Origin: Planctomycetes bacterium syqfu
GTDB lineage: Bacteria > Planctomycetota > Phycisphaerae > Phycisphaerales > Phycisphaeraceae
Length of the DNA stretch: 64,000 nt
NCBI GenBank assembly: GCA_020974905.1
Contig: CP087563.1
Location: 2,294,001-2,358,000 of the forward strand
Reading direction: 5' to 3'
In this document: positions 1 to 64,000 of the stretch, one piece after another
Layout: every line of letters starts with the position of its first letter
Position numbering within the stretch: position 1 is the stretch's first letter
The notes under the pieces: model-generated
Databases searched by the model: none
What the model was told of the DNA's origin: nothing
What the model saw: only the letters and a program-made list of their open reading frames with translations
Translations under genes and position numbers: made by a program

Positions 1-555
1 ATCACCGTCACCGTCGATGTCACCCAGCGCAATACCCGAGTGAACGGCTTTGCCGATGTGCGTGCATGGCCAGGGATCGTTGATCGGGTCCTTGGGAATT
101 TTGTACCAGCTCACATCACGGCGGTCGGACATGATGACGACTTCGTCTTCCCCATCACCGTCAATGTCGCCCATGAAAATGTCATGTACGTCCCAGATTT
201 TTTCGTCAAAGACATGCAGCTCAAAAGGCTTGTTCAGATCACGGGAGTTGCGATACCAACCACCGCCGCTGATGTAGTCCATCCAGCCGTCGCCGTCGAT
301 ATCGACACAGATGCCGCCGACTGAGCCGGGGGATTTTTCGCTGATGGTAAAGCGTTGCCATTGGCCATCATCATGTCGCTTGTAGCAGTAAAGCGGCCCG
401 ACACGCGCGCCCAGAATGTACTCCGGTTTACCGTCGTTATCCAGATCACCCACGCCGGTCTGACCATAGGAAATGTCGGTTGGCAGCGTGGTGTCGATGA
501 TGTGATTTTTAAAACGAAACTTGGACAACGGGTCCGTCAGATTCTCAGCGTTCAA
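1..555 (-). CDS. FG-GAP/VCBS repeat protein (3' part missing)
   Basis: The leftward frame runs off the left edge, giving 185 N-terminal codons. It contains repeated calcium-binding-like loops of the FG-GAP/VCBS type: GDLDNDGKPE near residue 38, DIDGDGWMD near 85, GDIDGDGEDE near 127 and GDIDGDGD at the edge. Such repeats form a beta-propeller and are common in secreted planctomycete proteins that bind or act on polysaccharide. An in-frame stop lies at 592-594. The only reasonable start after it is TTG at 553-555, which has GGAG eight bases upstream. No signal peptide is visible after this start, which is odd for the family, so either the true start is different or export is non-classical. It is the last gene of the leftward operon headed by the LacI regulator. 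The substrate is unknown. Confidence 0.75.
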   Translation of the reverse strand, partial: MNAENLTDPLSKFRFKNHIIDTTLPTDISYGQTGVGDLDNDGKPEYILGARVGPLYCYKRHDDGQWQRFTISEKSPGSVGGICVDIDGDGWMDYISGGGWYRNSRDLNKPFELHVFDEKIWDVHDIFMGDIDGDGEDEVVIMSDRRDVSWYKIPKDPINDPWPCTHIGKAVHSGIALGDIDGDGD

Positions 556-635
556 GTGTCTTGCTCCAGAAAAAAGATAAGTGTCGATGATTTACAGGAA
601 GATCAATTAGCGTAAAAAAGTCCATGTATTGCAGG

Positions 636-3437
636 CTATTCCAGGTCAGGAAACACCAGCAGTCCGGCACGCTGCACATCACGAAAGGACGAGGTGATCG
701 GCGTCCAGGCCATCCAACTCGCATCAGCCATGCGCCGGACATTGAGATTAAAAAGCAGGCGTCGCATCTCACGGGTATCAAAACCCAAGGCTTTGAGGTC
801 CAGACTCACTTCACAAAGCCATGCATCCTTTTGCTGTGATGTGGCCATGCGCATCGCCTGTTGCGTGAGCTTGTCGGCATGTGCCTGATCCAACTGTTCA
901 CTGACGGCGATGTGGCCGGTCCCGTCGGGGAAACACTGAACCAGCAAAGTCGGGCTGGGTGACATGCCGGGGTCGGCAAAGGCAAACTCCAACCCGTCAC
1001 GTCGCCCCCATGCGCCTTGATTGACCAAGGGTTGATCCGCATCCACCTGCACCTTCACAGCCAACAGCAGGTGTGTGCCATCGGTTGCGATCCAGGCTTG
1101 TGTCTGTTTGTCGGATTTATTTTTGCCCAATGCCGTGTTGCAAGTCAGTGGCTGGGCATCGGACTGATTCCATTCACCTCTTTGAATCTGCCCATCCACC
1201 ACGATACGTCCAGCCTCAACGCGCTGAGCAGGATGCTGGGGCAACTCCTCAAGCAACTTGGCTGATGATGTGAACGGCGGCAACTTGCTGACGTCCGGGC
1301 CGAATCGCCGCGATGGTGTCGCGCGATCCGGTGACGGGTACAAGCCCATTTCATCCAATGCAGGCAGTGGCGCAAAGTCGGGAACCTGTTTAAGAATCGG
1401 GCTGTCCGACTTGAATCGGAAATCCAATCCCTGCGGATCGACGAAGCCCGGATCGCCATGGATGTGAATATTGTCCTTTAAATGCAGGGTCGGGAGAATA
1501 ACCTTCTTGTTGTAGATGACGAAGTTGCCACTGTCGACACCGATATTGTTGGCATAGGTATTGCCAAAGGCACTGTGCGCGGTGACGGGGTCTTTGCTGT
1601 CCATCCACTGTCGGAGGTCGGGATATTTTTCCTTCCAGATTGGCGTGTCGATTGGAAAGCTTTCGGTGCGTTTCCAGAGGCGGCTTTGATCGCCCATCCG
1701 TGCATGCTTGCGTGCAAAGGACTCGGGACCACGGCTGGCAAGATCCATCGACTCATCGCATTGGATGAGCAGGTTGTTGGTGATCACGTTGTTCTGACCG
1801 CCGCCGATGTGAATGCCCAGTGTTGCCATGGTGACGATGTTGCCGTCGATGGTTGTGCCGGAGGTGTAGTCGTCAAGATAAATCCCGCGACATCCCGAAC
1901 CGTGGAGTTTCTTGCCCAGGCCGTGGACGAGATTGTGTCGAATCATCGTGCCGCGTTTGGCCCAGTTGCGGGCACAGGTGTAAATCGCCCCGGCATCGGA
2001 GGTGTGCAGCAGGACATCATGGATGATATTGTTTTCGATCAGGTGGTCATTGCCATCAAAGAGAATCGCAGCATGCTCCGAATCGTGAATGAGATTACGC
2101 CTGGCAATATTCCCCACACCGTTAAGTGACACGGCCGGACGATACGTAGCGATGATATTGCCAAAGTGATGGATGTAGCAGTTTTCGACAAGATGGTTGG
2201 CTGGTTGGAGTGTTTGAATGTCGCCGGCTTCGATGAAAACACCGCCTTCACCCAGGTCGAACATATCACAACCCAATACCTTGCAGTCATTGCCTTCGAG
2301 GATGCGCATCGCCCATGAGCCGGTCTGTCGAATGACACAAGCGCTAAAGACCACGCGATCAGAGCGACGCAAACCAATGGCATGCATGCGCGTGGCCTTG
2401 AAACCCAAGTGTTCAAAGCGGATGTCCTGGGTGTCTTCGAGATTCAACAGTTGGTCGGTGACGGCCAATTGCAAAGGCTGCTTTTGAATGTCGAACTTGG
2501 GCCAGACATAAAGCAGTCGACGACGGCGGTCAATCGCCCATTCACCCGGCTCATCGAGTTCACTGATGGCATTGATCGCGCGGAACGGTTGATCGGCCTG
2601 GTACCCGTAGAGATAGGTATCCGGATCATGCAGTGCCAACGTGCCGGCGTCGGTGTCGATGCTTTTGACGGGCATGGTCTGATCCGCCCAGGGCCAATAC
2701 CATTTGCCATACATCCACAGGTCCGGCTCGGTTGACCATTGGTTGAGCTTGCTGTTGTCAAAATGGAAGATGCCCGAACGCTTGAGTTTGAATCGTCCTG
2801 ATGAGGATGACACTTCCGGGCCGGTAAATTCACCGGTCTTTGCGTAACTGTCATTGGGCCAGCGTGAGACCGTAAGTGTCTGGCCGGCTTGTGAGAGCAC
2901 CAATGGGAACTGGCGTTTGCCTTTGAACCCCGCACCACCGGAAGCAAAACCAGGCAGTTCGTCCGGGCCGATGTGTTTGAGATCAAAACAGAGTACGTGC
3001 TTGCGTGCTGCATCTGTAAGCAGTGCTTTGGCGATGTCATTGTGTTCGATGGGTTGCGTCAGTTGGACATCCCCGCGCAGGACGGTATTGCCATCAGCAG
3101 CCCCGCGATAGATCACCGGGTGCGCTGAGGTGCCCGAATCATTCTGCCCGAAGGACAAGGTTTGGGAGATGAAATAATCACCAGCCGCCAACTCGACGAT
3201 GACACCTTCAGTTGGCAGGGATTGCTTATCCTTGCGTTTGCGAATCTCATCGCGCGCCCGGGCCAATGTCGCAAACGGTCCATGCCCATTGTTTGCCGTG
3301 GCAGTTGTGCCATCGGCTTTGTCATTGCCATTGGGGGAGACGTAGAACGTCAACGGTTGGGCATGAAGTCCTGCCGCAGTGGTGGCGAGCACACATAGAA
3401 GTAATGTAATGATACGTGTCTTGAGGTTGATATACAT
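636..3437 (-). CDS. Secreted right-handed beta-helix protein with C-terminal CBM9-like domain
   Basis: The 933-residue product has a signal peptide (about residues 1-26, ending LHA). A pectate-lyase-like parallel beta-helix follows, opening with FYVSPNGNDKADG and carrying many N-rich coils such as NLIHDSEHAAILFDGND and NNIIHDV between about residues 300 and 600. From about residue 735 a CBM9/DOMON-like beta-sandwich begins (VVDGQIQRGEWNQSDAQ) and ends with RRMADASWMAW. The beta-helix fold is typical of enzymes or binding proteins acting on pectin, alginate or sulfated glycans, but no family-specific catalytic triad could be assigned. The start is ATG at 3437 with GGAAAG upstream. It lies 59 bases after the SGNH hydrolase gene in the same direction, so the two are probably co-transcribed and exported together. 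Confidence 0.85.
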   Translation of the reverse strand: MYINLKTRIITLLLCVLATTAAGLHAQPLTFYVSPNGNDKADGTTATANNGHGPFATLARARDEIRKRKDKQSLPTEGVIVELAAGDYFISQTLSFGQNDSGTSAHPVIYRGAADGNTVLRGDVQLTQPIEHNDIAKALLTDAARKHVLCFDLKHIGPDELPGFASGGAGFKGKRQFPLVLSQAGQTLTVSRWPNDSYAKTGEFTGPEVSSSSGRFKLKRSGIFHFDNSKLNQWSTEPDLWMYGKWYWPWADQTMPVKSIDTDAGTLALHDPDTYLYGYQADQPFRAINAISELDEPGEWAIDRRRRLLYVWPKFDIQKQPLQLAVTDQLLNLEDTQDIRFEHLGFKATRMHAIGLRRSDRVVFSACVIRQTGSWAMRILEGNDCKVLGCDMFDLGEGGVFIEAGDIQTLQPANHLVENCYIHHFGNIIATYRPAVSLNGVGNIARRNLIHDSEHAAILFDGNDHLIENNIIHDVLLHTSDAGAIYTCARNWAKRGTMIRHNLVHGLGKKLHGSGCRGIYLDDYTSGTTIDGNIVTMATLGIHIGGGQNNVITNNLLIQCDESMDLASRGPESFARKHARMGDQSRLWKRTESFPIDTPIWKEKYPDLRQWMDSKDPVTAHSAFGNTYANNIGVDSGNFVIYNKKVILPTLHLKDNIHIHGDPGFVDPQGLDFRFKSDSPILKQVPDFAPLPALDEMGLYPSPDRATPSRRFGPDVSKLPPFTSSAKLLEELPQHPAQRVEAGRIVVDGQIQRGEWNQSDAQPLTCNTALGKNKSDKQTQAWIATDGTHLLLAVKVQVDADQPLVNQGAWGRRDGLEFAFADPGMSPSPTLLVQCFPDGTGHIAVSEQLDQAHADKLTQQAMRMATSQQKDAWLCEVSLDLKALGFDTREMRRLLFNLNVRRMADASWMAWTPITSSFRDVQRAGLLVFPDLE

Positions 3438-3496
3438 GGATAAGGTCTTTCCGTGCCCGGTTGCGGACAGTGTTTTGAGGATTTGTCAGAACGTGT

Positions 3497-4843
3497 TTAT
3501 TTCCCGTCGGCATCAACCAATTCACCGACAATCAGCAGTGAACCGGGATACCAGTTGTTGGGTTTAAAGGCGTCGGGATTCTTGGAAAAAGCATTACGCC
3601 GGTCTTTGCGAAGCAGTGCCTGTTTATCGATGTCATCTGCCAGCGCGGTGATCTGCACGGTGTGCACTTGATTCTGGTCGGCATGGCCATCGTCATCCAG
3701 GATGGCAAACTTGCTCAGACGGTGATAGCTGCAATAGCTGTCATAACGCTCGACGGTTTGGGGGCGACCGTCAAGTGTCAGGCGGACATTGTTGGTCGAT
3801 GGGCCGATGACGTCGTAGATCATGGCCTTGGAACCGCGGAAGTTGAATTGGAGTGTGGCCCCGGGTTGGGCTTGATAGAGATCCGGCAGATTGTCGGTAA
3901 ACTTCGATGCCAGTTTGTCGGACCTGGGATCAAGCAGTGTGACCGGGCCGGTGAACATGTCCTTTGTCAATGGGATGAGCTTGGCGTTTTGCCAGTTGTC
4001 AGGATCAAGTGGTTTAGTCAGGGCATGCGATCCGACTTGACCGGCAGCTTGAATCGCGGGCATGGATCGGACGATGGCCCGCAGATACAACTGATGCCCG
4101 GTGTCCAGATAAGGATGCACACCATCACCGGCAAAAGGAATGACACCTTGGGCATTGGTCGGCAGATCACCTTCAAGATTCAACTGCTCAGCAGAGTTGG
4201 CCATGGCCTTGCGGTTGGATTTCATGACCATTTTGCCGGACTTGACCAGCGCGATGATGTCTTGGCTCATGTGAATCGACGGGATGTTGTAATGATCAGC
4301 CACCGCTTCCATGACTGATGCCGAGCGCGTCATCTTGCCTTGATTCAAATCATCCAGGTGTCGATGCGTCAGCGTGTAGACAAACACGATGTCACAAGCC
4401 GGCAGGCGACTCCATGTCTGGCGGACAATCCCTTCCATTGCGCGGATGATCCGCTGCGGGGAAGCCCGTGTATCGTTGACAGCAAATTCCACAAAGAGTA
4501 AATCCGGCTCGTGATCCAACACGTCCCGTTTGAGTCGAAAGACACCCAGGTCCGAGCCGGTGCCTCCGACGCCAGCATTGATTGCACGGAATTGAACATC
4601 AGGATATTGCTGCTCAAACCACAATGTCGTGAGCACGCGATACCCCTTCATTTGCGTAATGCTGCCCCCCATATAAGCGATGGTGACCGGCTGGGCATTC
4701 TGGAGTTTATTGAAAAAGTTGGGCAATCCGCCGCGTGGCGAACACGTGACCAGATCGCGTAATGGATAATCCGCCCAGGTCTGGCCTGGAACAAGCAGCC
4801 CAACGAGCATGACAAACAGGAACATCTTTATAGAGCGTCTCAC
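3497..4843 (-). CDS. Secreted SGNH/GDSL-type carbohydrate esterase
   Basis: A 448-residue protein with a signal peptide near its N terminus (MFLFVMLVGLLVPGQTWA). The SGNH blocks are visible: GGSIT near residue 59 with the nucleophile Ser61, GVGGTGSD near 105 (block II Gly), EFAVND near 135 (block III Asn) and DGVHPY near 265 (Asp and His of the triad). This matches esterases that remove acetyl or other acyl groups from plant or algal polysaccharide. The frame is open further upstream to 4927, but GTG at 4843 has AAAGG eight bases before it and puts the signal peptide close to the N terminus. It sits between the LacI regulator and the beta-helix gene, which suggests the product deacylates the polymer that the beta-helix protein acts on. 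Confidence 0.8.
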   Translation of the reverse strand: MRRSIKMFLFVMLVGLLVPGQTWADYPLRDLVTCSPRGGLPNFFNKLQNAQPVTIAYMGGSITQMKGYRVLTTLWFEQQYPDVQFRAINAGVGGTGSDLGVFRLKRDVLDHEPDLLFVEFAVNDTRASPQRIIRAMEGIVRQTWSRLPACDIVFVYTLTHRHLDDLNQGKMTRSASVMEAVADHYNIPSIHMSQDIIALVKSGKMVMKSNRKAMANSAEQLNLEGDLPTNAQGVIPFAGDGVHPYLDTGHQLYLRAIVRSMPAIQAAGQVGSHALTKPLDPDNWQNAKLIPLTKDMFTGPVTLLDPRSDKLASKFTDNLPDLYQAQPGATLQFNFRGSKAMIYDVIGPSTNNVRLTLDGRPQTVERYDSYCSYHRLSKFAILDDDGHADQNQVHTVQITALADDIDKQALLRKDRRNAFSKNPDAFKPNNWYPGSLLIVGELVDADGK

Positions 4844-4978
4844 ACCAATCACCTTTATTTCATTTGGCAGCACAACCATCCGTCGTGCCGAACAGGCAAA
4901 GCAACAGCGCAAACACAAGGTGGACACCCAGTGCCGTTAACATGCATGATGCTTTGCGTGACGTATTGCTTATGAACC

Positions 4979-5007
4979 GTCCTGAAACCGACGAATGGGT
5001 TCAGGAC
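4979..5007 (-). terminator. Hairpin at the end of the LacI gene
   Basis: GTCCTGA at 4979-4985 pairs with TCAGGAC at 5001-5007, and ACC/GGT extends the stem past one bulged A. The hairpin includes the stop codon of the LacI gene (5001-5003). No T-run follows on the minus strand, so it may be an attenuator or RNA-stability element and not a strong terminator. Confidence 0.35.
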
Positions 5008-6077
5008 ATACTTTGCACATTCGTTTCAAATTTCCTTGACGGCAGAACCATCTTCGGTTCGATCACCGTGGTCACTTTCGGCTCCCCGCGATGATCAATG
5101 CGCCACATCAACTGTTCAGCGGACTTGATGCCGATGGCATGCGCCTGGATATCCACAACCGCAGGCGATGGGTACAAACTCCCGATGATGCTGCGTTCGT
5201 TGTTGCAGGAAACAATATCCATATCCACGCCTGGCCGGATGCCGCGCATCAACAGATGCTGGTAGACCGCCGAGACGATGGTGTCCGAATCGACCATCAA
5301 ACCCGTCGGCCGGTCAGGTAGCGCCAAAAGCCGATCAATCAGGCGTTCCATTAAATCATGTCGAATCACCTGTGCTTCGTGGGTGATGTGCACCAGGTCA
5401 TTGTCGGTAATCAAGTCGACCTGCCTGCCGTGACTGGCCATAAATTTGGCAAACAACTCACTGCGTGTGGTAAACGAATCCGGATGCTTGCGCTGCCGCC
5501 CAAGATAGGCACAGTGCCGATGCCCCTGGTCAACCAGATACTGTCCAGCCAGTCGGACGACCGCCTGGTGATCGACAAGAACCTGATCAAACCAACGGGA
5601 CTGCGGTATGGAGACGCCGAGCACTTTCACGCAGGGATATTTCCAGACCACCTTGAGCACGCTTTCATCCGGCAGGTCCATGACCCCCATGAGAATGATG
5701 CCGTCAAAACCGTACTTGTTGACGGTGCTCAGAAAATTCTGTGATTCGTTGACACTCAGATGCACAAGCATCAAGCCGTTTTCCCCCAGCGACTCTTCGA
5801 TGCCAGCCAGCACATCGCTGTAAATCGAGTTGGCCAATAAGGAACGCTGGTTCTTGAGCATGCACAGGGCAATGCGATTGGTCCGCCGGGTTCGCCCACT
5901 GGGTAGCACGCGTCCAGCCGGACGCCTGGCGTTGTATCCCAGATCATCAATCGCCTGCCGGACCCGGCGAACGGTTTCGACGGAGACACTGGGCTTCTCA
6001 TTGATGACCATCGACACTGTCGAAAGGGAAACGCCGGCCTTCTCAGCAACATGGCGGATCAATACGTTTTTTGCCAT
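5001..6077 (-). CDS. LacI-family transcriptional regulator
   Basis: A 358-residue repressor of normal LacI length. The N-terminal helix-turn-helix (VAEKAGVSLSTVSMVIN, about residues 10-26) and the hinge helix region (RRVRQAIDDLGY, about 37-48) are intact. A periplasmic-binding-protein-like sensor fills residues 65-345 (for example DGIILMGVMD and GQYLVDQGHRHCAYLG). Start is ATG at 6077. It is divergent from the ABC transporter operon across a 213-base A+T-rich gap and is first in line with the esterase and beta-helix genes, so it probably controls both directions in response to an imported sugar. The effector is unknown. Confidence 0.9.
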   Translation of the reverse strand: MAKNVLIRHVAEKAGVSLSTVSMVINEKPSVSVETVRRVRQAIDDLGYNARRPAGRVLPSGRTRRTNRIALCMLKNQRSLLANSIYSDVLAGIEESLGENGLMLVHLSVNESQNFLSTVNKYGFDGIILMGVMDLPDESVLKVVWKYPCVKVLGVSIPQSRWFDQVLVDHQAVVRLAGQYLVDQGHRHCAYLGRQRKHPDSFTTRSELFAKFMASHGRQVDLITDNDLVHITHEAQVIRHDLMERLIDRLLALPDRPTGLMVDSDTIVSAVYQHLLMRGIRPGVDMDIVSCNNERSIIGSLYPSPAVVDIQAHAIGIKSAEQLMWRIDHRGEPKVTTVIEPKMVLPSRKFETNVQSMS

Positions 6078-6220
6078 CTCCGGTCACTTTCATACAAAAC
6101 TTTTTTGAAGCCCTGGTTGCGATGCAAAATTATACGCCGCGGTTACAAAGCAAGTCAATTAACCAGAAATTAAAATCGAAATTTTTTCATAAACAATGAA
6201 ATAAAAGAATATACAAATAC

Positions 6221-6248
6221 TTGCAATATTAAATTATCGTCCTATTAT
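6221..6248 (+). promoter_or_regulatory. Putative sigma-70 promoter of the ABC transporter operon
   Basis: TTGCAA at 6221-6226 and TATTAT at 6243-6248 are separated by 16 bases, in an A+T-rich stretch 43 bases before the first transporter gene. No clear LacI-type palindrome was recognised in the divergent gap. Confidence 0.4.
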
Positions 6249-6290
6249 TCCCCAGACCCGCAAATATGGACCCGCTCTGAGTACCTGAAA

Positions 6291-7469
6291 ATGAACGTTT
6301 TGGCCCCCGTAAAAAACCAGGAAAACCAGTCGTCAATGCCTGACGACAAAGGGATTAAGTCACGAGCCGGACAGTTGAGCCAGTGGCAGTTGACCTGCCT
6401 TCGCTTCACGTCCCATCGCCTGGCGGTGGTGTGCCTGTACGTGCTGGCGGTGATGTACGGGCTGGCGGTTTTCGCAGAATTTTTTGCGCCGATGGGGGCC
6501 AATCAAAAAATTCTTTCCACCGCCTACGCCCCGCCTCAACCCATTTACTGGACACCATCGCATGGCCTGCACACCACGCTGCTGCATCGTCAGCTTGATC
6601 CGCAGACGCTGGCGCGCACCTATAGCGTCGCCCCGAACGCCACGGTGCCACTGGGCTTTTTGGTCAAGGGACATCCCTATCGACTCTGGGGGTTGATCCC
6701 GATGCAGCGACACTTTTTTGGTGTCGATCAGGCGGCATTTGACGCGCAATATCCTGATGCCAAAGCCAAGCCCACCTTTTTCCTGCTGGGTTCGGACAAG
6801 TATGGCCAGGATATTCTCAGTCGCATTCTCTATGGTGCTCGCGTTTCACTGTCGGTGGGGCTGGTGGCAATCGTCATGACATTTATCCTGGGTGTGACCA
6901 TCGGAGGCATCTCCGGGTACATGGGTGGCTGGGTGGACACGATGGTGCAGCGCATCATTGAGATGATCAACGGCTTTCCGAAGTTACCGTTGTGGCTGGC
7001 GGCCGGTGCGGCGTTACCCAATGACTGGTCACCGTTGAAGGTGTACTTTGCCATTACGTTGGTATTGAGCCTGTTGGGATGGACGGGCTTGGCGCGCGTG
7101 GTGCGTGGCAAGTTCCTGTCTCTTCGCGAGGAAGACTACGTGGTGGCAGCCAATCTCATGGGCGCCAGTCACGGGCGAATCATTTTCCGACACCTGCTGC
7201 CGGGCTTTACCAGCCACATCATTATTTCGCTGACGATGAGCGTGCCGGGCATGATCCTGGGTGAGACGACATTGAGTTTTCTGGGGCTTGGTCTGCGTCC
7301 GCCATTGGTGAGTTGGGGCGTGATGCTTCAGGACTGTCTGAGCATGGAGGTGGTGGCCAATTACCCGTGGCTGATGCTGCCTGCGGTGTTCATCGTGTTG
7401 ATCGTATTGAGTTTTAATTTTGCAGGTGATGGCCTGCGCGATGCAGCGGACCCTTACAGTTCACGCTGA
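6291..7469 (+). CDS. Peptide/oligosaccharide ABC transporter permease, DppC/OppC type
   Basis: A 392-residue inner-membrane permease. It has one transmembrane segment near residues 45-65, a large extracytoplasmic loop of about 100 residues, then GSDKYGQDILSRI near 165 leading into the five-helix permease core. The cytoplasmic coupling (EAA-type) loop is seen at about 278-300 (VVAANLMGASHGRIIFRHLLP). The last helices contain GETTLSFLGLGLRPP, a hallmark of OppC/DppC. It pairs with the permease half of the fusion gene at 9617-12946. Start ATG 6291 is the first in frame, with only a weak ribosome-binding site. It is the first gene of a four-gene importer operon. Confidence 0.9.
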   Translation: MNVLAPVKNQENQSSMPDDKGIKSRAGQLSQWQLTCLRFTSHRLAVVCLYVLAVMYGLAVFAEFFAPMGANQKILSTAYAPPQPIYWTPSHGLHTTLLHRQLDPQTLARTYSVAPNATVPLGFLVKGHPYRLWGLIPMQRHFFGVDQAAFDAQYPDAKAKPTFFLLGSDKYGQDILSRILYGARVSLSVGLVAIVMTFILGVTIGGISGYMGGWVDTMVQRIIEMINGFPKLPLWLAAGAALPNDWSPLKVYFAITLVLSLLGWTGLARVVRGKFLSLREEDYVVAANLMGASHGRIIFRHLLPGFTSHIIISLTMSVPGMILGETTLSFLGLGLRPPLVSWGVMLQDCLSMEVVANYPWLMLPAVFIVLIVLSFNFAGDGLRDAADPYSSR

Positions 7470-7485
7470 TCGGATTGAGGAAGCT

Positions 7486-8550
7486 ATGGCAACGTTAACC
7501 CATATGCCTGAATTGATCGAGCCCAGTGATACCGAGCATGATCCGGTGCTGGAAGTCCACGATCTGCATGTGCATTTTAAGACACACGAAGGCTTGATCC
7601 GCGCGGTCAACGGCGTGAGCTTTGATGTGCCACGCGGCAGTATCGTGGGGATTGTCGGTGAATCGGGCTGTGGCAAGAGTGTCACCGCCTACTCCATTCT
7701 GAGACTGATCCAGAAGCCGGGCCTGATCGCAGGCGGGCAGATGCACTTTCACCCGCTGCATCAACCGAGTTTTGATATCTGCCAATTGGCCGAAAAATCC
7801 CGCGAATTGTTTGACATGCGCGGTGGATTGGCAAGCATGATTTTTCAGGAACCCATGACCGCACTCTCACCGGTGCATACCGTGGGCAACCAGATTGTTG
7901 AAGCCATCCGCCTGCACAAGTCGGTCACCAAAAAGCAGGCCAGACAAATGGCGATCGACATGCTTGCCAAGGTCGGCATTCCCGGTCCCGAGCGTCGCAT
8001 CGACCAGTACACCTTCGAACTCTCCGGCGGGATGCGCTGCCGCGTGATGATTGCCATGGCTTTGGTCTGTCAGCCGCAACTGCTCATTGCTGATGAACCG
8101 ACCACCGCACTGGATGTCACCATCCAGGCACAGATCATGCGCTTGATCAAGCAACTCCAGGAAGAGATGAAAACCAGCACCATTCTCATCACCCATGATC
8201 TTGGCGTGGTCGGGCAGATGTGCGATCACGTGGTGGTGATGTACATGGGACGCGTGGTGGAGACCGGGCCGGTGCGACGGGTCATTCATCATCCGCGTCA
8301 TCCCTACACACAAGGCTTGCTCGCATCATTACCCAGCCTGGCAGTCGAACACGAGAAGCTGCCATCCATCACCGGCAGTGTCCCGAGCTTAACGAACCTG
8401 CCATCAGGCTGTGCGTTTCACCCGCGATGCCCACATGCCCAGGCCGGGTTGTGTGATGTGAACGGACCACCGGAACTTGAATCACTGAATTCACAACAGG
8501 CCGCAGCCTGTCTGCGCGTACACGAGATAGAAGATGATCAGGCACAATAA
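7486..8550 (+). CDS. ABC transporter ATPase, DppD/OppD type
   Basis: A 354-residue ATPase. Walker A is GESGCGKS at about 58-65, the signature LSGGM at about 179-183, and Walker B LLIADEPT near 200-207, followed by the conserved ITHDLGVV. The C-terminal oligopeptide-transporter extension is present (PSGCAFHPRCPHAQAGLC), containing the cysteines typical of OppD/DppD. ATG at 7486 is chosen because GAGGA lies just upstream and it follows the permease stop by 16 bases. It forms the nucleotide-binding pair with the next gene and energises uptake. Confidence 0.92.
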   Translation: MATLTHMPELIEPSDTEHDPVLEVHDLHVHFKTHEGLIRAVNGVSFDVPRGSIVGIVGESGCGKSVTAYSILRLIQKPGLIAGGQMHFHPLHQPSFDICQLAEKSRELFDMRGGLASMIFQEPMTALSPVHTVGNQIVEAIRLHKSVTKKQARQMAIDMLAKVGIPGPERRIDQYTFELSGGMRCRVMIAMALVCQPQLLIADEPTTALDVTIQAQIMRLIKQLQEEMKTSTILITHDLGVVGQMCDHVVVMYMGRVVETGPVRRVIHHPRHPYTQGLLASLPSLAVEHEKLPSITGSVPSLTNLPSGCAFHPRCPHAQAGLCDVNGPPELESLNSQQAAACLRVHEIEDDQAQ

Positions 8551-9580
8551 ACAACCTATTTTATCCGTCAAAGACCTGTGCGTGTTCTTCCCGATCATGT
8601 CGCAGGGTTTGATCAAGCGTCGCATCGGCAGCATCAAGGCTGTCAATCATGTGAGCTTTGATCTGCACCACGGCCAGACACTGGGCCTCGTCGGTGAGTC
8701 GGGCTGTGGCAAAACCACCACGGGGCGTGCCATCCTCCGCGCACTGTCACCTGACAGCGGCAAGGTTCACTTCCAAACCGACCAAGGCTACGTCGATCTG
8801 GCCAAACTGGATCACAAGGCACTCATCCCCCTGCGCACACAGATGCAAATGATCTTTCAAGATCCCTTTGCATCCTTAAACCCACGCATGACTGTCGGCT
8901 CACTGGTCCGTGAACCGCTGGATATTCACGGTGTCGGCACGATGAAGCAACGTAACGACATGGTCAAGCAAATGCTCGATCGCGTGGGCATTCGGCCGGA
9001 GTATCGCACGCGTTATCCGCATGCCTTTTCCGGCGGGCAGCGTCAACGCATCGTCATCGCACGTGCGTTGATCCTTGAACCGTCCCTGATCGTTGCTGAC
9101 GAAGCGGTCTCGGCGTTGGATGTCTCCGTGCAGGCCCAGGTGATCAACCTTCTGGCTGAACTCAAGGACGAGATGAACCTGACGATGATCTTCATCGCCC
9201 ATGATTTAAGCGTGGTTCGGCATATCTGTGACGAGGTGGCGGTGATGTATGCCGGGCGCATTGTCGAACAGGCTCCGACAGCAGAGCTCTTTGCCGACCC
9301 GCATCATCCCTATACGCAGACCCTGCTCAGCGCGGTGCCCAATCCCGATCCGGATGTTCCGATGAATCTGGGGGTGTCCGGTGAAGTGGCGGACGTGGGC
9401 AATCTGCCGACGGGCTGTGCGTTTAACCCGCGTTGTGAGCAGTGTGAATCAATCTGCAAAGAACAGGTGCCACGTTATCGCAGCACCGACGGACGTCGCG
9501 TGATTGCCTGTCATATTCAGCCGGAGATGGATGAAGAATTACTTAATGTCACCGTGTCTGCGATGCAACCCAAGTGTTGA
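8534..9580 (+). CDS. ABC transporter ATPase, DppF/OppF type
   Basis: A 348-residue ATPase whose start overlaps the end of the OppD-type gene by 17 bases, implying translational coupling. Walker A GESGCGKT lies at about 54-61, the signature FSGGQRQR near 165, Walker [13 protein letters not shown] near 185, then IAHDLSVV. The C terminus again has the oligopeptide-family cysteine segment ([17 protein letters not shown]). With its partner it makes the ATPase dimer of a family-5 importer. Confidence 0.92.
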
Positions 9581-9616
9581 AGTTCAGGCCATGAAAAACA
9601 TGACCGTGAGTGAAAG

Positions 9617-12600
9617 ATGATCAAGACGTTACTCAGACATTCTGTTCGAACTTTGCTGGTGATTGCTGGATTACTTGTGATCCTGATCACCTGCGCCCAG
9701 TTCCTGTCACCGACGCTGCCGCGTGAGCAGTCCGAGGTGGATCCCGATGTGCTTAAGACCGCTGAGGCCATGCGTCACCCGCAGATCGACATCGATAACC
9801 CGATGGTGCTTTACCGGGATGTGGACTATTCACAGGGCAAACAGGCCGCATGGTATCCCAAGGGGCAATCACCGTTATTGGAACAACTGGTCCAAAATGG
9901 CGAGTTACCCCCCGTGGATCAACGTGTCGGCCCTGAGCCTGCGGTGTTCAAAGCGGTCGAAGGTATCGGACAATATGGCGGCTCCTGGCTGCGCGTTGCC
10001 AGCAATCGCAATACGGTCACGGCGTTTATGAATTACAGCATCCGTGCCACCGCCCTGGTGCGCTATTCGCCCAATGGTTATCCGATCGTCCCGGGTCTTG
10101 CCAAATCATACGAAGTCAACGATGACTCGACGGTCTTTACGTTCCATCTGCGTCAAGGCGTCAAATGGTCCGACGGGCATCCCTTCACGGCGGACGACAT
10201 CCTGTTCTGGTGGAACTACTGGGCCAAGTGGCAAGATCCGGACACCGGCGCCAAGATCGGCTACATCCCCGAAACCATGAAAATCAAGGGACAAATCGGC
10301 GAAGTCCGCAAGCTTGATGATTACACCGTCGAGTATGTCTTCCCGCAGACCAATGCCATCTTCCTGGAATACATGGCCTCGGCGCGCGGTGTGTTATACA
10401 CGGCTGTCCCCGCGCATTATCTCAAAAAGTATCACCCGGCCTTTGCTGATCGACAGGAACTGGAACAGATCAAAAAGCATTACCAACTGGCGACGGACCA
10501 GGCGCTTTACAACTGGGCAGTGGACCTGAACAATCCGCTGCGCCCGTCACTGTCGCCGTGGATCATGCGAACCGAACGCACGACCGGTCCCTTCACCATG
10601 GTGCGCAATCCGTTTTATTGGGCAGTGGATGAACAGGGCAACCAACTGCCGTACATGGATCGCGTGGTCTACCAGATCAAGAATCCGGGTATGGAAAATC
10701 TGGCGTTGACCAGTGGGCAGACCACCTTCCAGAATGGTAAGTTTGCCGACTACACCCTGTTCATGTCACAACGCCAACAAGCCGGCTACGAGGTGTTGCA
10801 CTGGTATCCGTCAAGCCGCAGCGAACTGGTGATCTATCCCAATCTCAATCGAAAAGTCGAAACAGACGATCCGCAGACCCAGTTCAAGCACGACACGCTC
10901 AACGACCGGCGATTCCGTCGTGCGCTGTCCATGGCCATTGATCGACAGCGCATCATTGATGCCGAATGGGCCGGGGTTGGCAAGCCGTCACAAGTCGAAC
11001 CGGGGCCGGCATCGCTTTATCACAGTGACGACTTGGCAAACAGCTTTGTCAAACTCGATCCCGATCAAGCCAACGCGTTGCTCAATGACATGGGGCTGAC
11101 CCAACGGGATAGTGAAGGCTATCGCACGGACGATCAAGGCCGACGCCTGACCTTTTTCATGATCACCGGCACGGGTCAGGCGATCACGCGCATCTGCCAG
11201 TTTATTCTTGAAGACTGGGAAAAAATTGGTATCCGCGTCATGCTCCTGGAGCGCCCGGGACGACTTTACCAAATTGAAAAGTTCGGCCTGACTGCCGACC
11301 TGCTCGTCGGCACGGACAATTCATCTCACAATCCGCTGACCGGTGGCATTTTCTTCCCGGACAACGGTCACTGTTCCTATGCCAGCGCTTTTGGCAGTTG
11401 GTACAAAAATGGTGGTCTGCTTGGGCAGACCCAGGAAGGTATCGCTCCGCCGGTCGGTCACCCGTTGCGACGGATCATGCAGATTTTTGACCATGCCTGC
11501 ACCATTGCTGACCCGCACCAGCGAGCCAAGGTGTTCAAGCCGGCGCTGGAACTCTTTGCTGACGAGGTGTATGCCATTTCCATCGCGACACCCCCGCCGC
11601 AGATTTACGTGGTCGATGAGCATCTGCGCAATGTGCCTCATGAGGCGATCTCCAGTTTCATCGACTATCGCACGCCCAACAATGCCGTGCCGGAGATGTG
11701 GTATCTGGATCAGGTTCAGCAGGATGTCTCCGAGCAGGCCGCGATCGTGGATGAAATCTCTCACATCACCATGCGTGATGCCGTGGCCGGTTCTGACAAT
11801 CAGACATCCGCGTTGACACAAGACAATGTCAGGCAATCCAGCCGATGGGTCGGGGGGCTCATCCGCTGGATGCTGACATTGACGGTCGTTGCCGCAGTGC
11901 TGCTGATGGGCATTCGTCATCCGTTTGTGATTCGCCGTCTGATGATCATGGTGCCCACGTTGCTGGTGATTTCGGTGATCGTCTTTACGATGATCCAATT
12001 GCCACCGGGGGACTATCTCACGGCCCGGATCAACCAATTGCAGCTATCGGGCCAACAGGTATCCGACCAGGAGATTGCGCAACTGCGTGAACAATTCCAT
12101 CTCAATGATTCGATGGTGATGCGGTATTTCAAGTGGATGGGGTTCGATTATTTCCGCACGTGGGATGCGACAGACAAGGGCCTGCTTCAAGGTGATCTGG
12201 GCCTGTCGATGTCAGAGATGAAACCGGTCAACGAGGTTGTCGGCGATCGCGTGTTGCTGACGATGCTCATATCGCTGGGGACCATTCTTCTGACCTGGAT
12301 ATTGGCACTACCAATCGGGATTTATTCGGCAGTGAAACAGTATTCGCCCTCGGATTACGTTCTGACTTTTCTTGGTTTCACCGGCATGTGCATCCCGCAG
12401 TTCCTGTTGGCACTGGTTGCCATTTACCTGGCTGACCGCTACGTCGGCATTCAAGTCACCGGCCTGTTTTCCGTGGAGTATGCCCTGACACCGGCATGGT
12501 CGATGGGCAAGGTGGTGGATCTGCTCAAGCACATTTGGCTGCCGATCCTGCTATTGGGTGTCGGGGGGACGGCCGGGATGATCCGCATCATGCGTGCCAA

Positions 12601-12946
12601 CCTGCTGGATGAACTGAAAAAGCCCTATGTCGTCACCGCGCGTGCCAAGGGCGTCGGGCCGATCAAGTTACTGCTCAAGTATCCCGTACGTATCGCGCTC
12701 AACCCGTTCATCTCCGGCATCGGCCACATCTTCCCGGACCTGATCTCCGGCGGCGCGATCGTGGCCATGATCCTGAGCCTGCCGACTGTCGGCCCGCTGA
12801 TGCTCGACGCAGTGATGATCGAGGACACCCAACTCGCAGGCTCCATGCTCATGGTCCTGAGTTTACTGGGCATCTTCGGCGTCCTGGTCAGCGACCTGTT
12901 ACTCATTGCCATCGACCCAAGAATCCGGCTGGGAGCCAAAGGATAA
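9617..12946 (+). CDS. Fusion of family-5 solute-binding protein and DppB/OppB-type permease
   Basis: The 1109-residue product equals the sum of two normally separate proteins. Residues about 13-30 form an N-terminal membrane anchor. Residues about 120-700 are an extracellular solute-binding protein of family 5 ([55 protein letters not shown]; the second and third are contiguous landmarks, not catalytic sites). After a linker, a transmembrane segment lies near 748-766, and from about 770 a DppB-type permease begins ([29 protein letters not shown]), with its coupling loop near 1007 ([16 protein letters not shown]). There is no stop or frameshift between the parts. The binding domain is therefore tethered to its own permease. 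With the three upstream genes it completes the importer. The cargo may be an oligosaccharide, judging by the neighbours. Confidence 0.88.
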
Positions 12947-13064
12947 AACCATGCAACAGATCAGCCGTTTATCAATACAACCCCGCCAACCCCAGTCTGG
13001 AAGGAGCGCACCAATGATTACGAATCGACGCAACAATCATTCAAACCCTATGGAGGTTATCACG

Positions 13065-13985
13065 ATGCAACCCGCTGTTAAGTCAAACAATCATCCCCGC
13101 CACAGATACACAAATCCAGCCTTTACGCTCATTGAACTGTTGGTGGTCATCTCAATCATCTCACTGTTGATTTCGATCCTCCTGCCGGCATTGGGTAAGG
13201 CACGCAAAAGCGCCACCGCCATCAAATGCATGTCCAACATGCGCGGGGTCGGTGTCGCCATGCACATGTATGCCAACGATTTTAAAGATTGGCTGCCGGG
13301 TAATGAGGGACATTTGTCACGTTCCACCGGCGGCACGGCAGGCGCATGGCGCGCGTCGCGTCACTGGACGGGCCAGTTGATCGTCCCCGGCTATGTCCAG
13401 ACCAGACTCGTCGACCCATCCTACAACACCTACGCGGATGGAGACGTTCTCATGCAGGCCGGTTTGCCAGCCAACTCCGTGGTCCACTGCCCGGAAAGTC
13501 AGCCCGTACCCGGCGGCTACAGCGGTGCCCATCCAAACATGAAGTGTCTGACCACCACCTATGGTCTGCGCAAGGGGTTTCACTTGAATCATTTTGAGAC
13601 CGGCAAAGGTGGGAACAATCTCGAACAATGGTTCCATAACGACGGCAACACGCCCGAAAGCCTGGGACAAAGTAAAACATGGAACGGGCAAGCTGCCAAA
13701 CTCACCACCGTAGCGATGAAAACACCGCTGATCGCAGACACCAGTGCCGTCATCGGCACCAAGGGGTTGGATGAATTTAAGGAATGGACCATCTCCGCTT
13801 CGAGTATGTCATCGCTGGGAACATATGCCGGTATCGTTCACATGAGACACAACACTTCAGCCAATGGCTGGTTCCCCGACGGTCATGCCGCAGCATTGGG
13901 TGGCCAGGCTTGGGTCGACCTCATCCCCGGCACATGGAACCAGGTTCCATGTACTGTCGATATGATCACCATTTTCAATCAATAA
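13065..13985 (+). CDS. H-X9-DG type pseudopilin-like protein
   Basis: A 306-residue protein with a type II/IV prepilin N terminus: a short basic leader, then the methylation motif [13 protein letters not shown] and a hydrophobic helix ending [12 protein letters not shown]. The C-terminal half has the planctomycete H-X9-DG signature ([12 protein letters not shown]). ATG 13065 has GGAGG eight bases upstream; ATG 13014 also has AAGGAG, so a leader 17 residues longer is possible. Such proteins are thought to be exported through a type II-like system, and their genes often accompany polysaccharide operons. It follows the transporter fusion gene directly and is followed by a sugar isomerase-like gene. 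Confidence 0.88.
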
Positions 13986-14111
13986 ACTTTCACCAGCAAG
14001 CTACATTCCCGGTCCGTCACTTCCGAACCCTGCTCGTGAAATGGCGTGCACCGGGTTGTGGCTTTGAAACCAACTTGCGCGACAGCGCCATACAATTGTG
14101 CGACACATGCC

Positions 14112-14930
14112 ATGATTACTCAATCGCCCCCCCATCAGCCCATTCAAATCGGCGCGCAAATGTCCACCCTACATCACCAGATGCAAACAGCCGATCAAAT
14201 CAAGATCGCTTTTGAACGCGTTGCAGCGATGGGATATCAAACCGTCCAGGTTTCCGGACTGCGTATCGCCAACACAATCGATCTGCCCAGAGTGCTTCAG
14301 CAGTGCGGATTGCAATGCGTGGCAACACATGTCCCGATGGAAATGCTCTGTGATCCGTGCAAATGCATTGAATACCATCAAGCATTAAACTGCCAATACA
14401 CGGCCATCGGATGCTACGCACCGCAGGATGATCCATACAGTCACCAGTCATGGCTTGCGTTTGCTCAGAAACTCAGTGCGATTGCGGATCGGCTTAGTGA
14501 AGATGGGATTGATGTCGGCTATCACAATCACAGTCACGAATGGGTTCGCTGTGACAACGGCCAGATCGCCATGGACCTGCTGGTGTCGCATACCAGTCCC
14601 AACGTCTGGTTTGAAATCGACACCTATTGGGTGCAGCAGGCCGGGGCCAATCCATGCGACTGGTTAAAGAAGGTTGCGGGGCGAGCGCCGGTCCTGCATT
14701 ACAAGGACATGTCTGTCGATCACGAACGGCAACAACACATGTGCGAAATCGGCTGCGGCAATCTCGACTGGGACCAAATCATCAACATCACAAAAAATAT
14801 CGGTACGCAATACGTCCTGGTCGAACGCGACTTCGGCAAACTTGACCCATTTGATTCACTGCAAATCAGCCTGGAAAATCTCAGGCAAATGGGACTCGGC
14901 GAACCGGCTCGCTCACCCTTAGCAACGTGA
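14112..14930 (+). CDS. Sugar phosphate isomerase/epimerase-like TIM barrel
   Basis: A 272-residue xylose-isomerase-like (AP endonuclease family 2 fold) protein. Landmarks are the first strand IQIGAQM, then GYHNHSHEW near 140 with metal-binding His, WFEIDTYWV near 170 (Glu and Asp metal ligands), and LHYKDMS near 203. These sit where the metal ligands of the family lie, so an isomerase or epimerase working on a sugar or keto-sugar in the cytoplasm is likely. ATG 14112 is chosen because it precedes the first strand; GTG 14046 is an in-frame alternative and neither has a strong ribosome-binding site. It is the last gene of the rightward transporter operon. Confidence 0.78.
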   Translation: MITQSPPHQPIQIGAQMSTLHHQMQTADQIKIAFERVAAMGYQTVQVSGLRIANTIDLPRVLQQCGLQCVATHVPMEMLCDPCKCIEYHQALNCQYTAIGCYAPQDDPYSHQSWLAFAQKLSAIADRLSEDGIDVGYHNHSHEWVRCDNGQIAMDLLVSHTSPNVWFEIDTYWVQQAGANPCDWLKKVAGRAPVLHYKDMSVDHERQQHMCEIGCGNLDWDQIINITKNIGTQYVLVERDFGKLDPFDSLQISLENLRQMGLGEPARSPLAT

Positions 14931-14983
14931 TGTGTCAAACCTGTTGTGTCAAAGCCAGTGTGTCGCATTCGATTCAATGATCA

Positions 14984-16519
14984 TCAATCAACATGCTTAA
15001 GCAGTAAAACCCAATCCTTCTCATCAGGCGTGCAGGTGTCACTGGCAGACGCATACTGACCATTACGTGGATTAAACCACTGCATTTCATAACCCTGGGT
15101 TTGAATATCGAGCGTACATCCCACAGGCGTATAGACCACGATGCATTTGCCATCTGCAGTCCGGCTGACAGTGACATGATGAGACGGATCAATATCGCCA
15201 GGTTGGGCTGCAAGCAAATGCTCTGCTGGCTGAAGTGTTGACCAATCGATGGATTCAAAAAATGTTTTCATGATGGACATGCTCGTAATGCCATCGGTTT
15301 GCAATGCGGTCTTCCAAGGCGCGATCGCCCCACCACCCCAATCGCCATGTCCTTCACTTGGGCCGATCTGTTTGTTCCAGTTCCAAATGGCATCGTGTCC
15401 ATACGTGACACCAGCAGTGGGGACATTCATGCACGACCAATAGGCCGCACGCCGGACATGTTCATCGGTGAACAGCACTTTGTTGTGATAACCAATCGCC
15501 CCTTCATAGTTAGGTTCGAGATTGATAACTGGTTTGACCGGATGGGTCGATGTGACTTGTGGGTCAGGCCCCTTCGCCAACCACTGGATATCTTCGGGCA
15601 CATCACCATGACCGGATTGATAGCCGATAAAATCCAACCAGTTTTCGTTGCCAAAGAATTTATTAGGCCAGCGTAATCCCGCGGGATGCAGCGTCACCGG
15701 GCGATCGTGTCTTTCTGCAAAAACACGACGACCAATGTGTTTCCACCGATCAATCCCCATTTTCTGGTAGTAGCCATCACCCCCCAAAAGCCATGCCAAT
15801 TGATACGCCCCGTAACGAGCAACGATGTAGCGTGCCAGTGCAATGGCATCCTCTTGGGACAATTTGTAGCCCAAGTCCGTGGGCAGATGCGACCAGAGAA
15901 TCACCGGCGCAGCGAGCAAGCCCTGTTCATTGATCATGGCAAAGCGGCGATCTTTTTCCTGAAAATAAGCCGGGTTGACTGCAATGGGATGCTGCTCGCT
16001 ACAGGCAGTATGTCCCAATTCATCTTCAGCATCACCACGCCAATGTGGGAGGACACATTGGATGACGGTGAATTTTTGTTTGGCACGGGTTTGCAAATAC
16101 GTTTGCCAATCACGATCATCCCCGCGGATCACGCCGTTCCATGCGGTATCACCAAGCCAGAAAAAAGGCGTGCCGTCTGCATGTTGAAAATGAGTACCCG
16201 TTTCACTGACTTGAATCGGACCATGCAGGTAAAGCGGGTTCTCTCCCACGTAGGGTTCGCACTGGACTTGGCCTTGCTGAATCAGTCCCGCGTTTGTCAC
16301 ATCACTGCATGTTGTCTGCCAGGCCCAGCAACCGTTTTCATCCAGACTGACCCTAGCCTTAAAATCCCGCCCACCATCCCAGTAGCAATCATAGACCGCA
16401 GATTGCCCGGAAGGCCCCTGCAAATGAAGCTGTATCTGAACATCCCAAAGCGGATTGGCATAATCGGTGTCTGATAGAAAACTAAGTTCCAGGACTTGAT
16501 GCAAAACCACAGTTTTCAT
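14984..16519 (-). CDS. DUF5060/DUF4038 glycoside hydrolase (GH140-like), apparently cytoplasmic
   Basis: A 511-residue protein. Residues 1-95 resemble the DUF5060 beta-sandwich (LELSFLSDTDYANPLWDV). From about 110 a TIM barrel of the DUF4038 type begins (HFQHADGTPFFWLGDTAW), with the later catalytic-region segment PVINLEPNYEG near 345, whose Glu is a candidate catalytic residue. The C-terminal part (HHVTVSRTADGKCIVVYTP) is a small beta domain. DUF4038 includes apiosidases (GH140) acting on pectin side chains. There is no signal peptide. ATG 16519 has TGGAG five bases upstream. It ends the leftward operon that starts with the pseudopilin at 21901. Confidence 0.82.
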   Translation of the reverse strand: MKTVVLHQVLELSFLSDTDYANPLWDVQIQLHLQGPSGQSAVYDCYWDGGRDFKARVSLDENGCWAWQTTCSDVTNAGLIQQGQVQCEPYVGENPLYLHGPIQVSETGTHFQHADGTPFFWLGDTAWNGVIRGDDRDWQTYLQTRAKQKFTVIQCVLPHWRGDAEDELGHTACSEQHPIAVNPAYFQEKDRRFAMINEQGLLAAPVILWSHLPTDLGYKLSQEDAIALARYIVARYGAYQLAWLLGGDGYYQKMGIDRWKHIGRRVFAERHDRPVTLHPAGLRWPNKFFGNENWLDFIGYQSGHGDVPEDIQWLAKGPDPQVTSTHPVKPVINLEPNYEGAIGYHNKVLFTDEHVRRAAYWSCMNVPTAGVTYGHDAIWNWNKQIGPSEGHGDWGGGAIAPWKTALQTDGITSMSIMKTFFESIDWSTLQPAEHLLAAQPGDIDPSHHVTVSRTADGKCIVVYTPVGCTLDIQTQGYEMQWFNPRNGQYASASDTCTPDEKDWVLLLKHVD

Positions 16520-16534
16520 GATGACTCCATTTTA

Positions 16535-17127
16535 TATCTCACCAGGCAGGCAAAGCCTCATTGTAGTTAGGCACCGCTGTATCACAATGCTGCGAACGAT
16601 GTTATTTTCAGATTGTTTTTCAACTATTAATACGTGGTTAACAACTGGCCTTGATCGCTTGAAATAGTGTCCTGTTTCTATTGAAAACCAATGAATCAAA
16701 GCCGAATATTGACAGGTCAAATGACACCATACCCTGCGCCCTCCCCCGAATCCTGTTCCATGTTGCGTGCGCCATTTCAAAGATTGCTCGTTGAGCCAAT
16801 AGCGTCCAGTTGGTAACAGACGATATGCATAGGTAATAAAAACCACTCACCAAACTTGATACTTCGCGGGTCCTCATCGAAGTTGTGCGGGATAGGACAA
16901 AAGACAGGTTCTGGGGGATACTCGGATGAAATGCACACCGTCATCACTGCTTGCCAAGATAAGTGAATGCGAGGCTTCGCATCATCACCGGCCAAGCGAT
17001 ACAACATCAGGTATTGGCCATCCTCGCATCAGACTGCTGGATTTCAAACCGTAAAATTTTCCCAAGAATAATCCGGATGAGGGATCAACACAGGATTATC
17101 GTCATGCGATGCAACGCAAACATGAAT
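16535..17127 (-). pseudogene. Decayed GH130 glycoside phosphorylase
   Basis: This apparent gap holds the ruins of a GH130 (beta-mannoside phosphorylase family) gene. Read leftward from 17127 one frame gives NPVLIPHPDYSWE, then NPAV, then EDGQYLMLYRLAGDDAKPR, the family's N-terminal pattern, but with TGA stops at 17044-17046 and 17029-17031. Further on, HNFDEDPRSIKFGEW matches the family's EDPR segment, and another frame supplies ITYAYRLLPTGRYWLNEQ and SLKWR. At least two frameshifts separate the pieces, and similarity fades after about 16550. It sits in line between the DUF1080 gene and the DUF4038 gene, so it was once a member of that operon. It cannot make a full product. The boundaries are approximate. 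Confidence 0.72.
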
Positions 17128-17132
17128 GATCC

Positions 17133-17762
17133 TTATTCTGCTGAAACAACTTTGAAATTCTCAAGTCGAGCCGCAGCACCGTTACTTAATCGCAAACCCA
17201 CACCACCTTGAGACATCTTGCCATAGGCTTCTTCAATGATGAGTTGATCGTCGATGAAACACTGCATAGTTTCATCCTCCACGACTACACGAAGCTGATA
17301 CCACTTGCCGTCTTCCAAAGGTTTAATATCCTTGGTCTTAAGCTTGCGCCACACAGGATCGACGGCATGAAGCACTGCCGTATTGTCACGAACACTGAAT
17401 ATCATGCCGGTGAAATAAATCGGATGCCTTGCCTTTGGGGGCGAACCATGAAAAATCAATCCAAGATTGCGTAGCTGGTCTTTAATGAATTGAAACTGCA
17501 CAGTGACGGTGTAGTTGCTCCACGCAGGTTGATCAAGCATCAACATGCCATTCTTGCCTGCATCAGCTTTGGCGTGAAGCACGCCCTCTTTCAACTGCCA
17601 CTCTGCGAAATTTTCACCCGGAATACGCATGAGCCAATGCGCATTCATTTCGGCCTGGTCAAAGCAATCTTCAAACAGAACCTGCTTAGAATTCGAAGTG
17701 TCTGCACGCAGCTGGACTGCGTTGCACATTAAAAAAAGCCCTAAAAAACAAACATATTTCAT
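17133..17762 (-). CDS. Secreted DUF1080-like (3-keto-disaccharide hydrolase family) protein
   Basis: A 209-residue protein with a signal peptide (residues 1-20, MKYVCFLGLFLMCNAVQLRA). The rest is a concanavalin-A-like beta-sandwich of the DUF1080 kind: LFEDCFDQAEMNAHW, FAEWQLKEGVLHAK, GLIFHGSP, then GKWYQLRVVVEDETMQCFID and LRLSNGAAARLENFKV. Members of this family include hydrolases that cleave 3-keto-glycosides. The start ATG (17760-17762) overlaps the upstream stop as ATGA, so translation is coupled. The protein is shorter than many family members and may only bind carbohydrate. Confidence 0.78.
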   Translation of the reverse strand: MKYVCFLGLFLMCNAVQLRADTSNSKQVLFEDCFDQAEMNAHWLMRIPGENFAEWQLKEGVLHAKADAGKNGMLMLDQPAWSNYTVTVQFQFIKDQLRNLGLIFHGSPPKARHPIYFTGMIFSVRDNTAVLHAVDPVWRKLKTKDIKPLEDGKWYQLRVVVEDETMQCFIDDQLIIEEAYGKMSQGGVGLRLSNGAAARLENFKVVSAE

Positions 17763-19816
17763 GGCTGTGCAACTCCACCATTGAGAATATAAACTTTAAC
17801 TGCAAATGGCGCCCATGTGGTTCGCCATGATTGCTTGGCAACGGCCTGCACTTGACCTGCCAATGAAGAAATACGGGTTTGTGATTTATCGATCAAAGGT
17901 GATGAGACACTTGCTTCGATAGGGTGATCCGTTGGATTGACCGTCAGCAGATAATGATGTTTCTGATCTGCGATGAGCCGGCAGTACAATTTACCACCAT
18001 CGGTTTTAACCGTGTATTGCTGAGCAATATCCGGTCCGGTCAAGGCAACTGAAAGACCTTGGATTTCTTTGCCGATTTCCAGTGTCATCTCGTAAAAAGC
18101 TGCATCGGTTTTCTGTAATGAACCGCCCATTTCCTCACAGGTGTATGCAAAGAACAACATTCCCTTGACGCCGTGAGTTAACGCCAGATAGATCATGCAG
18201 CGTCCTTCATCGAGCGTTGGCATACGCCCCCCATGTTTGAATGAACCATAGGTTTGGACAGCAAACCAGACTGGCTTTTTACGGTCGACTGCTTTGTGTG
18301 CTTCCTCGATGTAGTCAGCGATCACAGTGATTGGCTTACTGGGAACGGGATAGCAATCCACGCCGAAGATGTCACAGGCAGATGCATACTGCTTAAACAA
18401 TTTGGGTTCGCTATTAAGTAAAAACACGGGTAAATCAGGTGCCGCCTGTTTGACAGCGTGATACATATCCTCTGCGTTTTCCGGCGATATGCCATAGTTC
18501 TGCGGTTCATCCGCCAGGTACCATGCCCAGAGATTGGGATGCTCCTTGAACTGGCGAACGACCTTTTTTAAATGTCCTCTCAAAAAGCGACGGGCTGCAT
18601 AATCTTCATGAGGCAACAATCCGATGCCACTGTTCTGAGCCTGTTGCAGATGTGTGCGAATCACATCCATCGTCGGGCGATAGTTGGTCACCTCTGCACA
18701 GTTAAATCCAGCAGATTTCAGTGATGAATAAGTACCAGGTGGTTGGCGATAAAAAATCAAGGGGAAGACCTTTTTCCCATTGATGACCAAGGCATGGTCC
18801 TTGTCAATGTAACGGTGCGAAGGCTCGCTTGATGGATCTGCGGTTAAATCACTTTCACGAACAAGTACTGTCCGACCCACTGTTGCGGGTTGATAGCCTT
18901 GCATTTCAAGTGTCACACGCAACTCAGCGGGGCCGGGCTGGTCGACTTGATATGGAATCGAGACCATTTGTTCGTGATCTGCACTGAGTTGAACAGTCGT
19001 GGTCTGACGTGTTGCGCTTTGGCTTGAATTGATGACGCTGCTGTGTAATGACGCTTTTCCGATGATGGCCTGTTCGTTGATTAGACGAATTTCAGCAGTA
19101 TTCGTACCCACCTGACGTTGCCCGACATCCAGAATTTCGACACCCGGTGCAAAGCGGCTGTTGCCAATTTGAGGTTCAATAATGCGGAAAGCTTCAGGGC
19201 GATGAAAGCCATTTTTCATGCCTTGGATACTGCTGTATTCGACCGTTGGTTTTTGCGATGTGCGGGCAAGATTCATCGCCCAGACATTGCCGGCCATTGG
19301 GAAATTGCTCAGTGGGATACGCACTTCCACCTGCCATCCCGTCGGAGTGATACCGGTGGCAACGGTGATACCAAGCGCGTTCCAATTCTTGTGTACGCCA
19401 ATTTCATTGGGGCGACAGAGTTGGTCAAAGACCATGCCCCGTGGATTGACGATGAAATGGTAATATTCAGAGCGACTTTGAATCGGCTTGAAAAATATCT
19501 CCACACAATCATCAAACCACAATGTGCCATCACGCGTTTGGATTGTGCTTTGTAGCGAAGCAGTATCCGAGTCTGTACAGTCAAAGGCAAGGTACAGGTT
19601 CTGCTGATCAAAACCAAACCAGGCTTGCGTGGGCTTATTGGGTTGATCCTGATCGGGGATAGTTGTGATGAACCGATCAAAGTGCTTTGCCTGCTGCCAT
19701 TCACCGTGGGTAAGCTTGCCATCAATCACAGGTGGCTGTGACATCGGCGTGACTGCAAGAAGCATTGCTGGAAGCAGCAAGTGCAACAACATCATGAGGA
19801 ACGTCTTTTGAATCAT
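17759..19816 (-). CDS. Secreted CBM9-like domain plus TIM-barrel putative glycoside hydrolase
   Basis: A 685-residue protein with a signal peptide (MIQKTFLMMLLHLLLPAMLLAV is its core). Residues about 28-215 form a CBM9/DOMON-like domain (VIDGKLTHGEWQQAKHFDRF, WFDDCVEIFF). A middle beta domain follows, and from about 345 a TIM-barrel-like region (FPLIFYRQPPGTYSSLKSAGFN, FKEHPNLWAWYLADEPQ, DIFGVDCYPVP, THGVKGMLFFAYTCEE). The Glu in ADEP is a candidate acid/base at the end of a strand, as in clan GH-A. No known family number could be assigned. The frame is open upstream to 19957, but ATG 19816 starts the signal peptide and lies 17 bases after the preceding gene's stop, with AGG upstream. Confidence 0.8.
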   Translation of the reverse strand: MIQKTFLMMLLHLLLPAMLLAVTPMSQPPVIDGKLTHGEWQQAKHFDRFITTIPDQDQPNKPTQAWFGFDQQNLYLAFDCTDSDTASLQSTIQTRDGTLWFDDCVEIFFKPIQSRSEYYHFIVNPRGMVFDQLCRPNEIGVHKNWNALGITVATGITPTGWQVEVRIPLSNFPMAGNVWAMNLARTSQKPTVEYSSIQGMKNGFHRPEAFRIIEPQIGNSRFAPGVEILDVGQRQVGTNTAEIRLINEQAIIGKASLHSSVINSSQSATRQTTTVQLSADHEQMVSIPYQVDQPGPAELRVTLEMQGYQPATVGRTVLVRESDLTADPSSEPSHRYIDKDHALVINGKKVFPLIFYRQPPGTYSSLKSAGFNCAEVTNYRPTMDVIRTHLQQAQNSGIGLLPHEDYAARRFLRGHLKKVVRQFKEHPNLWAWYLADEPQNYGISPENAEDMYHAVKQAAPDLPVFLLNSEPKLFKQYASACDIFGVDCYPVPSKPITVIADYIEEAHKAVDRKKPVWFAVQTYGSFKHGGRMPTLDEGRCMIYLALTHGVKGMLFFAYTCEEMGGSLQKTDAAFYEMTLEIGKEIQGLSVALTGPDIAQQYTVKTDGGKLYCRLIADQKHHYLLTVNPTDHPIEASVSSPLIDKSQTRISSLAGQVQAVAKQSWRTTWAPFAVKVYILNGGVAQP

Positions 19817-19832
19817 GGTCAACCTGTGATTG

Positions 19833-21218
19833 TTAGTCTGCGTTCGATGCAGAGTTGGTGGCCGCCTGCCATGGGGTTTGGGCGATGTTAATATTGTCCT
19901 GGATGACGAATGCTTCCTTGACAGGTGCTTTGAGTACGACACGCGCTTCATTGCCACCCATCCATGTATTGCTTTTGAGGATCAGGTCGGACGTGGGCTG
20001 CCAGACGGTGACGATCGCATCGCTTTGGCTGAGCTTGCCGTGGGCCGTGTTATTTTGCACGATCACATGATTGGCATTGTGTGCGATGCTGATCATGTTT
20101 CCCTTGTCGGGACCGTGCGTGCCGTCGATTTTGAATTGATTGCCCATGATGGTGACATGGCTGATGGGGTCCGGTGAAGCTGACCAGGGGCGCCCGACGC
20201 AGATTTCCCCATTCATGGGTGTGTCGACACTTCGACAGTTGTTCACAAACAGATTGCCTTCAACAAGGACGCGGTCACAACCATTTTTCTGTTGAGCACT
20301 AAAACCAATGAGCAGACCCCATGCAGCTGAATCTTCAATGATGTTGCCCCGGACAACGACATTGCTGCAGCCGACGACATCAATGCCTGATCCGTTGGTT
20401 GTGCCACGGGAGATGTTGTTGGCAATGAGAATGTTGTTGCAGCGCCCGTTGGCAAGGTACGGCGCGTCATGGCTTCGGATGGAGGTGTTATTGACGATCT
20501 GACAATCTTCGCTACGCGAAAAACCGATCCCCGATGAGTCCTGTACATGGTTGTGAGCGATGATAGCCTGCTTCTGGTATTGCATGCCGATGGCCTGCCC
20601 GCCGCCACTGATGACGGTGCAGTTGATCACACGATTACCCACGTAAAGATTGGTATCACCGGGCGCCCCCAACGCCGAAACGCCTTGCCATCGGAGATTG
20701 GGCTGCTTGGCGATCCACCCTGTGTAGGTCCCGGTACCGTTGCCATCGAAATTCAATCCATCGACGGTGCAGTAATTGGCACGATTGATCAGCACGCCCG
20801 ACCAATACCATTCATGACCGTTCTTCATCCCCTTGGTGTAGTCCAGCCCCTTGATCACTTTGATCACGCCATCACAGGTAACTTTGCTGTAATCGTTAGC
20901 AAGATGGATCAACGCCTTGGTGCGCAGGATACCCGGGGAGAGTTCAATCTTGGGCATCTTCAACGGGTTAACCATGTACACACCTGAAGGGATATGCACA
21001 TGGATCGGGCCGGTGGTTTGAGCCATGACCTTGTGCATGCGATTAAACGCCTCGGAGTCATCGGTTTTCCCGTCGCCGGTGGCACCAAAGTCCATCGGGT
21101 TGAGTTTCAATGTCGCTTGCGACGGCTTGTTGTTCGATGGGTCTGCAAGGAGTTGATTTGTTTGCATGCCCAGCAGACAAGTGACCATCAAACAGCCGAG
21201 AATTGATCGGTTAAACAT
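19833..21218 (-). CDS. Secreted pectate-lyase-superfamily beta-helix protein
   Basis: A 461-residue protein with a signal peptide (MFNRSILGCLMVTCLLGM). The motif LNPMDFGATGDGKTDDSEAF near residue 42 is the classic opening of the pectate_lyase_3/GH28-like beta-helix. Many coils with stacked Asn follow (IIAHNHVQDSSGIGFSRSE, NNILIANNISRGT). No GH28 catalytic Asp pair was recognised, so the activity is uncertain; lyase, epimerase or hydrolase on an acidic glycan are options. ATG 21218 is preferred to an upstream TTG because it begins the signal peptide. It follows the pseudopilin by 26 bases. Confidence 0.84.
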   Translation of the reverse strand: MFNRSILGCLMVTCLLGMQTNQLLADPSNNKPSQATLKLNPMDFGATGDGKTDDSEAFNRMHKVMAQTTGPIHVHIPSGVYMVNPLKMPKIELSPGILRTKALIHLANDYSKVTCDGVIKVIKGLDYTKGMKNGHEWYWSGVLINRANYCTVDGLNFDGNGTGTYTGWIAKQPNLRWQGVSALGAPGDTNLYVGNRVINCTVISGGGQAIGMQYQKQAIIAHNHVQDSSGIGFSRSEDCQIVNNTSIRSHDAPYLANGRCNNILIANNISRGTTNGSGIDVVGCSNVVVRGNIIEDSAAWGLLIGFSAQQKNGCDRVLVEGNLFVNNCRSVDTPMNGEICVGRPWSASPDPISHVTIMGNQFKIDGTHGPDKGNMISIAHNANHVIVQNNTAHGKLSQSDAIVTVWQPTSDLILKSNTWMGGNEARVVLKAPVKEAFVIQDNINIAQTPWQAATNSASNAD

Positions 21219-21244
21219 GAGTAAAATCCATGATATGCTTGAAA

Positions 21245-21901
21245 TCAATTTTCCGAAACCGTGAAGTAACGCAGTTGGCCATCGGTTCGCGAGTGCATCG
21301 CCAAAGGTAGTGAATTCAACTCGTCCTTGGTCCCGGTTCGTACGCGTCCATCCCCCATCAACAAGTTGGCACTCTTGGCGTGATGTGCGTAGATGGCATA
21401 GATGCTGTCGGTTGGCGAATTGACGCCGTAGATCAGATACGTCTGAATCACACGACCGGCATTGGGGTCCTGTACCGAGTCTGCAAGAAGAATCTTGTCG
21501 GTTGGTTCAGCATCAAAACTCCCGAAGATAAAGTCCAGGTGATCGCCGCCGTTGCGTGACAGTGTGCCATACGTGGTGTACTTGGAGTAGACCGGCGCCG
21601 GGTGCATGGACGGGCACTGAAACGCCTTGTCAGTGTCGATATACTGACCGCCTAGCAGATACTCCGACCAAGTCTTGGTGAGATTGTTGGGCGGCAGCAG
21701 CATCTCGTTGTCATTGAAGTACGAGTAATGTGCCACACCGTTTTGTCTGAGATTGCTCTGACATCGCGTGGCCATGGCACGGTCTCGTGCTGCTCCCAAT
21801 GCCGGCAAGAGAATCGAAATCAGTAACGCGATAATCGAAATCACCACCAGCAATTCAATGAGTGTGAATCCCCCTGGCCGTCTGGAGCTTATCTGTTTCA
21901 T
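21245..21901 (-). CDS. H-X9-DG type pseudopilin-like protein
   Basis: A 218-residue protein. The leader MKQISSRRPGG precedes the prepilin motif [18 protein letters not shown], and the C-terminal signature is HAKSANLLMGDG. ATG 21901 has AAAGGA six bases upstream; an upstream in-frame start would lengthen the leader by 13 residues without a better site. It is first in a leftward operon with beta-helix, CBM9, DUF1080 and DUF4038 genes, so its expression is tied to glycan use. Confidence 0.88.
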   Translation of the reverse strand: MKQISSRRPGGFTLIELLVVISIIALLISILLPALGAARDRAMATRCQSNLRQNGVAHYSYFNDNEMLLPPNNLTKTWSEYLLGGQYIDTDKAFQCPSMHPAPVYSKYTTYGTLSRNGGDHLDFIFGSFDAEPTDKILLADSVQDPNAGRVIQTYLIYGVNSPTDSIYAIYAHHAKSANLLMGDGRVRTGTKDELNSLPLAMHSRTDGQLRYFTVSEN

Positions 21902-22170
21902 ATCGTTTCCTTTGACTATCTGAACGCGATCATCATTCATTCTGAGTTCAAGTGTGTCTTACCGCGACAGCGTTGTGGCTTCATTCAATCACAGTCACAT
22001 CCATCATTGCGGGACATTCAGTTTAAACCTTGCCACCCCATCTTCTGAGCACAATCAACGCCGATTTACAATTTGCCAATCTCAAGCGTCATGCAAACCG
22101 ACCAGCAGGGGCGGACAAAGGCCCATGCCGCGATGTATCGCCACGACAAACTTCATGGCGGCACAAACAA

Positions 22171-22196
22171 CATACAACTTGACAATAGACATACAA
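22171..22196 (-). promoter_or_regulatory. Pair of TTGTATG half-sites at the pseudopilin promoter
   Basis: On the minus strand TTGTATG occurs at 22190-22196 and at 22171-22177, 19 bases apart as direct repeats, with shared flanking bases. One copy lies between the candidate -35 and -10 boxes and the other near the expected transcription start. This is a candidate operator for the adjacent GntR/LacI regulator. Confidence 0.5.
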
Positions 22197-22210
22197 GCTT
22201 GAGTTGTCAA
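22182..22210 (-). promoter_or_regulatory. Putative promoter of the leftward glycan operon
   Basis: On the minus strand TTGACA (22205-22210) and TATTGT (22182-22187) are separated by 17 bases. The first gene starts 280 bases downstream, which implies a long untranslated leader. TTGACAA (22179-22185) and TTGTCAA (22204-22210) also form an inverted repeat here. Confidence 0.4.
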
Positions 22211-22424
22211 CGATAATTAATTGGCAAAAATGGATTTTTTTTCACCCCAGCAAAGTAGACTCCTTGCACCAAACAAATCTCAACATGCATTAATAATTAA
22301 TTTTAAAACCTTTAAACGAAATTTCTCATGCCAAAAACATAAACCACCACCATCAGACGCTCCCAGTCCTATTGGCCTAAAAGCGATAAAACAGATGGGA
22401 CACACCAAAAACGAACACCAACCA

Positions 22425-22454
22425 TTGACACGGACCCAAATCACTTGTATGATC
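22425..22454 (+). promoter_or_regulatory. Strong sigma-70-like promoter of the GntR/LacI operon
   Basis: TTGACA at 22425-22430 and TATGAT at 22449-22454 are 18 bases apart and close to consensus. Transcription would start near 22461, about 44 bases before the regulator start. Confidence 0.65.
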
Positions 22455-22474
22455 TTTTTGACTAGATTGTATGT
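22446..22474 (+). promoter_or_regulatory. Pair of TTGTATG half-sites over the GntR/LacI promoter
   Basis: TTGTATG occurs at 22446-22452, overlapping the -10 box, and at 22468-22474, just past the expected start. A repressor bound here would block transcription, consistent with autoregulation. The half-site resembles those bound by GntR-type winged helices. Confidence 0.5.
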
Positions 22475-22504
22475 TCACCCACCCACTCGCCCCGGAGGTG
22501 TCAC

Positions 22505-23686
22505 TTGGCTTCACGCACCATGCTTGATTCAGAAAATGAAAAAGCGGCCACACAAGGCAAGCTTAAACACGACATCCTTGTGGATACGCTTAAGACCCAG
22601 ATTCGTTCCGGCCGTTACAAAGTCGGCGACAAGCTGCCCAGCGAACATGAACTGGCACGGGATCTGGATGTGAGTCGTCATACCATTTTGCGTGGGCTTT
22701 CAACACTTGCAGCAGAAGGCTGGATTGACCGTCAACAAGGTCGCGGCACATTCGTTGCCAAACGATCCAATCCCACGCACATCGGCAACCAGGTCATCGC
22801 ATTCATCTGTAGCGACAAGGGGGACTCGGTCATCAGTCGTGTCATCCGTGGCATCAGTCAGGCCCTGCGATCCCGCCGACAGGAAATGCTGCTGCTGGAT
22901 TCAGATCACAGCGTTGAACGCGAACGTGAACTGCTTGAGAGTCTTGTTGATCGTGGCGTTGGGGGTGCGATTCTCTGGCCGGTGACGTCCGGCGAAAATC
23001 GTCAGGCCATCGAACAACTTCAAAGCCAGGACTTCCCGCTGGTGATGATCGACCATGGCATGGACAACTCAACTGTCCCACTTGTTTGTGTGGATCATGA
23101 ATTGGGTGCGTATGAAGTAACGCGGCATCTGGTGCGTTGTGGCTACAAACGCATCGCGCACATCACCTTTGCAGGCTTGCCCGGTGAACTCAGCGAAGCT
23201 GTACTCGAACGTGAAGCAGGTTATCGCCGTGCACTCGATGAAGCAGGCCTGTCCTTTGATGACGAATTGATTCAGCGCGTGGACCGCAACCTAATGCGTT
23301 TATCACATGAGCCGATGGTGCGCGAAATGCTGGCATACGAACAGGCACACCGCCTGATGGCCTCGGACAATCGGCCTGATGCGATTTTTCTGCTCAATGA
23401 TATTTTTGCGCCAAGTGTGTATCGCGCAGCGCTCAACCAAGGTATGCAAATTCGCAAGGATGTTGCGATCGCTGGATTCAACAATGACCCTGAAGCGTGC
23501 ATGTTGCCAGTGCCGATGACGACGTATGACTTACCTTCCGAACAGGTAGGATTCCAGTCCATTGAGCTACTCAACAAATTGGTTGCCAACCAACCCATCA
23601 CCGATCAAACCACGCGCATTGCAGGCCAGTTGATGGTTCGCAATTCGACCGTGGAAAATATTGCAGCTTATTGCCAGGGCATTTAA
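22505..23686 (+). CDS. GntR/LacI-hybrid transcriptional regulator
   Basis: A 393-residue regulator joining a GntR winged helix (about residues 22-90; VGDKLPSEHELARDLDVSRH, EGWIDRQQGRGTFVAK) to a LacI-type sugar sensor (about 97-390; VIAFICSDKGDSVISRVIRG, GGAILWP, DAIFLLNDIFAPS). This is the AraR architecture. The likely start is TTG 22505, because GGAGG lies six bases upstream; ATG 22520 would be 21 bases from it. It is first in an operon with oxidoreductases and a GH92 enzyme, and likely senses a sugar from that pathway. TTGTATG repeats in both flanking promoters are candidate binding sites. Confidence 0.9.
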   Translation: MASRTMLDSENEKAATQGKLKHDILVDTLKTQIRSGRYKVGDKLPSEHELARDLDVSRHTILRGLSTLAAEGWIDRQQGRGTFVAKRSNPTHIGNQVIAFICSDKGDSVISRVIRGISQALRSRRQEMLLLDSDHSVERERELLESLVDRGVGGAILWPVTSGENRQAIEQLQSQDFPLVMIDHGMDNSTVPLVCVDHELGAYEVTRHLVRCGYKRIAHITFAGLPGELSEAVLEREAGYRRALDEAGLSFDDELIQRVDRNLMRLSHEPMVREMLAYEQAHRLMASDNRPDAIFLLNDIFAPSVYRAALNQGMQIRKDVAIAGFNNDPEACMLPVPMTTYDLPSEQVGFQSIELLNKLVANQPITDQTTRIAGQLMVRNSTVENIAAYCQGI

Positions 23687-23740
23687 ATCGATGCGTTTCC
23701 CCTGATTTCAAGGCATTTTCACCCGTTAGCATGAGACTTG

Positions 23741-24945
23741 ATGATGTGTGATGATTTACAAATCGCAGTGATAGGTGTTGGCGGACGTGGCGGTGTTGCA
23801 GACTACGCCCATCGCCCAGGCAAAGGCAGTCGTTTGGTTGCCGGCGCCGACATCAATTCCGATGCGCTTCGTGCCTTTGCCAAACGAATCGATTCCGACG
23901 TCTCGTTGTATGACGACTATCGGCAGATGCTTGATCGACGCGACATAGATGCGGTGTTCATCACATCGCCGGACTTCTGTCATGAGGAACATGCGGTAGC
24001 AGCATTGGAAGCAGGCAAGGCAGTCTATCTGGAGAAACCCATCGCCATCGACATTGCCGGTTGCGACCGCATTCTGGAAGCTGCGTATCGTAGTCGTTCA
24101 AAGCTTTACGTGGGTCACAACATGCGTCACATGCCGTTTGTCTTGAAAATGAAACAGCTCATCGATGATGGGCGTATCGGTCAGGTCAAAGCCATCTGGG
24201 TCCGTCACTTCATCTCCTACGGCGGTGAAGCCTACTTCAAAGACTGGCATGCGGAGCGTCGTTTTTCCAACAGTCTGCTTTTGCAAAAAGGCGCTCACGA
24301 TATCGACATCATTCACATGCTCGGTGGCGGGTACACGCAGCGTGTCCATGCCATGGGCGCACTGACGGTGTATGGCGATGTCACGGATCGACGCAAGCCC
24401 GAGGAAAAACCGCAGATTCGCAGCATCCCTGACCTCTGGCCCCCAGCGCACAAACAGGACTCAATCCAACCATTGATGTCGAAGACCTGAGCATGATGCA
24501 GATGCAACTGGATAACGGCGTCTTTGCCAGCTATCAGCAATGCCACTACACCCCCGATGCCTGGCGGAACTACACCGTCATCGGCACGGAAGGTCGCATT
24601 GAGAACTACGGGGACTATGCAGGTGATGTTGAAATTCGCATCTGGAATAAACCACCGGACTACAAGGAACGTGGTGATGAACAATATGCCTTAACGGGTA
24701 ACATCAAATCACATGGTGGTGCGGACCCCAAAATCGTTGCTGAGTTTTTGCAGTTTGTGCGTGGCGAGATCCAGCCATCCGTCAGTCCGATTGATGCACG
24801 TTACAGCGTGGCTGCAGGTTGTCTGGCAACGCAGTCACTACGTCTCGATGGACGCGTAATGCAAATGCCAAACGTGCCAGAGTCTTGGAAGAACGCATTG
24901 CGATATTCTCTTGATCAACCATCCAACACGTTGGAGGTGCAGTAA
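23741..24945 (+). pseudogene. Gfo/Idh/MocA oxidoreductase interrupted by a frameshift
   Basis: The first frame (to a stop at 24488-24490) gives a Rossmann N terminus (IAVIGVGGRGGVADYA), the catalytic-site motif EKPIAID near residue 109 and the start of the alpha/beta domain. It ends abnormally after DLWPP. The rest of the family's C-terminal domain continues in another frame to 24945 (PTIDVEDLSMMQMQLDNGV, YTVIGTEGRIENYGDY). The frames meet at a run of five C at 24440-24444; a sixth C would restore one continuous protein of about 400 residues. Everything else is well preserved, so this is a very recent mutation, a sequencing error, or less likely programmed slippage. Family members use NAD(P) to oxidise sugars or sugar derivatives. 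The start is ATG 23741, with a weak ribosome-binding site. Confidence 0.85.
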
Positions 24946-24946
24946 C

Positions 24947-27130
24947 ATGCTTCAACGTCAAACCGCGCATCCAACCAGCACGCTTCAACTAGCCAACATT
25001 TTTCAAGGCAGTGATTCCACGTTCGACCTGTCCACGGGCAATACCTATCCAGCAATGACGATGCCCTGGGGCATGACCTGCTGGTCGGCTCAAACCCGCG
25101 AAGGCAAATGGTTTTATCACCACCATGATCCCAAATTTCAGGGCCTACGTGCGACACATCAACCCTCACCCTGGATCGGCGATTACGGTCAGATGGTGCT
25201 GATGCCCATCACGGGTAAACCCTGCATCTCAGCCGAAAAACGCAGCAGCACTTATCAATGGGACATGCATCAAACCGGTCCCGGCGGTGGTGCAGTACGC
25301 TTGCAACGATACGGCATTGACATGCGATGGGCGGTGACGCAACGCGGCTGCGTGACTGCCATGCACTATCGCCACGATAAGCAGCCGGGCATGATACTCG
25401 AACTACCCGAAGGTGTTGGCCAGATCAGCATTGAACCGCAGCACCGCCGTGTCCATTGCACCACCCATGCCAATCACGGCGGTGTCCTGCCGAACTTTGC
25501 CTGTCACTATGTGATCCAATTCGATTGCCCCATCAAGTCATTTGGCAGTGGTTCAACCGAGCATTGCGTGATGACGCAGCGATCCCATGGCGGTGACAAC
25601 ATCGCTGCCTACGTGCAATTCGAGCCCAACGCGGCATCCACTGTCACGGCACGCATCGCAAGCTCGTTTATCAGTTCACAACAGGCAATGCTCAATCTGA
25701 ATCGTGAACTTGCTGGCCAAACACTTGAGCAAATCCGCACACAAGCCGATGCATGTTGGCAGAAGCTTTTTGACCACATCGACATTCAAACACAAGACGC
25801 GACCATTCGTCGGACGTTTTACACTGCGCTTTACCGCAGTCTGCTTTTCCCACGCGGCCTGCATGAAGTTGATGAACACGGCAAGCTTCATCACTACAGC
25901 CCCTACGACGACAAAGTCCACCCCGGCCTGCTGTACACCGATCAAGGCTTTTGGGATGTGCATCGTACGCTTTACCCTCTGTTATCAGTGGTGTATCCGC
26001 AAGAATACAGCCAGCTACTTCAGGGATGGCTTAACGCCTATCGCGAAGGAGGGTGGTTACCCAAGTGGGCCAGTCCCGGGTATCGCAACGCCATGTGTGG
26101 CTCGCATGCCGAAGCCGTTTTTGCCGACGCCATTGTCAAAGGTACAGCAGATATCGATCATGAACTTGCCTACCAGGCCATCGTCCAAAGCGCGACGCAG
26201 TTTGGTGATGCTGCAGGCACCTACGGTCGCAACGGCATCAATGATTATCTGAAGCTTGGCTATGTCCCCGAAGACCGCGTGCATCACGGCGTCTCCGAGA
26301 CGTTGGACTTTGCTTACTGTGATTACACCATCAGTCAGGCGGCGCGGGCACTTGGCAAGCTCGATGACGCAAAACATTTTGCTCAACGCGCCCTAAACTA
26401 CCGCAACTTGTTTGATCACCAAACCGGCTATTTTCGTGGGAAAAATGCCGATGGCAGTTGGGTTGAGCCGTTTGATCCCTATGACTGGGGCGGACCCTAT
26501 TGCGAAGGTTGTGCCAATCATTATCTCTGGGCAGTTCCACACGACCCGCAGGGATTGGCGGAACTGCTCGGCAGCAATGACATGTTGGTTGAGCGCATGC
26601 AAGCCATGCTCATGGACGACCCGCGATTTAACATTGGTGGCTATGACTACGAGATTCACGAGATGACTGAAATGGCGCGCGTGCCGTTTGGCCAGTATGC
26701 ACACTGCAACCAACCCGTGCATCACATGCTGTATCTGTTGGCACATGCTGGTGCGCCTGAGAAAACCAATGCCTGGGTGCGGCGTGTCCTCACTGAGTTG
26801 TACACCCCTGCCTCACTGCCTGGCGATGAAGACAATGGTGAGATGTCGGCATGGTACGTCCTTAGCGCTTTGGGGTTCTACCCGACCTGTCTTGCCAGTG
26901 GGCAGTACACGCTTGGTATGCCGTTGATTGAAAAAGCAACGTTGCTCACCGGCCCGTCATGCACCGTCCATCTTCACAATCAATTGTCATATACCCATAA
27001 ATTACCTGGGCAGTTTCAAGTCAATGGTCTGCCGCACTCCTCAATCACGATCGATCATGCTCAGCTTGTTCAAGGCTGTGATCTGACTTATAGCCTCAAC
27101 GAACCGGCCATGAAAACCATACCGCAATAA
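24947..27130 (+). CDS. GH92 family alpha-mannosidase, no signal peptide
   Basis: A 727-residue protein. N-terminal GH92 hallmarks are FDLSTGNTYPAMTMPWGM and the WFYHHHDPKFQGLRATH region. The catalytic (alpha/alpha)6 domain shows GFWDVHRTLYPLLS, MCGSHAEAVFADA, NQPVHHMLYLLAHAG and GDEDNGEMSAWYVLSALGFY; the last holds the family's conserved acidic residues. GH92 enzymes are calcium-dependent exo-alpha-mannosidases. Known members are mostly secreted, but no signal peptide is visible here, so this one may act in the cytoplasm on imported oligosaccharide. ATG 24947 follows the upstream stop by one base and has GGAGG nine bases before it. Confidence 0.9.
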   Translation: MLQRQTAHPTSTLQLANIFQGSDSTFDLSTGNTYPAMTMPWGMTCWSAQTREGKWFYHHHDPKFQGLRATHQPSPWIGDYGQMVLMPITGKPCISAEKRSSTYQWDMHQTGPGGGAVRLQRYGIDMRWAVTQRGCVTAMHYRHDKQPGMILELPEGVGQISIEPQHRRVHCTTHANHGGVLPNFACHYVIQFDCPIKSFGSGSTEHCVMTQRSHGGDNIAAYVQFEPNAASTVTARIASSFISSQQAMLNLNRELAGQTLEQIRTQADACWQKLFDHIDIQTQDATIRRTFYTALYRSLLFPRGLHEVDEHGKLHHYSPYDDKVHPGLLYTDQGFWDVHRTLYPLLSVVYPQEYSQLLQGWLNAYREGGWLPKWASPGYRNAMCGSHAEAVFADAIVKGTADIDHELAYQAIVQSATQFGDAAGTYGRNGINDYLKLGYVPEDRVHHGVSETLDFAYCDYTISQAARALGKLDDAKHFAQRALNYRNLFDHQTGYFRGKNADGSWVEPFDPYDWGGPYCEGCANHYLWAVPHDPQGLAELLGSNDMLVERMQAMLMDDPRFNIGGYDYEIHEMTEMARVPFGQYAHCNQPVHHMLYLLAHAGAPEKTNAWVRRVLTELYTPASLPGDEDNGEMSAWYVLSALGFYPTCLASGQYTLGMPLIEKATLLTGPSCTVHLHNQLSYTHKLPGQFQVNGLPHSSITIDHAQLVQGCDLTYSLNEPAMKTIPQ

Positions 27131-27196
27131 CCATTATTGATTGCGGGATAAAACGTATTGATGTTTGAAACCAAGACGATTATTAGGAATATGAAC

Positions 27197-28234
27197 ATGT
27201 CTACTACGGAACCCGGGATACTTCGGGTCGGCCAAATCGGCTGTCATGGCGTGGCAAACAACCATGCCAAAGCGCATCGCTGGACCGGTAACACACAGTT
27301 GCATTCCGTCTGTGACATCAACGAATCATTGGCACAGTCCTTTGCTGAGCAATATGACGTCAAACACTATTTCACATCGGCTCAGCAAATGTTTGAATGC
27401 CCGAACATTGACCTGATTGACCTGGTCACACCGGATCATACCCATGCGTCACTGGCAATTGCAGCCATGGAACATGGCAAACATGTCCTGGTCGAAAAAC
27501 CCATGGCCACCAATACTGATGACGCAAAGCTGATGATTGAAGTTGCCCAACATAACAAAGTGCAACTCATGTGCGTCCAATCAACGCGCTGGGTTCCCAA
27601 GTGCCGGGACATCGTCAAACGTGTACACAGTGGTGATATTGGTGAGCCGGTCTTTGCGCGTATGCATGGTGGCTGCCCTTCATTCTGGCGTCCAGACCAT
27701 TGGCCTAAAGCAGCCTCGGAAGGTGAGGTCGATCACCTGCTGGTCCACAATGCCATGCACTCGTTGGACCTCCTGAGTTGGCTGCTGGATGACCAACCTC
27801 AAAACGTCTACACCATGGGACATCCGGGCCAGGAAGGTGTTCCTCTGTGGGAGTACTTTTCAATTAATGTCCGCTTTGCCAAGGGCGCGATAGGACTGTT
27901 TGAAGAGAACCGGATGATGCAGCCCAAAGCATATTCCATGCCAGGGACGGGACTGCATATCATCGGCACCGAAGGCACCATTGTGATGTCGCCCTCCAAA
28001 GATTTGAGTGTGAGTCTGTTCAACAAGGATGGTATGCATTTCCCTGGGTCACATATGTACCTCACCCCCGAGGAAGACAATTTTGCTGCGATGATCCGTG
28101 AGTTGGCTGATGCGATCATGCAAGAGGAATCCGTTCCCATTTCCCCCCAATTTTCACGACATGTTCTTGCAGGTGTCCTTGCTGCTGTTGAGTCATTCCG
28201 TTCCGGTCAGCCTGTGGAGGTGAACCATGACTAA
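27197..28234 (+). CDS. Gfo/Idh/MocA family oxidoreductase
   Basis: A 345-residue NAD(P)-dependent enzyme. The nucleotide-binding start is LRVGQIGCHGVANNHAKAH, followed by DLVTPDHTHASLAIAAMEHG and the catalytic-site motif VEKPMATN. The C-terminal domain has HNAMHSLDLLSWLLDD and IIGTEGTIVMSP. It probably oxidises or reduces a sugar at C1 or C3. ATG 27197 is chosen because AGGA lies eight bases upstream; in-frame ATGs at 27161 and 27191 are less well placed. Its end overlaps the next gene by eight bases. Confidence 0.88.
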   Translation: MSTTEPGILRVGQIGCHGVANNHAKAHRWTGNTQLHSVCDINESLAQSFAEQYDVKHYFTSAQQMFECPNIDLIDLVTPDHTHASLAIAAMEHGKHVLVEKPMATNTDDAKLMIEVAQHNKVQLMCVQSTRWVPKCRDIVKRVHSGDIGEPVFARMHGGCPSFWRPDHWPKAASEGEVDHLLVHNAMHSLDLLSWLLDDQPQNVYTMGHPGQEGVPLWEYFSINVRFAKGAIGLFEENRMMQPKAYSMPGTGLHIIGTEGTIVMSPSKDLSVSLFNKDGMHFPGSHMYLTPEEDNFAAMIRELADAIMQEESVPISPQFSRHVLAGVLAAVESFRSGQPVEVNHD

Positions 28235-29258
28235 GCCGTTACAAATCGCATTGATCAGTTTCTCATATGGCCATCAAATGGACTATGGTCGCCTGCTTGC
28301 TGAGCACCCCCAAACGCAGCTTGTTGCGATTGGTGATGTGCCGGGCATAACGGAGGAAGCGCGCAAGGTTGCCAGTGATTTTGCAGCATCACGCAACGTG
28401 CCGTATTACGCGGACTATCGCCAGATGCTTGAGCAACAAACGATTGATGCGGTGAGTATCGCAGTATCACCAAGCCAGAATCCATCCGTGGTCATCGCAT
28501 GCGCCAAGCAAGGCATTGATGTTCTGTGCGAAAAACCGGTCGCCAGCAACAATGATGATTTGGATCAATTGGCAAAGGCAGTCCGCGAATCAGGTATCCG
28601 TTTCACGGCAGCCATCCCTGGCACGGTCTTTTCCAATGCGTTTCGTCCTGCGATCGAACAGGTGACACAAGGCGCTATCGGAACGCCGTATGCCGCCCAC
28701 TTCCAATTCCTTCAGCCACGTGGCCCGCAGTACATTCTCACCGAGGAACAATGTACCAGCGAAAAACGTGGCGAGTTAGCCAACTTCGGACCCTATGGCA
28801 TCCTGGCCATGCTCAAATTCTTTGGTCGAAAGATTACGCATGTCTTCGCCCGAATGGATGCCATGTTCTACGAGCGATATCGGAAGCATGGTGTTGAAGA
28901 CATGGCCTTGTTAAGTTTGACCTTTGAAGGTGGCGGTATTGGTACACTGCTTGTTGGCCGTACCACGACCCAAACGCAGCTGGCCACCGATTGTGCCATG
29001 CAGGTCATCGGCAGCGAAGGTGTACTTAACATTGAACAAGGATTGGGATACGGCTACACCTGTTACCAACAGGAACAAGCACGCTTCATTCCATATGGCA
29101 TGAGTGCAGGCCAATGCTTTGTCAACGATTTCGTCAAAGCCATTCAAACCAATTCGGAGCCAACCATCACACTTGAACATATCATCAATTGTTTTCGCGT
29201 TCTGGATGCAGCTTATCAATCATGTCGTGAAAACAAAGTCGTATCTATTTTGATGTAA
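28227..29258 (+). CDS. Gfo/Idh/MocA family oxidoreductase
   Basis: A 343-residue relative of the preceding gene but clearly divergent. It has QIALISFSYGHQMDYGRLL at the N terminus, where the usual Gly-rich loop is weak, then VSIAVSPSQNPSVVIACAKQ and the motif CEKPVASNND near residue 103. The C-terminal domain has FGPYGILAMLKFFG and QVIGSEGVLNIEQ. The atypical nucleotide loop makes cofactor binding less certain. ATG 28227 has GGAGG six bases upstream and overlaps the previous gene. It closes the operon. Confidence 0.85.
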   Translation: MTKPLQIALISFSYGHQMDYGRLLAEHPQTQLVAIGDVPGITEEARKVASDFAASRNVPYYADYRQMLEQQTIDAVSIAVSPSQNPSVVIACAKQGIDVLCEKPVASNNDDLDQLAKAVRESGIRFTAAIPGTVFSNAFRPAIEQVTQGAIGTPYAAHFQFLQPRGPQYILTEEQCTSEKRGELANFGPYGILAMLKFFGRKITHVFARMDAMFYERYRKHGVEDMALLSLTFEGGGIGTLLVGRTTTQTQLATDCAMQVIGSEGVLNIEQGLGYGYTCYQQEQARFIPYGMSAGQCFVNDFVKAIQTNSEPTITLEHIINCFRVLDAAYQSCRENKVVSILM

Positions 29259-29369
29259 ATCGCAATGCGGATATACACAACGCATTCTAATACTCCGTAT
29301 CTTCGCGATGTTCTTTCAGTTACAGTCGCTGTGAACAAGTGTTTGTTTAAGGATAATAAGCGAAATCAG

Positions 29370-29393
29370 GCGTTTCATTGATCCGGGAAACGC
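29370..29393. terminator. Hairpin between convergent operons
   Basis: GCGTTTC at 29370-29376 pairs with GAAACGC at 29387-29393 across a 10-base loop, in the gap between two gene ends facing each other. It has no T-run on either side. It could serve both strands. Confidence 0.35.
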
Positions 29394-29436
29394 ACCCAAA
29401 CAACGCAACAATCTGCTGCGCCGCTACACTCACACG

Positions 29437-31221
29437 TTAAAAATCCACGATTGTGGCATTTGCTGAGCCATCACTAATCACAGTAGCCGCTGTATATGTT
29501 CCATTGCTGATAACATACTCGTTATAGACGAATCGCGATGCCTGGGCAGAAGCATCGATCAACACACAATAAGATGCACCGGATGCGGCACTGAGTTCGG
29601 CCTGGGCTACCAGTATGCGACGGCACCATGCATCAAGCGTCAGTGCCTGCGCAGTAGTGGTCGATTGAATCAAACCTCCCTGTACGCGAGCAACCAACCG
29701 CGTCAAATTACCGTTGGTTGTTGAGCCCCGTAAACTCAATCCACCACCGGCACCAATAAAATGGTTGCCTATCAGAGAGATGTTGTAAGCACCATCAATG
29801 CGCCCAGCTGGACCGTATTGATCCGTTGTTTTGAAAATGCCATTCGAAACAACAAAGTCCGATCTTGAATTGGATATATTTTCCTGCAAACGCAAAGCAT
29901 TACTTCCCGACGATTCATACACGCCACCGGTAATGTTGACGCGATCACAACCCAGTGCAATATGTAAAGCAATGTCTGCACAATTGAGCATGACATTGTC
30001 GGCGATCACCACATCCTGACAATTCTTGATGACGATACCTTTAAACGTCTGCGAATTCTTTGAAATGTTGTTGGCAATGACCACGCCATACAAGGTTCCA
30101 GCTGATGTATCGACATCAGCTTCGATTATACTTTCTGAGATATCGGTAAATTGACAATTCACCACGGTAAATCCATGCATATCAACGGTGTCTTCAACCA
30201 AAGGAGAAACATATGCCACGCCTTCGGACGAGCAATTGGCAATCTTCACCCCATTGATACTGACGTTTTCAAGAAAATCATAGCCGTTATTGATTTGATT
30301 CTGATCAATCTCGACATCAATCCCAATAATGCTACCCGCAACACGGCCACCGGTGATGGCTATATTTCTCCCGGAGAGAACCGCGATGCCCTGACGTCTC
30401 CCTGAGACCGTGCCTGAACCACCGCCGTCGATGATGACGTTATTGATAATGACATCCTCACTGCCGTAGGCAATGTAAATACCATCACCACGACAGTTGT
30501 GAATGGTCGTACCATCAATGCGAACATTCGTTGCATGACGAATGTCAATACCGTGTGCATATTCAGTGGTATTGCCACCGGGCTTGTTATTACCACCATC
30601 AATTCGTCCACCTATTATTGCGATATTTTCAATGTGATTCGAAGGGCTTGATGAGGTGTCCGCGGCTATCGTTATTGCTCTGGTTAATACTGTGTGACGT
30701 GGAGCAAGTACGGCGTTTAAAGATTCAAATTCGAGTGTGATATTCGAATATCGAACCAACAAACCTTTTTGTAAGACACCGGTAATTGAATTGTTTTGTA
30801 GATAATATTCCCCATCCGGGATAAAGATTCTCCCCCCGCCTATCTCCCCAGCATATTCTACAGCACTCTGCATGGCAGACAAATCGTCAGTACTTCCGTC
30901 ACCTGTTGCACCAAACCACTTAACGTTGATGGCGGTGTCAGCCTGATTAAGCTGGCGTTCGAACTTATTGCCGGTGTTGTCGATGTAACGCGTGCCGTTG
31001 TTCTTGGTGGTCCATGAAGCACTGTTGTTTTTATAGAGCATTCCTCCGCCACCATCACCTGGCTGATCACGATAAAGCAGGTGAACATAATCATATGAAG
31101 ACAAGTTACTGCCCTCAATATCCGTTACGCCTTCTGCTTCAAAGATACTTGCTCCCAAAACAGTTCCCGGCAAACCAGCTAACATTACCAGAACCCATAC
31201 AATAACCAAAGAATGTCTCAC
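29437..31221 (-). CDS. Secreted pectate-lyase-superfamily beta-helix protein
   Basis: A 594-residue protein with a signal peptide (about residues 1-23, MRHSLVIVWVLVMLAGLPG). A short N-terminal region (HLLYRDQPGDGGGGMLYKNN) precedes VKWFGATGDGSTDDLSAMQS near 100, the pectate_lyase_3 signature. Repeated coils run to the C terminus (IEGSNL, DVIINNVIIDGGGSG, VVIANNISKNSQT). This arrangement resembles tailspike-like or glycan-active beta-helices. The catalytic residues were not identified. The start is GTG 31221, supported by AAGGA seven bases upstream and by the signal peptide beginning there. Confidence 0.84.
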   Translation of the reverse strand: MRHSLVIVWVLVMLAGLPGTVLGASIFEAEGVTDIEGSNLSSYDYVHLLYRDQPGDGGGGMLYKNNSASWTTKNNGTRYIDNTGNKFERQLNQADTAINVKWFGATGDGSTDDLSAMQSAVEYAGEIGGGRIFIPDGEYYLQNNSITGVLQKGLLVRYSNITLEFESLNAVLAPRHTVLTRAITIAADTSSSPSNHIENIAIIGGRIDGGNNKPGGNTTEYAHGIDIRHATNVRIDGTTIHNCRGDGIYIAYGSEDVIINNVIIDGGGSGTVSGRRQGIAVLSGRNIAITGGRVAGSIIGIDVEIDQNQINNGYDFLENVSINGVKIANCSSEGVAYVSPLVEDTVDMHGFTVVNCQFTDISESIIEADVDTSAGTLYGVVIANNISKNSQTFKGIVIKNCQDVVIADNVMLNCADIALHIALGCDRVNITGGVYESSGSNALRLQENISNSRSDFVVSNGIFKTTDQYGPAGRIDGAYNISLIGNHFIGAGGGLSLRGSTTNGNLTRLVARVQGGLIQSTTTAQALTLDAWCRRILVAQAELSAASGASYCVLIDASAQASRFVYNEYVISNGTYTAATVISDGSANATIVDF

Positions 31222-31282
31222 AATACAGTCCTTTCATATTAACCCCGGCTTGGCGTGTGGAAATAGACGTACACATAGCTTG

Positions 31283-31300
31283 CTCATCAACTCTGATGAG
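31283..31300 (-). terminator. Perfect hairpin between the Ldh_2 and beta-helix genes
   Basis: CTCATCA (31283-31289) and TGATGAG (31294-31300) form a perfect 7-bp stem with a four-base loop, 73 bases past the Ldh_2 stop. No T-run follows. It may stop or pause transcription, or shield the upstream message. Confidence 0.35.
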
Positions 31301-31372
31301 TGAATATGTTTAGAGAGACTGACGGGGCAATATGTCACGACACCCATATGAATCACTGGATGGGTTGATCAG

Positions 31373-32431
31373 CTAAATTCGAACGGGAATCGAAGCCCCC
31401 TCAGCCAAGTCATTAAGCTGCTGGATTGTGGAACGTCCAATGGGTATACCATGCGTTAAACGTTCTTGCGTTGTTATCAATTCCGGCTGCCCCGGCCACT
31501 GAACAGGTTCTGTCACATTCTGTCTTTCAGACTGATTCCAACGCGCCTGCACATCGGCAACTTGCTGGGCAAACCATGTAACTGGCAGAAACTGTGCAAT
31601 ATCGATGGCGAGGACCATGCCACCAAGATGACGCTTTTCAGTCATTTGGCGATACATTCTGGGAATGTCCGGGCCCATGGGACTTTTGCTTAACAAAGCA
31701 CAGAGCACATCAATCATCAACCCAAGTCCTGAACCTTTGAATTGAGCCATCGGCAAAAGCGCCGCAACCTGATTGGGGTCTGTGGTGGGATTACCATCTG
31801 CATCCAGCGCCCAACTGTCCGGAATGTCCACGCCTTCAATCCGTGCGTTCATGACCGTATTCCATGGCACACAACTCGTCGCCATGTCCAGGCAAAGGTG
31901 TTGGTGATCCAAACCTGGCGCGGTGATACATATGGGATTGGTGCCACAAAAGGCATGCGTTGCACCATAGGGCGCGACCATGGAGTCGGAATGCGTGAAG
32001 ACCAGCCCGATCATGTTTTGCGATGCGATCTGCAAGCCATACCATGCCAGCGCCCCACAGTGCGAGGAGTTGCAGACCGTCACCGCACTGACGCCGGATT
32101 GTCTTGCCAAGTCAATGGCGTGTTCGGTTGCCCGGTGCATCACCAATTGCCCAAGTCCATGATCGCCATCCACCAAACCAATCGCCGGCCCCAATGACTT
32201 GAAAGTGATATTGGGATCAGTCGAAATGCTCTTATTTTTCAGGCGTTTGACGTAGTGCGGCAATCGCGCGACGCCATGTGAATCAATCCCCCGCAAATTG
32301 GCATGGACAAGTGACTGAGCAACAAGTCTGGCGCGCTCTTGCGAGAGTCCTTCTGCCATGAGCAATTGCGTTGTCATTGCCAGCAAATTCTCATGACGTA
32401 CGATATGTGTCGGGGTCTGAACCTGGACCAT
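31373..32431 (-). CDS. Ldh_2 family (malate/L-lactate/ureidoglycolate-type) dehydrogenase
   Basis: A 352-residue NAD(P)-dependent oxidoreductase of the Ldh_2 fold, not related to classical lactate dehydrogenase. Conserved features include GIDSHGVARLPHY with Ser51-His52-Gly53, VDGDHGLGQLVMHRA near 95, NSSHCGALAWYGL near 122, and THAFCGTNPICITAPG near 160. The family reduces 2-keto acids or related compounds; delta1-piperideine reductases and 2,3-diketo-L-gulonate reductases also belong. Beside uronate-type glycan genes, a keto-acid from uronic acid breakdown is a reasonable substrate, but this is inference. Start ATG 32431. Confidence 0.85.
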   Translation of the reverse strand: MVQVQTPTHIVRHENLLAMTTQLLMAEGLSQERARLVAQSLVHANLRGIDSHGVARLPHYVKRLKNKSISTDPNITFKSLGPAIGLVDGDHGLGQLVMHRATEHAIDLARQSGVSAVTVCNSSHCGALAWYGLQIASQNMIGLVFTHSDSMVAPYGATHAFCGTNPICITAPGLDHQHLCLDMATSCVPWNTVMNARIEGVDIPDSWALDADGNPTTDPNQVAALLPMAQFKGSGLGLMIDVLCALLSKSPMGPDIPRMYRQMTEKRHLGGMVLAIDIAQFLPVTWFAQQVADVQARWNQSERQNVTEPVQWPGQPELITTQERLTHGIPIGRSTIQQLNDLAEGASIPVRI

Positions 32432-32479
32432 TGGGACTGTTTTCTAATGCGAATTGATTACATGTAAAAGACAATCGAC

Positions 32480-34750
32480 TCAGTTGCCATCGAGTTCGCG
32501 TGACAATGCTTCAACAGCGCGAGCCACATGTTCACGTGCTGACCTGAGACTTTCCGGAGCGTGATCAAAACTGGTCAATCCCCAGACAATGTCTTGCAGT
32601 GATTGGTTGGCCTGAGCAACAAGCTTGATTGTTTGTGGTTGAGGACCACCACGTTCCTTGAGTTGATCAAGCATTTGATTCATCAACCAGAAGTATTCGC
32701 GATCTTCGATACCATCTCGGATCAGGTGTAATCGCAGACTATGCCAGAGGGGTTGGCCGGAGTCTTTCGGCGGATCGAAATAAAGGTCACCATCACCGGG
32801 CCACGTGTCGGTATGCTGCTCCAAGCCGAACCATGTGTGAACCGTCCTGCCACGTCGAATGCTGAAATAGGTTGCGCCTTGCGCGCCGTATCGTTGAAGC
32901 ATCCAGAAGAACATCCGTGGTCCTGCCTGGTCTGTCTGGAGGAAAGCATGGTCATGAATGTACGGCCAAACTTGTTCACCGGCTTCGAGTCGTTCCTGGT
33001 AAAAATCAATCGCACGGGCAAAATACCGCGAACTTGGCGACCAGATGTCGGCGATCCCCACAGCACGGGAAAGCATCTCACGGTCTGGTGTGCCGATGGC
33101 GGTCACCATCAATTGAATCCTGGGCGCATACTCCCGATACAACTTGGCCAACTGTCGAATGCGTGGCAGTTCATCGCCTTCAACCTCATCAATCATGCGA
33201 GCATACACTTCATCGAGTACGCCCTGCTCTTCAAGGATGGGATAGAAAACCTGCCAGAATTCCTGCATCCGTTTCCATGCCTGTTCCGGTTCCTGATTGC
33301 GATACCAACGGTAGCTGTCAGCCCAGGGCGCGACGATGCTGGTGACTTCCAAACCGCGTTTGTGCAAAAGTTCGATGGTCTGAACCAGTGATTGCTGAAC
33401 CTGCTGACCTCTGGCCTGGGCATAGCCTTTCTCGTCAAAATTATTGCGTCTAAGCAGTGTGGTTTCGTTCCATTGAAACGGCATGCCCTGGGTAATCCGA
33501 AAGTCTGCCAAATCATCGACCATTGACAGATGCACATCCAACGGATTGTTAGACAGATCCGTAAAGAGTCCGGTGCGCGTGTGTGTCTGTTTGGGCAGCG
33601 AGAAATCATAGACTTCAAGTTCAATGGATCGCGTAACCTTCAACGATTCATTGATGGTAAACGTGACCTGTGAGTGATACTTGCCAGCAGGTTGCTGATC
33701 TGGAACCTGCACCGTCACTACAAATCCGACATTGGTGCGTTCATACTTTGACGGATAGTCCTTGATTTGCATGAACGCCTGGGGTGCCAGCGGATCTGGA
33801 TAAAGCACCTTGTTGGTATTACCACGCTTGAAATTCTGAAGGTAGCGCAGGTTCTCTATGCGGCAAGCACTGGTTTCAATGCGATTGCCCTGATCATCGA
33901 CATAAGGTTCAATACTCACATCGACACGTTGAATCGAAAAATCCGGCGCGGGTGTGGCGACCCATTGCATGCTCACGGCTTCGTGCCCTGCTGAGGACAA
34001 CTTGACCGGTGACGCGGGATCATCACTGAGTAACAGATCAATGGTCCGATCCGGTTCAAGCCAGACACGTTGTGTCAGGGGAGTTGCCCAAAGTGTGACT
34101 GGGCCGGGGCGTCTTGCAGTCTGGGTGATTTTGGTATGGATACGCATGTGCAGATCGCCATGCGAAATCCGATCATTGAGGTACATGCTGCCAGCCGAAT
34201 AACTGTCATTCCATGTGGCATTAAGTGCCAGACGCGAAGGCTCTTCACCTTGCTCTGCTGCGATGATTTTCAAATACCAGACGGTGTCCGGATCAGAGGG
34301 TTGATCCACTATCAGATGTAGATCACGCGGAGCTTTCCGGGCTGGGTAAACATGGCTTGCGACGATCGGACCCTTTGGCCCATCACGATGAAGCTGGACG
34401 GTAATCTGCGGGCACGGGCCTTCGGGATTCAAGCCGCGGTAACCGATATCCTCAATGCCCAACTGGACGGCTGCGAGAATCGGTCCCGCACAGCGAAATG
34501 TCTGACCGATACTTTCAAAATGCGAGAGATTCGGCCAATAGTTACCAGTCACCCCGCCGACGGCTTCGGCCTGGTAGTACGTTGCGGTGATCGTACCATC
34601 TGCCTGCCATTGAACCTGATTATCCAACAGCGTCTGGTCGGCGCGGGCGGCAAACAAGCTCTGCCCCATCAGGCCAACCAATAAAAGAGACAGCATCATA
34701 CGAGAGTTGAAAGTCCATACAGACTGATCGCGGGTATACATCTTGGACAT
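32480..34750 (-). CDS. Secreted DUF4091/GH123-like hydrolase
   Basis: A 756-residue protein with a signal peptide (MMLSLLLVGLMGQSLFAARA within the first 37 residues). The N-terminal half is beta-sandwich with TATYYQAEAVGGVTGNYWP. The catalytic-like DUF4091 part includes YARMIDEVEGDELPRIRQLA, IADIWSPSSRYFARAI, YGAQGATYFSIRRG, GDGDLYFDPP and LRLHLIRDGIEDREYFWLM. In GH123 N-acetylgalactosaminidases the Asp-Glu pair on this barrel acts in substrate-assisted catalysis; here DEVEGDE is the matching acidic stretch. The exact substrate is unknown. ATG 34750 has AAGG six bases upstream; ATG 34753 adds one Met. It follows the pseudopilin by about 70 bases. Confidence 0.82.
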   Translation of the reverse strand: MSKMYTRDQSVWTFNSRMMLSLLLVGLMGQSLFAARADQTLLDNQVQWQADGTITATYYQAEAVGGVTGNYWPNLSHFESIGQTFRCAGPILAAVQLGIEDIGYRGLNPEGPCPQITVQLHRDGPKGPIVASHVYPARKAPRDLHLIVDQPSDPDTVWYLKIIAAEQGEEPSRLALNATWNDSYSAGSMYLNDRISHGDLHMRIHTKITQTARRPGPVTLWATPLTQRVWLEPDRTIDLLLSDDPASPVKLSSAGHEAVSMQWVATPAPDFSIQRVDVSIEPYVDDQGNRIETSACRIENLRYLQNFKRGNTNKVLYPDPLAPQAFMQIKDYPSKYERTNVGFVVTVQVPDQQPAGKYHSQVTFTINESLKVTRSIELEVYDFSLPKQTHTRTGLFTDLSNNPLDVHLSMVDDLADFRITQGMPFQWNETTLLRRNNFDEKGYAQARGQQVQQSLVQTIELLHKRGLEVTSIVAPWADSYRWYRNQEPEQAWKRMQEFWQVFYPILEEQGVLDEVYARMIDEVEGDELPRIRQLAKLYREYAPRIQLMVTAIGTPDREMLSRAVGIADIWSPSSRYFARAIDFYQERLEAGEQVWPYIHDHAFLQTDQAGPRMFFWMLQRYGAQGATYFSIRRGRTVHTWFGLEQHTDTWPGDGDLYFDPPKDSGQPLWHSLRLHLIRDGIEDREYFWLMNQMLDQLKERGGPQPQTIKLVAQANQSLQDIVWGLTSFDHAPESLRSAREHVARAVEALSRELDGN

Positions 34751-34821
34751 CATAAACCTTCAGCAAAAAATGAATGTCGAAATGAAGAACAGACATGCGG
34801 CAACAAAGTCGTCACCCAATA

Positions 34822-35592
34822 CTATTGAACGGTATCAAAGTACACATACACTGCGTGATGCTGGGTATCTGTCAGATTACCGCCACTGGTTGTCCAACCG
34901 ATCAACGCATCAAAATAGGAATAGGGCGCGCCCCATGGTGTAAAGATCGAATCGAAATTAACATGCTTGACTGATCCGTCGGAATACCCAACATTTGTAC
35001 CGGTCTTGTGTGCGGCAAAGGCATGATTCTCGTTCATAAACAGGTCAGCAGTCAAAGCCATATGGCTGTTGATATCACTGCGGCTCCAATCCAGCGTGCC
35101 GTTGCCACGTGGTGGTTCCAGCCAACCCCTGAAGTTATAACAACCGGCGGTGAGCATTTGATAACCTGCTACATCACGATAGGTTGACGAATCCAACACC
35201 CGCACCGCCGGCCAGATCGAAGCATCACGCGATGGGCAGTAAAGCATCTCCCATGTGGATATGTACCTTTGCGTTTTGAGTAAACCAAAACCGATGATGT
35301 TTGTCGAGGTGTAAGTCGCATAGCTGCCTGAAGACCGTTGAGACCAGCCGCCATAAAGTGCAGGATAAAGATTCTTGTTGTCATTGGCATACGTCTCGAG
35401 CGCAATGCATATCTGTCGCACATTGATTTGACACTTAAGCTGCTTGGCACGATCGCGAGCCTTGGCCAAGGACGGCAGAAGGATGGATATCAGTAACGCG
35501 ATAATGCTGATGACAACCAACAACTCAATAAGTGTGAAACCAGCCACGTGACCAGAACGTGTTAACCGAGTTTTAGCCAATGAGAAATGCAT
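34822..35592 (-). CDS. H-X9-DG type pseudopilin-like protein
   Basis: A 256-residue protein. The basic leader [18 protein letters not shown] is followed by [18 protein letters not shown] and [15 protein letters not shown]. The C-terminal signature is [15 protein letters not shown] 35592 has AGGAG nine bases upstream. It is first in a leftward operon (DUF4091, Ldh_2, beta-helix) and has a good promoter just upstream. Confidence 0.88.
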
Positions 35593-35626
35593 GCGGAAAA
35601 GCTCCTATGTTAATCATACCTGCCTG

Positions 35627-35654
35627 ATTCTACTCAGACCAAATAAAAAATCAA
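35627..35654 (-). promoter_or_regulatory. Putative promoter of the pseudopilin/DUF4091 operon
   Basis: On the minus strand TTGATT (35649-35654) and TAGAAT (35627-35632) are 16 bases apart. The start codon is about 30 bases past the expected transcription start, so the leader is short. Confidence 0.5.
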
Positions 35655-35783
35655 CATAATTACTCCATATAAATTTAACCCCTCCAATAAAAGGGCTTCT
35701 TTTTGACTCGTTAGAAAATACATTTTTCCCTGTTTTTAAAGATGTTTTTGATTTAATAAAAAAGTGAAGGCAAAAATAACGAC

Positions 35784-35813
35784 TTGACATCCTCTTGAAA
35801 TTATCATTATATT
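35784..35813 (+). promoter_or_regulatory. Putative promoter of the second GntR/LacI operon
   Basis: TTGACA at 35784-35789 and TATATT at 35808-35813 are 18 bases apart in A+T-rich DNA, 38 bases before the start codon. A small inverted repeat, TACA-CTGT-TGTA (35813-35824), sits at the -10 end and could be an operator. Confidence 0.55.
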
Positions 35814-35851
35814 ACACTGTTGTAGTCATCACTCATTTTGAATTGAGTACC

Positions 35852-37015
35852 ATGAAAACATCCGACTCGCCTAGCCATGCAAGACTTAAAAAACGGACAC
35901 CACCGACATTAGAACGCGGTGCTGAAGTGCCGTTATACCGCCAGCTCAGTGAATGCTTGCGCAGTCGTATCCGTGAGGATGACTGGTCTGAAAATCGCCC
36001 ATTTCTAACGGAGGTAGAAATCGCCGAGATTTGGTCGGTGTCACCTTACACGGTCCGACAAGCACTTGGCCTGTTGGTCGATGAAGGCTTACTGGTGCGT
36101 GAGCGTGGTCGAGGTACATTTGTCCGCCCCAATGCAGGACAGCCTCAGGTACAACCCACAAAGCAAGTTCAATACAACCGCATTGCACTGGTCATGCCAT
36201 GGGATCGCGACTCGTTTTTTTCACGCATGTTTATTGACGTGGAATCCATGGCTCATGACGCAGGCCTTCACACCATGCTGGTCAACAATTGGAACGATGC
36301 TGATACGGAAGTCGAACGTGTACGTGAAGTCGTCGAACATGGTGTGGATGGATTGATTTGGATGTGCTCTGCCGATGGCCCCAAACCCACCGCATTACGA
36401 TATGCCACGGAAAAAACCAAGGCCATGGTATTGGTTGACCGTGCCCCGGACTCTCTGGAAAATCAGGTTTCACTGGTCGCAGCAGACAACTTTGGGGGCA
36501 TGGCGTCGGTTGTTCAATACCTTTTGGACAAAGGACACCGCCGCATCTTCATGGCAAGCGCACAGCGACAATTCAGTTCAACACGTAACCGCGAAGACGG
36601 ATACAGACAGACCCTGATCCGCAACGGGTACAAAGCACCTGACGAATGGATCTTTGGCACTCGCAGCATTGGATTTGAAGCTGGAAAAATTCTGGCTCAA
36701 AAAATCCTCCGCAGCAATATGGACTACGACGCAATCTGTTGCAGTACCGATTCAGTGGCGGTGGGCCTGATCCGCGAATTTGAAAAACAGGGCTTAACTG
36801 TGCCACGTGATGTTTCTGTCACAGGTTTTGATGACGATCCAATTTGTTCCGTATTTAAGCCGGCATTAACGACAGTTCACATGGAAGTCCCACTCATCGC
36901 CCAGGAAGCAACAAGACTCCTGCTAGCTAATCTCCAACGCAGCTTAGCCAACGAAGTTGTAACGGTTTCACGCATCTCCGTACCCGTACGTCTCATTGCC
37001 AGAGACAGCGCATAA
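35852..37015 (+). CDS. GntR/LacI-hybrid transcriptional regulator
   Basis: A 387-residue regulator with an N-terminal GntR winged helix (VPLYRQLSECLRSRIREDDW, LTEVEIAEIWSVSPYTVRQA, RERGRGTFVRPN) and a LacI-like sensor (RIALVMPWDRDSFFSRMF, GHRRIFMASAQRQ, AICCSTDSVAVGLIREFEKQ). The start is ATG 35852; the open frame extends to a TTG at 35795 but that lies inside the promoter. The next gene starts nine bases after its stop, so it controls, and is co-transcribed with, the two enzymes downstream. Confidence 0.9.
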   Translation: MKTSDSPSHARLKKRTPPTLERGAEVPLYRQLSECLRSRIREDDWSENRPFLTEVEIAEIWSVSPYTVRQALGLLVDEGLLVRERGRGTFVRPNAGQPQVQPTKQVQYNRIALVMPWDRDSFFSRMFIDVESMAHDAGLHTMLVNNWNDADTEVERVREVVEHGVDGLIWMCSADGPKPTALRYATEKTKAMVLVDRAPDSLENQVSLVAADNFGGMASVVQYLLDKGHRRIFMASAQRQFSSTRNREDGYRQTLIRNGYKAPDEWIFGTRSIGFEAGKILAQKILRSNMDYDAICCSTDSVAVGLIREFEKQGLTVPRDVSVTGFDDDPICSVFKPALTTVHMEVPLIAQEATRLLLANLQRSLANEVVTVSRISVPVRLIARDSA

Positions 37016-37024
37016 GGTTTAATC

Positions 37025-38497
37025 ATGACATATGCACAATGCGACTTCAAGACATCATCCAATGATGATGTGTTATCTGCACTCACGCATTACCTCGACA
37101 GAATTGTTGAAATCGGCAAACAATATCATGGGTTAATTCCATCGGTGATGAACGCGAAAACAGGTCACGTGTTCGAACATCCACCCGAGCCCATCAAAGG
37201 CCAACGACAAGGCGATCGAGCGCGGTGGGGATGCAACCTCATGCATGACCATCCTCTACTGCTAACACTCTACGGCATGGGCGAAATTCTGAATCGCCAA
37301 GACTATACACAGGCTGCCGATCTGTATCTTCAGCGATTCACGTCTCATTGTGTTAACACTCCCAGCGGTCTGTTTCCCTGGGGCGAACACGCTTATTGGC
37401 GGCTGGATACCGACACGTTTGGCAATAGCAACGCGGAAGTTGGAATTGATCCAACCTATCCGATCATTCATGATCATCTCAGGGCTGCCCCCATCTGGCT
37501 ATGGGACAAGATCAACAGTCTCAATCCGACATGCGTTCAGCGATATGCCCATGGCTTGGACTATCATTTCAAGTTTGGCAAGCCTGTTGAATTTTCCCGT
37601 CACGCTTGCCTGATGGGTGGTGATCCGACACTGCCTGATCACAAAGGCTATACAGCTTCAGGTCGACCAAGACGCTTGACTGGACCGAATGATGGCGCCA
37701 ACGATTTTCCGAGACATAGCGGATTTTACACATTGGACATTGCCTATGCATGGTCTCAAAGCGGTGATGCCAACTTGCTGCCGATGCTTCATCGTGCAGC
37801 AGACTACTGGTGGAACAAGCGAGAACACCATCGTGTCCTGCCGCTGCAATCACGTGGCCCGGAAACTTTCCGACATACCGCCCAAACCTTGTCACTGGCT
37901 ATCAGTCTATGTGAAACAGCAAACGTCCTGGAATCAGGCTCCTATCAAAACAAAGCATTAGCAAAAACTTACAGAGACCGTGCAGCCTACTATATACAAT
38001 GCTGCTATGTCGATGAGGAGAGTGATGATTACGAAAAGGCAATGCTATGTAAAGGACCGGTATGGGGCGGAGAATACGGCTCACAAGGCTATATCCTTTG
38101 CATGTATCCCAATCTGTTTCTGGGACTTTACCGATTGACAGGTGAAACGCGTTTATTCGATACCGCTACACAACAACTTCATCGCGTGGCAACTTCTGCA
38201 TTTCCAGAAAGTGACCAGTCGAACATACCAGCTTCTGATATCGCCATGGCAATCATGACCACGGTGGATATATATGGGATCACAAATGATCCTTGCTGGA
38301 AAAAACAAGCCAGTATTCTCGGGCAAAAAGCATTAACTCATTACGGTCAATATCAACTGCCTATCGGCGCCTCTAATATTGATTGGTACGAGAGCCAATT
38401 GGGAGCAAGTTATTTGATTTATGCACTTGCAAAACTAGCATGTCTTGAAAACAACCTGAATATCACACCCCTAGGCTTTGACACCACAAACCGCTAA
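37025..38497 (+). CDS. Unassigned (alpha/alpha)-toroid-like protein, possible glycan-active enzyme
   Basis: A 490-residue soluble protein without signal peptide. It is rich in paired helices with aromatic and His residues (GQRQGDRARWGCNLMHDHPL, GLFPWGEHAYWRLDTDTFG, PRHSGFYTLDIAYAWSQSGD, RETFRH-like GPETFRHTAQTLSLAI and KGPVWGGEYGSQGYILCMYP). This pattern fits six-hairpin glycosidases or toroid polysaccharide lyases, but no family was recognised. It lies between a sugar-responsive regulator and a GH20 enzyme, so a role in oligosaccharide breakdown is likely. ATG 37025 has AAGG seven bases upstream. Confidence 0.6.
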   Translation: MTYAQCDFKTSSNDDVLSALTHYLDRIVEIGKQYHGLIPSVMNAKTGHVFEHPPEPIKGQRQGDRARWGCNLMHDHPLLLTLYGMGEILNRQDYTQAADLYLQRFTSHCVNTPSGLFPWGEHAYWRLDTDTFGNSNAEVGIDPTYPIIHDHLRAAPIWLWDKINSLNPTCVQRYAHGLDYHFKFGKPVEFSRHACLMGGDPTLPDHKGYTASGRPRRLTGPNDGANDFPRHSGFYTLDIAYAWSQSGDANLLPMLHRAADYWWNKREHHRVLPLQSRGPETFRHTAQTLSLAISLCETANVLESGSYQNKALAKTYRDRAAYYIQCCYVDEESDDYEKAMLCKGPVWGGEYGSQGYILCMYPNLFLGLYRLTGETRLFDTATQQLHRVATSAFPESDQSNIPASDIAMAIMTTVDIYGITNDPCWKKQASILGQKALTHYGQYQLPIGASNIDWYESQLGASYLIYALAKLACLENNLNITPLGFDTTNR

Positions 38498-38567
38498 ACA
38501 ATACATTTACACACCAACTTCAATTGTTTTATCAGCATGATCTTCAAAGCGGTTCCTATCCAGAAAA

Positions 38568-40157
38568 ATGCAAGATGCATCGCTTTCTCGTAACATCCCC
38601 TGGACTAAACTCTCATCCCAATCATTTTCAAACATGTTCCAAAATATCAAATCAGCCCTACTTCCAATCCCCAAAAAGCTCCAGAAGAATGGCCAGACAT
38701 TTATCATTCCGAAAAAACTTATCATCCATACATCCAACTGCCATGACATACGCTACAAACATGCATGCAATAGCATTCTCGCGACCATCTCAACCAGCCT
38801 ACAAGTATCACCAGTAACGCAAGAACACAAGACCAACGAATACATTCTGACAATTGGCACAAATATTCTCTCAAAGAGGGGAAAAATAAAATCTGGCGGA
38901 TATCACATTCACATTTCAAATGATTTTATATGCATTATGGCAAATGATATTTCCGGATTCATTTCTGGAACCAAAACATTAGCACAAATTCTCAAAACCT
39001 GTCTTATCGATAAAACCAGAATACCTGGACTTCATATCGAAGACCACCCCGATTATCCATGGCGGGGCTTCATGATTGACGCAGCCCGAGCACCTGCTCC
39101 AATCGAATATATTAAACATATCATTGAAATATGTTCTGAAGCCAAGCTGAACTTTCTCATCTTCAGAGAAGGCGACGATGAACTATCAGCAGTACGATAC
39201 AAGCACCTTCCGCTAGGCCATGAAAACCCATTTTCATTCAGCTTCCAGCAAATCCGGGAACTGATCCATCACGCTTACCTGCATGGCATTGAATTCATAC
39301 CAGAAATCGAGTCTTTAGGACACAGTGCGGCTAAACGAATTCATTATCCCGAACTGGTCAAAGGTGGCGGCAAACTCGAATACCCACCACTTGGATACCA
39401 TATGCGAAAAATGCATATGGACCCCAACAACACACAAAGCCTTAATCTAATCCATAAAATGTTCGAGGAATGGATGCAAGTCACAACCGCCCCATTTATC
39501 CATCTTGGCTGTGACGAAGTCAAACTTCCTTTGAGTGTACAGGAAACCTACCTACGAAAAGTCTTGAGTGTATTTGACAAAGCCAGTGTCAATGCTGGCA
39601 AGGTATTTAAGCCAATTGTGTGGTCCGATGCGCCTCTGATTGATAGTGCAGCAAATGTCACGCGTTGCCTATGGTGCTATGAAGAACATCACGATCTTCA
39701 TGGACCACCCTCACTTGAGAACACTTTTCTAAAAAATCAAAATATCAACCAATGCTATGAAGATGATCGACACACCGTCTTTATGGCTGGAGGATCAGGT
39801 TCTGGGCATACCCCTTATTCCCGTGGCTCTTTTCCTGACGTCATTGAGAACTTGATTCACTGGTCAAAACTTGGAAGCCACAAAGCCAATTGGCTGGGCA
39901 TATTGGCAGTACAGTGGAGTGGGAATATGCTCAATCAGTGGCTAGGGGATTTTTTTGCTGTCGCCGAATTGGGATGGAATGCCGCCGATGCATCGACATC
40001 AACTCGTAGAATTTGCCAACAAATCCAATCCTATCTGAATCGTGTCACCACTGTAGATCCTCGTCATTTTCCTGGCTATCAGGAAATGTGGGATGGCATT
40101 GTCCTGAAAGATGGTCAATTTCATAGAGATTATGTCATAACGCCAGAACATTATTAA
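38568..40157 (+). CDS. GH20-like beta-N-acetylhexosaminidase
   Basis: A 529-residue protein. The N-terminal part resembles the GH20b domain (ALLPIPKKLQKNGQTFIIPK). The TIM barrel begins at HIEDHPDYPWRGFMIDAARA, where GH20 enzymes have RGxxxDxxR, and contains FIPEIESLGHS and the catalytic motif HLGCDEV with Asp316-Glu317. GH20 enzymes release terminal GlcNAc or GalNAc by substrate-assisted catalysis. No signal peptide is visible. The DNA is visibly richer in A and T than its neighbours. ATG 38568 has no clear ribosome-binding site; ATG 38634 is also possible. Confidence 0.8.
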   Translation: MQDASLSRNIPWTKLSSQSFSNMFQNIKSALLPIPKKLQKNGQTFIIPKKLIIHTSNCHDIRYKHACNSILATISTSLQVSPVTQEHKTNEYILTIGTNILSKRGKIKSGGYHIHISNDFICIMANDISGFISGTKTLAQILKTCLIDKTRIPGLHIEDHPDYPWRGFMIDAARAPAPIEYIKHIIEICSEAKLNFLIFREGDDELSAVRYKHLPLGHENPFSFSFQQIRELIHHAYLHGIEFIPEIESLGHSAAKRIHYPELVKGGGKLEYPPLGYHMRKMHMDPNNTQSLNLIHKMFEEWMQVTTAPFIHLGCDEVKLPLSVQETYLRKVLSVFDKASVNAGKVFKPIVWSDAPLIDSAANVTRCLWCYEEHHDLHGPPSLENTFLKNQNINQCYEDDRHTVFMAGGSGSGHTPYSRGSFPDVIENLIHWSKLGSHKANWLGILAVQWSGNMLNQWLGDFFAVAELGWNAADASTSTRRICQQIQSYLNRVTTVDPRHFPGYQEMWDGIVLKDGQFHRDYVITPEHY

Positions 40158-40195
40158 TTGGGCTCCCCCTTTCCGTGCTTCCCATATCTGACCTG

Positions 40196-40975
40196 CTATG
40201 TGGCAAGACAGCGTACCGATTGCCGCACGACCAACCAGGGGTCGCGTATGGCTTGTTGATCCTTCTCCGATGCCGGGATGTCGCCCAACTGTTCCAGTAA
40301 AAGTCTGGCGGCTTGCTTGCCCATGTCCTGCAAAGGTGCCGCAACCGTCGTCAAGGGCGGGATCGCAATCTCAGCATCACGTGTATCGTTGAAAGTGATC
40401 ACACTCACATCCTCGGGCACCCGGATGTCCTGTAACCAGAAAGCCTGGAGCAATTCCACCGCACTGTCACTGTTGTAAACCACAATGGCTGTGGGGCGCG
40501 AAGATGACTGCTGATAACGGGCAACCACGTCCGATGCTGGCATCGTCTCCCATTCCTGAATGTGCTCTGACAGTGTCTTGTCCTGCATCATTTGCCGATA
40601 GGCCTGCGTACGAATCTCAACACTGGTGTGATAGGCTTTACGCACGCCCTGAAAAAAAACGATCCGTTGATGTCCCTGCTCAAACAGATGCTCCATGGCT
40701 AACCGGGTTCCCGTCACATCGTCAAGGCCGATCTGAGGAAAGTCCATGTCAATCTGGGTATTGACAAGCACCACCGCGCCGCGCGTCTTTTGCAACGCTT
40801 CGGTCAACACCTTGCCACACGAACCCAGCACCACGCAGCCATCAAGCCGACCATCCAGCAATGACTCGGGTGCGCACCGCTGCTGCACCGGCATGAAAAT
40901 CAAATGATAGTTGTACGGCTGAATCTGCTGCATCAACGCCTTGAGCATCGATTCGTATAACAGCAAGTTGCTCAT
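40196..40975 (-). pseudogene. LacI-type sensor domain lacking its DNA-binding part
   Basis: The frame encodes about 260 residues that match only the sugar-sensor half of LacI regulators (GHQRIVFFQGVRKAYHTSVE, SVITFNDTRDAEIAIPPLTT, MGKQAARLLLEQLG). The helix-turn-helix is absent: just 17 codons upstream of ATG 40975 the frame meets TAG. The first sensor strand (VGLIYQEELPFM) starts before that ATG, so the gene lost its 5' end. AGGAAGAG nine bases before ATG 40975 might still permit expression of a truncated protein. It is convergent with the GH20 gene. A truncated remnant is more likely than a functional stand-alone binder. Confidence 0.7.
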
Positions 40976-41134
40976 AAACGGCAACTCTTCCTGGTAGATC
41001 AGGCCGACTATCTCCCAAGATACACTCTACGCTCTCAAGCCGGATTCTCCTTTAGACTGTATCATGCTCAGAGCTAAACAGACGTAACTTATCCAGGCAT
41101 TCACTGACAATCTCCCGCTGAAGAGAAATATGAA

Positions 41135-41932
41135 ATGACATACGTTCACGGATACGACCAACGCGAAAACACACGTCTTCAGGATCAAGCTCAGACATTG
41201 GTAGCACTGCTGCACTCGGATTCCTGCGTGCCCCATGCCTTTGATATTCTGGAAGCAGGCTGCGGCGTCGGTGCTCAGACGGTTACACTGGCACGCAATA
41301 ATCCGCATGCACAAATCACATCAATCGACATTTCTCCCAGTTCCATCGAACAAGCCAAACAACACGTGGCTGAGGCAGGCTGCACCAATGTCAGCTTTCA
41401 ACAGGCTGATATTTTCAATCTGCCATTTGAGTCAGAAACATTTGATCATATTTTCGTTTGTTTCGTACTTGAACATCTTGCCCAGCCAACTGAAGCACTA
41501 CGACATTTAAAAAACTGTCTCAAACCCGGTGGCAGTATCACCGTCATTGAAGGTGATCATGGCTCTGCCTATTTTCATCCGGATGACGAAGCCGCACGCC
41601 ATGCCATCGCATGCCAGATCGCATTGCAACAACAGGCTGGCGGCAATGCCAACATCGGCAGGTCGCTTTATCCCCTGCTTGCCGAAGCAGGCTTCACACA
41701 AGTCCATGTTTCGCCACGCATGGTCTATGTTGATGCCAGCCGCCCACAACTTGTTGAAGGCTTTACAAAAAACACTTTCACTGCCATGATTCAAGGCATC
41801 CGCAATCATGCCATTGATGCTGGCCTGATCAATGAAGCAACTTTCGATGAAGGCATACGAGGATTGCAGCGAACCACCGAACCCGATGGCGTATTCTGCT
41901 ACACGTTCTTCAAAGCATTCGCTCAAAAGTAA
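41135..41932 (+). CDS. Class I SAM-dependent methyltransferase
   Basis: A 265-residue cytoplasmic methyltransferase. Motif I is ILEAGCGVGAQT near residue 38, motif II acidic end ITSIDIS near 62, motif III QADIFNLPFESETFDHIFVC, and LKPGGSITVIEGDH near 128. The C-terminal part (NHAIDAGLINEATFDEGIRG) is a helical extension that probably shapes the substrate pocket. The substrate is unknown. Start ATG 41135. It stands alone between the LacI remnant and the surface-polysaccharide genes. Confidence 0.85.
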   Translation: MTYVHGYDQRENTRLQDQAQTLVALLHSDSCVPHAFDILEAGCGVGAQTVTLARNNPHAQITSIDISPSSIEQAKQHVAEAGCTNVSFQQADIFNLPFESETFDHIFVCFVLEHLAQPTEALRHLKNCLKPGGSITVIEGDHGSAYFHPDDEAARHAIACQIALQQQAGGNANIGRSLYPLLAEAGFTQVHVSPRMVYVDASRPQLVEGFTKNTFTAMIQGIRNHAIDAGLINEATFDEGIRGLQRTTEPDGVFCYTFFKAFAQK

Positions 41933-42273
41933 CCAGCCTGTCATCGGTGGCAGTCTTGATAGGCCGAAGCGGATGGTCCGGCCGAATCCGATCTTACATC
42001 GAGATCGCATAAACATCATCGACTTCACATCATTCTCACCACGCATCGCAAACCTCCTTTGAGAAGAAGGAATTCTAGCGCAATGAAGAGCGTTTTGCAG
42101 CAGCCTGATAGGATTAACTCAGCAATAATTGAATCGCCCCTGCGTCAAAGCGTGACCTGTTTGATCTGTAATGAGTGACTTTTTCAGGGGCGACGAATTA
42201 AGATGAATCGGGCGTGTCAGGGACTCGTAAAACTCGCCGAACCACCCCAACTATCCGCTCCGCGGCTAAAGAC
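41933..42273. other. 341-base gap with an inverted repeat
   Basis: No gene was recognised. The gap contains a 9-bp inverted repeat (42134-42193) and, on the minus strand, a near-perfect AAAGGAGG six bases before ATG 42044-42046. The frame from that ATG runs into the antisense of the methyltransferase and looks like nothing known. Confidence 0.5.
42134..42193. repeat. Inverted repeat of unknown role
   Basis: TCGCCCCTG (42134-42142) and CAGGGGCGA (42185-42193) are perfect inverted copies around a 42-base spacer, and AATT lies outside each arm. The spacer itself contains GTCA/TGAC. It could be a structured RNA, a small mobile-element remnant, or a terminator for the flanking converging genes. 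Confidence 0.5.
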
Positions 42274-43893
42274 TCACTGGCTTGTTGAATCACCAGAACG
42301 TGTCCCGAACCGAGCGACAATTCTCCGTGCCATGGCCACCATATTCAAAGGGATCGGAGCAAGCCCCGGGATGTATCGGCAAGCTCTTTCGATCAAAATG
42401 GTGTAAAACAAACCGGAGATGAGGACCGAGAACAATTGAGCCATCTGGACCTGACTGACCAACCAATGGCATAACCATGCAATTAATCCAAAAGTGAGAA
42501 CAACAAGCAATTGATGAATCAAGAGCTTGAAAAAAGAGATCTTCAGAAAACGCGCATTAAACCACAGTTCAATTTCCACCCCCAGGCACTGGCAGATAAC
42601 CATACAATAAGCCAAGCCCACCGCCCCCATCTCAAGACAACCCCAATCACGCGGACCGACCAGGTACACCATTACGGGCAATGACAGTAGTGTGGACAGG
42701 ATCGCTATCACTGCATACACGCGTGTTCGATTGGTTGCCAACATCAGCGAGCCATTCATTTGCCCATAGGTTTGGTGAATGGGATAGAGCGCCATGATGC
42801 AAACCGCCTCTGCTGCCATGGTGTATTTCTCGCCGCCGAAAAGAACCGTGATCTGCTTGGCGTGCACCAGTGTGAACATCCCGAAATAGGAACTGAGCAG
42901 GTACATCATCGGGGTATATTTTTTAAACGACAGTCGCATTTGCTCCCAATCCTTCCTGGCAAATGCTTGTGAGAAATCCCGCATGATCAAAGGCGTCATG
43001 GCGCCGGTGAACATGAAGCACGCGATAGCAAGATTCCGTGCCAGTCCAAAGTATCCCTGCTCAACAGACCCGGCCACCGTTTGGAGCAACCATCGATTTG
43101 CTAATTCAATAATCATTGCCACGGCAGTGCACAAAAACAGCGGGGAAGCATAGCGGTAAAATTCGCACAGGTAATCTTTGCGCTGCCTGGTGGAGAGTTG
43201 GATACGGGGGAATAATGCGATGTGATGCTGACGTAAAATCACTGCCCAAGCCACGAGCAGACCACAGAGAATCCCGCATGAGTAAATGAAGAAAACGCCG
43301 AGCGTCAGATAGCCTAGAGCAAAGAGCAACAGGAGAATGCCCATCCCAAAAAGGTTCTGCACCATCCGCGCCATTTCGGACATGACGGTCAGCCCATAGG
43401 CATCCATGATATAGCTGGCCACACGTATGATTAGCGTGATGATCGCAAAGGCCATTCCAAGCCAGATGTAGACCACATCAATGTCAGGCCAAATTTGATC
43501 TGCCCATCCCAGTCCCAGAACCAGAGTCACGCCAACAATGCAAAAGAACGTGATACCAAACACAAATTCCCAATAGAACCGTATGAGACCGCGTTCTTCG
43601 AGGCGTTGATTGAGTTTGTTATAAAACCCTGCCGCACTGCCCCCATCAAGCAATGTGGTGACAGACACGAAAAAGCTGGTCAGGTAACTGAAGTTCCCAA
43701 ACAGTGCTGGCCCCAATGCGCGCAAGACCACCGACTGAATCAGCACATTGGACACCAATGAAGATACGCTGGTTCCCAACTTGAAAACATAGCGTTTTCT
43801 CAACGAATGATCCGGAAGCGGTATCCCATTGATAGCCGACTCGGGTGCAATCGCAGCCTGATCGACACTACATTGTTGCAACTTGTCAGACAA
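42274..43893 (-). CDS. Polysaccharide flippase, Wzx/MATE-like
   Basis: A 539-residue membrane protein with about a dozen hydrophobic segments (for example TLVLGLGWADQIW, FGMGILLLLFALGYLTLGVF, LVVLTFGLIAWLCHWLV) and the flippase N-terminal pattern VFKLGTSVSSLVSNVLIQSV. Wzx-type proteins move lipid-linked oligosaccharide across the inner membrane. The only usable start is TTG at 43891-43893, because a stop lies eight codons upstream and no ATG occurs early. It overlaps the end of the upstream gene by eight bases, so translation is likely coupled. Confidence 0.85.
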   Translation of the reverse strand: MSDKLQQCSVDQAAIAPESAINGIPLPDHSLRKRYVFKLGTSVSSLVSNVLIQSVVLRALGPALFGNFSYLTSFFVSVTTLLDGGSAAGFYNKLNQRLEERGLIRFYWEFVFGITFFCIVGVTLVLGLGWADQIWPDIDVVYIWLGMAFAIITLIIRVASYIMDAYGLTVMSEMARMVQNLFGMGILLLLFALGYLTLGVFFIYSCGILCGLLVAWAVILRQHHIALFPRIQLSTRQRKDYLCEFYRYASPLFLCTAVAMIIELANRWLLQTVAGSVEQGYFGLARNLAIACFMFTGAMTPLIMRDFSQAFARKDWEQMRLSFKKYTPMMYLLSSYFGMFTLVHAKQITVLFGGEKYTMAAEAVCIMALYPIHQTYGQMNGSLMLATNRTRVYAVIAILSTLLSLPVMVYLVGPRDWGCLEMGAVGLAYCMVICQCLGVEIELWFNARFLKISFFKLLIHQLLVVLTFGLIAWLCHWLVSQVQMAQLFSVLISGLFYTILIERACRYIPGLAPIPLNMVAMARRIVARFGTRSGDSTSQ

Positions 43894-45757
43894 TCGATTG
43901 CTTTCTCAAAGAGTCCTGTATGATGGTTTGCTTGACCACTTCCGCCAGCCGATCTGCTGCGTGGCCATCGAACGGTGCAATGTGGGCCAGTGGCGTCTGG
44001 AAATCATACTGGCTCAAATAAGTGGGATAATCCTCAACTGCCAGTTGTAACATATCTGCCAGCTGTTTTGCATTTTCAGCTGCAGGTAAACCTGAACCGG
44101 CATGGAATAATACGGGGACAGGCGTCTGCAAGGTATTTAAAAAGATCACCGGCTTGCCCAGGCACAACGCTTCAGCCACCCCTGTGGAGACGGTGGATAT
44201 CATCAAGTCATGTTGCTGTAAGGCCTCGGGCAGCTTGAGTCCCGTCAGAAACTGATAATTGAACCTGGGTGCCAGATATGACATATCCTGCTTGTAACGG
44301 TCGAGATTTTCCGAGGGGTGAAGCTTGAACGTGACCGTCACCTTCTCTGCCAATGCACTAGCCGCTTCAACCACGCAGGCCAAATACAGTTCCGACTCGT
44401 TGCATCGGGACGCGACATGGATGTGATCCGTCGTGGCGGTCAAGACAAGGATGCGCAAAGGATATTGCTTGGCCGAGGGACGGGAAACATCAGTAGTCGA
44501 TACGCCAACATGCTGATCCAGTTGAATCAAGCCAGTGACGTGTACAGGATGGTCCGGGCAATGCCTGCGAACAAACGCAGCATCTGATTCGCTACCCACG
44601 CAGGCGTGATTCGCCGTCAGCAAATCACGTGAACCGTTATCCGCCAGGTCGTACAAACCATGCTGCACTACTATGCTGTCGATCCCTAGTTGTCGGGCAA
44701 CCAGGATACACAACCGCAGGACATTGGGCTCATCGGAGTGCACAAGCAGCAATCGTACTTCAAACCGCTTGAACAAAGCCTGAATTACCTGCCGTTGGTT
44801 TAGCGTTCGCATGAAACTCGCCGTCACGGTCTGATCAAACAGGGACAGGAAATATTGGCTGCAATCCACGCCCATGAATTCAAATCGTTGCCGATAGGAT
44901 GGTTGATCGCGAATTGTCTGCCAACGCATGAGTATTGCCTGGTGTTGCGTTTTGGCTGTTTGACGTCCAGCTCGATCAGGACGATGCCACAGCCAACCCG
45001 GGGAGATATTCAGGAAATAAAATTGTTGTTGCAATCGTTGTTTGGCTGGGAGCAGGCAATGGTAGAACACCATCCCGACCACCGGTTGATGTGCATGAAA
45101 TAGTCGGTAACCTGCCCAGAGCATCCAGGCACGGTATCTGGCCGCCGTGGGTCGAACATACTTGTATAACCAATCCCGCAACGACGGGCGTGTCTTTGCC
45201 GTTCGCATCGTTGGTAAATGGGGAGTGCCTGTTTTTTCAGAGAGCTGCCGCAATTCTATCCCGCGTTGACCGGCCACGATCTTCAGTGCCTGGAGCATGG
45301 CCGAGGGTTGCAGGTCGTGATAAATCACCGCCGGATGCCGTTTTTCAAACAGCTTGATGAACAGACAAACCGCATGTAAAAATGGATTGATGCCATCGAT
45401 TGCCGTCAGTGATTCGGTGCTCTGAATATGACTGTGGCGGAGCTCATATTCATGGATCAAGCCCAGCGATATACCATCGACAAGCGAAAAATCCTGCCCG
45501 TCATGCACAAACCACGTCCGAATCAACTGGCAGATAAATGCATCGGCATACTCACCGATTTGCGGGGTGATCAGACTTTCAAGCTCAATGACATGGATAC
45601 TTTTACGTCTGAGCGATTGCTCGATCCGCCAATGCGATGTTACTACCTGGAACATCTCCGTCTGGCAGGCTTCACAAACGAACGGAAGATTCTCCGGGTG
45701 ATTGACAAGCCACATCGGCAGTGCGGATTGATTGGGGGGTTGTGACTCTGCCATCAT
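43886..45757 (-). CDS. GT-B-like surface polysaccharide transferase
   Basis: A 623-residue protein without signal peptide. The C-terminal half has the GT-B pattern of capsule and teichoic-acid type transferases: SIVVQHGLYDLADNG near 390, TFKLHPSENLDRYKQ near 485, and MISTVSTGVAEALCLGKPVI near 530. The N-terminal half is less conserved. It probably adds a sugar, perhaps a nonulosonic acid, to a glycan moved by the flippase encoded after it. The donor is not evident from sequence. Start ATG 45757. Confidence 0.7.
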   Translation of the reverse strand: MMAESQPPNQSALPMWLVNHPENLPFVCEACQTEMFQVVTSHWRIEQSLRRKSIHVIELESLITPQIGEYADAFICQLIRTWFVHDGQDFSLVDGISLGLIHEYELRHSHIQSTESLTAIDGINPFLHAVCLFIKLFEKRHPAVIYHDLQPSAMLQALKIVAGQRGIELRQLSEKTGTPHLPTMRTAKTRPSLRDWLYKYVRPTAARYRAWMLWAGYRLFHAHQPVVGMVFYHCLLPAKQRLQQQFYFLNISPGWLWHRPDRAGRQTAKTQHQAILMRWQTIRDQPSYRQRFEFMGVDCSQYFLSLFDQTVTASFMRTLNQRQVIQALFKRFEVRLLLVHSDEPNVLRLCILVARQLGIDSIVVQHGLYDLADNGSRDLLTANHACVGSESDAAFVRRHCPDHPVHVTGLIQLDQHVGVSTTDVSRPSAKQYPLRILVLTATTDHIHVASRCNESELYLACVVEAASALAEKVTVTFKLHPSENLDRYKQDMSYLAPRFNYQFLTGLKLPEALQQHDLMISTVSTGVAEALCLGKPVIFLNTLQTPVPVLFHAGSGLPAAENAKQLADMLQLAVEDYPTYLSQYDFQTPLAHIAPFDGHAADRLAEVVKQTIIQDSLRKQSIV

Positions 45758-45791
45758 CGATCCATCAGACTTGTCTCATTTCAAACCCATG

Positions 45792-45812
45792 GACGCTTGG
45801 TAAACAAGCGTC
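45792..45812 (-). terminator. Perfect 8-bp hairpin after the LamG gene
   Basis: GACGCTTG (45792-45799) and CAAGCGTC (45805-45812) form a perfect stem with the loop GTAAA, between the LamG gene's stop and the transferase start on the same strand. A T-run is lacking. Confidence 0.4.
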
Positions 45813-45936
45813 ATACACACGCAGATTTGAAGCTGCCTGTCAAGATACCAGACAACCCACTATGATGTCGATTCAAATGAGCATCCCAGTGATCGCAGTA
45901 TGAAACCGAATGTAAACAACATGCCGTCGGGTAGAT

Positions 45937-47049
45937 TCAGCGGTTCCCCCGAATGATCGCAGAACCGATGACAGAAAACCGGCGTGTGCCAGCCGTTCCC
46001 CCGCCAGTTTCACTTGAGAATGCCGTAACATCACTGAAAAAACTGGCCGCATTGGATTCATTGTTGAAACGGGTCTGCCAATACGCAGCTGACCGGGCAG
46101 GCCCGAATTTTACGTGACAAATTTTTCCGGAAAACAATCCACCATTATAACTGTCATCACCAATGGTGAATGCTTTATTCGCGTTGGTCAAATCGTATGG
46201 CCCACCGTCTGACAGACGTGAAGCAATAAGACTTGCGTCTTTGTACAAGTAACAATTCGCACCGTCACGGACAAAAGCAACATGATGCCAATTGCCGTCA
46301 TTGACTGCTGCGGCACCGGCCAAATCTGGCACATCGCCATCTACCTCAGTGGCATTGGCTTTTGCCGCATTGCCGTAGATATACACACCAAAATTTGTGT
46401 ATGGCGATGAATCTTTGATCTTATACATCAACATGTCATAGTTTAAACTGCCCGTAGTTCCAGTGGTGTTAAACCAGCACTCCAAACTAAACGATGCCGT
46501 ACCGGGATTCAATGAAGCGTCAGTGCCGCAATCAATTTTGCCATTAACACCGTTGAGTAATACAGAATCACCAAGTGGTCCGGTCGTGTTTGTGACGCCC
46601 CCACTGACGGTGCCATGATTGGCATTGGCTGTCCGATCCTGCATCTGCGGTGCACTGCCGGCAGGATTGTTACTTAGCGGCCAGTAGCCAAGCACACTTG
46701 GATAGGTGGCATATTGACCGTAGGCACTACCAGCCGTTTCCAACATATCCGTGCCGTTGTACCAGCAACGGATCAGCGTATCATCGGTATCGGAAAGAAA
46801 CGGGACATTGATACGAAAACCCGCCAGATTACCGCTGGCATTGATCAGGACATCGTGTGCAATTCGCGTGGTCCCATCATTGAGCGTAAACCGTGCGTCT
46901 CCACCATCGTTGCGTAATGTACTTTGTGCGGTGCTGCTGAGTAGCGAGAAAGGCAGCCAGATATCAAAGTTGCTCAGCCCCCCGCTGCCGATCTTGGTGT
47001 GATCGATGGTGATTGTGTCGTAATTCGCGTAATTTGATGGGAATGTCAT
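45937..47049 (-). CDS. DUF2341 plus LamG (concanavalin-like) protein without signal peptide
   Basis: A 370-residue protein. Residues 1-125 look like DUF2341 (IWLPFSLLSSTAQSTLRNDG, DTLIRCWYNGTD). Residues about 135-335 are a LamG/concanavalin-like lectin domain (LGYWPLSNNPAGSAPQMQD, SFSLECWFNTTG, GNWHHVAFVRDGANCYLY, FSGKICHVKFGPARSAAYWQ). The tail ends in a basic segment (GTRRFSVIGSAIIRGNR). Such domains usually occur on exported proteins, but this start has no signal peptide. ATG 47049 has AAGGA nine bases upstream. It is divergent from the pseudaminic acid operon and might be a surface or phage-like tail protein. Confidence 0.75.
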   Translation of the reverse strand: MTFPSNYANYDTITIDHTKIGSGGLSNFDIWLPFSLLSSTAQSTLRNDGGDARFTLNDGTTRIAHDVLINASGNLAGFRINVPFLSDTDDTLIRCWYNGTDMLETAGSAYGQYATYPSVLGYWPLSNNPAGSAPQMQDRTANANHGTVSGGVTNTTGPLGDSVLLNGVNGKIDCGTDASLNPGTASFSLECWFNTTGTTGSLNYDMLMYKIKDSSPYTNFGVYIYGNAAKANATEVDGDVPDLAGAAAVNDGNWHHVAFVRDGANCYLYKDASLIASRLSDGGPYDLTNANKAFTIGDDSYNGGLFSGKICHVKFGPARSAAYWQTRFNNESNAASFFSDVTAFSSETGGGTAGTRRFSVIGSAIIRGNR

Positions 47050-47216
47050 ACCTGAGTTCCTTCATATTCAGTAAGTGTTCTGCATGCGATGCAATGCCTA
47101 ACAAAATCCTACTTTTTGATCCAATCCAGTGTCAATCACATTCTGTGCCCAGACACAAACACAATGGATTCATAATGATGGAACACAACCCAATCACTGA
47201 AGTTATGTAAGCTTCC

Positions 47217-47246
47217 TTGACATATGACACAATTGTTTGTCGTATG
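47217..47246 (+). promoter_or_regulatory. Inverted repeat and -35 box upstream of pseB
   Basis: TTGACA at 47217-47222 is followed by an inverted repeat: CATATGACA (47221-47229) and TGTCGTATG (47238-47246), matching at 8 of 9 positions across 8 bases. It lies about 50 bases before the pseB start. No well-spaced -10 box was found. It is a candidate operator for the pseudaminic acid operon. Confidence 0.45.
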
Positions 47247-47292
47247 AGATTCTGTTATTGTATTTTCACCTTGATCTATCACGGAGAATGCA

Positions 47293-48267
47293 ATGCACCT
47301 GTTGGACGGCCAATCGATTCTCATTACCGGTGGCACCGGCTCGTTCGGCAAACGCTTTGTTCATACGATTCTCAATCAGACCCAAGTCCGACGCGTGGTC
47401 ATCTACAGCCGTGATGAACTCAAACAATGGGAAATGGCCCAGCTTTACCCCAATGATGAACGGCTCCGCTTTTTCCTGGGAGATGTGCGCGATGAAGCAC
47501 GTCTGCTGCGTGCATTCGACACGGTGGATTACGTGGTCCATGCCGCGGCATTAAAACAGGTCCCGGCAGCAGAATACAATCCGTTTGAAGCGGTCAAGAC
47601 CAACATCCTCGGCGCCAAGAACGTCATTGATGCCGCCATTGATCGCGGCGTCAAGAAAGTTGTGGCGTTGAGCACCGACAAAGCCTCAAGCCCGATCAAC
47701 CTGTACGGCGCGACCAAGTTCGTCAGCGACAAACTGTTCATCGATGGCAACGCCTATGCCGGCAGCCGTGTCACACGCTTCGCCAATGTCCGCTACGGCA
47801 ATGTCGTCGGCAGCCGAGGCAGTGTCATCCCGCTGTTCAAAAAGCTTGCAGCCACAGGTGTCCTGCCCATCACCGATGCCGACATGACACGCTTCTGGAT
47901 CACTCTGGATCATGCCGTACAGATGGTGCTCGATGCACTGGAACTGATGTATGGCGGCGAGATTTTTGTGCCCAAAATCCCGAGCATGAAACTGGTCGAT
48001 CTAGCTAAAGCCATCGCCCCGGACGCCGAATTGAAATTCATCGGCATGCGGCCCGGCGAAAAGCTCCACGAGGAATTGATCAGCCAACATGACGCCCATC
48101 GCTGCATGGATATCGGTAAATGCTACGTCATGATGCCGGAGATGGAGTGGTTTGAACCGCAGCGCATTGAAGGCAAACCGGTCAGTCCCGACTTCGCCTA
48201 TACCAGCGACCGCAATGAACAATGGCTAAGCACCGAGCAACTCATGGAGATGATCAAGCATGTCTGA
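47293..48267 (+). CDS. pseB: UDP-N-acetylglucosamine 4,6-dehydratase (inverting)
   Basis: A 324-residue short-chain dehydrogenase-type enzyme that starts pseudaminic acid synthesis: it dehydrates UDP-GlcNAc and inverts C5. The NADP loop is ITGGTGSFGKR near residue 11. The catalytic set matches the family: STDK with Asp129 and Lys130, and Tyr138 with Lys142 in YGATK. RYGNVVGSRGSVIPLF and MTRFWITLDHAV are typical of FlaA1/PseB. ATG 47293 has GGAG six bases upstream. It is first in a nine-gene operon and overlaps the next gene by eight bases. Confidence 0.94.
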   Translation: MHLLDGQSILITGGTGSFGKRFVHTILNQTQVRRVVIYSRDELKQWEMAQLYPNDERLRFFLGDVRDEARLLRAFDTVDYVVHAAALKQVPAAEYNPFEAVKTNILGAKNVIDAAIDRGVKKVVALSTDKASSPINLYGATKFVSDKLFIDGNAYAGSRVTRFANVRYGNVVGSRGSVIPLFKKLAATGVLPITDADMTRFWITLDHAVQMVLDALELMYGGEIFVPKIPSMKLVDLAKAIAPDAELKFIGMRPGEKLHEELISQHDAHRCMDIGKCYVMMPEMEWFEPQRIEGKPVSPDFAYTSDRNEQWLSTEQLMEMIKHV

Positions 48268-49408
48268 ATCCTTCATCCCTTACGGGCGTCAGAGCCTGGA
48301 TGAATCGGATATTCAGCAGGTCATCGACGTGTTGCGCAGTGATTTTCTGACGACCGGACCAGCTGTCAACGCATTTGAACAACAGCTTTGCCGATGCTCC
48401 CAAGCCCCCCATGCCGTGGCCGTCAGTTCGGGCACTGCCGCGTTGCATACTGCCTATTTTGCCGCGGGACTCCAGGCCGGTGACGAAATCATCACCACAC
48501 CGCTGACGTTTGCAGCCACCGCCAATGCGGCGTTGTACCTTGGGGCCAAGGTTCGTTTTGTGGATGTCGATCCGGCGACAGGCAATATCAATCCATCCGC
48601 CATTGAAACCGCCATCACGGATCGTACACGTCTGATCGTGCCCGTGGATTACACCGGTTTGCCAGCGGATTACGATACCATTTCAACCATCGCCCAAAAG
48701 CACCATCTAACCGTGGTTGCCGACGCCGCCCATTCGTTGGGGGCCACCTATCACGAACGCCCGGTCGGCACATTGGCGGATATGACAGCCACCAGCTTCC
48801 ATCCCGTCAAACCGATCACCACTGCCGAGGGCGGTGCCGTGTTGACATCCAACAGCCAATATGCGATTCGGGCAGCACGTTTTCGAACCCATGGGGTGAC
48901 CCGCGATCCTGAACTGTTGCATGAGCAGCAGGGACCATGGTGGTACGAAATGCACGACTTGGGTTTGAACTACCGCATTTCGGATATTCACTGTGCGCTG
49001 GGTGTCAGTCAACTTCGCAAACTCGAATCGTTCATCACGCGCCGCCGACAGATCGCCGAAATGTACACCCAACAACTGGCAGATCAGGACGATTTGATTT
49101 TGCCGGTGACACCGGAGCATTGTCAATCAGGTTGGCATCTATATGTCATCCGCATTCGCCAAGGTGCAGCCCGTCGCAAGGCTGTCGTCGAGTATCTTCA
49201 CCAGCACAAAATCGGCGTGCAGATTCACTATATCCCGGTGCACTATCATCCGTACTATCAGCAACTGGGTTATCAACGCGGCAGCCTGCCCCATGCCGAA
49301 ACTTTTTACGATCAATGCATCTCGCTGCCGATTTTCCCAGCCATGACCGATGACGATGTGGCCCGTGTCGTTGAACAAATCAAGCTGGCTTTACAGGTCA
49401 CTTGGTAA
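48260..49408 (+). CDS. pseC: UDP-4-keto-6-deoxy-sugar aminotransferase
   Basis: A 382-residue PLP enzyme of the DegT/DnrJ/EryC1 family. Lys184 in SFHPVKPITT is the expected PLP lysine and Asp155 in VVADAAHSLG the PLP-nitrogen partner. Other family marks are FLTTGPAVNAFE and VSSGTAALHTAY. It aminates the PseB product at C4 using glutamate. It overlaps pseB by eight bases, so the two steps are translationally coupled. Unstable keto intermediate transfer fits such coupling. Confidence 0.93.
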   Translation: MSESFIPYGRQSLDESDIQQVIDVLRSDFLTTGPAVNAFEQQLCRCSQAPHAVAVSSGTAALHTAYFAAGLQAGDEIITTPLTFAATANAALYLGAKVRFVDVDPATGNINPSAIETAITDRTRLIVPVDYTGLPADYDTISTIAQKHHLTVVADAAHSLGATYHERPVGTLADMTATSFHPVKPITTAEGGAVLTSNSQYAIRAARFRTHGVTRDPELLHEQQGPWWYEMHDLGLNYRISDIHCALGVSQLRKLESFITRRRQIAEMYTQQLADQDDLILPVTPEHCQSGWHLYVIRIRQGAARRKAVVEYLHQHKIGVQIHYIPVHYHPYYQQLGYQRGSLPHAETFYDQCISLPIFPAMTDDDVARVVEQIKLALQVTW

Positions 49409-49436
49409 CCGCATTGTTCAGGTATACTGTTTCACA

Positions 49437-50141
49437 ATGAATTTACACGAAAAACACAGAAACATCGCCATCATCCCCGCACGTGGAGGAAGCAAGCGGA
49501 TTCCAGGCAAGAACATCCGTGACTTCTGCGGCAAACCCATCATCGCTTATTCCATCCAAGCCGCCCTGGACAGCGATCTGTTTGAGCAAGTCATCGTCTC
49601 GACCGATTCACAGGACATTGCAGACGTGGCTGTGCAGTATGGCGCACAGGTTCCTTTTCTTCGGCCTGCCGACTTGTCGGGCGATATCATCGGCACAAAC
49701 GACGTTGTGATCCATGCCTTAAACTGGCTCAAGGAGCAAGGGATCAGCTCCCCCTTTGCCTGCTGCATCTACGCCACCGCCCCATTTGTTCAAAGCCAAT
49801 ATCTGAAGCAGGGATTGGACACGCTCAAGCAATCGCAATCCCACATGGCGTTTTCCGTCACCACGTTTGCCTTCCCAATCTGGCGGAGCCTACGCATCAA
49901 TGACCACGACCTACTGGAGCCCAATTGGCCCGAACACGAACAATCACGCTCACAGGATTTGCCCGAAGCCTATCACGATGCCGGCCAGTTTTACTGGTAT
50001 TGCGTTGAAAAACTGCTGATAACCAAGGCTTCCCCCTACTCAGGTGCTGTCCCCGTCCATCTGCCGCGTCACCTGGTGCAGGACATCGATACTCCAGAGG
50101 ATTGGCAACGGGCGGAATACATGTACAAGGCCATGCATTGA
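49437..50141 (+). CDS. pseF: Pseudaminic acid cytidylyltransferase
   Basis: A 234-residue CMP-sugar synthetase. The CTP-binding loop is AIIPARGGSKRIPGKNIRDF at residues 10-29. AATD-like and acceptor marks are VIVSTDSQDIADVA, YATAPFVQSQYL and DAGQFYWY, and the end has the DIDTPEDW motif that binds metal. It activates Pse to CMP-Pse. ATG 49437 is preferred to earlier in-frame starts because the CTP loop sits at a normal distance. The distance from pseC is 28 bases. Confidence 0.92.
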   Translation: MNLHEKHRNIAIIPARGGSKRIPGKNIRDFCGKPIIAYSIQAALDSDLFEQVIVSTDSQDIADVAVQYGAQVPFLRPADLSGDIIGTNDVVIHALNWLKEQGISSPFACCIYATAPFVQSQYLKQGLDTLKQSQSHMAFSVTTFAFPIWRSLRINDHDLLEPNWPEHEQSRSQDLPEAYHDAGQFYWYCVEKLLITKASPYSGAVPVHLPRHLVQDIDTPEDWQRAEYMYKAMH

Positions 50142-50187
50142 CTTACCGATACGAACACCCTGAACAACTGTCCAAAAGGAACTGACC

Positions 50188-50814
50188 ATGGCAAACACAT
50201 TTCAAACCGAACAGGAAAAGTTCTGGGCTGGCGAATTCGGCGATCAGTACATCGATCGCAATACATACGCCAAAGAGTTGACGGCACGCCTTGCCCTGTT
50301 TGCCAAAATCCTGGCTCACACCCGCGATGTCCAAAGCCTCATCGAGTTCGGCGCCAACATCGGCAACAACCTCAAAGCCCTCAAGCAACTCTTCCCACAA
50401 CTGAATCTCTCGGCGATTGAAATCAACCAGAAGGCTGCAGACGCCTTAAACCAATGGGGCCACGCACAGGTCTTCCATCAATCCATTCTCGATTTCAAGC
50501 CTCAGCAGCAATACGATCTGTCCATGACATCCGGCGTGTTGATTCACATCAATCCCGACATGCTCAACAAGGTCTACGACGCACTTTACCAATCTTCTGG
50601 TCGGTACATCTGCCTGATTGAGTATTACAACCCCAGTCCTGTTGAAGTGAAATACCGCAACCAGGAGGGTAAACTTTTCAAGCGGGATTTTGCTGGTGAA
50701 ATGCTCGACCGCTTTTCGGATTTGTCGCTGATCAGTTACGGCTTTGGCTATCATCGCGATCCGAATTACCCACTGGATGATCTGACATGGTTTCTGCTCG
50801 AGAAACGATCGTAA
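50188..50814 (+). CDS. Pseudaminic acid biosynthesis-associated methylase
   Basis: A 208-residue SAM-dependent methyltransferase. It matches the small methylases often found inside pseudaminic acid clusters: FWAGEFGDQYIDRN near residue 11, the SAM loop LIEFGANIGNNLKAL near 51, and SGVLIHINPD near 115. It probably methylates the sugar or a derivative, but the target has not been shown for most relatives. ATG 50188 has AAGGA seven bases upstream. Confidence 0.85.
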   Translation: MANTFQTEQEKFWAGEFGDQYIDRNTYAKELTARLALFAKILAHTRDVQSLIEFGANIGNNLKALKQLFPQLNLSAIEINQKAADALNQWGHAQVFHQSILDFKPQQQYDLSMTSGVLIHINPDMLNKVYDALYQSSGRYICLIEYYNPSPVEVKYRNQEGKLFKRDFAGEMLDRFSDLSLISYGFGYHRDPNYPLDDLTWFLLEKRS

Positions 50815-50915
50815 GACCAGACCCTACTTGCTTGCCGAATGTCGCCCTCAAGGTTTGTGATATGATTGTCTATTGATCAAAACACAACCGTCACCGTGAT
50901 TGTATGGAGCAACTG

Positions 50916-52070
50916 ATGATTCGTTATTGCACACAATGTGTGATGCCTGAAACCAAGCCTGATCTTTTTTTTGATGATCATGGCGTTTGCTGTGCCTGTT
51001 TGAATTACATGAATCGCAATCAAGTCGATTGGGACAGTCGCAGGAAAGAACTACTTGAGATCCTTGACCGTTACCGGTCGGCGAATGGGTCCAACTGGGA
51101 CTGTATTATCCCGGTGAGTGGTGGTAAGGATAGTACTTACCAAGTTATTCGCTTGCTCGAACTGGGCATGAATCCGCTTTGTGTCACCGCCACCACCTGC
51201 GATTTATCCGATATTGGTCGTCACAATATTGAAAACATCAAGAAGTTGGGTGTGGATTATGTGGAGTTCACATCCAACCGTGTGGTTCGTGCCAAAATGA
51301 ATCGAATCGGCTTAAAACAGGTCGGCGACATTTCTTGGCCTGAACATGCTGGGATATTCACCATCCCGGTCCGTGCCGCAGTGCAGTTCAATGTGCCATT
51401 GATCGTCTGGGGTGAAAACTCTCAGAATGAGTATGGCGGACCCGCCGCCGCCAGTAAAAACAATGTCCTGACGCGCCGTTGGCTCGAGGAGTTCGGCGGT
51501 CTTTTGGGCCTTCGCGTATCGGATATCATCGGCCAGGAAGGCATCGAAGCCCGACACCTGATCCCGTTTACCTATCCTGATAACGATGACCTGCAACGTG
51601 TCGGTGTCACGGGTATTTTCCTGGGCTACTACCTGCCGTGGGACGGTTATGCCAATGCCTTGCTTGCACAGGGTCATGGTCTGAAAACGTTCCATAACAC
51701 CGTTGAAGGCTCTGTTGTCAACTACGAAAATCTGGACAACCACCAAACCGGTATCCACGATTATTTCAAGTTCCTGAAATTTGGTTTCGGACGTGCCACC
51801 GACATCGCCTGCATGCATATCCGACGCGGTAGAATCACTCGCAAAGACGGCATGCAACTGGTCAAAATGCACGATGGCAAATTTCCCTGGACTTATCTGG
51901 ACAAACCGGTGGACAAAATTCTCGAACCAATGGATCTGTCCGTCGATGAATTTATCCAGATCTGTGATCGTTTCACAAACAAGAAAATTTTCAAAAAAGA
52001 TGCCCATGGCAAACTGCTCAAGGATCGCCATGGCAATCTGACCAAGATCAACGACGATAACGTGGACTAG
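50916..52070 (+). CDS. pseA: N-acetyl sugar amidotransferase (PseA-like)
   Basis: A 384-residue PP-loop ATPase. The N terminus has Cys pairs (YCTQC at 4-8, CCAC at 25-28) expected to bind zinc. The ATP-binding PP motif SGGKDS lies at 68-73. It follows the family in its HTGIHDYFKFLKFGFGR segment. PseA makes the acetamidino form of pseudaminic acid from the acetamido form, with ammonia from a glutaminase. ATG 50916 is chosen because GGAG lies six bases upstream and the family begins just before the first Cys; ATG 50904 is an alternative. Confidence 0.88.
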   Translation: MIRYCTQCVMPETKPDLFFDDHGVCCACLNYMNRNQVDWDSRRKELLEILDRYRSANGSNWDCIIPVSGGKDSTYQVIRLLELGMNPLCVTATTCDLSDIGRHNIENIKKLGVDYVEFTSNRVVRAKMNRIGLKQVGDISWPEHAGIFTIPVRAAVQFNVPLIVWGENSQNEYGGPAAASKNNVLTRRWLEEFGGLLGLRVSDIIGQEGIEARHLIPFTYPDNDDLQRVGVTGIFLGYYLPWDGYANALLAQGHGLKTFHNTVEGSVVNYENLDNHQTGIHDYFKFLKFGFGRATDIACMHIRRGRITRKDGMQLVKMHDGKFPWTYLDKPVDKILEPMDLSVDEFIQICDRFTNKKIFKKDAHGKLLKDRHGNLTKINDDNVD

Positions 52071-52080
52071 GAACCAATCA

Positions 52081-52698
52081 GTGCAAGTAGTGGTCATCGA
52101 TTACGGCATGGGCAATTTACAGTCGGTCCTGCGAGCCTTTGAGGAATGCGGTGCGGATGTGATCATCAGCGATCAACCCGCATCACTGAAAACAGCTTCT
52201 CATATTGTTCTGCCCGGCGTCGGAGCGTTCAGCGATGCCATGAACCAGATCCATGCAATGGGTTGGCACGATGCCATCCGTCACGAAGCGATCCAATCGC
52301 ATGTCCCGCTACTGGGTATCTGTCTGGGCATGCAACTGCTGGCTGACACCGGGTGTGAAGGTGGCCAGACGCAAGGCCTTGGACTGGTTCCGGGGACCGT
52401 CCAAAAGCTTGTACCCGATACGCCGCAGACACATATCCCGCATGTGGGTTGGAATGAATTTCATCGCGTGCAGGATCATCCATTGTTTGAAGGCATTGCC
52501 GACGGGACGGATTTTTACTTCGTGCACAGCTACCACTTCAAACCTGCATCCGGGCAACATGCAATCGGCAGCACGCCGTACTGTGGGGGGTTTGTCTCGG
52601 CCGTGCAAAGTGACAATATCTTCGGTGTTCAGTTTCACCCGGAAAAAAGCCATCGCCCGGGCTTTCGCATCATTGAGAATTTTTTAAACATCAACTGA
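52081..52698 (+). CDS. hisH: HisH-like glutamine amidotransferase for sugar amidation
   Basis: A 205-residue class I glutaminase. The triad is complete: Cys81 (GICLGMQ), His186 and Glu188 (QFHPEKS). The oxyanion segment is LPGVGAF at 44-50. In histidine synthesis HisH feeds ammonia to HisF. Here it sits between pseA and a HisF-like gene, away from other his genes, and so should feed ammonia to PseA through that partner. GTG 52081 has AGGA nine bases upstream. Confidence 0.88.
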   Translation: MQVVVIDYGMGNLQSVLRAFEECGADVIISDQPASLKTASHIVLPGVGAFSDAMNQIHAMGWHDAIRHEAIQSHVPLLGICLGMQLLADTGCEGGQTQGLGLVPGTVQKLVPDTPQTHIPHVGWNEFHRVQDHPLFEGIADGTDFYFVHSYHFKPASGQHAIGSTPYCGGFVSAVQSDNIFGVQFHPEKSHRPGFRIIENFLNIN

Positions 52699-52711
52699 AA
52701 GGATTGGAACA

Positions 52712-53482
52712 ATGCTTAAAGTACGTGTCATTCCGACCCTTTTATGGAAAGGTGCGGGGCTGGTCAAGGGCGTTGGCTTTGACAGTTGGCGGCGCGTGGG
52801 AACAGTCCTGCCGGCGGTCAAGGTTTACAACATGCGCGAAGTCGATGAGTTGATCGTGGTGGACATCACTGCAACGGCCGAAGAACGCCAACCGGATTAT
52901 GAATCGATCCAGGAATTCGCCTACGAAAGTTTTGTCCCCCTGACCATGGGAGGAGGCGTCCGTAGCATTAACGATATCCGAAGTCTGCTCCGTTGCGGCG
53001 CAGATAAGGTTGCCATCAACACTGCCGCCTATGCCGATCCGAGCATCATCACAAAGGCTGCCGACGTCTTCGGCTCTCAATGTGTCGTGGTTAGCATTGA
53101 TGCCAAACGACAATCCGACGAACGCCACCAATGCTACTCACATTGTGGCAGCAAACCCACGGGTTTGGAAGTTGTCCAATGGGCCCAAAAGGTCGAGGAA
53201 CTTGGTGCAGGCGAAATTCTCATCACGTCCATCGAGCGGGACGGCACCATGGAAGGTTACGACCTGGACCTGATTAGCAAGGTATCCACGGCTGTGAATA
53301 TCCCCGTCATCGCATCGGGCGGTGCGGGTACCTATGAACATTTTTACCAAGCCCTGACCCAAGGCAAAGCCCAAGCGGTTGCCGCAGCCAGCCTGTATCA
53401 CTTTACCGAGCAAACCCCGCTGCAGGCCAAGCTGTATTTAAAATCCAAAGGCATTCATGTGAGAACCTCACAGTTGACTTGA
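52712..53482 (+). CDS. hisF: HisF-like ammonia-channel subunit, cyclase residue lost
   Basis: A 256-residue TIM barrel of the HisF family. Alignment by position shows Asp130 (VSIDAK) kept but the usual catalytic Asp11 (family CLDV) replaced by Leu11 in [10 protein letters not shown]. Without Asp11 the cyclase step is not expected. The barrel can still channel ammonia from HisH, which is the role proposed for paralogues paired with sugar amidotransferases. ATG 52712 has AAAGGA eight bases upstream. Confidence 0.87.
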
Positions 53483-53496
53483 ACCATTCCAAAGGT

Positions 53497-54993
53497 ATGA
53501 AACAGCATCTGATCATCCGAGCTGACGCAAACACCCGCATGGGCACCGGTCACGTCATGCGCTGCCTGGCATTGGCGCAGGCATGGCAGGATCGGTTTGA
53601 GTATGTAACTTTTGCCTATACCGTCATGCCGGATACCATCAAGAAACGCCTGGATCAAGAGCACATGAAATATGTTCGGATACAGGCACCCGCCGGTACG
53701 CAAGCCGATGCTCAACAACTCATTGAACAGGCACTCTCAATCCATGCAACTTGGGTTGTGGTGGATGGCTACAAGTTTGATGCGGCATACCAAAAGATGC
53801 TTGAAGAAGCGGGATTAAAGGTCCTGTTCATGGATGACTACGGGCATGCAGCGCCCTATCGTGCAGACCTGATTCTCAATCAGAATGCATCGGCACAACC
53901 ATCCTGGTATACCCAACGTGCAGATGGCTCGCGTCTACTGCTGGGGACTGAGTATGTCTTGTTGCGCCGTGAATTTAACCTATTGGATCACGTGCCCAAT
54001 GAACCTGCATCCATTGCACGAAAAATACTAATCACGATGGGCGGTGCAGATCCGGACAATGTCACCGCCAAGGTTCTGTCCTGTTTTGAATACTTACCTG
54101 CTGGCCTGTTTGAGTTGGCTGTGGTACTTGGTGCAGCGAACCCACATCATCATGCGTTGGAACAACTGGCCTCCCAAATCCCATCGACGGTGCAATTCCA
54201 CCGAAATATCACCGACATGCCGGCGATCATGAGACAGGCAGATATGGCAATCACCGCAGCTGGAAGCACCTGTTATGAACTGGCGTACATGGCAGTGCCG
54301 ATGCTGGCCATCATCCTTGCTGAAAATCAACGGGCGTTATGCGAATCCCTGGACCAGGCCGGCATTGCCATCTCAATGGGATGGCATCATCAACTGCAAG
54401 TCTGTCAATTGGCAGACAGTATCAAAAAACTGGCCGAAGATGCCCTCCTCAGATCGACCCTGGCGCAGACCGCAAAAAAACGCGTCGATGGTCAAGGTCC
54501 CCTCCGAACAATGCATGCCATGGGCGCAGGCTATCTCCGGCTTCGTCCTGCGACAGTTGATGACTGCCGTTTACTGTGGGAATGGCGACATGATCCTGTG
54601 GTGCTTGCGTCTTCTTTTTGCTCTGATCCGATCCCTTATGATCAGCACATGCAATGGTTCAACCACAAATTGCAGCAACCGTCCTGCCGAATTGAAATTG
54701 CAGTCAATCAACAGCAGCAACCCATCGGCCAAGTAAGACTGGAGCTGATACAGAACCGTGCCCAAATCAGTGTGAATACGGCACCCACATTGCGCGGGCA
54801 AGGTTTGGGGTGTCAATTAATTCGCATGGCCAGCCGGAAAGCTTTGCTCACCGGTTGGGCCAAGGCAATCGATGCTTATATCAAAGTGCAGAATGTCGCT
54901 TCATGCCGGGCATTTGAACGAGCCGGATTCACTGATGCCGGGCAGTGCATGATGGAAAAAATGCAAACCAAACATTACGTTTTCACGCTGTGA
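53497..54993 (+). CDS. pseG: PseG-PseH fusion: UDP-sugar hydrolase and N-acetyltransferase
   Basis: A 498-residue protein. The first 340 residues match PseG, a GT-B-fold hydrolase that releases UDP: IIRADANTRMGTGHVMRCLA near residue 7, KVLFMDDYGHA, ITMGGADPDN near 190 and GSTCYELAYMAVPML. From about 350 a GNAT fold begins (RLRPATVDDCRLLWEWRHDP), with acetyl-CoA loop GQGLGCQLI; this corresponds to PseH, which N-acetylates the 4-amino group. In many bacteria these are two genes. ATG 53497 follows AAAGG closely; TTG 53479 is another option. Confidence 0.9.
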   Translation: MKQHLIIRADANTRMGTGHVMRCLALAQAWQDRFEYVTFAYTVMPDTIKKRLDQEHMKYVRIQAPAGTQADAQQLIEQALSIHATWVVVDGYKFDAAYQKMLEEAGLKVLFMDDYGHAAPYRADLILNQNASAQPSWYTQRADGSRLLLGTEYVLLRREFNLLDHVPNEPASIARKILITMGGADPDNVTAKVLSCFEYLPAGLFELAVVLGAANPHHHALEQLASQIPSTVQFHRNITDMPAIMRQADMAITAAGSTCYELAYMAVPMLAIILAENQRALCESLDQAGIAISMGWHHQLQVCQLADSIKKLAEDALLRSTLAQTAKKRVDGQGPLRTMHAMGAGYLRLRPATVDDCRLLWEWRHDPVVLASSFCSDPIPYDQHMQWFNHKLQQPSCRIEIAVNQQQQPIGQVRLELIQNRAQISVNTAPTLRGQGLGCQLIRMASRKALLTGWAKAIDAYIKVQNVASCRAFERAGFTDAGQCMMEKMQTKHYVFTL

Positions 54994-55021
54994 AAATGAC
55001 ACTGGTTCAGGAGAATGATCG

Positions 55022-56086
55022 ATGAACCCACTTCAAATTGCAGACCGATCCATCGGCCCGGAGTCCCCGGTTTATATCATTGCCGAAATGTCGGCCAACC
55101 ACGGGCATGATCTGGATCATGCATTGCGACTTGTCGCAGCAGCAAAAGATGCCGGCGCCGATGCAATCAAGCTGCAAACATACACGCCCGATACGATGAC
55201 AATTGATTGTGAAAAGCCTTGTTTTCAAATTGGCAAGGGAACCGTGTGGGAGGGGAAAAATCTTTACCAACTCTATCAGGAAGCCTACACACCTTGGGAC
55301 TGGCATCCACGATTGATGCAGGAAGCGGCCAACCTGGGGCTGCATTGTTTCTCATCACCTTTTGACCAATCTGCAGTTGATTTTCTGGAATCACTCAACA
55401 CACCTGCATACAAAATCGCTTCCTTTGAGTTGATTGATATTCCACTGCTCAAAGCGGTGGCGGCGACGGGTAAACCGGTGATCGCTTCCACGGGCATGGC
55501 CAGTCTTGCAGAGATTGAAGAAGCGGTGCTGACACTGCGTGAAAACGGCTGCAAAGAGTTAGCACTACTCAAATGTGTCAGCAGCTATCCGGCATTCCCG
55601 GAAGATATGAATCTCATTACGATAGCCCATCTCACCCAGACGTTTGATTGTGTGTCAGGATTATCCGATCACTCCCTGGAACCGGCTGTGCCCGTAACGG
55701 CCGTTGCATTAGGAGCAAGGATCATCGAAAAACATCTGACCCTGTCACGAGACGTTGGAGGTCCAGACAGCAGCTTTTCCATGGAGCCGCACGAATTTGC
55801 GGAAATGGTACGTGCTGTGCGTACGACCGAAGCTTCAATGGGACGAATCAATTACAAAATCACTGAAAAGGAAGAAGCTTCACGCGTGTTCCGCCGGTCA
55901 CTTTTCGTTGTCCATGATATCGCCCCAGGTGAGTTTTTCACTGAACAGAACGTCCGTTGTATCCGCCCGGGTGACGGATTGCATCCACGGTATTACACAA
56001 CTGTGTTGGGTCAATGCTCTGCCATGACTATCCCCTGTGGAACCCCCTTGTCTTGGAAACATCTGGCTGCACCGTCACAAGGTTAA
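55022..56086 (+). CDS. pseI: Pseudaminic acid synthase
   Basis: A 354-residue NeuB-family enzyme. It condenses the freed sugar with phosphoenolpyruvate to give pseudaminic acid. The barrel starts YIIAEMSANHGHD near residue 18, with SSPFDQSAVDFL, YKIASFELIDIPLL, STGMASLAEI and SGLSDHSLEP typical of PseI. The C-terminal SAF antifreeze-like domain is seen at about 290-350 (RRSLFVVHDIAPGE). ATG 55022 has AGGAG eight bases upstream. It is the last gene of the operon. Confidence 0.93.
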   Translation: MNPLQIADRSIGPESPVYIIAEMSANHGHDLDHALRLVAAAKDAGADAIKLQTYTPDTMTIDCEKPCFQIGKGTVWEGKNLYQLYQEAYTPWDWHPRLMQEAANLGLHCFSSPFDQSAVDFLESLNTPAYKIASFELIDIPLLKAVAATGKPVIASTGMASLAEIEEAVLTLRENGCKELALLKCVSSYPAFPEDMNLITIAHLTQTFDCVSGLSDHSLEPAVPVTAVALGARIIEKHLTLSRDVGGPDSSFSMEPHEFAEMVRAVRTTEASMGRINYKITEKEEASRVFRRSLFVVHDIAPGEFFTEQNVRCIRPGDGLHPRYYTTVLGQCSAMTIPCGTPLSWKHLAAPSQG

Positions 56087-56309
56087 TAGAGCCCAAACAG
56101 CCATAACATCGAGACGGGCTCAGCTTGAATCACCTGTATAACTTGACCTGCCCCCTCAAACCCAGTCCAAGACTTATGAGAGAATCTCGTAATCAAGGAC
56201 GTCATTTGAAAGACTTATCCCCATGGCCCGAATACGAGAAGCGGTTTCAAATCCGAAGCGCAAGGTGGGGTAACAACAAAGGACCTCGTAAGTTGATGGT
56301 ACATTGAGG

Positions 56310-57286
56310 TTGCTTGTCTCAACCGAAGGCTACCAGATTACCTACATGCGCATAACCGGCATGCGTCAGGCGGAAATGGCCCGAGAACTCGGTCGCCACC
56401 GGGCGCAATCTGCCGGGAACTGTCGCGCAATCCCGACATATTTTGCGGCTATCACTACATGACCGCTCAACGCATGGCCAGCACGCGACGCACCCAGCCT
56501 TGCCGACGTTACAAACTCGATGTCCTCACACTGCAAAGCAAGATGCACTGCGGCTTGATTCAACATTGGTCACCCCAACAGACCGCAGGCCGACTCAAGC
56601 GTAAGCATCCAAACGATCAGACGATGCACATCAGTCACGAAGCGATCTAGCAGTGGCTTTATCGCCAGCATCAACAGGGTCACGACTGGTACAACTGCAT
56701 GCGTCGTCCGACGGTCGCAATGCGTCGGCAAACTCCTTGAAACAAGGGGTATTCTGCCCGGTCGCGTAGGCATTGAGCATCGCCCGTCGGTCGTGGACAG
56801 ACGCCAGCGTTTCAGTGATTGGGAAACGGACACGATCGTAGCTGCCAAGGGCACGGGGGTGTCGGTAAAGCAGGTTGAACGTAAAAGCCGCCACATAATG
56901 TTGGGTAAACTCGACACCAAACAGACCACGACACTGTGTCGAGTAAGTATCAATCAATTTGCATTACTGCCCGAGTGTCCACAGCGTACAATGACAACTG
57001 ACAATGGCATGGAGTTTGCGAACATACAAAAGGCATTGAATATAAAAGTCTACTTTGCCAACCCGCACAGTCCCTGGGCGCGTGGCATCAATGAAAATAC
57101 CAATGGCCAGCTGCGTAACTTCATCCCCAAAAGCTGCGATATGAGCCAGACCGCAAACGACGATATTGTGTTAACTCAGGCATTACTGAATAATCGTCCC
57201 AGGAAATGCCTCAATTACCACCCCCCCCACGCGAGGTCCCCGAAAAACTACCCCCGTTGCGCTTCAGTTTTGAAACCGCCTCTTAA
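56310..57286 (+). mobile_element. Decayed IS30-family transposase
   Basis: Pieces of an IS30 transposase lie in several frames. GYQITYMRITGMRQAEMARE is the N-terminal helix-turn-helix region. It is followed after a lost base near 56404 by AICRELSRNPDIFCGYHYMT in another frame. A TAG at 56648-56650 interrupts EAI-QWLYRQ. The catalytic core is DRRQRFSDWETDTIVAAKGT, TTDNGMEFANIQKALN and GINENTNGQLRNFIPK, retaining Asp, Asp and Glu. A second shift follows at a C-run near 57224, and the original stop TAA at 57284-57286 overlaps the convergent gene's stop. Terminal repeats were not identified. It is inactive. Confidence 0.8.
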
Positions 57287-60200
57287 TTATCAGATACTGC
57301 AAAGACCAAAGTATCACCTAAAAGATCACCTGGATTCAATGGATTGCCATAAAAATCATAGTAAAAAACATTTGGAGTATTCGGCAAATAATAGTTCGCG
57401 CGGGGGCCAGGTGAAGTGACCAGAACGGCAACATTTTGAGTCATACCATTGAATTGATAACTATGTACACAGGGGGCCAAAAGCTGGTAGCTGGCAAATG
57501 TCTTATCTTCAATGAAGTAGGCAAATGCACTCATCGCATCTGCAGATGGATGCAAATACCCTTCCTCAGTCATCAAAGTTTGATGTCCATTACACATATC
57601 AAAGTAGTTATTGTTCCCCATCGAATACATAAAGAATTTTTCGACCCCTGCAGTTAACAATGACAAACAAAAGCGTCCTACACGATCTGCGGTCTGATTG
57701 ACATCTTCATCTGATGGATGTGACAAAGTATGATTGTAAAAGCCTGAATCAATTAATTGAGATGTAGGTGACCCCTCAGTCATCCAAGCAGGATAGGGTA
57801 ATTGTTGATTAGAAAACTGACCCGCATGCTCATGCAAAGCTTGCTTAAGAACATCGTCTGGGTAGCCGATATTGCTGCTTGTGTAATGATGGTAGCTAAA
57901 CACATCAGCATATGGCGTTGCTCCATTTTGAATCATGCCTGATGTCCATGCATTTCCCAAACTACCAATGTATGAATTAAAGCCAATTAAATTTGCATTA
58001 GGATTTGCCAGCTTTAATGCAGGATAAACAGTTTTTTGAAAATCAGCAAATGTTTGAACCTCATTGGATGGTGGAATGTATTGCTTTGTTACTGGATCAT
58101 AATCAACCGCCCACCATGTCCCCCAAGGTTCATTCCAAAGATCCCAATCATCAATCACATTGGCATAACGGGACACCACGGTACTGACATATTGGCTGGC
58201 AAACTGGTTAAAATCCAGCGGCATAAAATAACGATCATAGTAAGAGCTTGTATAATACCCCGGATAATAGCTAGCCCATGTTGGCGCCGTGCTTAATGCG
58301 CCTAAGATTTTCATGCCATATTGGCGATATCTGTTTAACTCCGCATCACAAAAAACCCAATGTCCAGGTTGGTTTTCAAGATGGTACCATCCAATATATT
58401 CCGTTCCAGCATCATGCAACCGTGTCCAGTTAATACCAACAGCTTTGGCCATTTGAATATGCCTGCGTGTTGCTAACGTATGAATACCGAAGGGAGAATC
58501 AGGGGCGTCTATCATCCAGTATTTTGGGCGTCGCAGATGGTGCATTACCAATTCATTGAAAGCACTTATTTGCTGCCCCTGACTATCTTCAACATGTGCT
58601 TCAATACGTACAGAACCATAAGGACGATCTGGAAAGACATTGTAGTCAATATCACCTTGGCATTGTGTTTGATTACTCAGCGTAATGGGAGACAGTTCAT
58701 ACTCCTCGCCATAGACATTAAACATCTTGATTTTCAAGACTGCATCTATCCCATTTGGAACGCCTGTTACAACATAGTTAACCTTTTTGTAGAGTTCATT
58801 ATCAAAATGACAGCGGGCAAAACCAGCAATCTCGCCATCGCCAGGGCCTAATGCGACTTCTGCTGCAAGTTGTGACTGATAGGGTTTAACAGTTTCACCA
58901 CTATGCACCATTAAACCATCAATCTTGAATATTCCCTGACCAACAAATCTTAAATGAGTCGCATGATCGCTGGATATAGGTGTAAAATTCAGATAGTAAC
59001 GTGTCCATTGTGTTTGATTATTCAGAGTTATAGTCATTTGCCCCAGACACGACGTTGCATTATAAACATATATTTTAAGCTCGCCATCACCTTTAGCATA
59101 TAAACTTGCAGTATGCGTAAGCCATGTTCTGTCAACACGAATTGGCTCGCCATACAACACAATCTCTTTGTTGGGCGAATCAATACATAAGACATCAGAA
59201 CCTGATGGACTGTTAATGTCGAAAACACTTAAAATTGTCACATCTTCCATATCATCAAATTCACGGAACAACGACCACCCATTGGGTAAACCCAAGGGCA
59301 ATCGAGATTGACGCAAGAGATTATCCGGGCCACTACCTTGATAAACAAATTTCAGATTATCATCTATTAGCTGCGGATTCATCTCAACAAGTTGAATATC
59401 TTTGATATCAACCTGTGATGGTATACCTGAAATATTAAGCCAGAATGCAACTTCGTTTGGTTCTGTTTGACGCAAGTCAAATTCCCATTCAAGCGTTTGC
59501 CATTCTGTACTCAACTGTTTTGTTGCACTCCATAAAAATTGATAGGGAGCCCCACTTTGCCTGATTCCCGTCTGAATTGTCTGATCACCGCGAATAGTTA
59601 GTTTCAGGACATAGCGACAGTTTTGTCCGCCCAATACAGACGGCAGGCCATGACGCAATTGAATCTTACCGGTGTCATTTACGATTGAAGAAAGACGCCA
59701 AAACAGATCCGTTCCTTCTTGCTCCTGCTTGCTTAGATATGAAGTCAAATCCCAACTCGAATTATCAGTCCAATTTTCTGGGAAATTACCCTCAATAACG
59801 CCAAGGGTACTTTGACTTTGAATTGTCACCCATGATCCATAATTACAGGTCGAAAAATCAGAGTTTAAAACAGATTGATTAATTTTCTGAAACTGAATAT
59901 TTCTAAAATCAACAAGGCAAGGTGATTGATCTATCTTCATAAAAAATGAAACTTGATTAGGCAATGTTTCCTGAAGAACAAATTCGTATTGATAAGTTTG
60001 CCAACTTGAAGTCAAAGACATTTCAGCTTGCCACAAAGCTTGATACGGCGCACCATTTTGCCGAACAATTAGTGTCAACGGCACATTCCCACGTCCCTCA
60101 AAAGTAACTGCATAGCGATAAAGATTTCCACCTAACTGGGTTGGCAATGCATGTCTTAACTGAATAACTCCCGATTCAGCAAGAGGATTATCAACACGCC

Positions 60201-60960
60201 AGAAAGTATCTGTTCCATCATCTTGATATGTACTGGTATAAGATATCGAAGACCAACTAGAATTATCCGACCAGTTCCCGGGGAAGTTGCCATGAATGAT
60301 ACCCTGAGTACTTTGACTTGGGATTGTTACCCAATCTCCGTATGTACATGTTTGAAAATTCGTTTCGAAAACAGGTATCTCATTTTCCAGCAATTGAATG
60401 CTTTTAATATCTACCTGACAAGGCAATGAAGGAAGATTTAAAAAAAACGAAACTTCATTTGGAAGTGTTTCACGAATATCAAAATCAAGCTGAAATGTCT
60501 GCCAAGTTGATGTTAATTCCTGATCATATGACCATAGCGTCAGATAAGGCGAGCCGTTTTGTCTAATTCTCGCTGTAATGAATTCATTACCACGAGCGAC
60601 AATAATTAACTTGTAATGTTTAGAAGTGCCACCTATCAATGTTGGTAAAGACTTTAAAATCTGCACCCAGCCTGTTTCTGCCACTGGCACATTTAATCGC
60701 CAAAAGGTATCGATGCCATCATTAATCTGCATACTGGTGTAGGAAATAGAAGACCAACTTGAGTTTTCTGACCAATCCTGTGGAAAATTCCCCTGAATAA
60801 GACCTTGGGTACTGTTACTTGGAATTGTGACCCATGGTTGGTAGGAACATGTTTGAAAATCATCCTGAATCAGATCTTCAACAACCTGAGCTTGCGTTAA
60901 ACCTGGCAGAACCAACATAAGAACAACTAACAACCTCATCACCCTGCATCTTACGAGCAT
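57283..60960 (-). CDS. Large secreted clan GH-A glycoside hydrolase with three tandem N-terminal modules
   Basis: A 1225-residue protein with a signal peptide (MRLLVVLMLVLPGLTQAQ). Three tandem modules of about 165 residues (34-198, 201-363, 368-528) are beta-sandwich-like and probably bind carbohydrate. A fourth, different sandwich precedes the catalytic TIM barrel from about 815 (PFGIHTLATRRHIQMAKAVG). The acid/base Glu944 lies in LWNEPW and the nucleophile Glu1062 in WMTEGSP, as in clan GH-A. Start ATG 60960 has GAGGA upstream; ATG 60939 is an alternative. The DNA is visibly A+T-rich relative to the pse operon, consistent with separate origin. Its end overlaps the IS30 remnant. Confidence 0.83.
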   Translation of the reverse strand: MLVRCRVMRLLVVLMLVLPGLTQAQVVEDLIQDDFQTCSYQPWVTIPSNSTQGLIQGNFPQDWSENSSWSSISYTSMQINDGIDTFWRLNVPVAETGWVQILKSLPTLIGGTSKHYKLIIVARGNEFITARIRQNGSPYLTLWSYDQELTSTWQTFQLDFDIRETLPNEVSFFLNLPSLPCQVDIKSIQLLENEIPVFETNFQTCTYGDWVTIPSQSTQGIIHGNFPGNWSDNSSWSSISYTSTYQDDGTDTFWRVDNPLAESGVIQLRHALPTQLGGNLYRYAVTFEGRGNVPLTLIVRQNGAPYQALWQAEMSLTSSWQTYQYEFVLQETLPNQVSFFMKIDQSPCLVDFRNIQFQKINQSVLNSDFSTCNYGSWVTIQSQSTLGVIEGNFPENWTDNSSWDLTSYLSKQEQEGTDLFWRLSSIVNDTGKIQLRHGLPSVLGGQNCRYVLKLTIRGDQTIQTGIRQSGAPYQFLWSATKQLSTEWQTLEWEFDLRQTEPNEVAFWLNISGIPSQVDIKDIQLVEMNPQLIDDNLKFVYQGSGPDNLLRQSRLPLGLPNGWSLFREFDDMEDVTILSVFDINSPSGSDVLCIDSPNKEIVLYGEPIRVDRTWLTHTASLYAKGDGELKIYVYNATSCLGQMTITLNNQTQWTRYYLNFTPISSDHATHLRFVGQGIFKIDGLMVHSGETVKPYQSQLAAEVALGPGDGEIAGFARCHFDNELYKKVNYVVTGVPNGIDAVLKIKMFNVYGEEYELSPITLSNQTQCQGDIDYNVFPDRPYGSVRIEAHVEDSQGQQISAFNELVMHHLRRPKYWMIDAPDSPFGIHTLATRRHIQMAKAVGINWTRLHDAGTEYIGWYHLENQPGHWVFCDAELNRYRQYGMKILGALSTAPTWASYYPGYYTSSYYDRYFMPLDFNQFASQYVSTVVSRYANVIDDWDLWNEPWGTWWAVDYDPVTKQYIPPSNEVQTFADFQKTVYPALKLANPNANLIGFNSYIGSLGNAWTSGMIQNGATPYADVFSYHHYTSSNIGYPDDVLKQALHEHAGQFSNQQLPYPAWMTEGSPTSQLIDSGFYNHTLSHPSDEDVNQTADRVGRFCLSLLTAGVEKFFMYSMGNNNYFDMCNGHQTLMTEEGYLHPSADAMSAFAYFIEDKTFASYQLLAPCVHSYQFNGMTQNVAVLVTSPGPRANYYLPNTPNVFYYDFYGNPLNPGDLLGDTLVFAVSDN
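59377..60861 (-). repeat. Three tandem 165-residue coding repeats
   Basis: Within the GH-A hydrolase, each unit opens with a TC-Y-WVTI pattern (FQTCSYQPWVTIPS, FQTCTYGDWVTIPS, FSTCNYGSWVTIQS), then GNFP, NSSW, an RQNG/RQSG-PYQ or PYL segment, WQT, and a closing VDIK or VDFR strand. They are clearly duplicates that have diverged at the amino acid level. Confidence 0.85.
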
Positions 60961-61153
60961 CGTTTCCTCGATTCTTGAAATAGTTAATTGATCTATTTAT
61001 AAACCTTACACAAATTTTTAAATATCATGTCAGAATAATAATATTGACAAAACTTCTGGAACTAAAATGTAAATATAAGTTACGAATCATAATCTGCACG
61101 GATGACGCCAAATTCGTCACTGCAAATCAAATCCGAATCAGATCATCAACCTA

Positions 61154-62308
61154 CTACAAAGCGTGCTCATAAAACCCGCCGTCACCTTCCCGGCCAAAGG
61201 TTTCGTAGACGTGCTTCATGATCAGATCAAAAGTGTGCCCAGTTGCATCACTGTGCGTGTCCATTCTGCTCTTGGTAAAGCCGATTGCCAAATTCAGCTT
61301 GCGATTGCACATACCTTCGGAGCCACCTGCTCCACCATGGCCGAACAAATCGCTCGGTGAATCCTTTGGCCCCTTCAGAACATATCCCATCCCGAAGCCG
61401 TGGCCAAAACATTCGGGCAGCATATTGGGGGGTGTTAACAACGTTGTCGCATGATCCAGAGTTTGATCGGTAACAAGGTGAATACCATCAACCGGGCCAT
61501 TCATCGCTGCATAGAGTCGGGCGATTGCGCGGGCGGACATCATCCCATTGACACTGGGCATACAGGCTTGGCGAACATCAGTGCGATTCATAAAACTCAA
61601 CAACGGCCCGGGAATATTACCCGCTTGCATGGCAGTGTCGGTACTCGGCGCAGTGGTAACTTGTTCTCTTTGCGTCGGCTGGGCTTCAAAATAGGTTGAT
61701 CGCGTCAACGCATCATCATCCATGCCAAAGTACATTTCACGGTCTATACCAAGTGGTTTGAATATCAACTTTTTAAATAGATTGGCAAACGTATCACCGC
61801 CTGCTGCTTCAACTACTGGCCCGATGATCCAACCCCAATTGGTACTGTGATATTGTGCCTTTGATCCGGGCTCCCATTCCAGTGGTAAGTTGGCAATGCG
61901 CTTGCATGCTGCATTCCAATTGCAGATTTCTTCATAGGAATCAAAATTGGGGCGAACTGGAATACCTGCCTGATGGGACAATGCTTGAGCGACGGTGACC
62001 TTGTCTTTGCCATGCTCCGCAAATGGAGGATAATAATGTGCCACCGGCAAAATCACATCGAGCTTGCCTTGCTCAATGAGCATTTGGACCAAGCAGGACG
62101 TAACACCTTTACTGGTGGAACATACCGGAAAAAGCGTATTGCTTGTGACATGAACATCACATTCACCAACCACGCTGCCCAATGACAAATCGGTAATCAA
62201 CTCGCCGTGGTGATAAATAGCTAATTGCAGACCGTTTTCAAAATCTTGGCCAATTAGCTGGACCAAGGTATCTTCAACTGCCTGATTAAACCGTTTGAAA
62301 TTGATCAT
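61154..62308 (-). CDS. Serine hydrolase of the beta-lactamase/esterase family
   Basis: A 384-residue protein of the class C beta-lactamase fold. The SxxK motif is Ser64-Thr-Ser-Lys67 (CSTSKG) and the tyrosine motif is Tyr153-His-Ser (YHSTNWG). A later GHGGAGGS takes the place of the KTG-like strand. There is no signal peptide. This pattern suits an esterase or transesterase more than an antibiotic-degrading lactamase. Its substrate is unknown. Start ATG 62308 has no strong ribosome-binding site. Confidence 0.82.
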   Translation of the reverse strand: MINFKRFNQAVEDTLVQLIGQDFENGLQLAIYHHGELITDLSLGSVVGECDVHVTSNTLFPVCSTSKGVTSCLVQMLIEQGKLDVILPVAHYYPPFAEHGKDKVTVAQALSHQAGIPVRPNFDSYEEICNWNAACKRIANLPLEWEPGSKAQYHSTNWGWIIGPVVEAAGGDTFANLFKKLIFKPLGIDREMYFGMDDDALTRSTYFEAQPTQREQVTTAPSTDTAMQAGNIPGPLLSFMNRTDVRQACMPSVNGMMSARAIARLYAAMNGPVDGIHLVTDQTLDHATTLLTPPNMLPECFGHGFGMGYVLKGPKDSPSDLFGHGGAGGSEGMCNRKLNLAIGFTKSRMDTHSDATGHTFDLIMKHVYETFGREGDGGFYEHAL

Positions 62309-62364
62309 GAATAATTTTCGTGAATGTCTATTAATGCCACTTGAACCGATTAACAGGCGACGTG

Positions 62365-62833
62365 TTACACAGGCTTAGCAAGTTGCTCAATCTACGAACG
62401 GTCTTGCTCATTGGCAAGTGTCACATGCAATTTCAACAGATGTTCCAAGGTATCCAACGACAGGTGAATCTTCGAACCCTTCTTGCATTTGCCATCATCA
62501 TAGTCACCGCGATGACCGCTCTTCGACATGCTCTGGAGCATATGACTGTCCATCACCGTAGCTGGCGGTCAGGCTTGCGGCTGGCAAACAATTGCATAAT
62601 TTGCTATAAATCATGCAATATTCGCTCAAAGGCGCCTGCCTTCCAGCAACACATCGACTGCTGATAGACGGTATGCCAGGACGATTCGGTTTGCATGATA
62701 AAATGCAGGCCATTAAGACCTCGCGTAGATCGTGTTCGCATTGCGGTGCGTCCTCTTTCATCAGTGCCAGATACGGGACCACAAAGGTCCACTCCTCGTC
62801 TGATACGTCACTGGGATATTGTTTCCTTACCAT
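62365..62833 (-). mobile_element. Decayed IS5-family transposase fragment
   Basis: Leftward from ATG 62833 the first frame gives [15 protein letters not shown] and [11 protein letters not shown], the usual N terminus of IS5-type transposases. It then shifts frame. Further on, another frame gives KCKKGSKIHLSLDTLEHLLK, LHVTLANEQDR and then TAG, matching the start of the DDE domain. Similarity ends near 62365, so the 3' half is lost. It cannot be active. Confidence 0.75.
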
Positions 62834-62876
62834 AAAGCTCTATATATGAACATCATGGCAAAATGCATAACACGCT

Positions 62877-63704
62877 CTATGGCTTGGGAATCCAACTATC
62901 CGCAGGACGATATGAACCATCAATCAAAGCCCAGTGATAAAACTCAGTGCCTTCCTTGTAGGTTTGCACACTAAAATCTGACATCAAAAAATTAGACGTT
63001 CGACCAGCATGACGCCATGCGGCTCCCCATAGATATGCATAGCTTGAATCCTTATGGCTGTAACCTGGCATATTGTATTGATAGGGCATGCCGGTTTCAC
63101 CGGGGGGGTACTTCTCAATTAACAAAACACTATTCAAATCAACACCGTCAAGTCGTTTGGGTTGCGTACTGGCATTATAGGCTAAAACTGCACCATTGTT
63201 CTGATATTTAACATCTGCAATATCAGTACAGGTAACAGTCAGGCCATAGGAATGTCTCATTTTCATATCACCGGAATAGGCGCTCCATGTATAGAACGTT
63301 GTCGGCCACAAACGTGTTTCGGGACAAAGAAAAACACCAGTGGGTGATTGGACAGCTTTAGGGGCAAAACGAGTCGTATCTGTTGTTGAAAGTTCAAAAT
63401 CATCGTCATTCATACCCAGATAAGACTTAATGTTGTACATCCATGTTTCATTACCTGTCCATCCGCCCGGCACATTTCCTTTCATTGGAGGAATGTAATT
63501 ACGGTTATCAGTACCATACATGCTGATAGTCAGTCCAATCTGTTTCATTTGATTCATACAAACTGTCTTGCGAGCGGCTTTTCGAGCGTTACCCAATGCA
63601 GGAAGCAGAATAGAAATCAATAGTGATATGATGGATATGACAACAAGTAATTCGATTAGCGTAAAAGCAGCTGTCTTGCATTGTTTTTCAAATTGGTTGT
63701 TCAT
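62877..63704 (-). CDS. Pseudopilin-like protein (H-X10-D variant)
   Basis: A 275-residue protein. Leader [13 protein letters not shown] precedes [18 protein letters not shown] and [15 protein letters not shown]. Where the other three have H-X9-DG, this one has [13 protein letters not shown], which is one residue longer and lacks the Gly. ATG 63704 has AGGA seven bases upstream. It follows the CBM9-like gene at the right edge by 35 bases and so belongs to an operon that extends beyond the window. Confidence 0.85.
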
Positions 63705-63739
63705 GATAGTTCCTATCTTGTTCTAAGTTCAAGGAATAC

Positions 63740-64000
63740 TTATTGTAGAATCAGATTGCCCCAAAGCTCTGGCTTTTGCCAGTTGCCGGAGCCCCAGTTC
63801 ATTCTTGTTTCAGTTGGTCTTCCAGGCGTATCGACATCACAAATCTGATATGACATGATCAGTTGTTCGCCGGATTTGGGTGTAAAATCAGACAGAATAT
63901 TAGCCCAGGGAATCGCTATTTCCAGATCATAACCATCCTGATTTTTGCTTGACTGGATCTTGATACCTGCATCTGATTTCAATTCCTTGCACCATGCCTG
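63740..64000 (-). CDS. C-terminal part of a CBM9-like protein (5' part missing)
   Basis: Only 86 codons before the stop are in the window. The sequence (DGYDLEIAIPWANI, LIMSYQICDVDTPG, TRMNWGSGNWQKPELWGNLI) is the final strand region of a CBM9/DOMON-like sugar-binding domain, as in the other CBM9 domains in the window. The rest of the protein lies to the right, so its catalytic part, if any, is unknown. Confidence 0.7.
   Translation of the reverse strand, partial: QAWCKELKSDAGIKIQSSKNQDGYDLEIAIPWANILSDFTPKSGEQLIMSYQICDVDTPGRPTETRMNWGSGNWQKPELWGNLILQ

Follow-up and report, generated by a model that had tools for sequence, protein, structure and literature searches.

The window studied here, a stretch of 64,000 nucleotides from Planctomycetes bacterium syqfu, raises the question of whether the receptor and the permease of an Opp/Dpp-type importer can be one and the same protein, and if so, what such an importer would carry and how it would work. 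On the + strand, 9617..12946 is one uninterrupted ORF of 1109 aa, an oppAB fusion of a family-5 solute-binding protein (SBP) and an OppB-type permease. Pfam places SBP_bac_5 (PF00496) at aa 157-551 (E 1e-56) and, in the permease half, BPD_transp_1_N (PF19300) at 770-883 and BPD_transp_1 (PF00528) at 897-1104. The open frame and its domains thus bear out the sequence-only reading, which had proposed a 1109-residue SBP-permease fusion with the SBP first. From the N- to the C-terminus, the protein consists of a membrane helix, the SBP, a flexible linker, an extra membrane helix and a complete OppB/DppB permease:

9617..12946, + strand: oppAB fusion gene (ORF, Pfam, AlphaFold2 model, relatives).
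9620..9706, + strand: N-terminal membrane helix, aa 2-30, hydropathic core 12-30, an anchor or signal peptide with no conserved lipobox cysteine (hydropathy, AlphaFold2).
9866..11719, + strand: solute-binding domain, aa 84-701, predicted periplasmic (Pfam; structural matches 5ipw and SPH1118, Z 42-43).
11762..11830, + strand: low-confidence, probably flexible linker, aa 716-738 (AlphaFold2 pLDDT <50 at 723-742).
11831..11917, + strand: extra membrane helix, aa 739-767, followed by the positive R-H-P-F-V-I-R-R (hydropathy, AlphaFold2; without counterpart in unfused SBPs).
11921..12931, + strand: OppB/DppB-type permease domain, aa 769-1105 (Pfam; structures 8j5q_B, Z 28.9, and 8z1y_A, Z 28.1).

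The AlphaFold2 model of the whole chain reached a pLDDT of 91.1 and a pTM of 0.88 with 107 aligned sequences (nine sequences gave a pLDDT of 49), and confidence was low only at 723-742 and in the last three residues. The receptor part of the model resembles 5ipw and SPH1118 (Z 42-43), and OppB and DppB of solved complexes match its permease part (Z 24-29), so that in the model the SBP and OppB/DppB folds are both intact and matched over separate ranges.

A long frame of this kind could be an artefact, in which a sequencing or assembly error removed the stop between two adjacent genes, and SBP and permease genes do adjoin in unfused relatives. However, the genome, a single contig of 7.38 Mb, contains a second full-length fusion copy, 71% identical, at a distance of about 240 kb, and the single full-length frame recurs in other genomes, in more than 50 relatives. 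A stop or frameshift at 11830-11940, which the sequence-only reading had named as the result that would undo it, is thereby excluded as an explanation for the fusion family. The added helix, conserved in the fusions and absent from unfused SBPs, and the grouping of the fused proteins as one clade in both the SBP tree and the permease tree argue in the same direction. As the relatives already refute the artefact reading, we regard its probability as negligible. What we consider highly probable is a genuine, functional-looking and ancient gene fusion, joined via the linker and the added helix, which pairs with OppC, OppD and OppF and most likely has an oligosaccharide as cargo.

The SBP tree groups all fused proteins in a single clade (support 100). 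The same is true of all fused rows in the permease tree (SH-aLRT 100 with locus L099 inside the clade, 100/100 with L099 counted as fused). L099 is the sole 'split' row within the fused clade, and we rejected it as a secondary split: it retains the linker-helix coding sequence in a shifted frame and is a frameshifted fusion still encoding the linker helix. The nearest unfused relatives (Chloroflexota, Rhizobiales, Rokubacteria and a few Planctomycetota) have one gene each for SBP and permease, and the two mostly adjoin. Because the fused proteins form one fully supported clade in both trees, the sequences argue for a single fusion event, after which the SBP and permease halves descended jointly.

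The full-length fusion was found in 7 of 392 genomes of the phylum, four of the seven belonging to the window's own family. In the class, 20 of 397 genomes had a match at E 1e-100 or better, and most of these matches are full-length single frames; in the same scan the match in G737 was an adjacent unfused pair, and G552, of the same genus as the window genome, gave no match. An all-bacteria scan (one genome per species) with an alignment of nine sequences yielded about 45 fusion loci, including a few records already obtained in other scans; a single-protein query gave no matches. As judged from record titles, these loci span about ten phyla: Planctomycetota (including Phycisphaerae), Verrucomicrobiota (the most), Lentisphaerota, Kiritimatiellota, Hydrogenedentota, Spirochaetota, Gemmatimonadota, Desulfobacterota (Electrothrix), Raymondbacteria and Abditibacteriota (Abditibacterium), although many of the relatives are metagenome bins for which individual taxonomic labels may be wrong. 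The question posed at the outset of whether the fusion is confined to one clade therefore has two answers: it is for the genes, which form a single clade in the trees, but not for the organisms, which come from many phyla. The patchy presence together with the range of phyla suggests transfer or repeated loss. Apparent frames of 1000-1127 aa with a match at five loci (L053-L057) were rejected as fusions, four of them being separate proteins and the remaining one an SBP that contains a large insert but lacks a permease. The SBP-like frame of 1055 aa at L053:2973-6137 (+), in G079, has two matching halves around a large insert, and the permease is absent.

The junction also sets the fused proteins apart. 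In the hydropathy analysis, the segments belonging to the permease itself are preceded by one at 12-30 and an additional one at 748-766, and AlphaFold2 predicts helices at 739-767 and 769-794, in agreement with the earlier proposal of an extra transmembrane segment ahead of the permease. Wherever the junction motif could be located in a fused protein, such a segment lies just ahead of the permease, with a positively charged [R/K]-H-P motif right after it; the unfused SBPs compared with them have no clear C-terminal hydrophobic segment. We suggest that the fused chain would start in the cytoplasm and cross the membrane once, which would place the receptor domain in the periplasm. Because the receptor would be outside after one helix, a further crossing would be required ahead of the first helix of OppB. 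The added helix would bring the chain back inside, and the first helix of OppB would then start inside, as in a normal OppB. A lipoprotein cysteine at the right place is absent from nearly all fused N-termini; among the unfused SBPs it occurs in about one quarter to one third, and others have cleavable-looking signals. The receptor would remain tethered whether or not the N-terminal helix is cleaved.

The gene could also be fused while two proteins act, either by cleavage of the linker or by additional production of the permease from an internal start. The linker is long and predicted to be flexible, and in-frame ATG codons are present around the junction of the window gene, but a start with a Shine-Dalgarno-like motif nearby was seen in just 3 of 50 and none is conserved before the permease, while the common ATG sits within the first permease helix. 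Moreover, the added helix would be pointless were receptor and permease separated. We find two separate products unlikely, and favor a single chain.

The fusion gene is the last of four importer genes on the same strand, and Pfam confirms the oppC, oppD and oppF genes that had been proposed as its neighbors, upstream at 6291-9580:

6291..7469, + strand: oppC, partner permease, 392 aa (OppC_N, PF12911, and BPD_transp_1, PF00528).
7486..8550, + strand: oppD, ATPase, with a likely ATG start within the TTG ORF 7420-8550 (ABC_tran, PF00005, and oligo_HPY, PF08352).
8534..9580, + strand: oppF, ATPase (ABC_tran, PF00005, and oligo_HPY, PF08352).
5001..6077, - strand: divergent LacI-family regulator, the probable controller of the operon (Pfam; role judged from position).

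No clear LacI operator was found between the regulator and oppC, and no tRNA or Rfam family was found in the window. The operon has a family-5 SBP, OppB- and OppC-type permeases and two ATPases with oligo_HPY, as expected of the importer family; the separate SBP that is usual, but not strictly defining, for PepT importers is replaced by an SBP within the permease chain. The whole unit is duplicated in the genome (L038, G000:C1:2539000-2557000, and window 636-12946), and both units consist of a beta-helix protein, a divergent regulator-sized gene, which is of the LacI family in the window and similar in size in the second copy, and then oppC-oppD-oppF-oppAB. In most relatives the gene order is AB-C-D-F as opposed to C-D-F-AB in the window genome. 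No recognizable oppC was found just downstream of the fusion at L070, L076, L080, L088 and L108 (Opitutaceae and relatives), L078 and L101, with OSU-00C loci among such cases. Of all the loci that at first seemed to be without oppC, some were ORF-picking errors, but several Opitutaceae and OSU-00C cases hold, and there the partner subunits may be encoded elsewhere. In G540, whose genome is a single contig and belongs to the same family, one protein of 709 aa beside the fused OppAB comprises both OppD and OppF (L146:3837-5963 (-)), so that this importer would need only three polypeptides.

Elsewhere in the window, the gene directly after the operon on the same strand (13000-13985, start approximate) encodes a protein whose N-terminus resembles that of type IV pilins. 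A cluster at 47293-56086 (Polysacc_synt_2, DegT aminotransferase, acetyltransferase, NeuB) resembles a nonulosonic acid pathway. The segment 58001-64000 has a G+C content of 0.41-0.44 as compared to mostly 0.47-0.56 elsewhere, and encodes a member of the beta-lactamase family as well as a protein of 1225 aa that matches CBM_4_9 weakly.

With the operon in place, the fused subunit AB and the separate OppC, OppD and OppF would make up a heteromeric ABC importer. As OppB occurs once per heteromeric complex, there would be one tethered receptor per translocator, kept at its own translocator and handing over cargo without free diffusion. The receptor-to-translocator ratio would accordingly be fixed at one-to-one, and the tether would be expected to make transport independent of receptor concentration and free of competition from unbound receptor. 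In comparison, the DppA protein of E. coli activates its translocator but is not stably bound to it in the resting state (PMC12136057). Alternatively, the fused receptor could be a sensor or regulator of transport with free SBPs supplying the cargo, and other family-5 SBPs are indeed present elsewhere in the window genome, just as some fusion loci are without a downstream oppC. However, neither of the two operons of this genome was found to contain a separate family-5 SBP, and the receptor fold is intact in the model, which is why we consider a sensory or regulatory role very improbable and retain the tethered receptor as the supplier of cargo.

As to the nature of this cargo, overall SBP similarity and gene context lead us to think that it is probably an oligosaccharide, likely from polysaccharide breakdown, rather than a peptide. 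The solved SBPs nearest to the fused receptor are 5ipw and the pectin-binding SPH1118, with the galactoside-binding MelB also among the nearest. Among solved receptors whose ligand is known, SPH1118 of Sphingomonas sp. A1 comes closest (Z about 42 over some 590 residues), and it is likewise found near genes annotated as oligopeptide transporters; it was itself annotated as oligopeptide-binding, yet binds oligogalacturonate (PMC9314435). SPH1118 is, however, a free protein, and 15 of its 16 ligand contacts differ in the fusion; since only one (D483) is kept, the ligand should differ from galacturonate oligomers. The neighbors of the window gene include an apiosidase-like protein, GH92, GH20, pectate-lyase-like proteins and the beta-helix protein, and those of the relatives include GH95, GH2, fucosidase, sulfatases, and heparinase-like and alginate-lyase-like proteins. 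LacI regulators and polysaccharide-degrading enzymes thus surround the window gene and many relatives, counted here as occurrence and not as enrichment. An ordinary importer of oligopeptides with an incidental fusion would fit the matches of permease and ATPases to Opp/Dpp models, and peptides are frequent ligands of family-5 SBPs. Against peptides stand the pectin- and galactoside-binding proteins among the nearest solved SBPs and the recurrent regulators and enzymes just described. Furthermore, none of the NCBIfam Opp/Dpp/Nik equivalogs reached its cut-off (best Opp4B, 209 bits vs 450), which makes the 'Opp' label weak evidence. We give a peptide cargo perhaps one part in five of our belief, and the label is probably misleading about an importer that we take to be for oligosaccharides.

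The covalent joining of a receptor to its permease is already known as a design and is not a new principle; here it is found in a different, heteromeric family. GlnPQ, a glutamine importer of Lactococcus lactis, carries receptor domains in the same polypeptide as the permease, fused to its N-terminal end (PMC8025302), and in OpuA, the glycine-betaine importer of L. lactis, a covalent link joins receptor and permease, with a hydrophobic membrane anchor as well as a short linker (PMC11065425). The frame and the model show the same covalent link to a permease subunit in the fusion, on the N-terminal side as in GlnPQ. GlnPQ, however, imports amino acids and carries a tandem pair of small SBDs, which makes four per complex, whereas in the fusion a single large family-5 receptor is attached to one of two non-identical permease subunits; OpuA belongs to a different transporter family and carries two linked SBDs per complex. 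The OpuA receptor is also of a different fold family from the family-5 SBP. In place of an amino-acid or betaine importer with a homodimeric permease, we find a member of the Opp/Dpp family with a distinct OppC. DppABCDF and OppABCDF of E. coli and OppABCD of M. tuberculosis share the permease and receptor families of the fusion (permease matches 8z1y_A and 8j5q_B) but, unlike it, have a separate receptor. A literature search, with most subscription papers outside its coverage, found no report of a family-5/OppBC receptor-permease fusion.

Fusions of receptor and permease lend themselves to studying how the kinetics of an importer are set by the concentration and stoichiometry of its receptor. 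The examples studied, GlnPQ and OpuA, are amino-acid and betaine importers, and the same design is now seen in the large family-5/Opp importers, where the heteromer would set the receptor number at one, as compared to two in OpuA and four in GlnPQ, and where close unfused relatives make a direct comparison of fused and unfused forms possible. We see an even chance that these proteins constitute a class of heteromeric ABC importers that is widespread and so far undescribed, in which each translocator has exactly one permanently tethered, doubly membrane-anchored receptor, that the class serves polysaccharide-derived oligosaccharides in bacteria of the Planctomycetes-Verrucomicrobia group, and that a single fusion was followed by its spread from phylum to phylum. 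'Oligopeptide transporter' labels in the phyla that carry the fusion may conceal sugar importers.

Follow-up and report, generated by a model that had tools for sequence, protein, structure and literature searches.

The window analysed here, a 64-kb stretch of a 7.38-Mb genome (G000), contains a regulator gene on the plus strand (22505-23686) that begins with TTG after GGAGGTG and faces away from a group of minus-strand genes. Its product carries a GntR winged helix at aa 26-84 (PF00392, E 3.5e-19) and a LacI-type periplasmic-binding-like sensor at about aa 96-382, with matches to the GalR/LacI-type families PF13377 (E 1e-22) and PF00532 (E 6.5e-20); these Pfam domains make the protein a GntR/LacI chimera, in line with the GntR/LacI regulator named in an earlier, sequence-only reading of the locus. 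The sensor matched 3tb6, the sensor domain of the arabinose repressor (E 6.2e-9), and the DNA-binding domain matched 4egy distantly (E 1.4e-7). The phmmer comparison with 4egy gave one stretch of equal length (query residues 12-70, chain residues 30-88), which places R58 of the regulator on R41 of AraR only if the chain numbering is taken to include a 20-residue tag. R41 of AraR is the recognition-helix arginine that contacts an operator G.

The leftward operon, as predicted, starts with a prepilin-like protein gene (N_methyl / DUF1559) at 21245-21901, listed as an open frame at 21245-21940 with 21901 as its probable start, followed by a gene for a pectate-lyase-like beta-helix protein (19833-21248). 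It probably continues through 17133-19957 with genes for a CBM9-domain protein (17759-19957) and a 3-keto-disaccharide-hydrolase-like protein (17133-17762), whose membership is suggested by strand and closeness. On the plus strand, the regulator gene is followed at 23738-29258 by genes for a Gfo/Idh oxidoreductase (in a broken frame), a GH92 glycosidase and two more Gfo/Idh proteins, all putative members of the same operon. The first Gfo/Idh gene (23738-24945) consists of two frames here (23738-24490 and 24493-24945) but of a single open frame in the congeneric genomes G003 and G001, which reflects either a frameshift in G000 or an assembly error. Among the neighbours searched, none was recognised as an arabinose gene, and the predicted functions of the neighbouring genes point to a glycan-derived inducer.

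A sequence scan confirmed the presence of four TTGTATG copies, two at each of two divergent promoters. The minus-strand copies lie at 22190-22196 and 22171-22177, exactly where the sequence-only reading had put them, while the plus-strand copies lie at 22445-22451 and 22467-22473, each one base lower than it had given. Both pairs, as had been claimed, cover core promoters, and these are sigma-70-like: a leftward promoter at 22182-22210 (minus strand, TTGACA-17-TATTGT) and a rightward promoter at 22425-22453 (plus strand, TTGACA-17-TATGAT), each with identical hexamers and spacing in G003 and G001. Left site 1 (22190-22196) falls inside the −35/−10 spacer of the leftward promoter, and left site 2 (22171-22177), at a distance of 19 nt, falls on the probable start of the leftward transcript. 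Right site 1 (22445-22451) overlaps the −10 hexamer TATGAT, and right site 2 (22467-22473), 22 nt away, lies in the putative 5′ untranslated leader. As the offset between sites and promoter differs between the two sides, the sites are not simply promoter parts; and since all four are located downstream of the −35 hexamers, their positions favour occlusion of RNA polymerase. The term half-site, used previously for TTGTATG, is an assumption: a copy may represent one half of a weak palindrome or else a unit of a direct repeat.

The leftward operon has a predicted leader of about 270 nt, with several invariant blocks inside 21902-22083, for example 22040-22056 and 22069-22083; a second promoter is possible there. 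An RNA element in this long leader was considered and rejected: no Rfam match was found within 21800-22700, the folding z-score was −1.09, and 26 of 200 shuffles folded equally well. Further invariant blocks were observed upstream of the plus-strand promoter (22379-22410), namely AAGCGATAAAA (22381-22391) and ACACACCAAAA (22400-22410), which are possibly the site of another regulator; a similar word, CGATAAAA, occurs upstream of the regulator gene in a diverged relative, G014.

To evaluate how unusual the four copies are, shuffled sequences were compared at several scales. The earlier statement that they are unlikely by chance stood for the word itself and not for words in general: among 3000 shuffles of the 304-nt stretch, TTGTATG never reached four copies, whereas some 7-mer with at least three different letters did so in 36; with the 604-nt intergenic region, that number rose to 236 of 3000. 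In the 64-kb window, four distinct 7-mers form such four-copy clusters, TTGTATG among them, and its 15 copies compare with 9.17 expected, a count reached in 5 of 100 shuffles; one of these copies (31196-31202) lies 7 codons into an ORF. With a 7-mer selected after the sequence had been read, a count of four is thus only mildly unusual, and by itself it is suggestive, not compelling, evidence for operators. Direct pairs of the form TTGTATG-N8..20-TTGTATG were rare, numbering three in the whole 7.38-Mb genome, two at the locus and the third inside a 911-codon frame (G000:C1:4863103).

Conservation, in our reading of the alignments, carries the case for operators that the copy count does not. Across the three congeneric genomes that hold the regulator (G000, G003 and G001), all 28 site columns were invariant, compared with 412 of the 575 other intergenic columns (hypergeometric p 1.2e-4), and left site 1, like the others, was preserved in 3/3. 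The longest invariant run among the 603 intergenic columns was 33 nt and spanned both left sites (22165-22197, minus strand, CTTGTATGTCTATTGTCAAGTTGTATGTTGTTT), which we regard as a candidate composite operator. When the four-site footprint was slid by +1, −1 or −2, it was likewise invariant in 28/28 columns, so the conserved blocks are slightly wider than the 7-mers. The spacings of 19 and 22 nt are kept in G000, G003 and G001, with no other such pairs in G003 and G001, and left site 1 and right site 1 start 255 nt apart in G000, 256 nt apart in G003 and 257 nt apart in G001. The spacer from left site 1 to the −35 hexamer has diverged among the congeners, whereas the sites are invariant. Part of this conservation is shared descent, because the congeners are close (regulator identity of 97% in G003 and 95% in G001), and that of right site 1 has another possible cause, since it coincides with the −10 hexamer. 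The absence of conserved sites in related genomes had been named as an outcome that would speak against operators; both congeners retain the sites and their spacing, and G014 does so more loosely.

G014 supplies the second of the two independent lineages in the comparison, the genus being the first. An orthologue of the regulator at E <= 1e-45 was found in 4 of 51 family genomes, the window's own included, and that of G014 (51% identity) is the only diverged one among the genomes searched; a contig scan revealed no further diverged orthologue among its best 80 loci, the top two (97 and 49%) apparently being those of G003 and G014 again and the next standing at 32%. The region upstream of the G014 regulator aligned with the left operator over 37 columns with a score of 37, the best of 1000 shuffles scoring 35. 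Its promoter, TTGACT-16-TATGCT, carries TTGTATG on the −10 hexamer, placed as right site 1 is in the window, and after this exact copy comes a degenerate unit, TTGTCAG; TTGTATG occurs once more 187 nt upstream. On the strand of the regulator and downstream of it, G014 encodes a relative of the pectate-lyase-like protein (47% over 419 aa); prepilin-like genes also occur at this locus. The divergent layout has changed in G014, and the regulator, the candidate operator and the pectate-lyase-like gene are still together.

We then counted a composite pattern, CTTGTATG-N9..16-TTGTNNG, which was designed from these sites, so that its matches in the congeners are partly by construction. Two matches were found in the 7.38 Mb of G000, both at the locus; both of the two in G001 and two of the four in G003 were also at the locus. 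The single genome-wide match in G014 lies in the promoter of the orthologous regulator; that match was known before the search, which adds the absence of any other in that genome. Forty-seven family genomes without an orthologue (E <= 1e-45) gave 10 matches in total, and a reversed control gave 18 over all 51 genomes, which indicates a chance rate of about 0.2-0.4 per genome.

The sites were observed directly, overlap promoter-like sequences, are conserved and nearly unique in each genome, and are linked to the orthologous regulator. From this we propose, with a probability of roughly 0.8, that the four TTGTATG copies constitute two operators through which the regulator encoded at 22505-23686 would repress both its own gene and the divergent operon, a sugar signal relieving this repression. 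Each operator would consist of two sites separated by about two helical turns (19 nt on the left and 22 nt on the right), a spacing that would put two protein units on nearly the same face of the DNA. We infer binding by this regulator, and repression rather than activation: once bound, it would cover the leftward promoter at its spacer and start region as well as the −10 hexamer and early leader of its own, keeping RNA polymerase off both and producing repression with autoregulation. A sugar or oligosaccharide derived from the polysaccharide handled by the flanking genes would presumably be the effector, binding the LacI-like domain and releasing the regulator from DNA. That the regulator probably controls both operons, within the boundaries predicted above, had been suggested before, and the site positions together with the pectate-lyase-like gene adjoining the regulator in G014 are consistent with it.

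The sites might instead belong to another regulator of the LacI/GntR type, of which the neighbouring regulator gene is merely one target, and other binders are plentiful, with 140 matches to the regulator at E <= 0.001 in G000. This is unlikely, as the composite operator is almost unique to the locus and follows the orthologue into G014, whereas a shared regulator would be expected to have more sites; in addition, the congener G002, which has no orthologue at E 1e-45, contained no direct TTGTATG pair, though its genome is only 78% complete. There is a slimmer chance that the regulator binds here and activates, or acts oppositely on the two operons: regulators can work either way and the C-terminal domain does not settle the direction, yet activation is at odds with all four copies sitting downstream of −35, the position of repressor sites. 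A reading without a dedicated operator, in which the copies are nothing more than conserved promoter elements or chance repeats, is very improbable, despite right site 1 containing part of the −10 TATGAT and despite the 36 of 3000 shuffles in which some 7-mer reached four copies, since the other three sites (both on the left, and right site 2) correspond to none of the hexamers of the promoters identified and are nevertheless invariant beside a diverged left spacer, and the 37-column match to the G014 promoter goes beyond what a −10 hexamer explains.

Repression through the two candidate operators has parallels among characterised systems. In the account of Bacillus subtilis AraR given in PMC4218819, paired in-phase operators are bound cooperatively at the ara promoters and the regulon includes the regulator's own gene; the candidate system likewise joins a GntR-type winged helix and a LacI-type sensor to paired in-phase sites at promoters for polysaccharide utilisation and, putatively, at its own gene. 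The AraR subfamily is described as a chimera of the GntR family with a LacI-type sensor (PMC4494728). The TTGTAY in the sites resembles half of the AraR consensus At(T/A)tGTaCGTAcaa(A/T)T, but the copies here are in direct-repeat orientation, 19 and 22 nt apart, and the AraR palindromic operator was absent: the sites matched an AraR-type 12-mer at 7-9 of 12 positions and its right half at 2-4 of 6, with only TTGTAY in common. Unlike most GntR-family operators, the sites are poor palindromes, which is compatible with either two dimers on two weak palindromes or units on direct repeats. Tentatively, and with much less confidence than the operator assignment itself, a regulator of AraR architecture may have given up the palindrome to read a TTGTATG direct repeat, and the two pairs, 255-257 bp apart, may be joined by looping, both promoters then switching together.

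FarR, NagQ and NanR are documented as having direct-repeat sites built on a TGTAT/TGGTAT-like word (PMC4494728), a feature shared with the sites here; those proteins, however, come from the HutC or FadR subfamilies, whose sensor domains are of other kinds, and their repeat words and organisms differ. The same source describes GntR-family sites as commonly lying between the regulator gene and a divergent operon (PMC4494728), and conserved sites occupy that very place in the window. As in such divergons, the regulator gene and the divergent operon share an intergenic region and have a site each, but here each site is a pair, and the AraR-type subfamily falls outside the survey described there. 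The best reading is therefore of what appears to be an ordinary genetic switch, newly located, whose only twist would be an operator built of direct repeats and poorly palindromic; it overturns no general principle. It assigns a specific, testable candidate operator to a regulator that has 140 matches in the same genome, and suggests that congener comparison can pair a local regulator with its site in Phycisphaerae, for which no regulon paper was found among open-licence PMC papers, the one paper returned concerning a verrucomicrobial isolate.

A search for extra regulon targets with TTGTATGNTCA gave 9 genome matches against 4 for the reversed control, and no target is claimed from it: one match is right site 2, 6 of the other 8 fall within frames that stay open for at least 100 codons, and those outside such frames are at G000:C1:914623 and 1020891. 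The 140 matches in G000 reflect a large set of LacI-like regulators, of which the 29 with loci were scored for AraR-like upstream sites, several having LacI-type rather than GntR-type DNA-binding domains. Two standouts among 29 tests are weak and nothing is drawn from them: L058, a LacI-type protein (0 of 60 shuffles), and L054, a GntR/LacI relative whose gene is preceded by a near-perfect AraR-like palindrome, TTGTATTTACAA (10/12, p 0.02).
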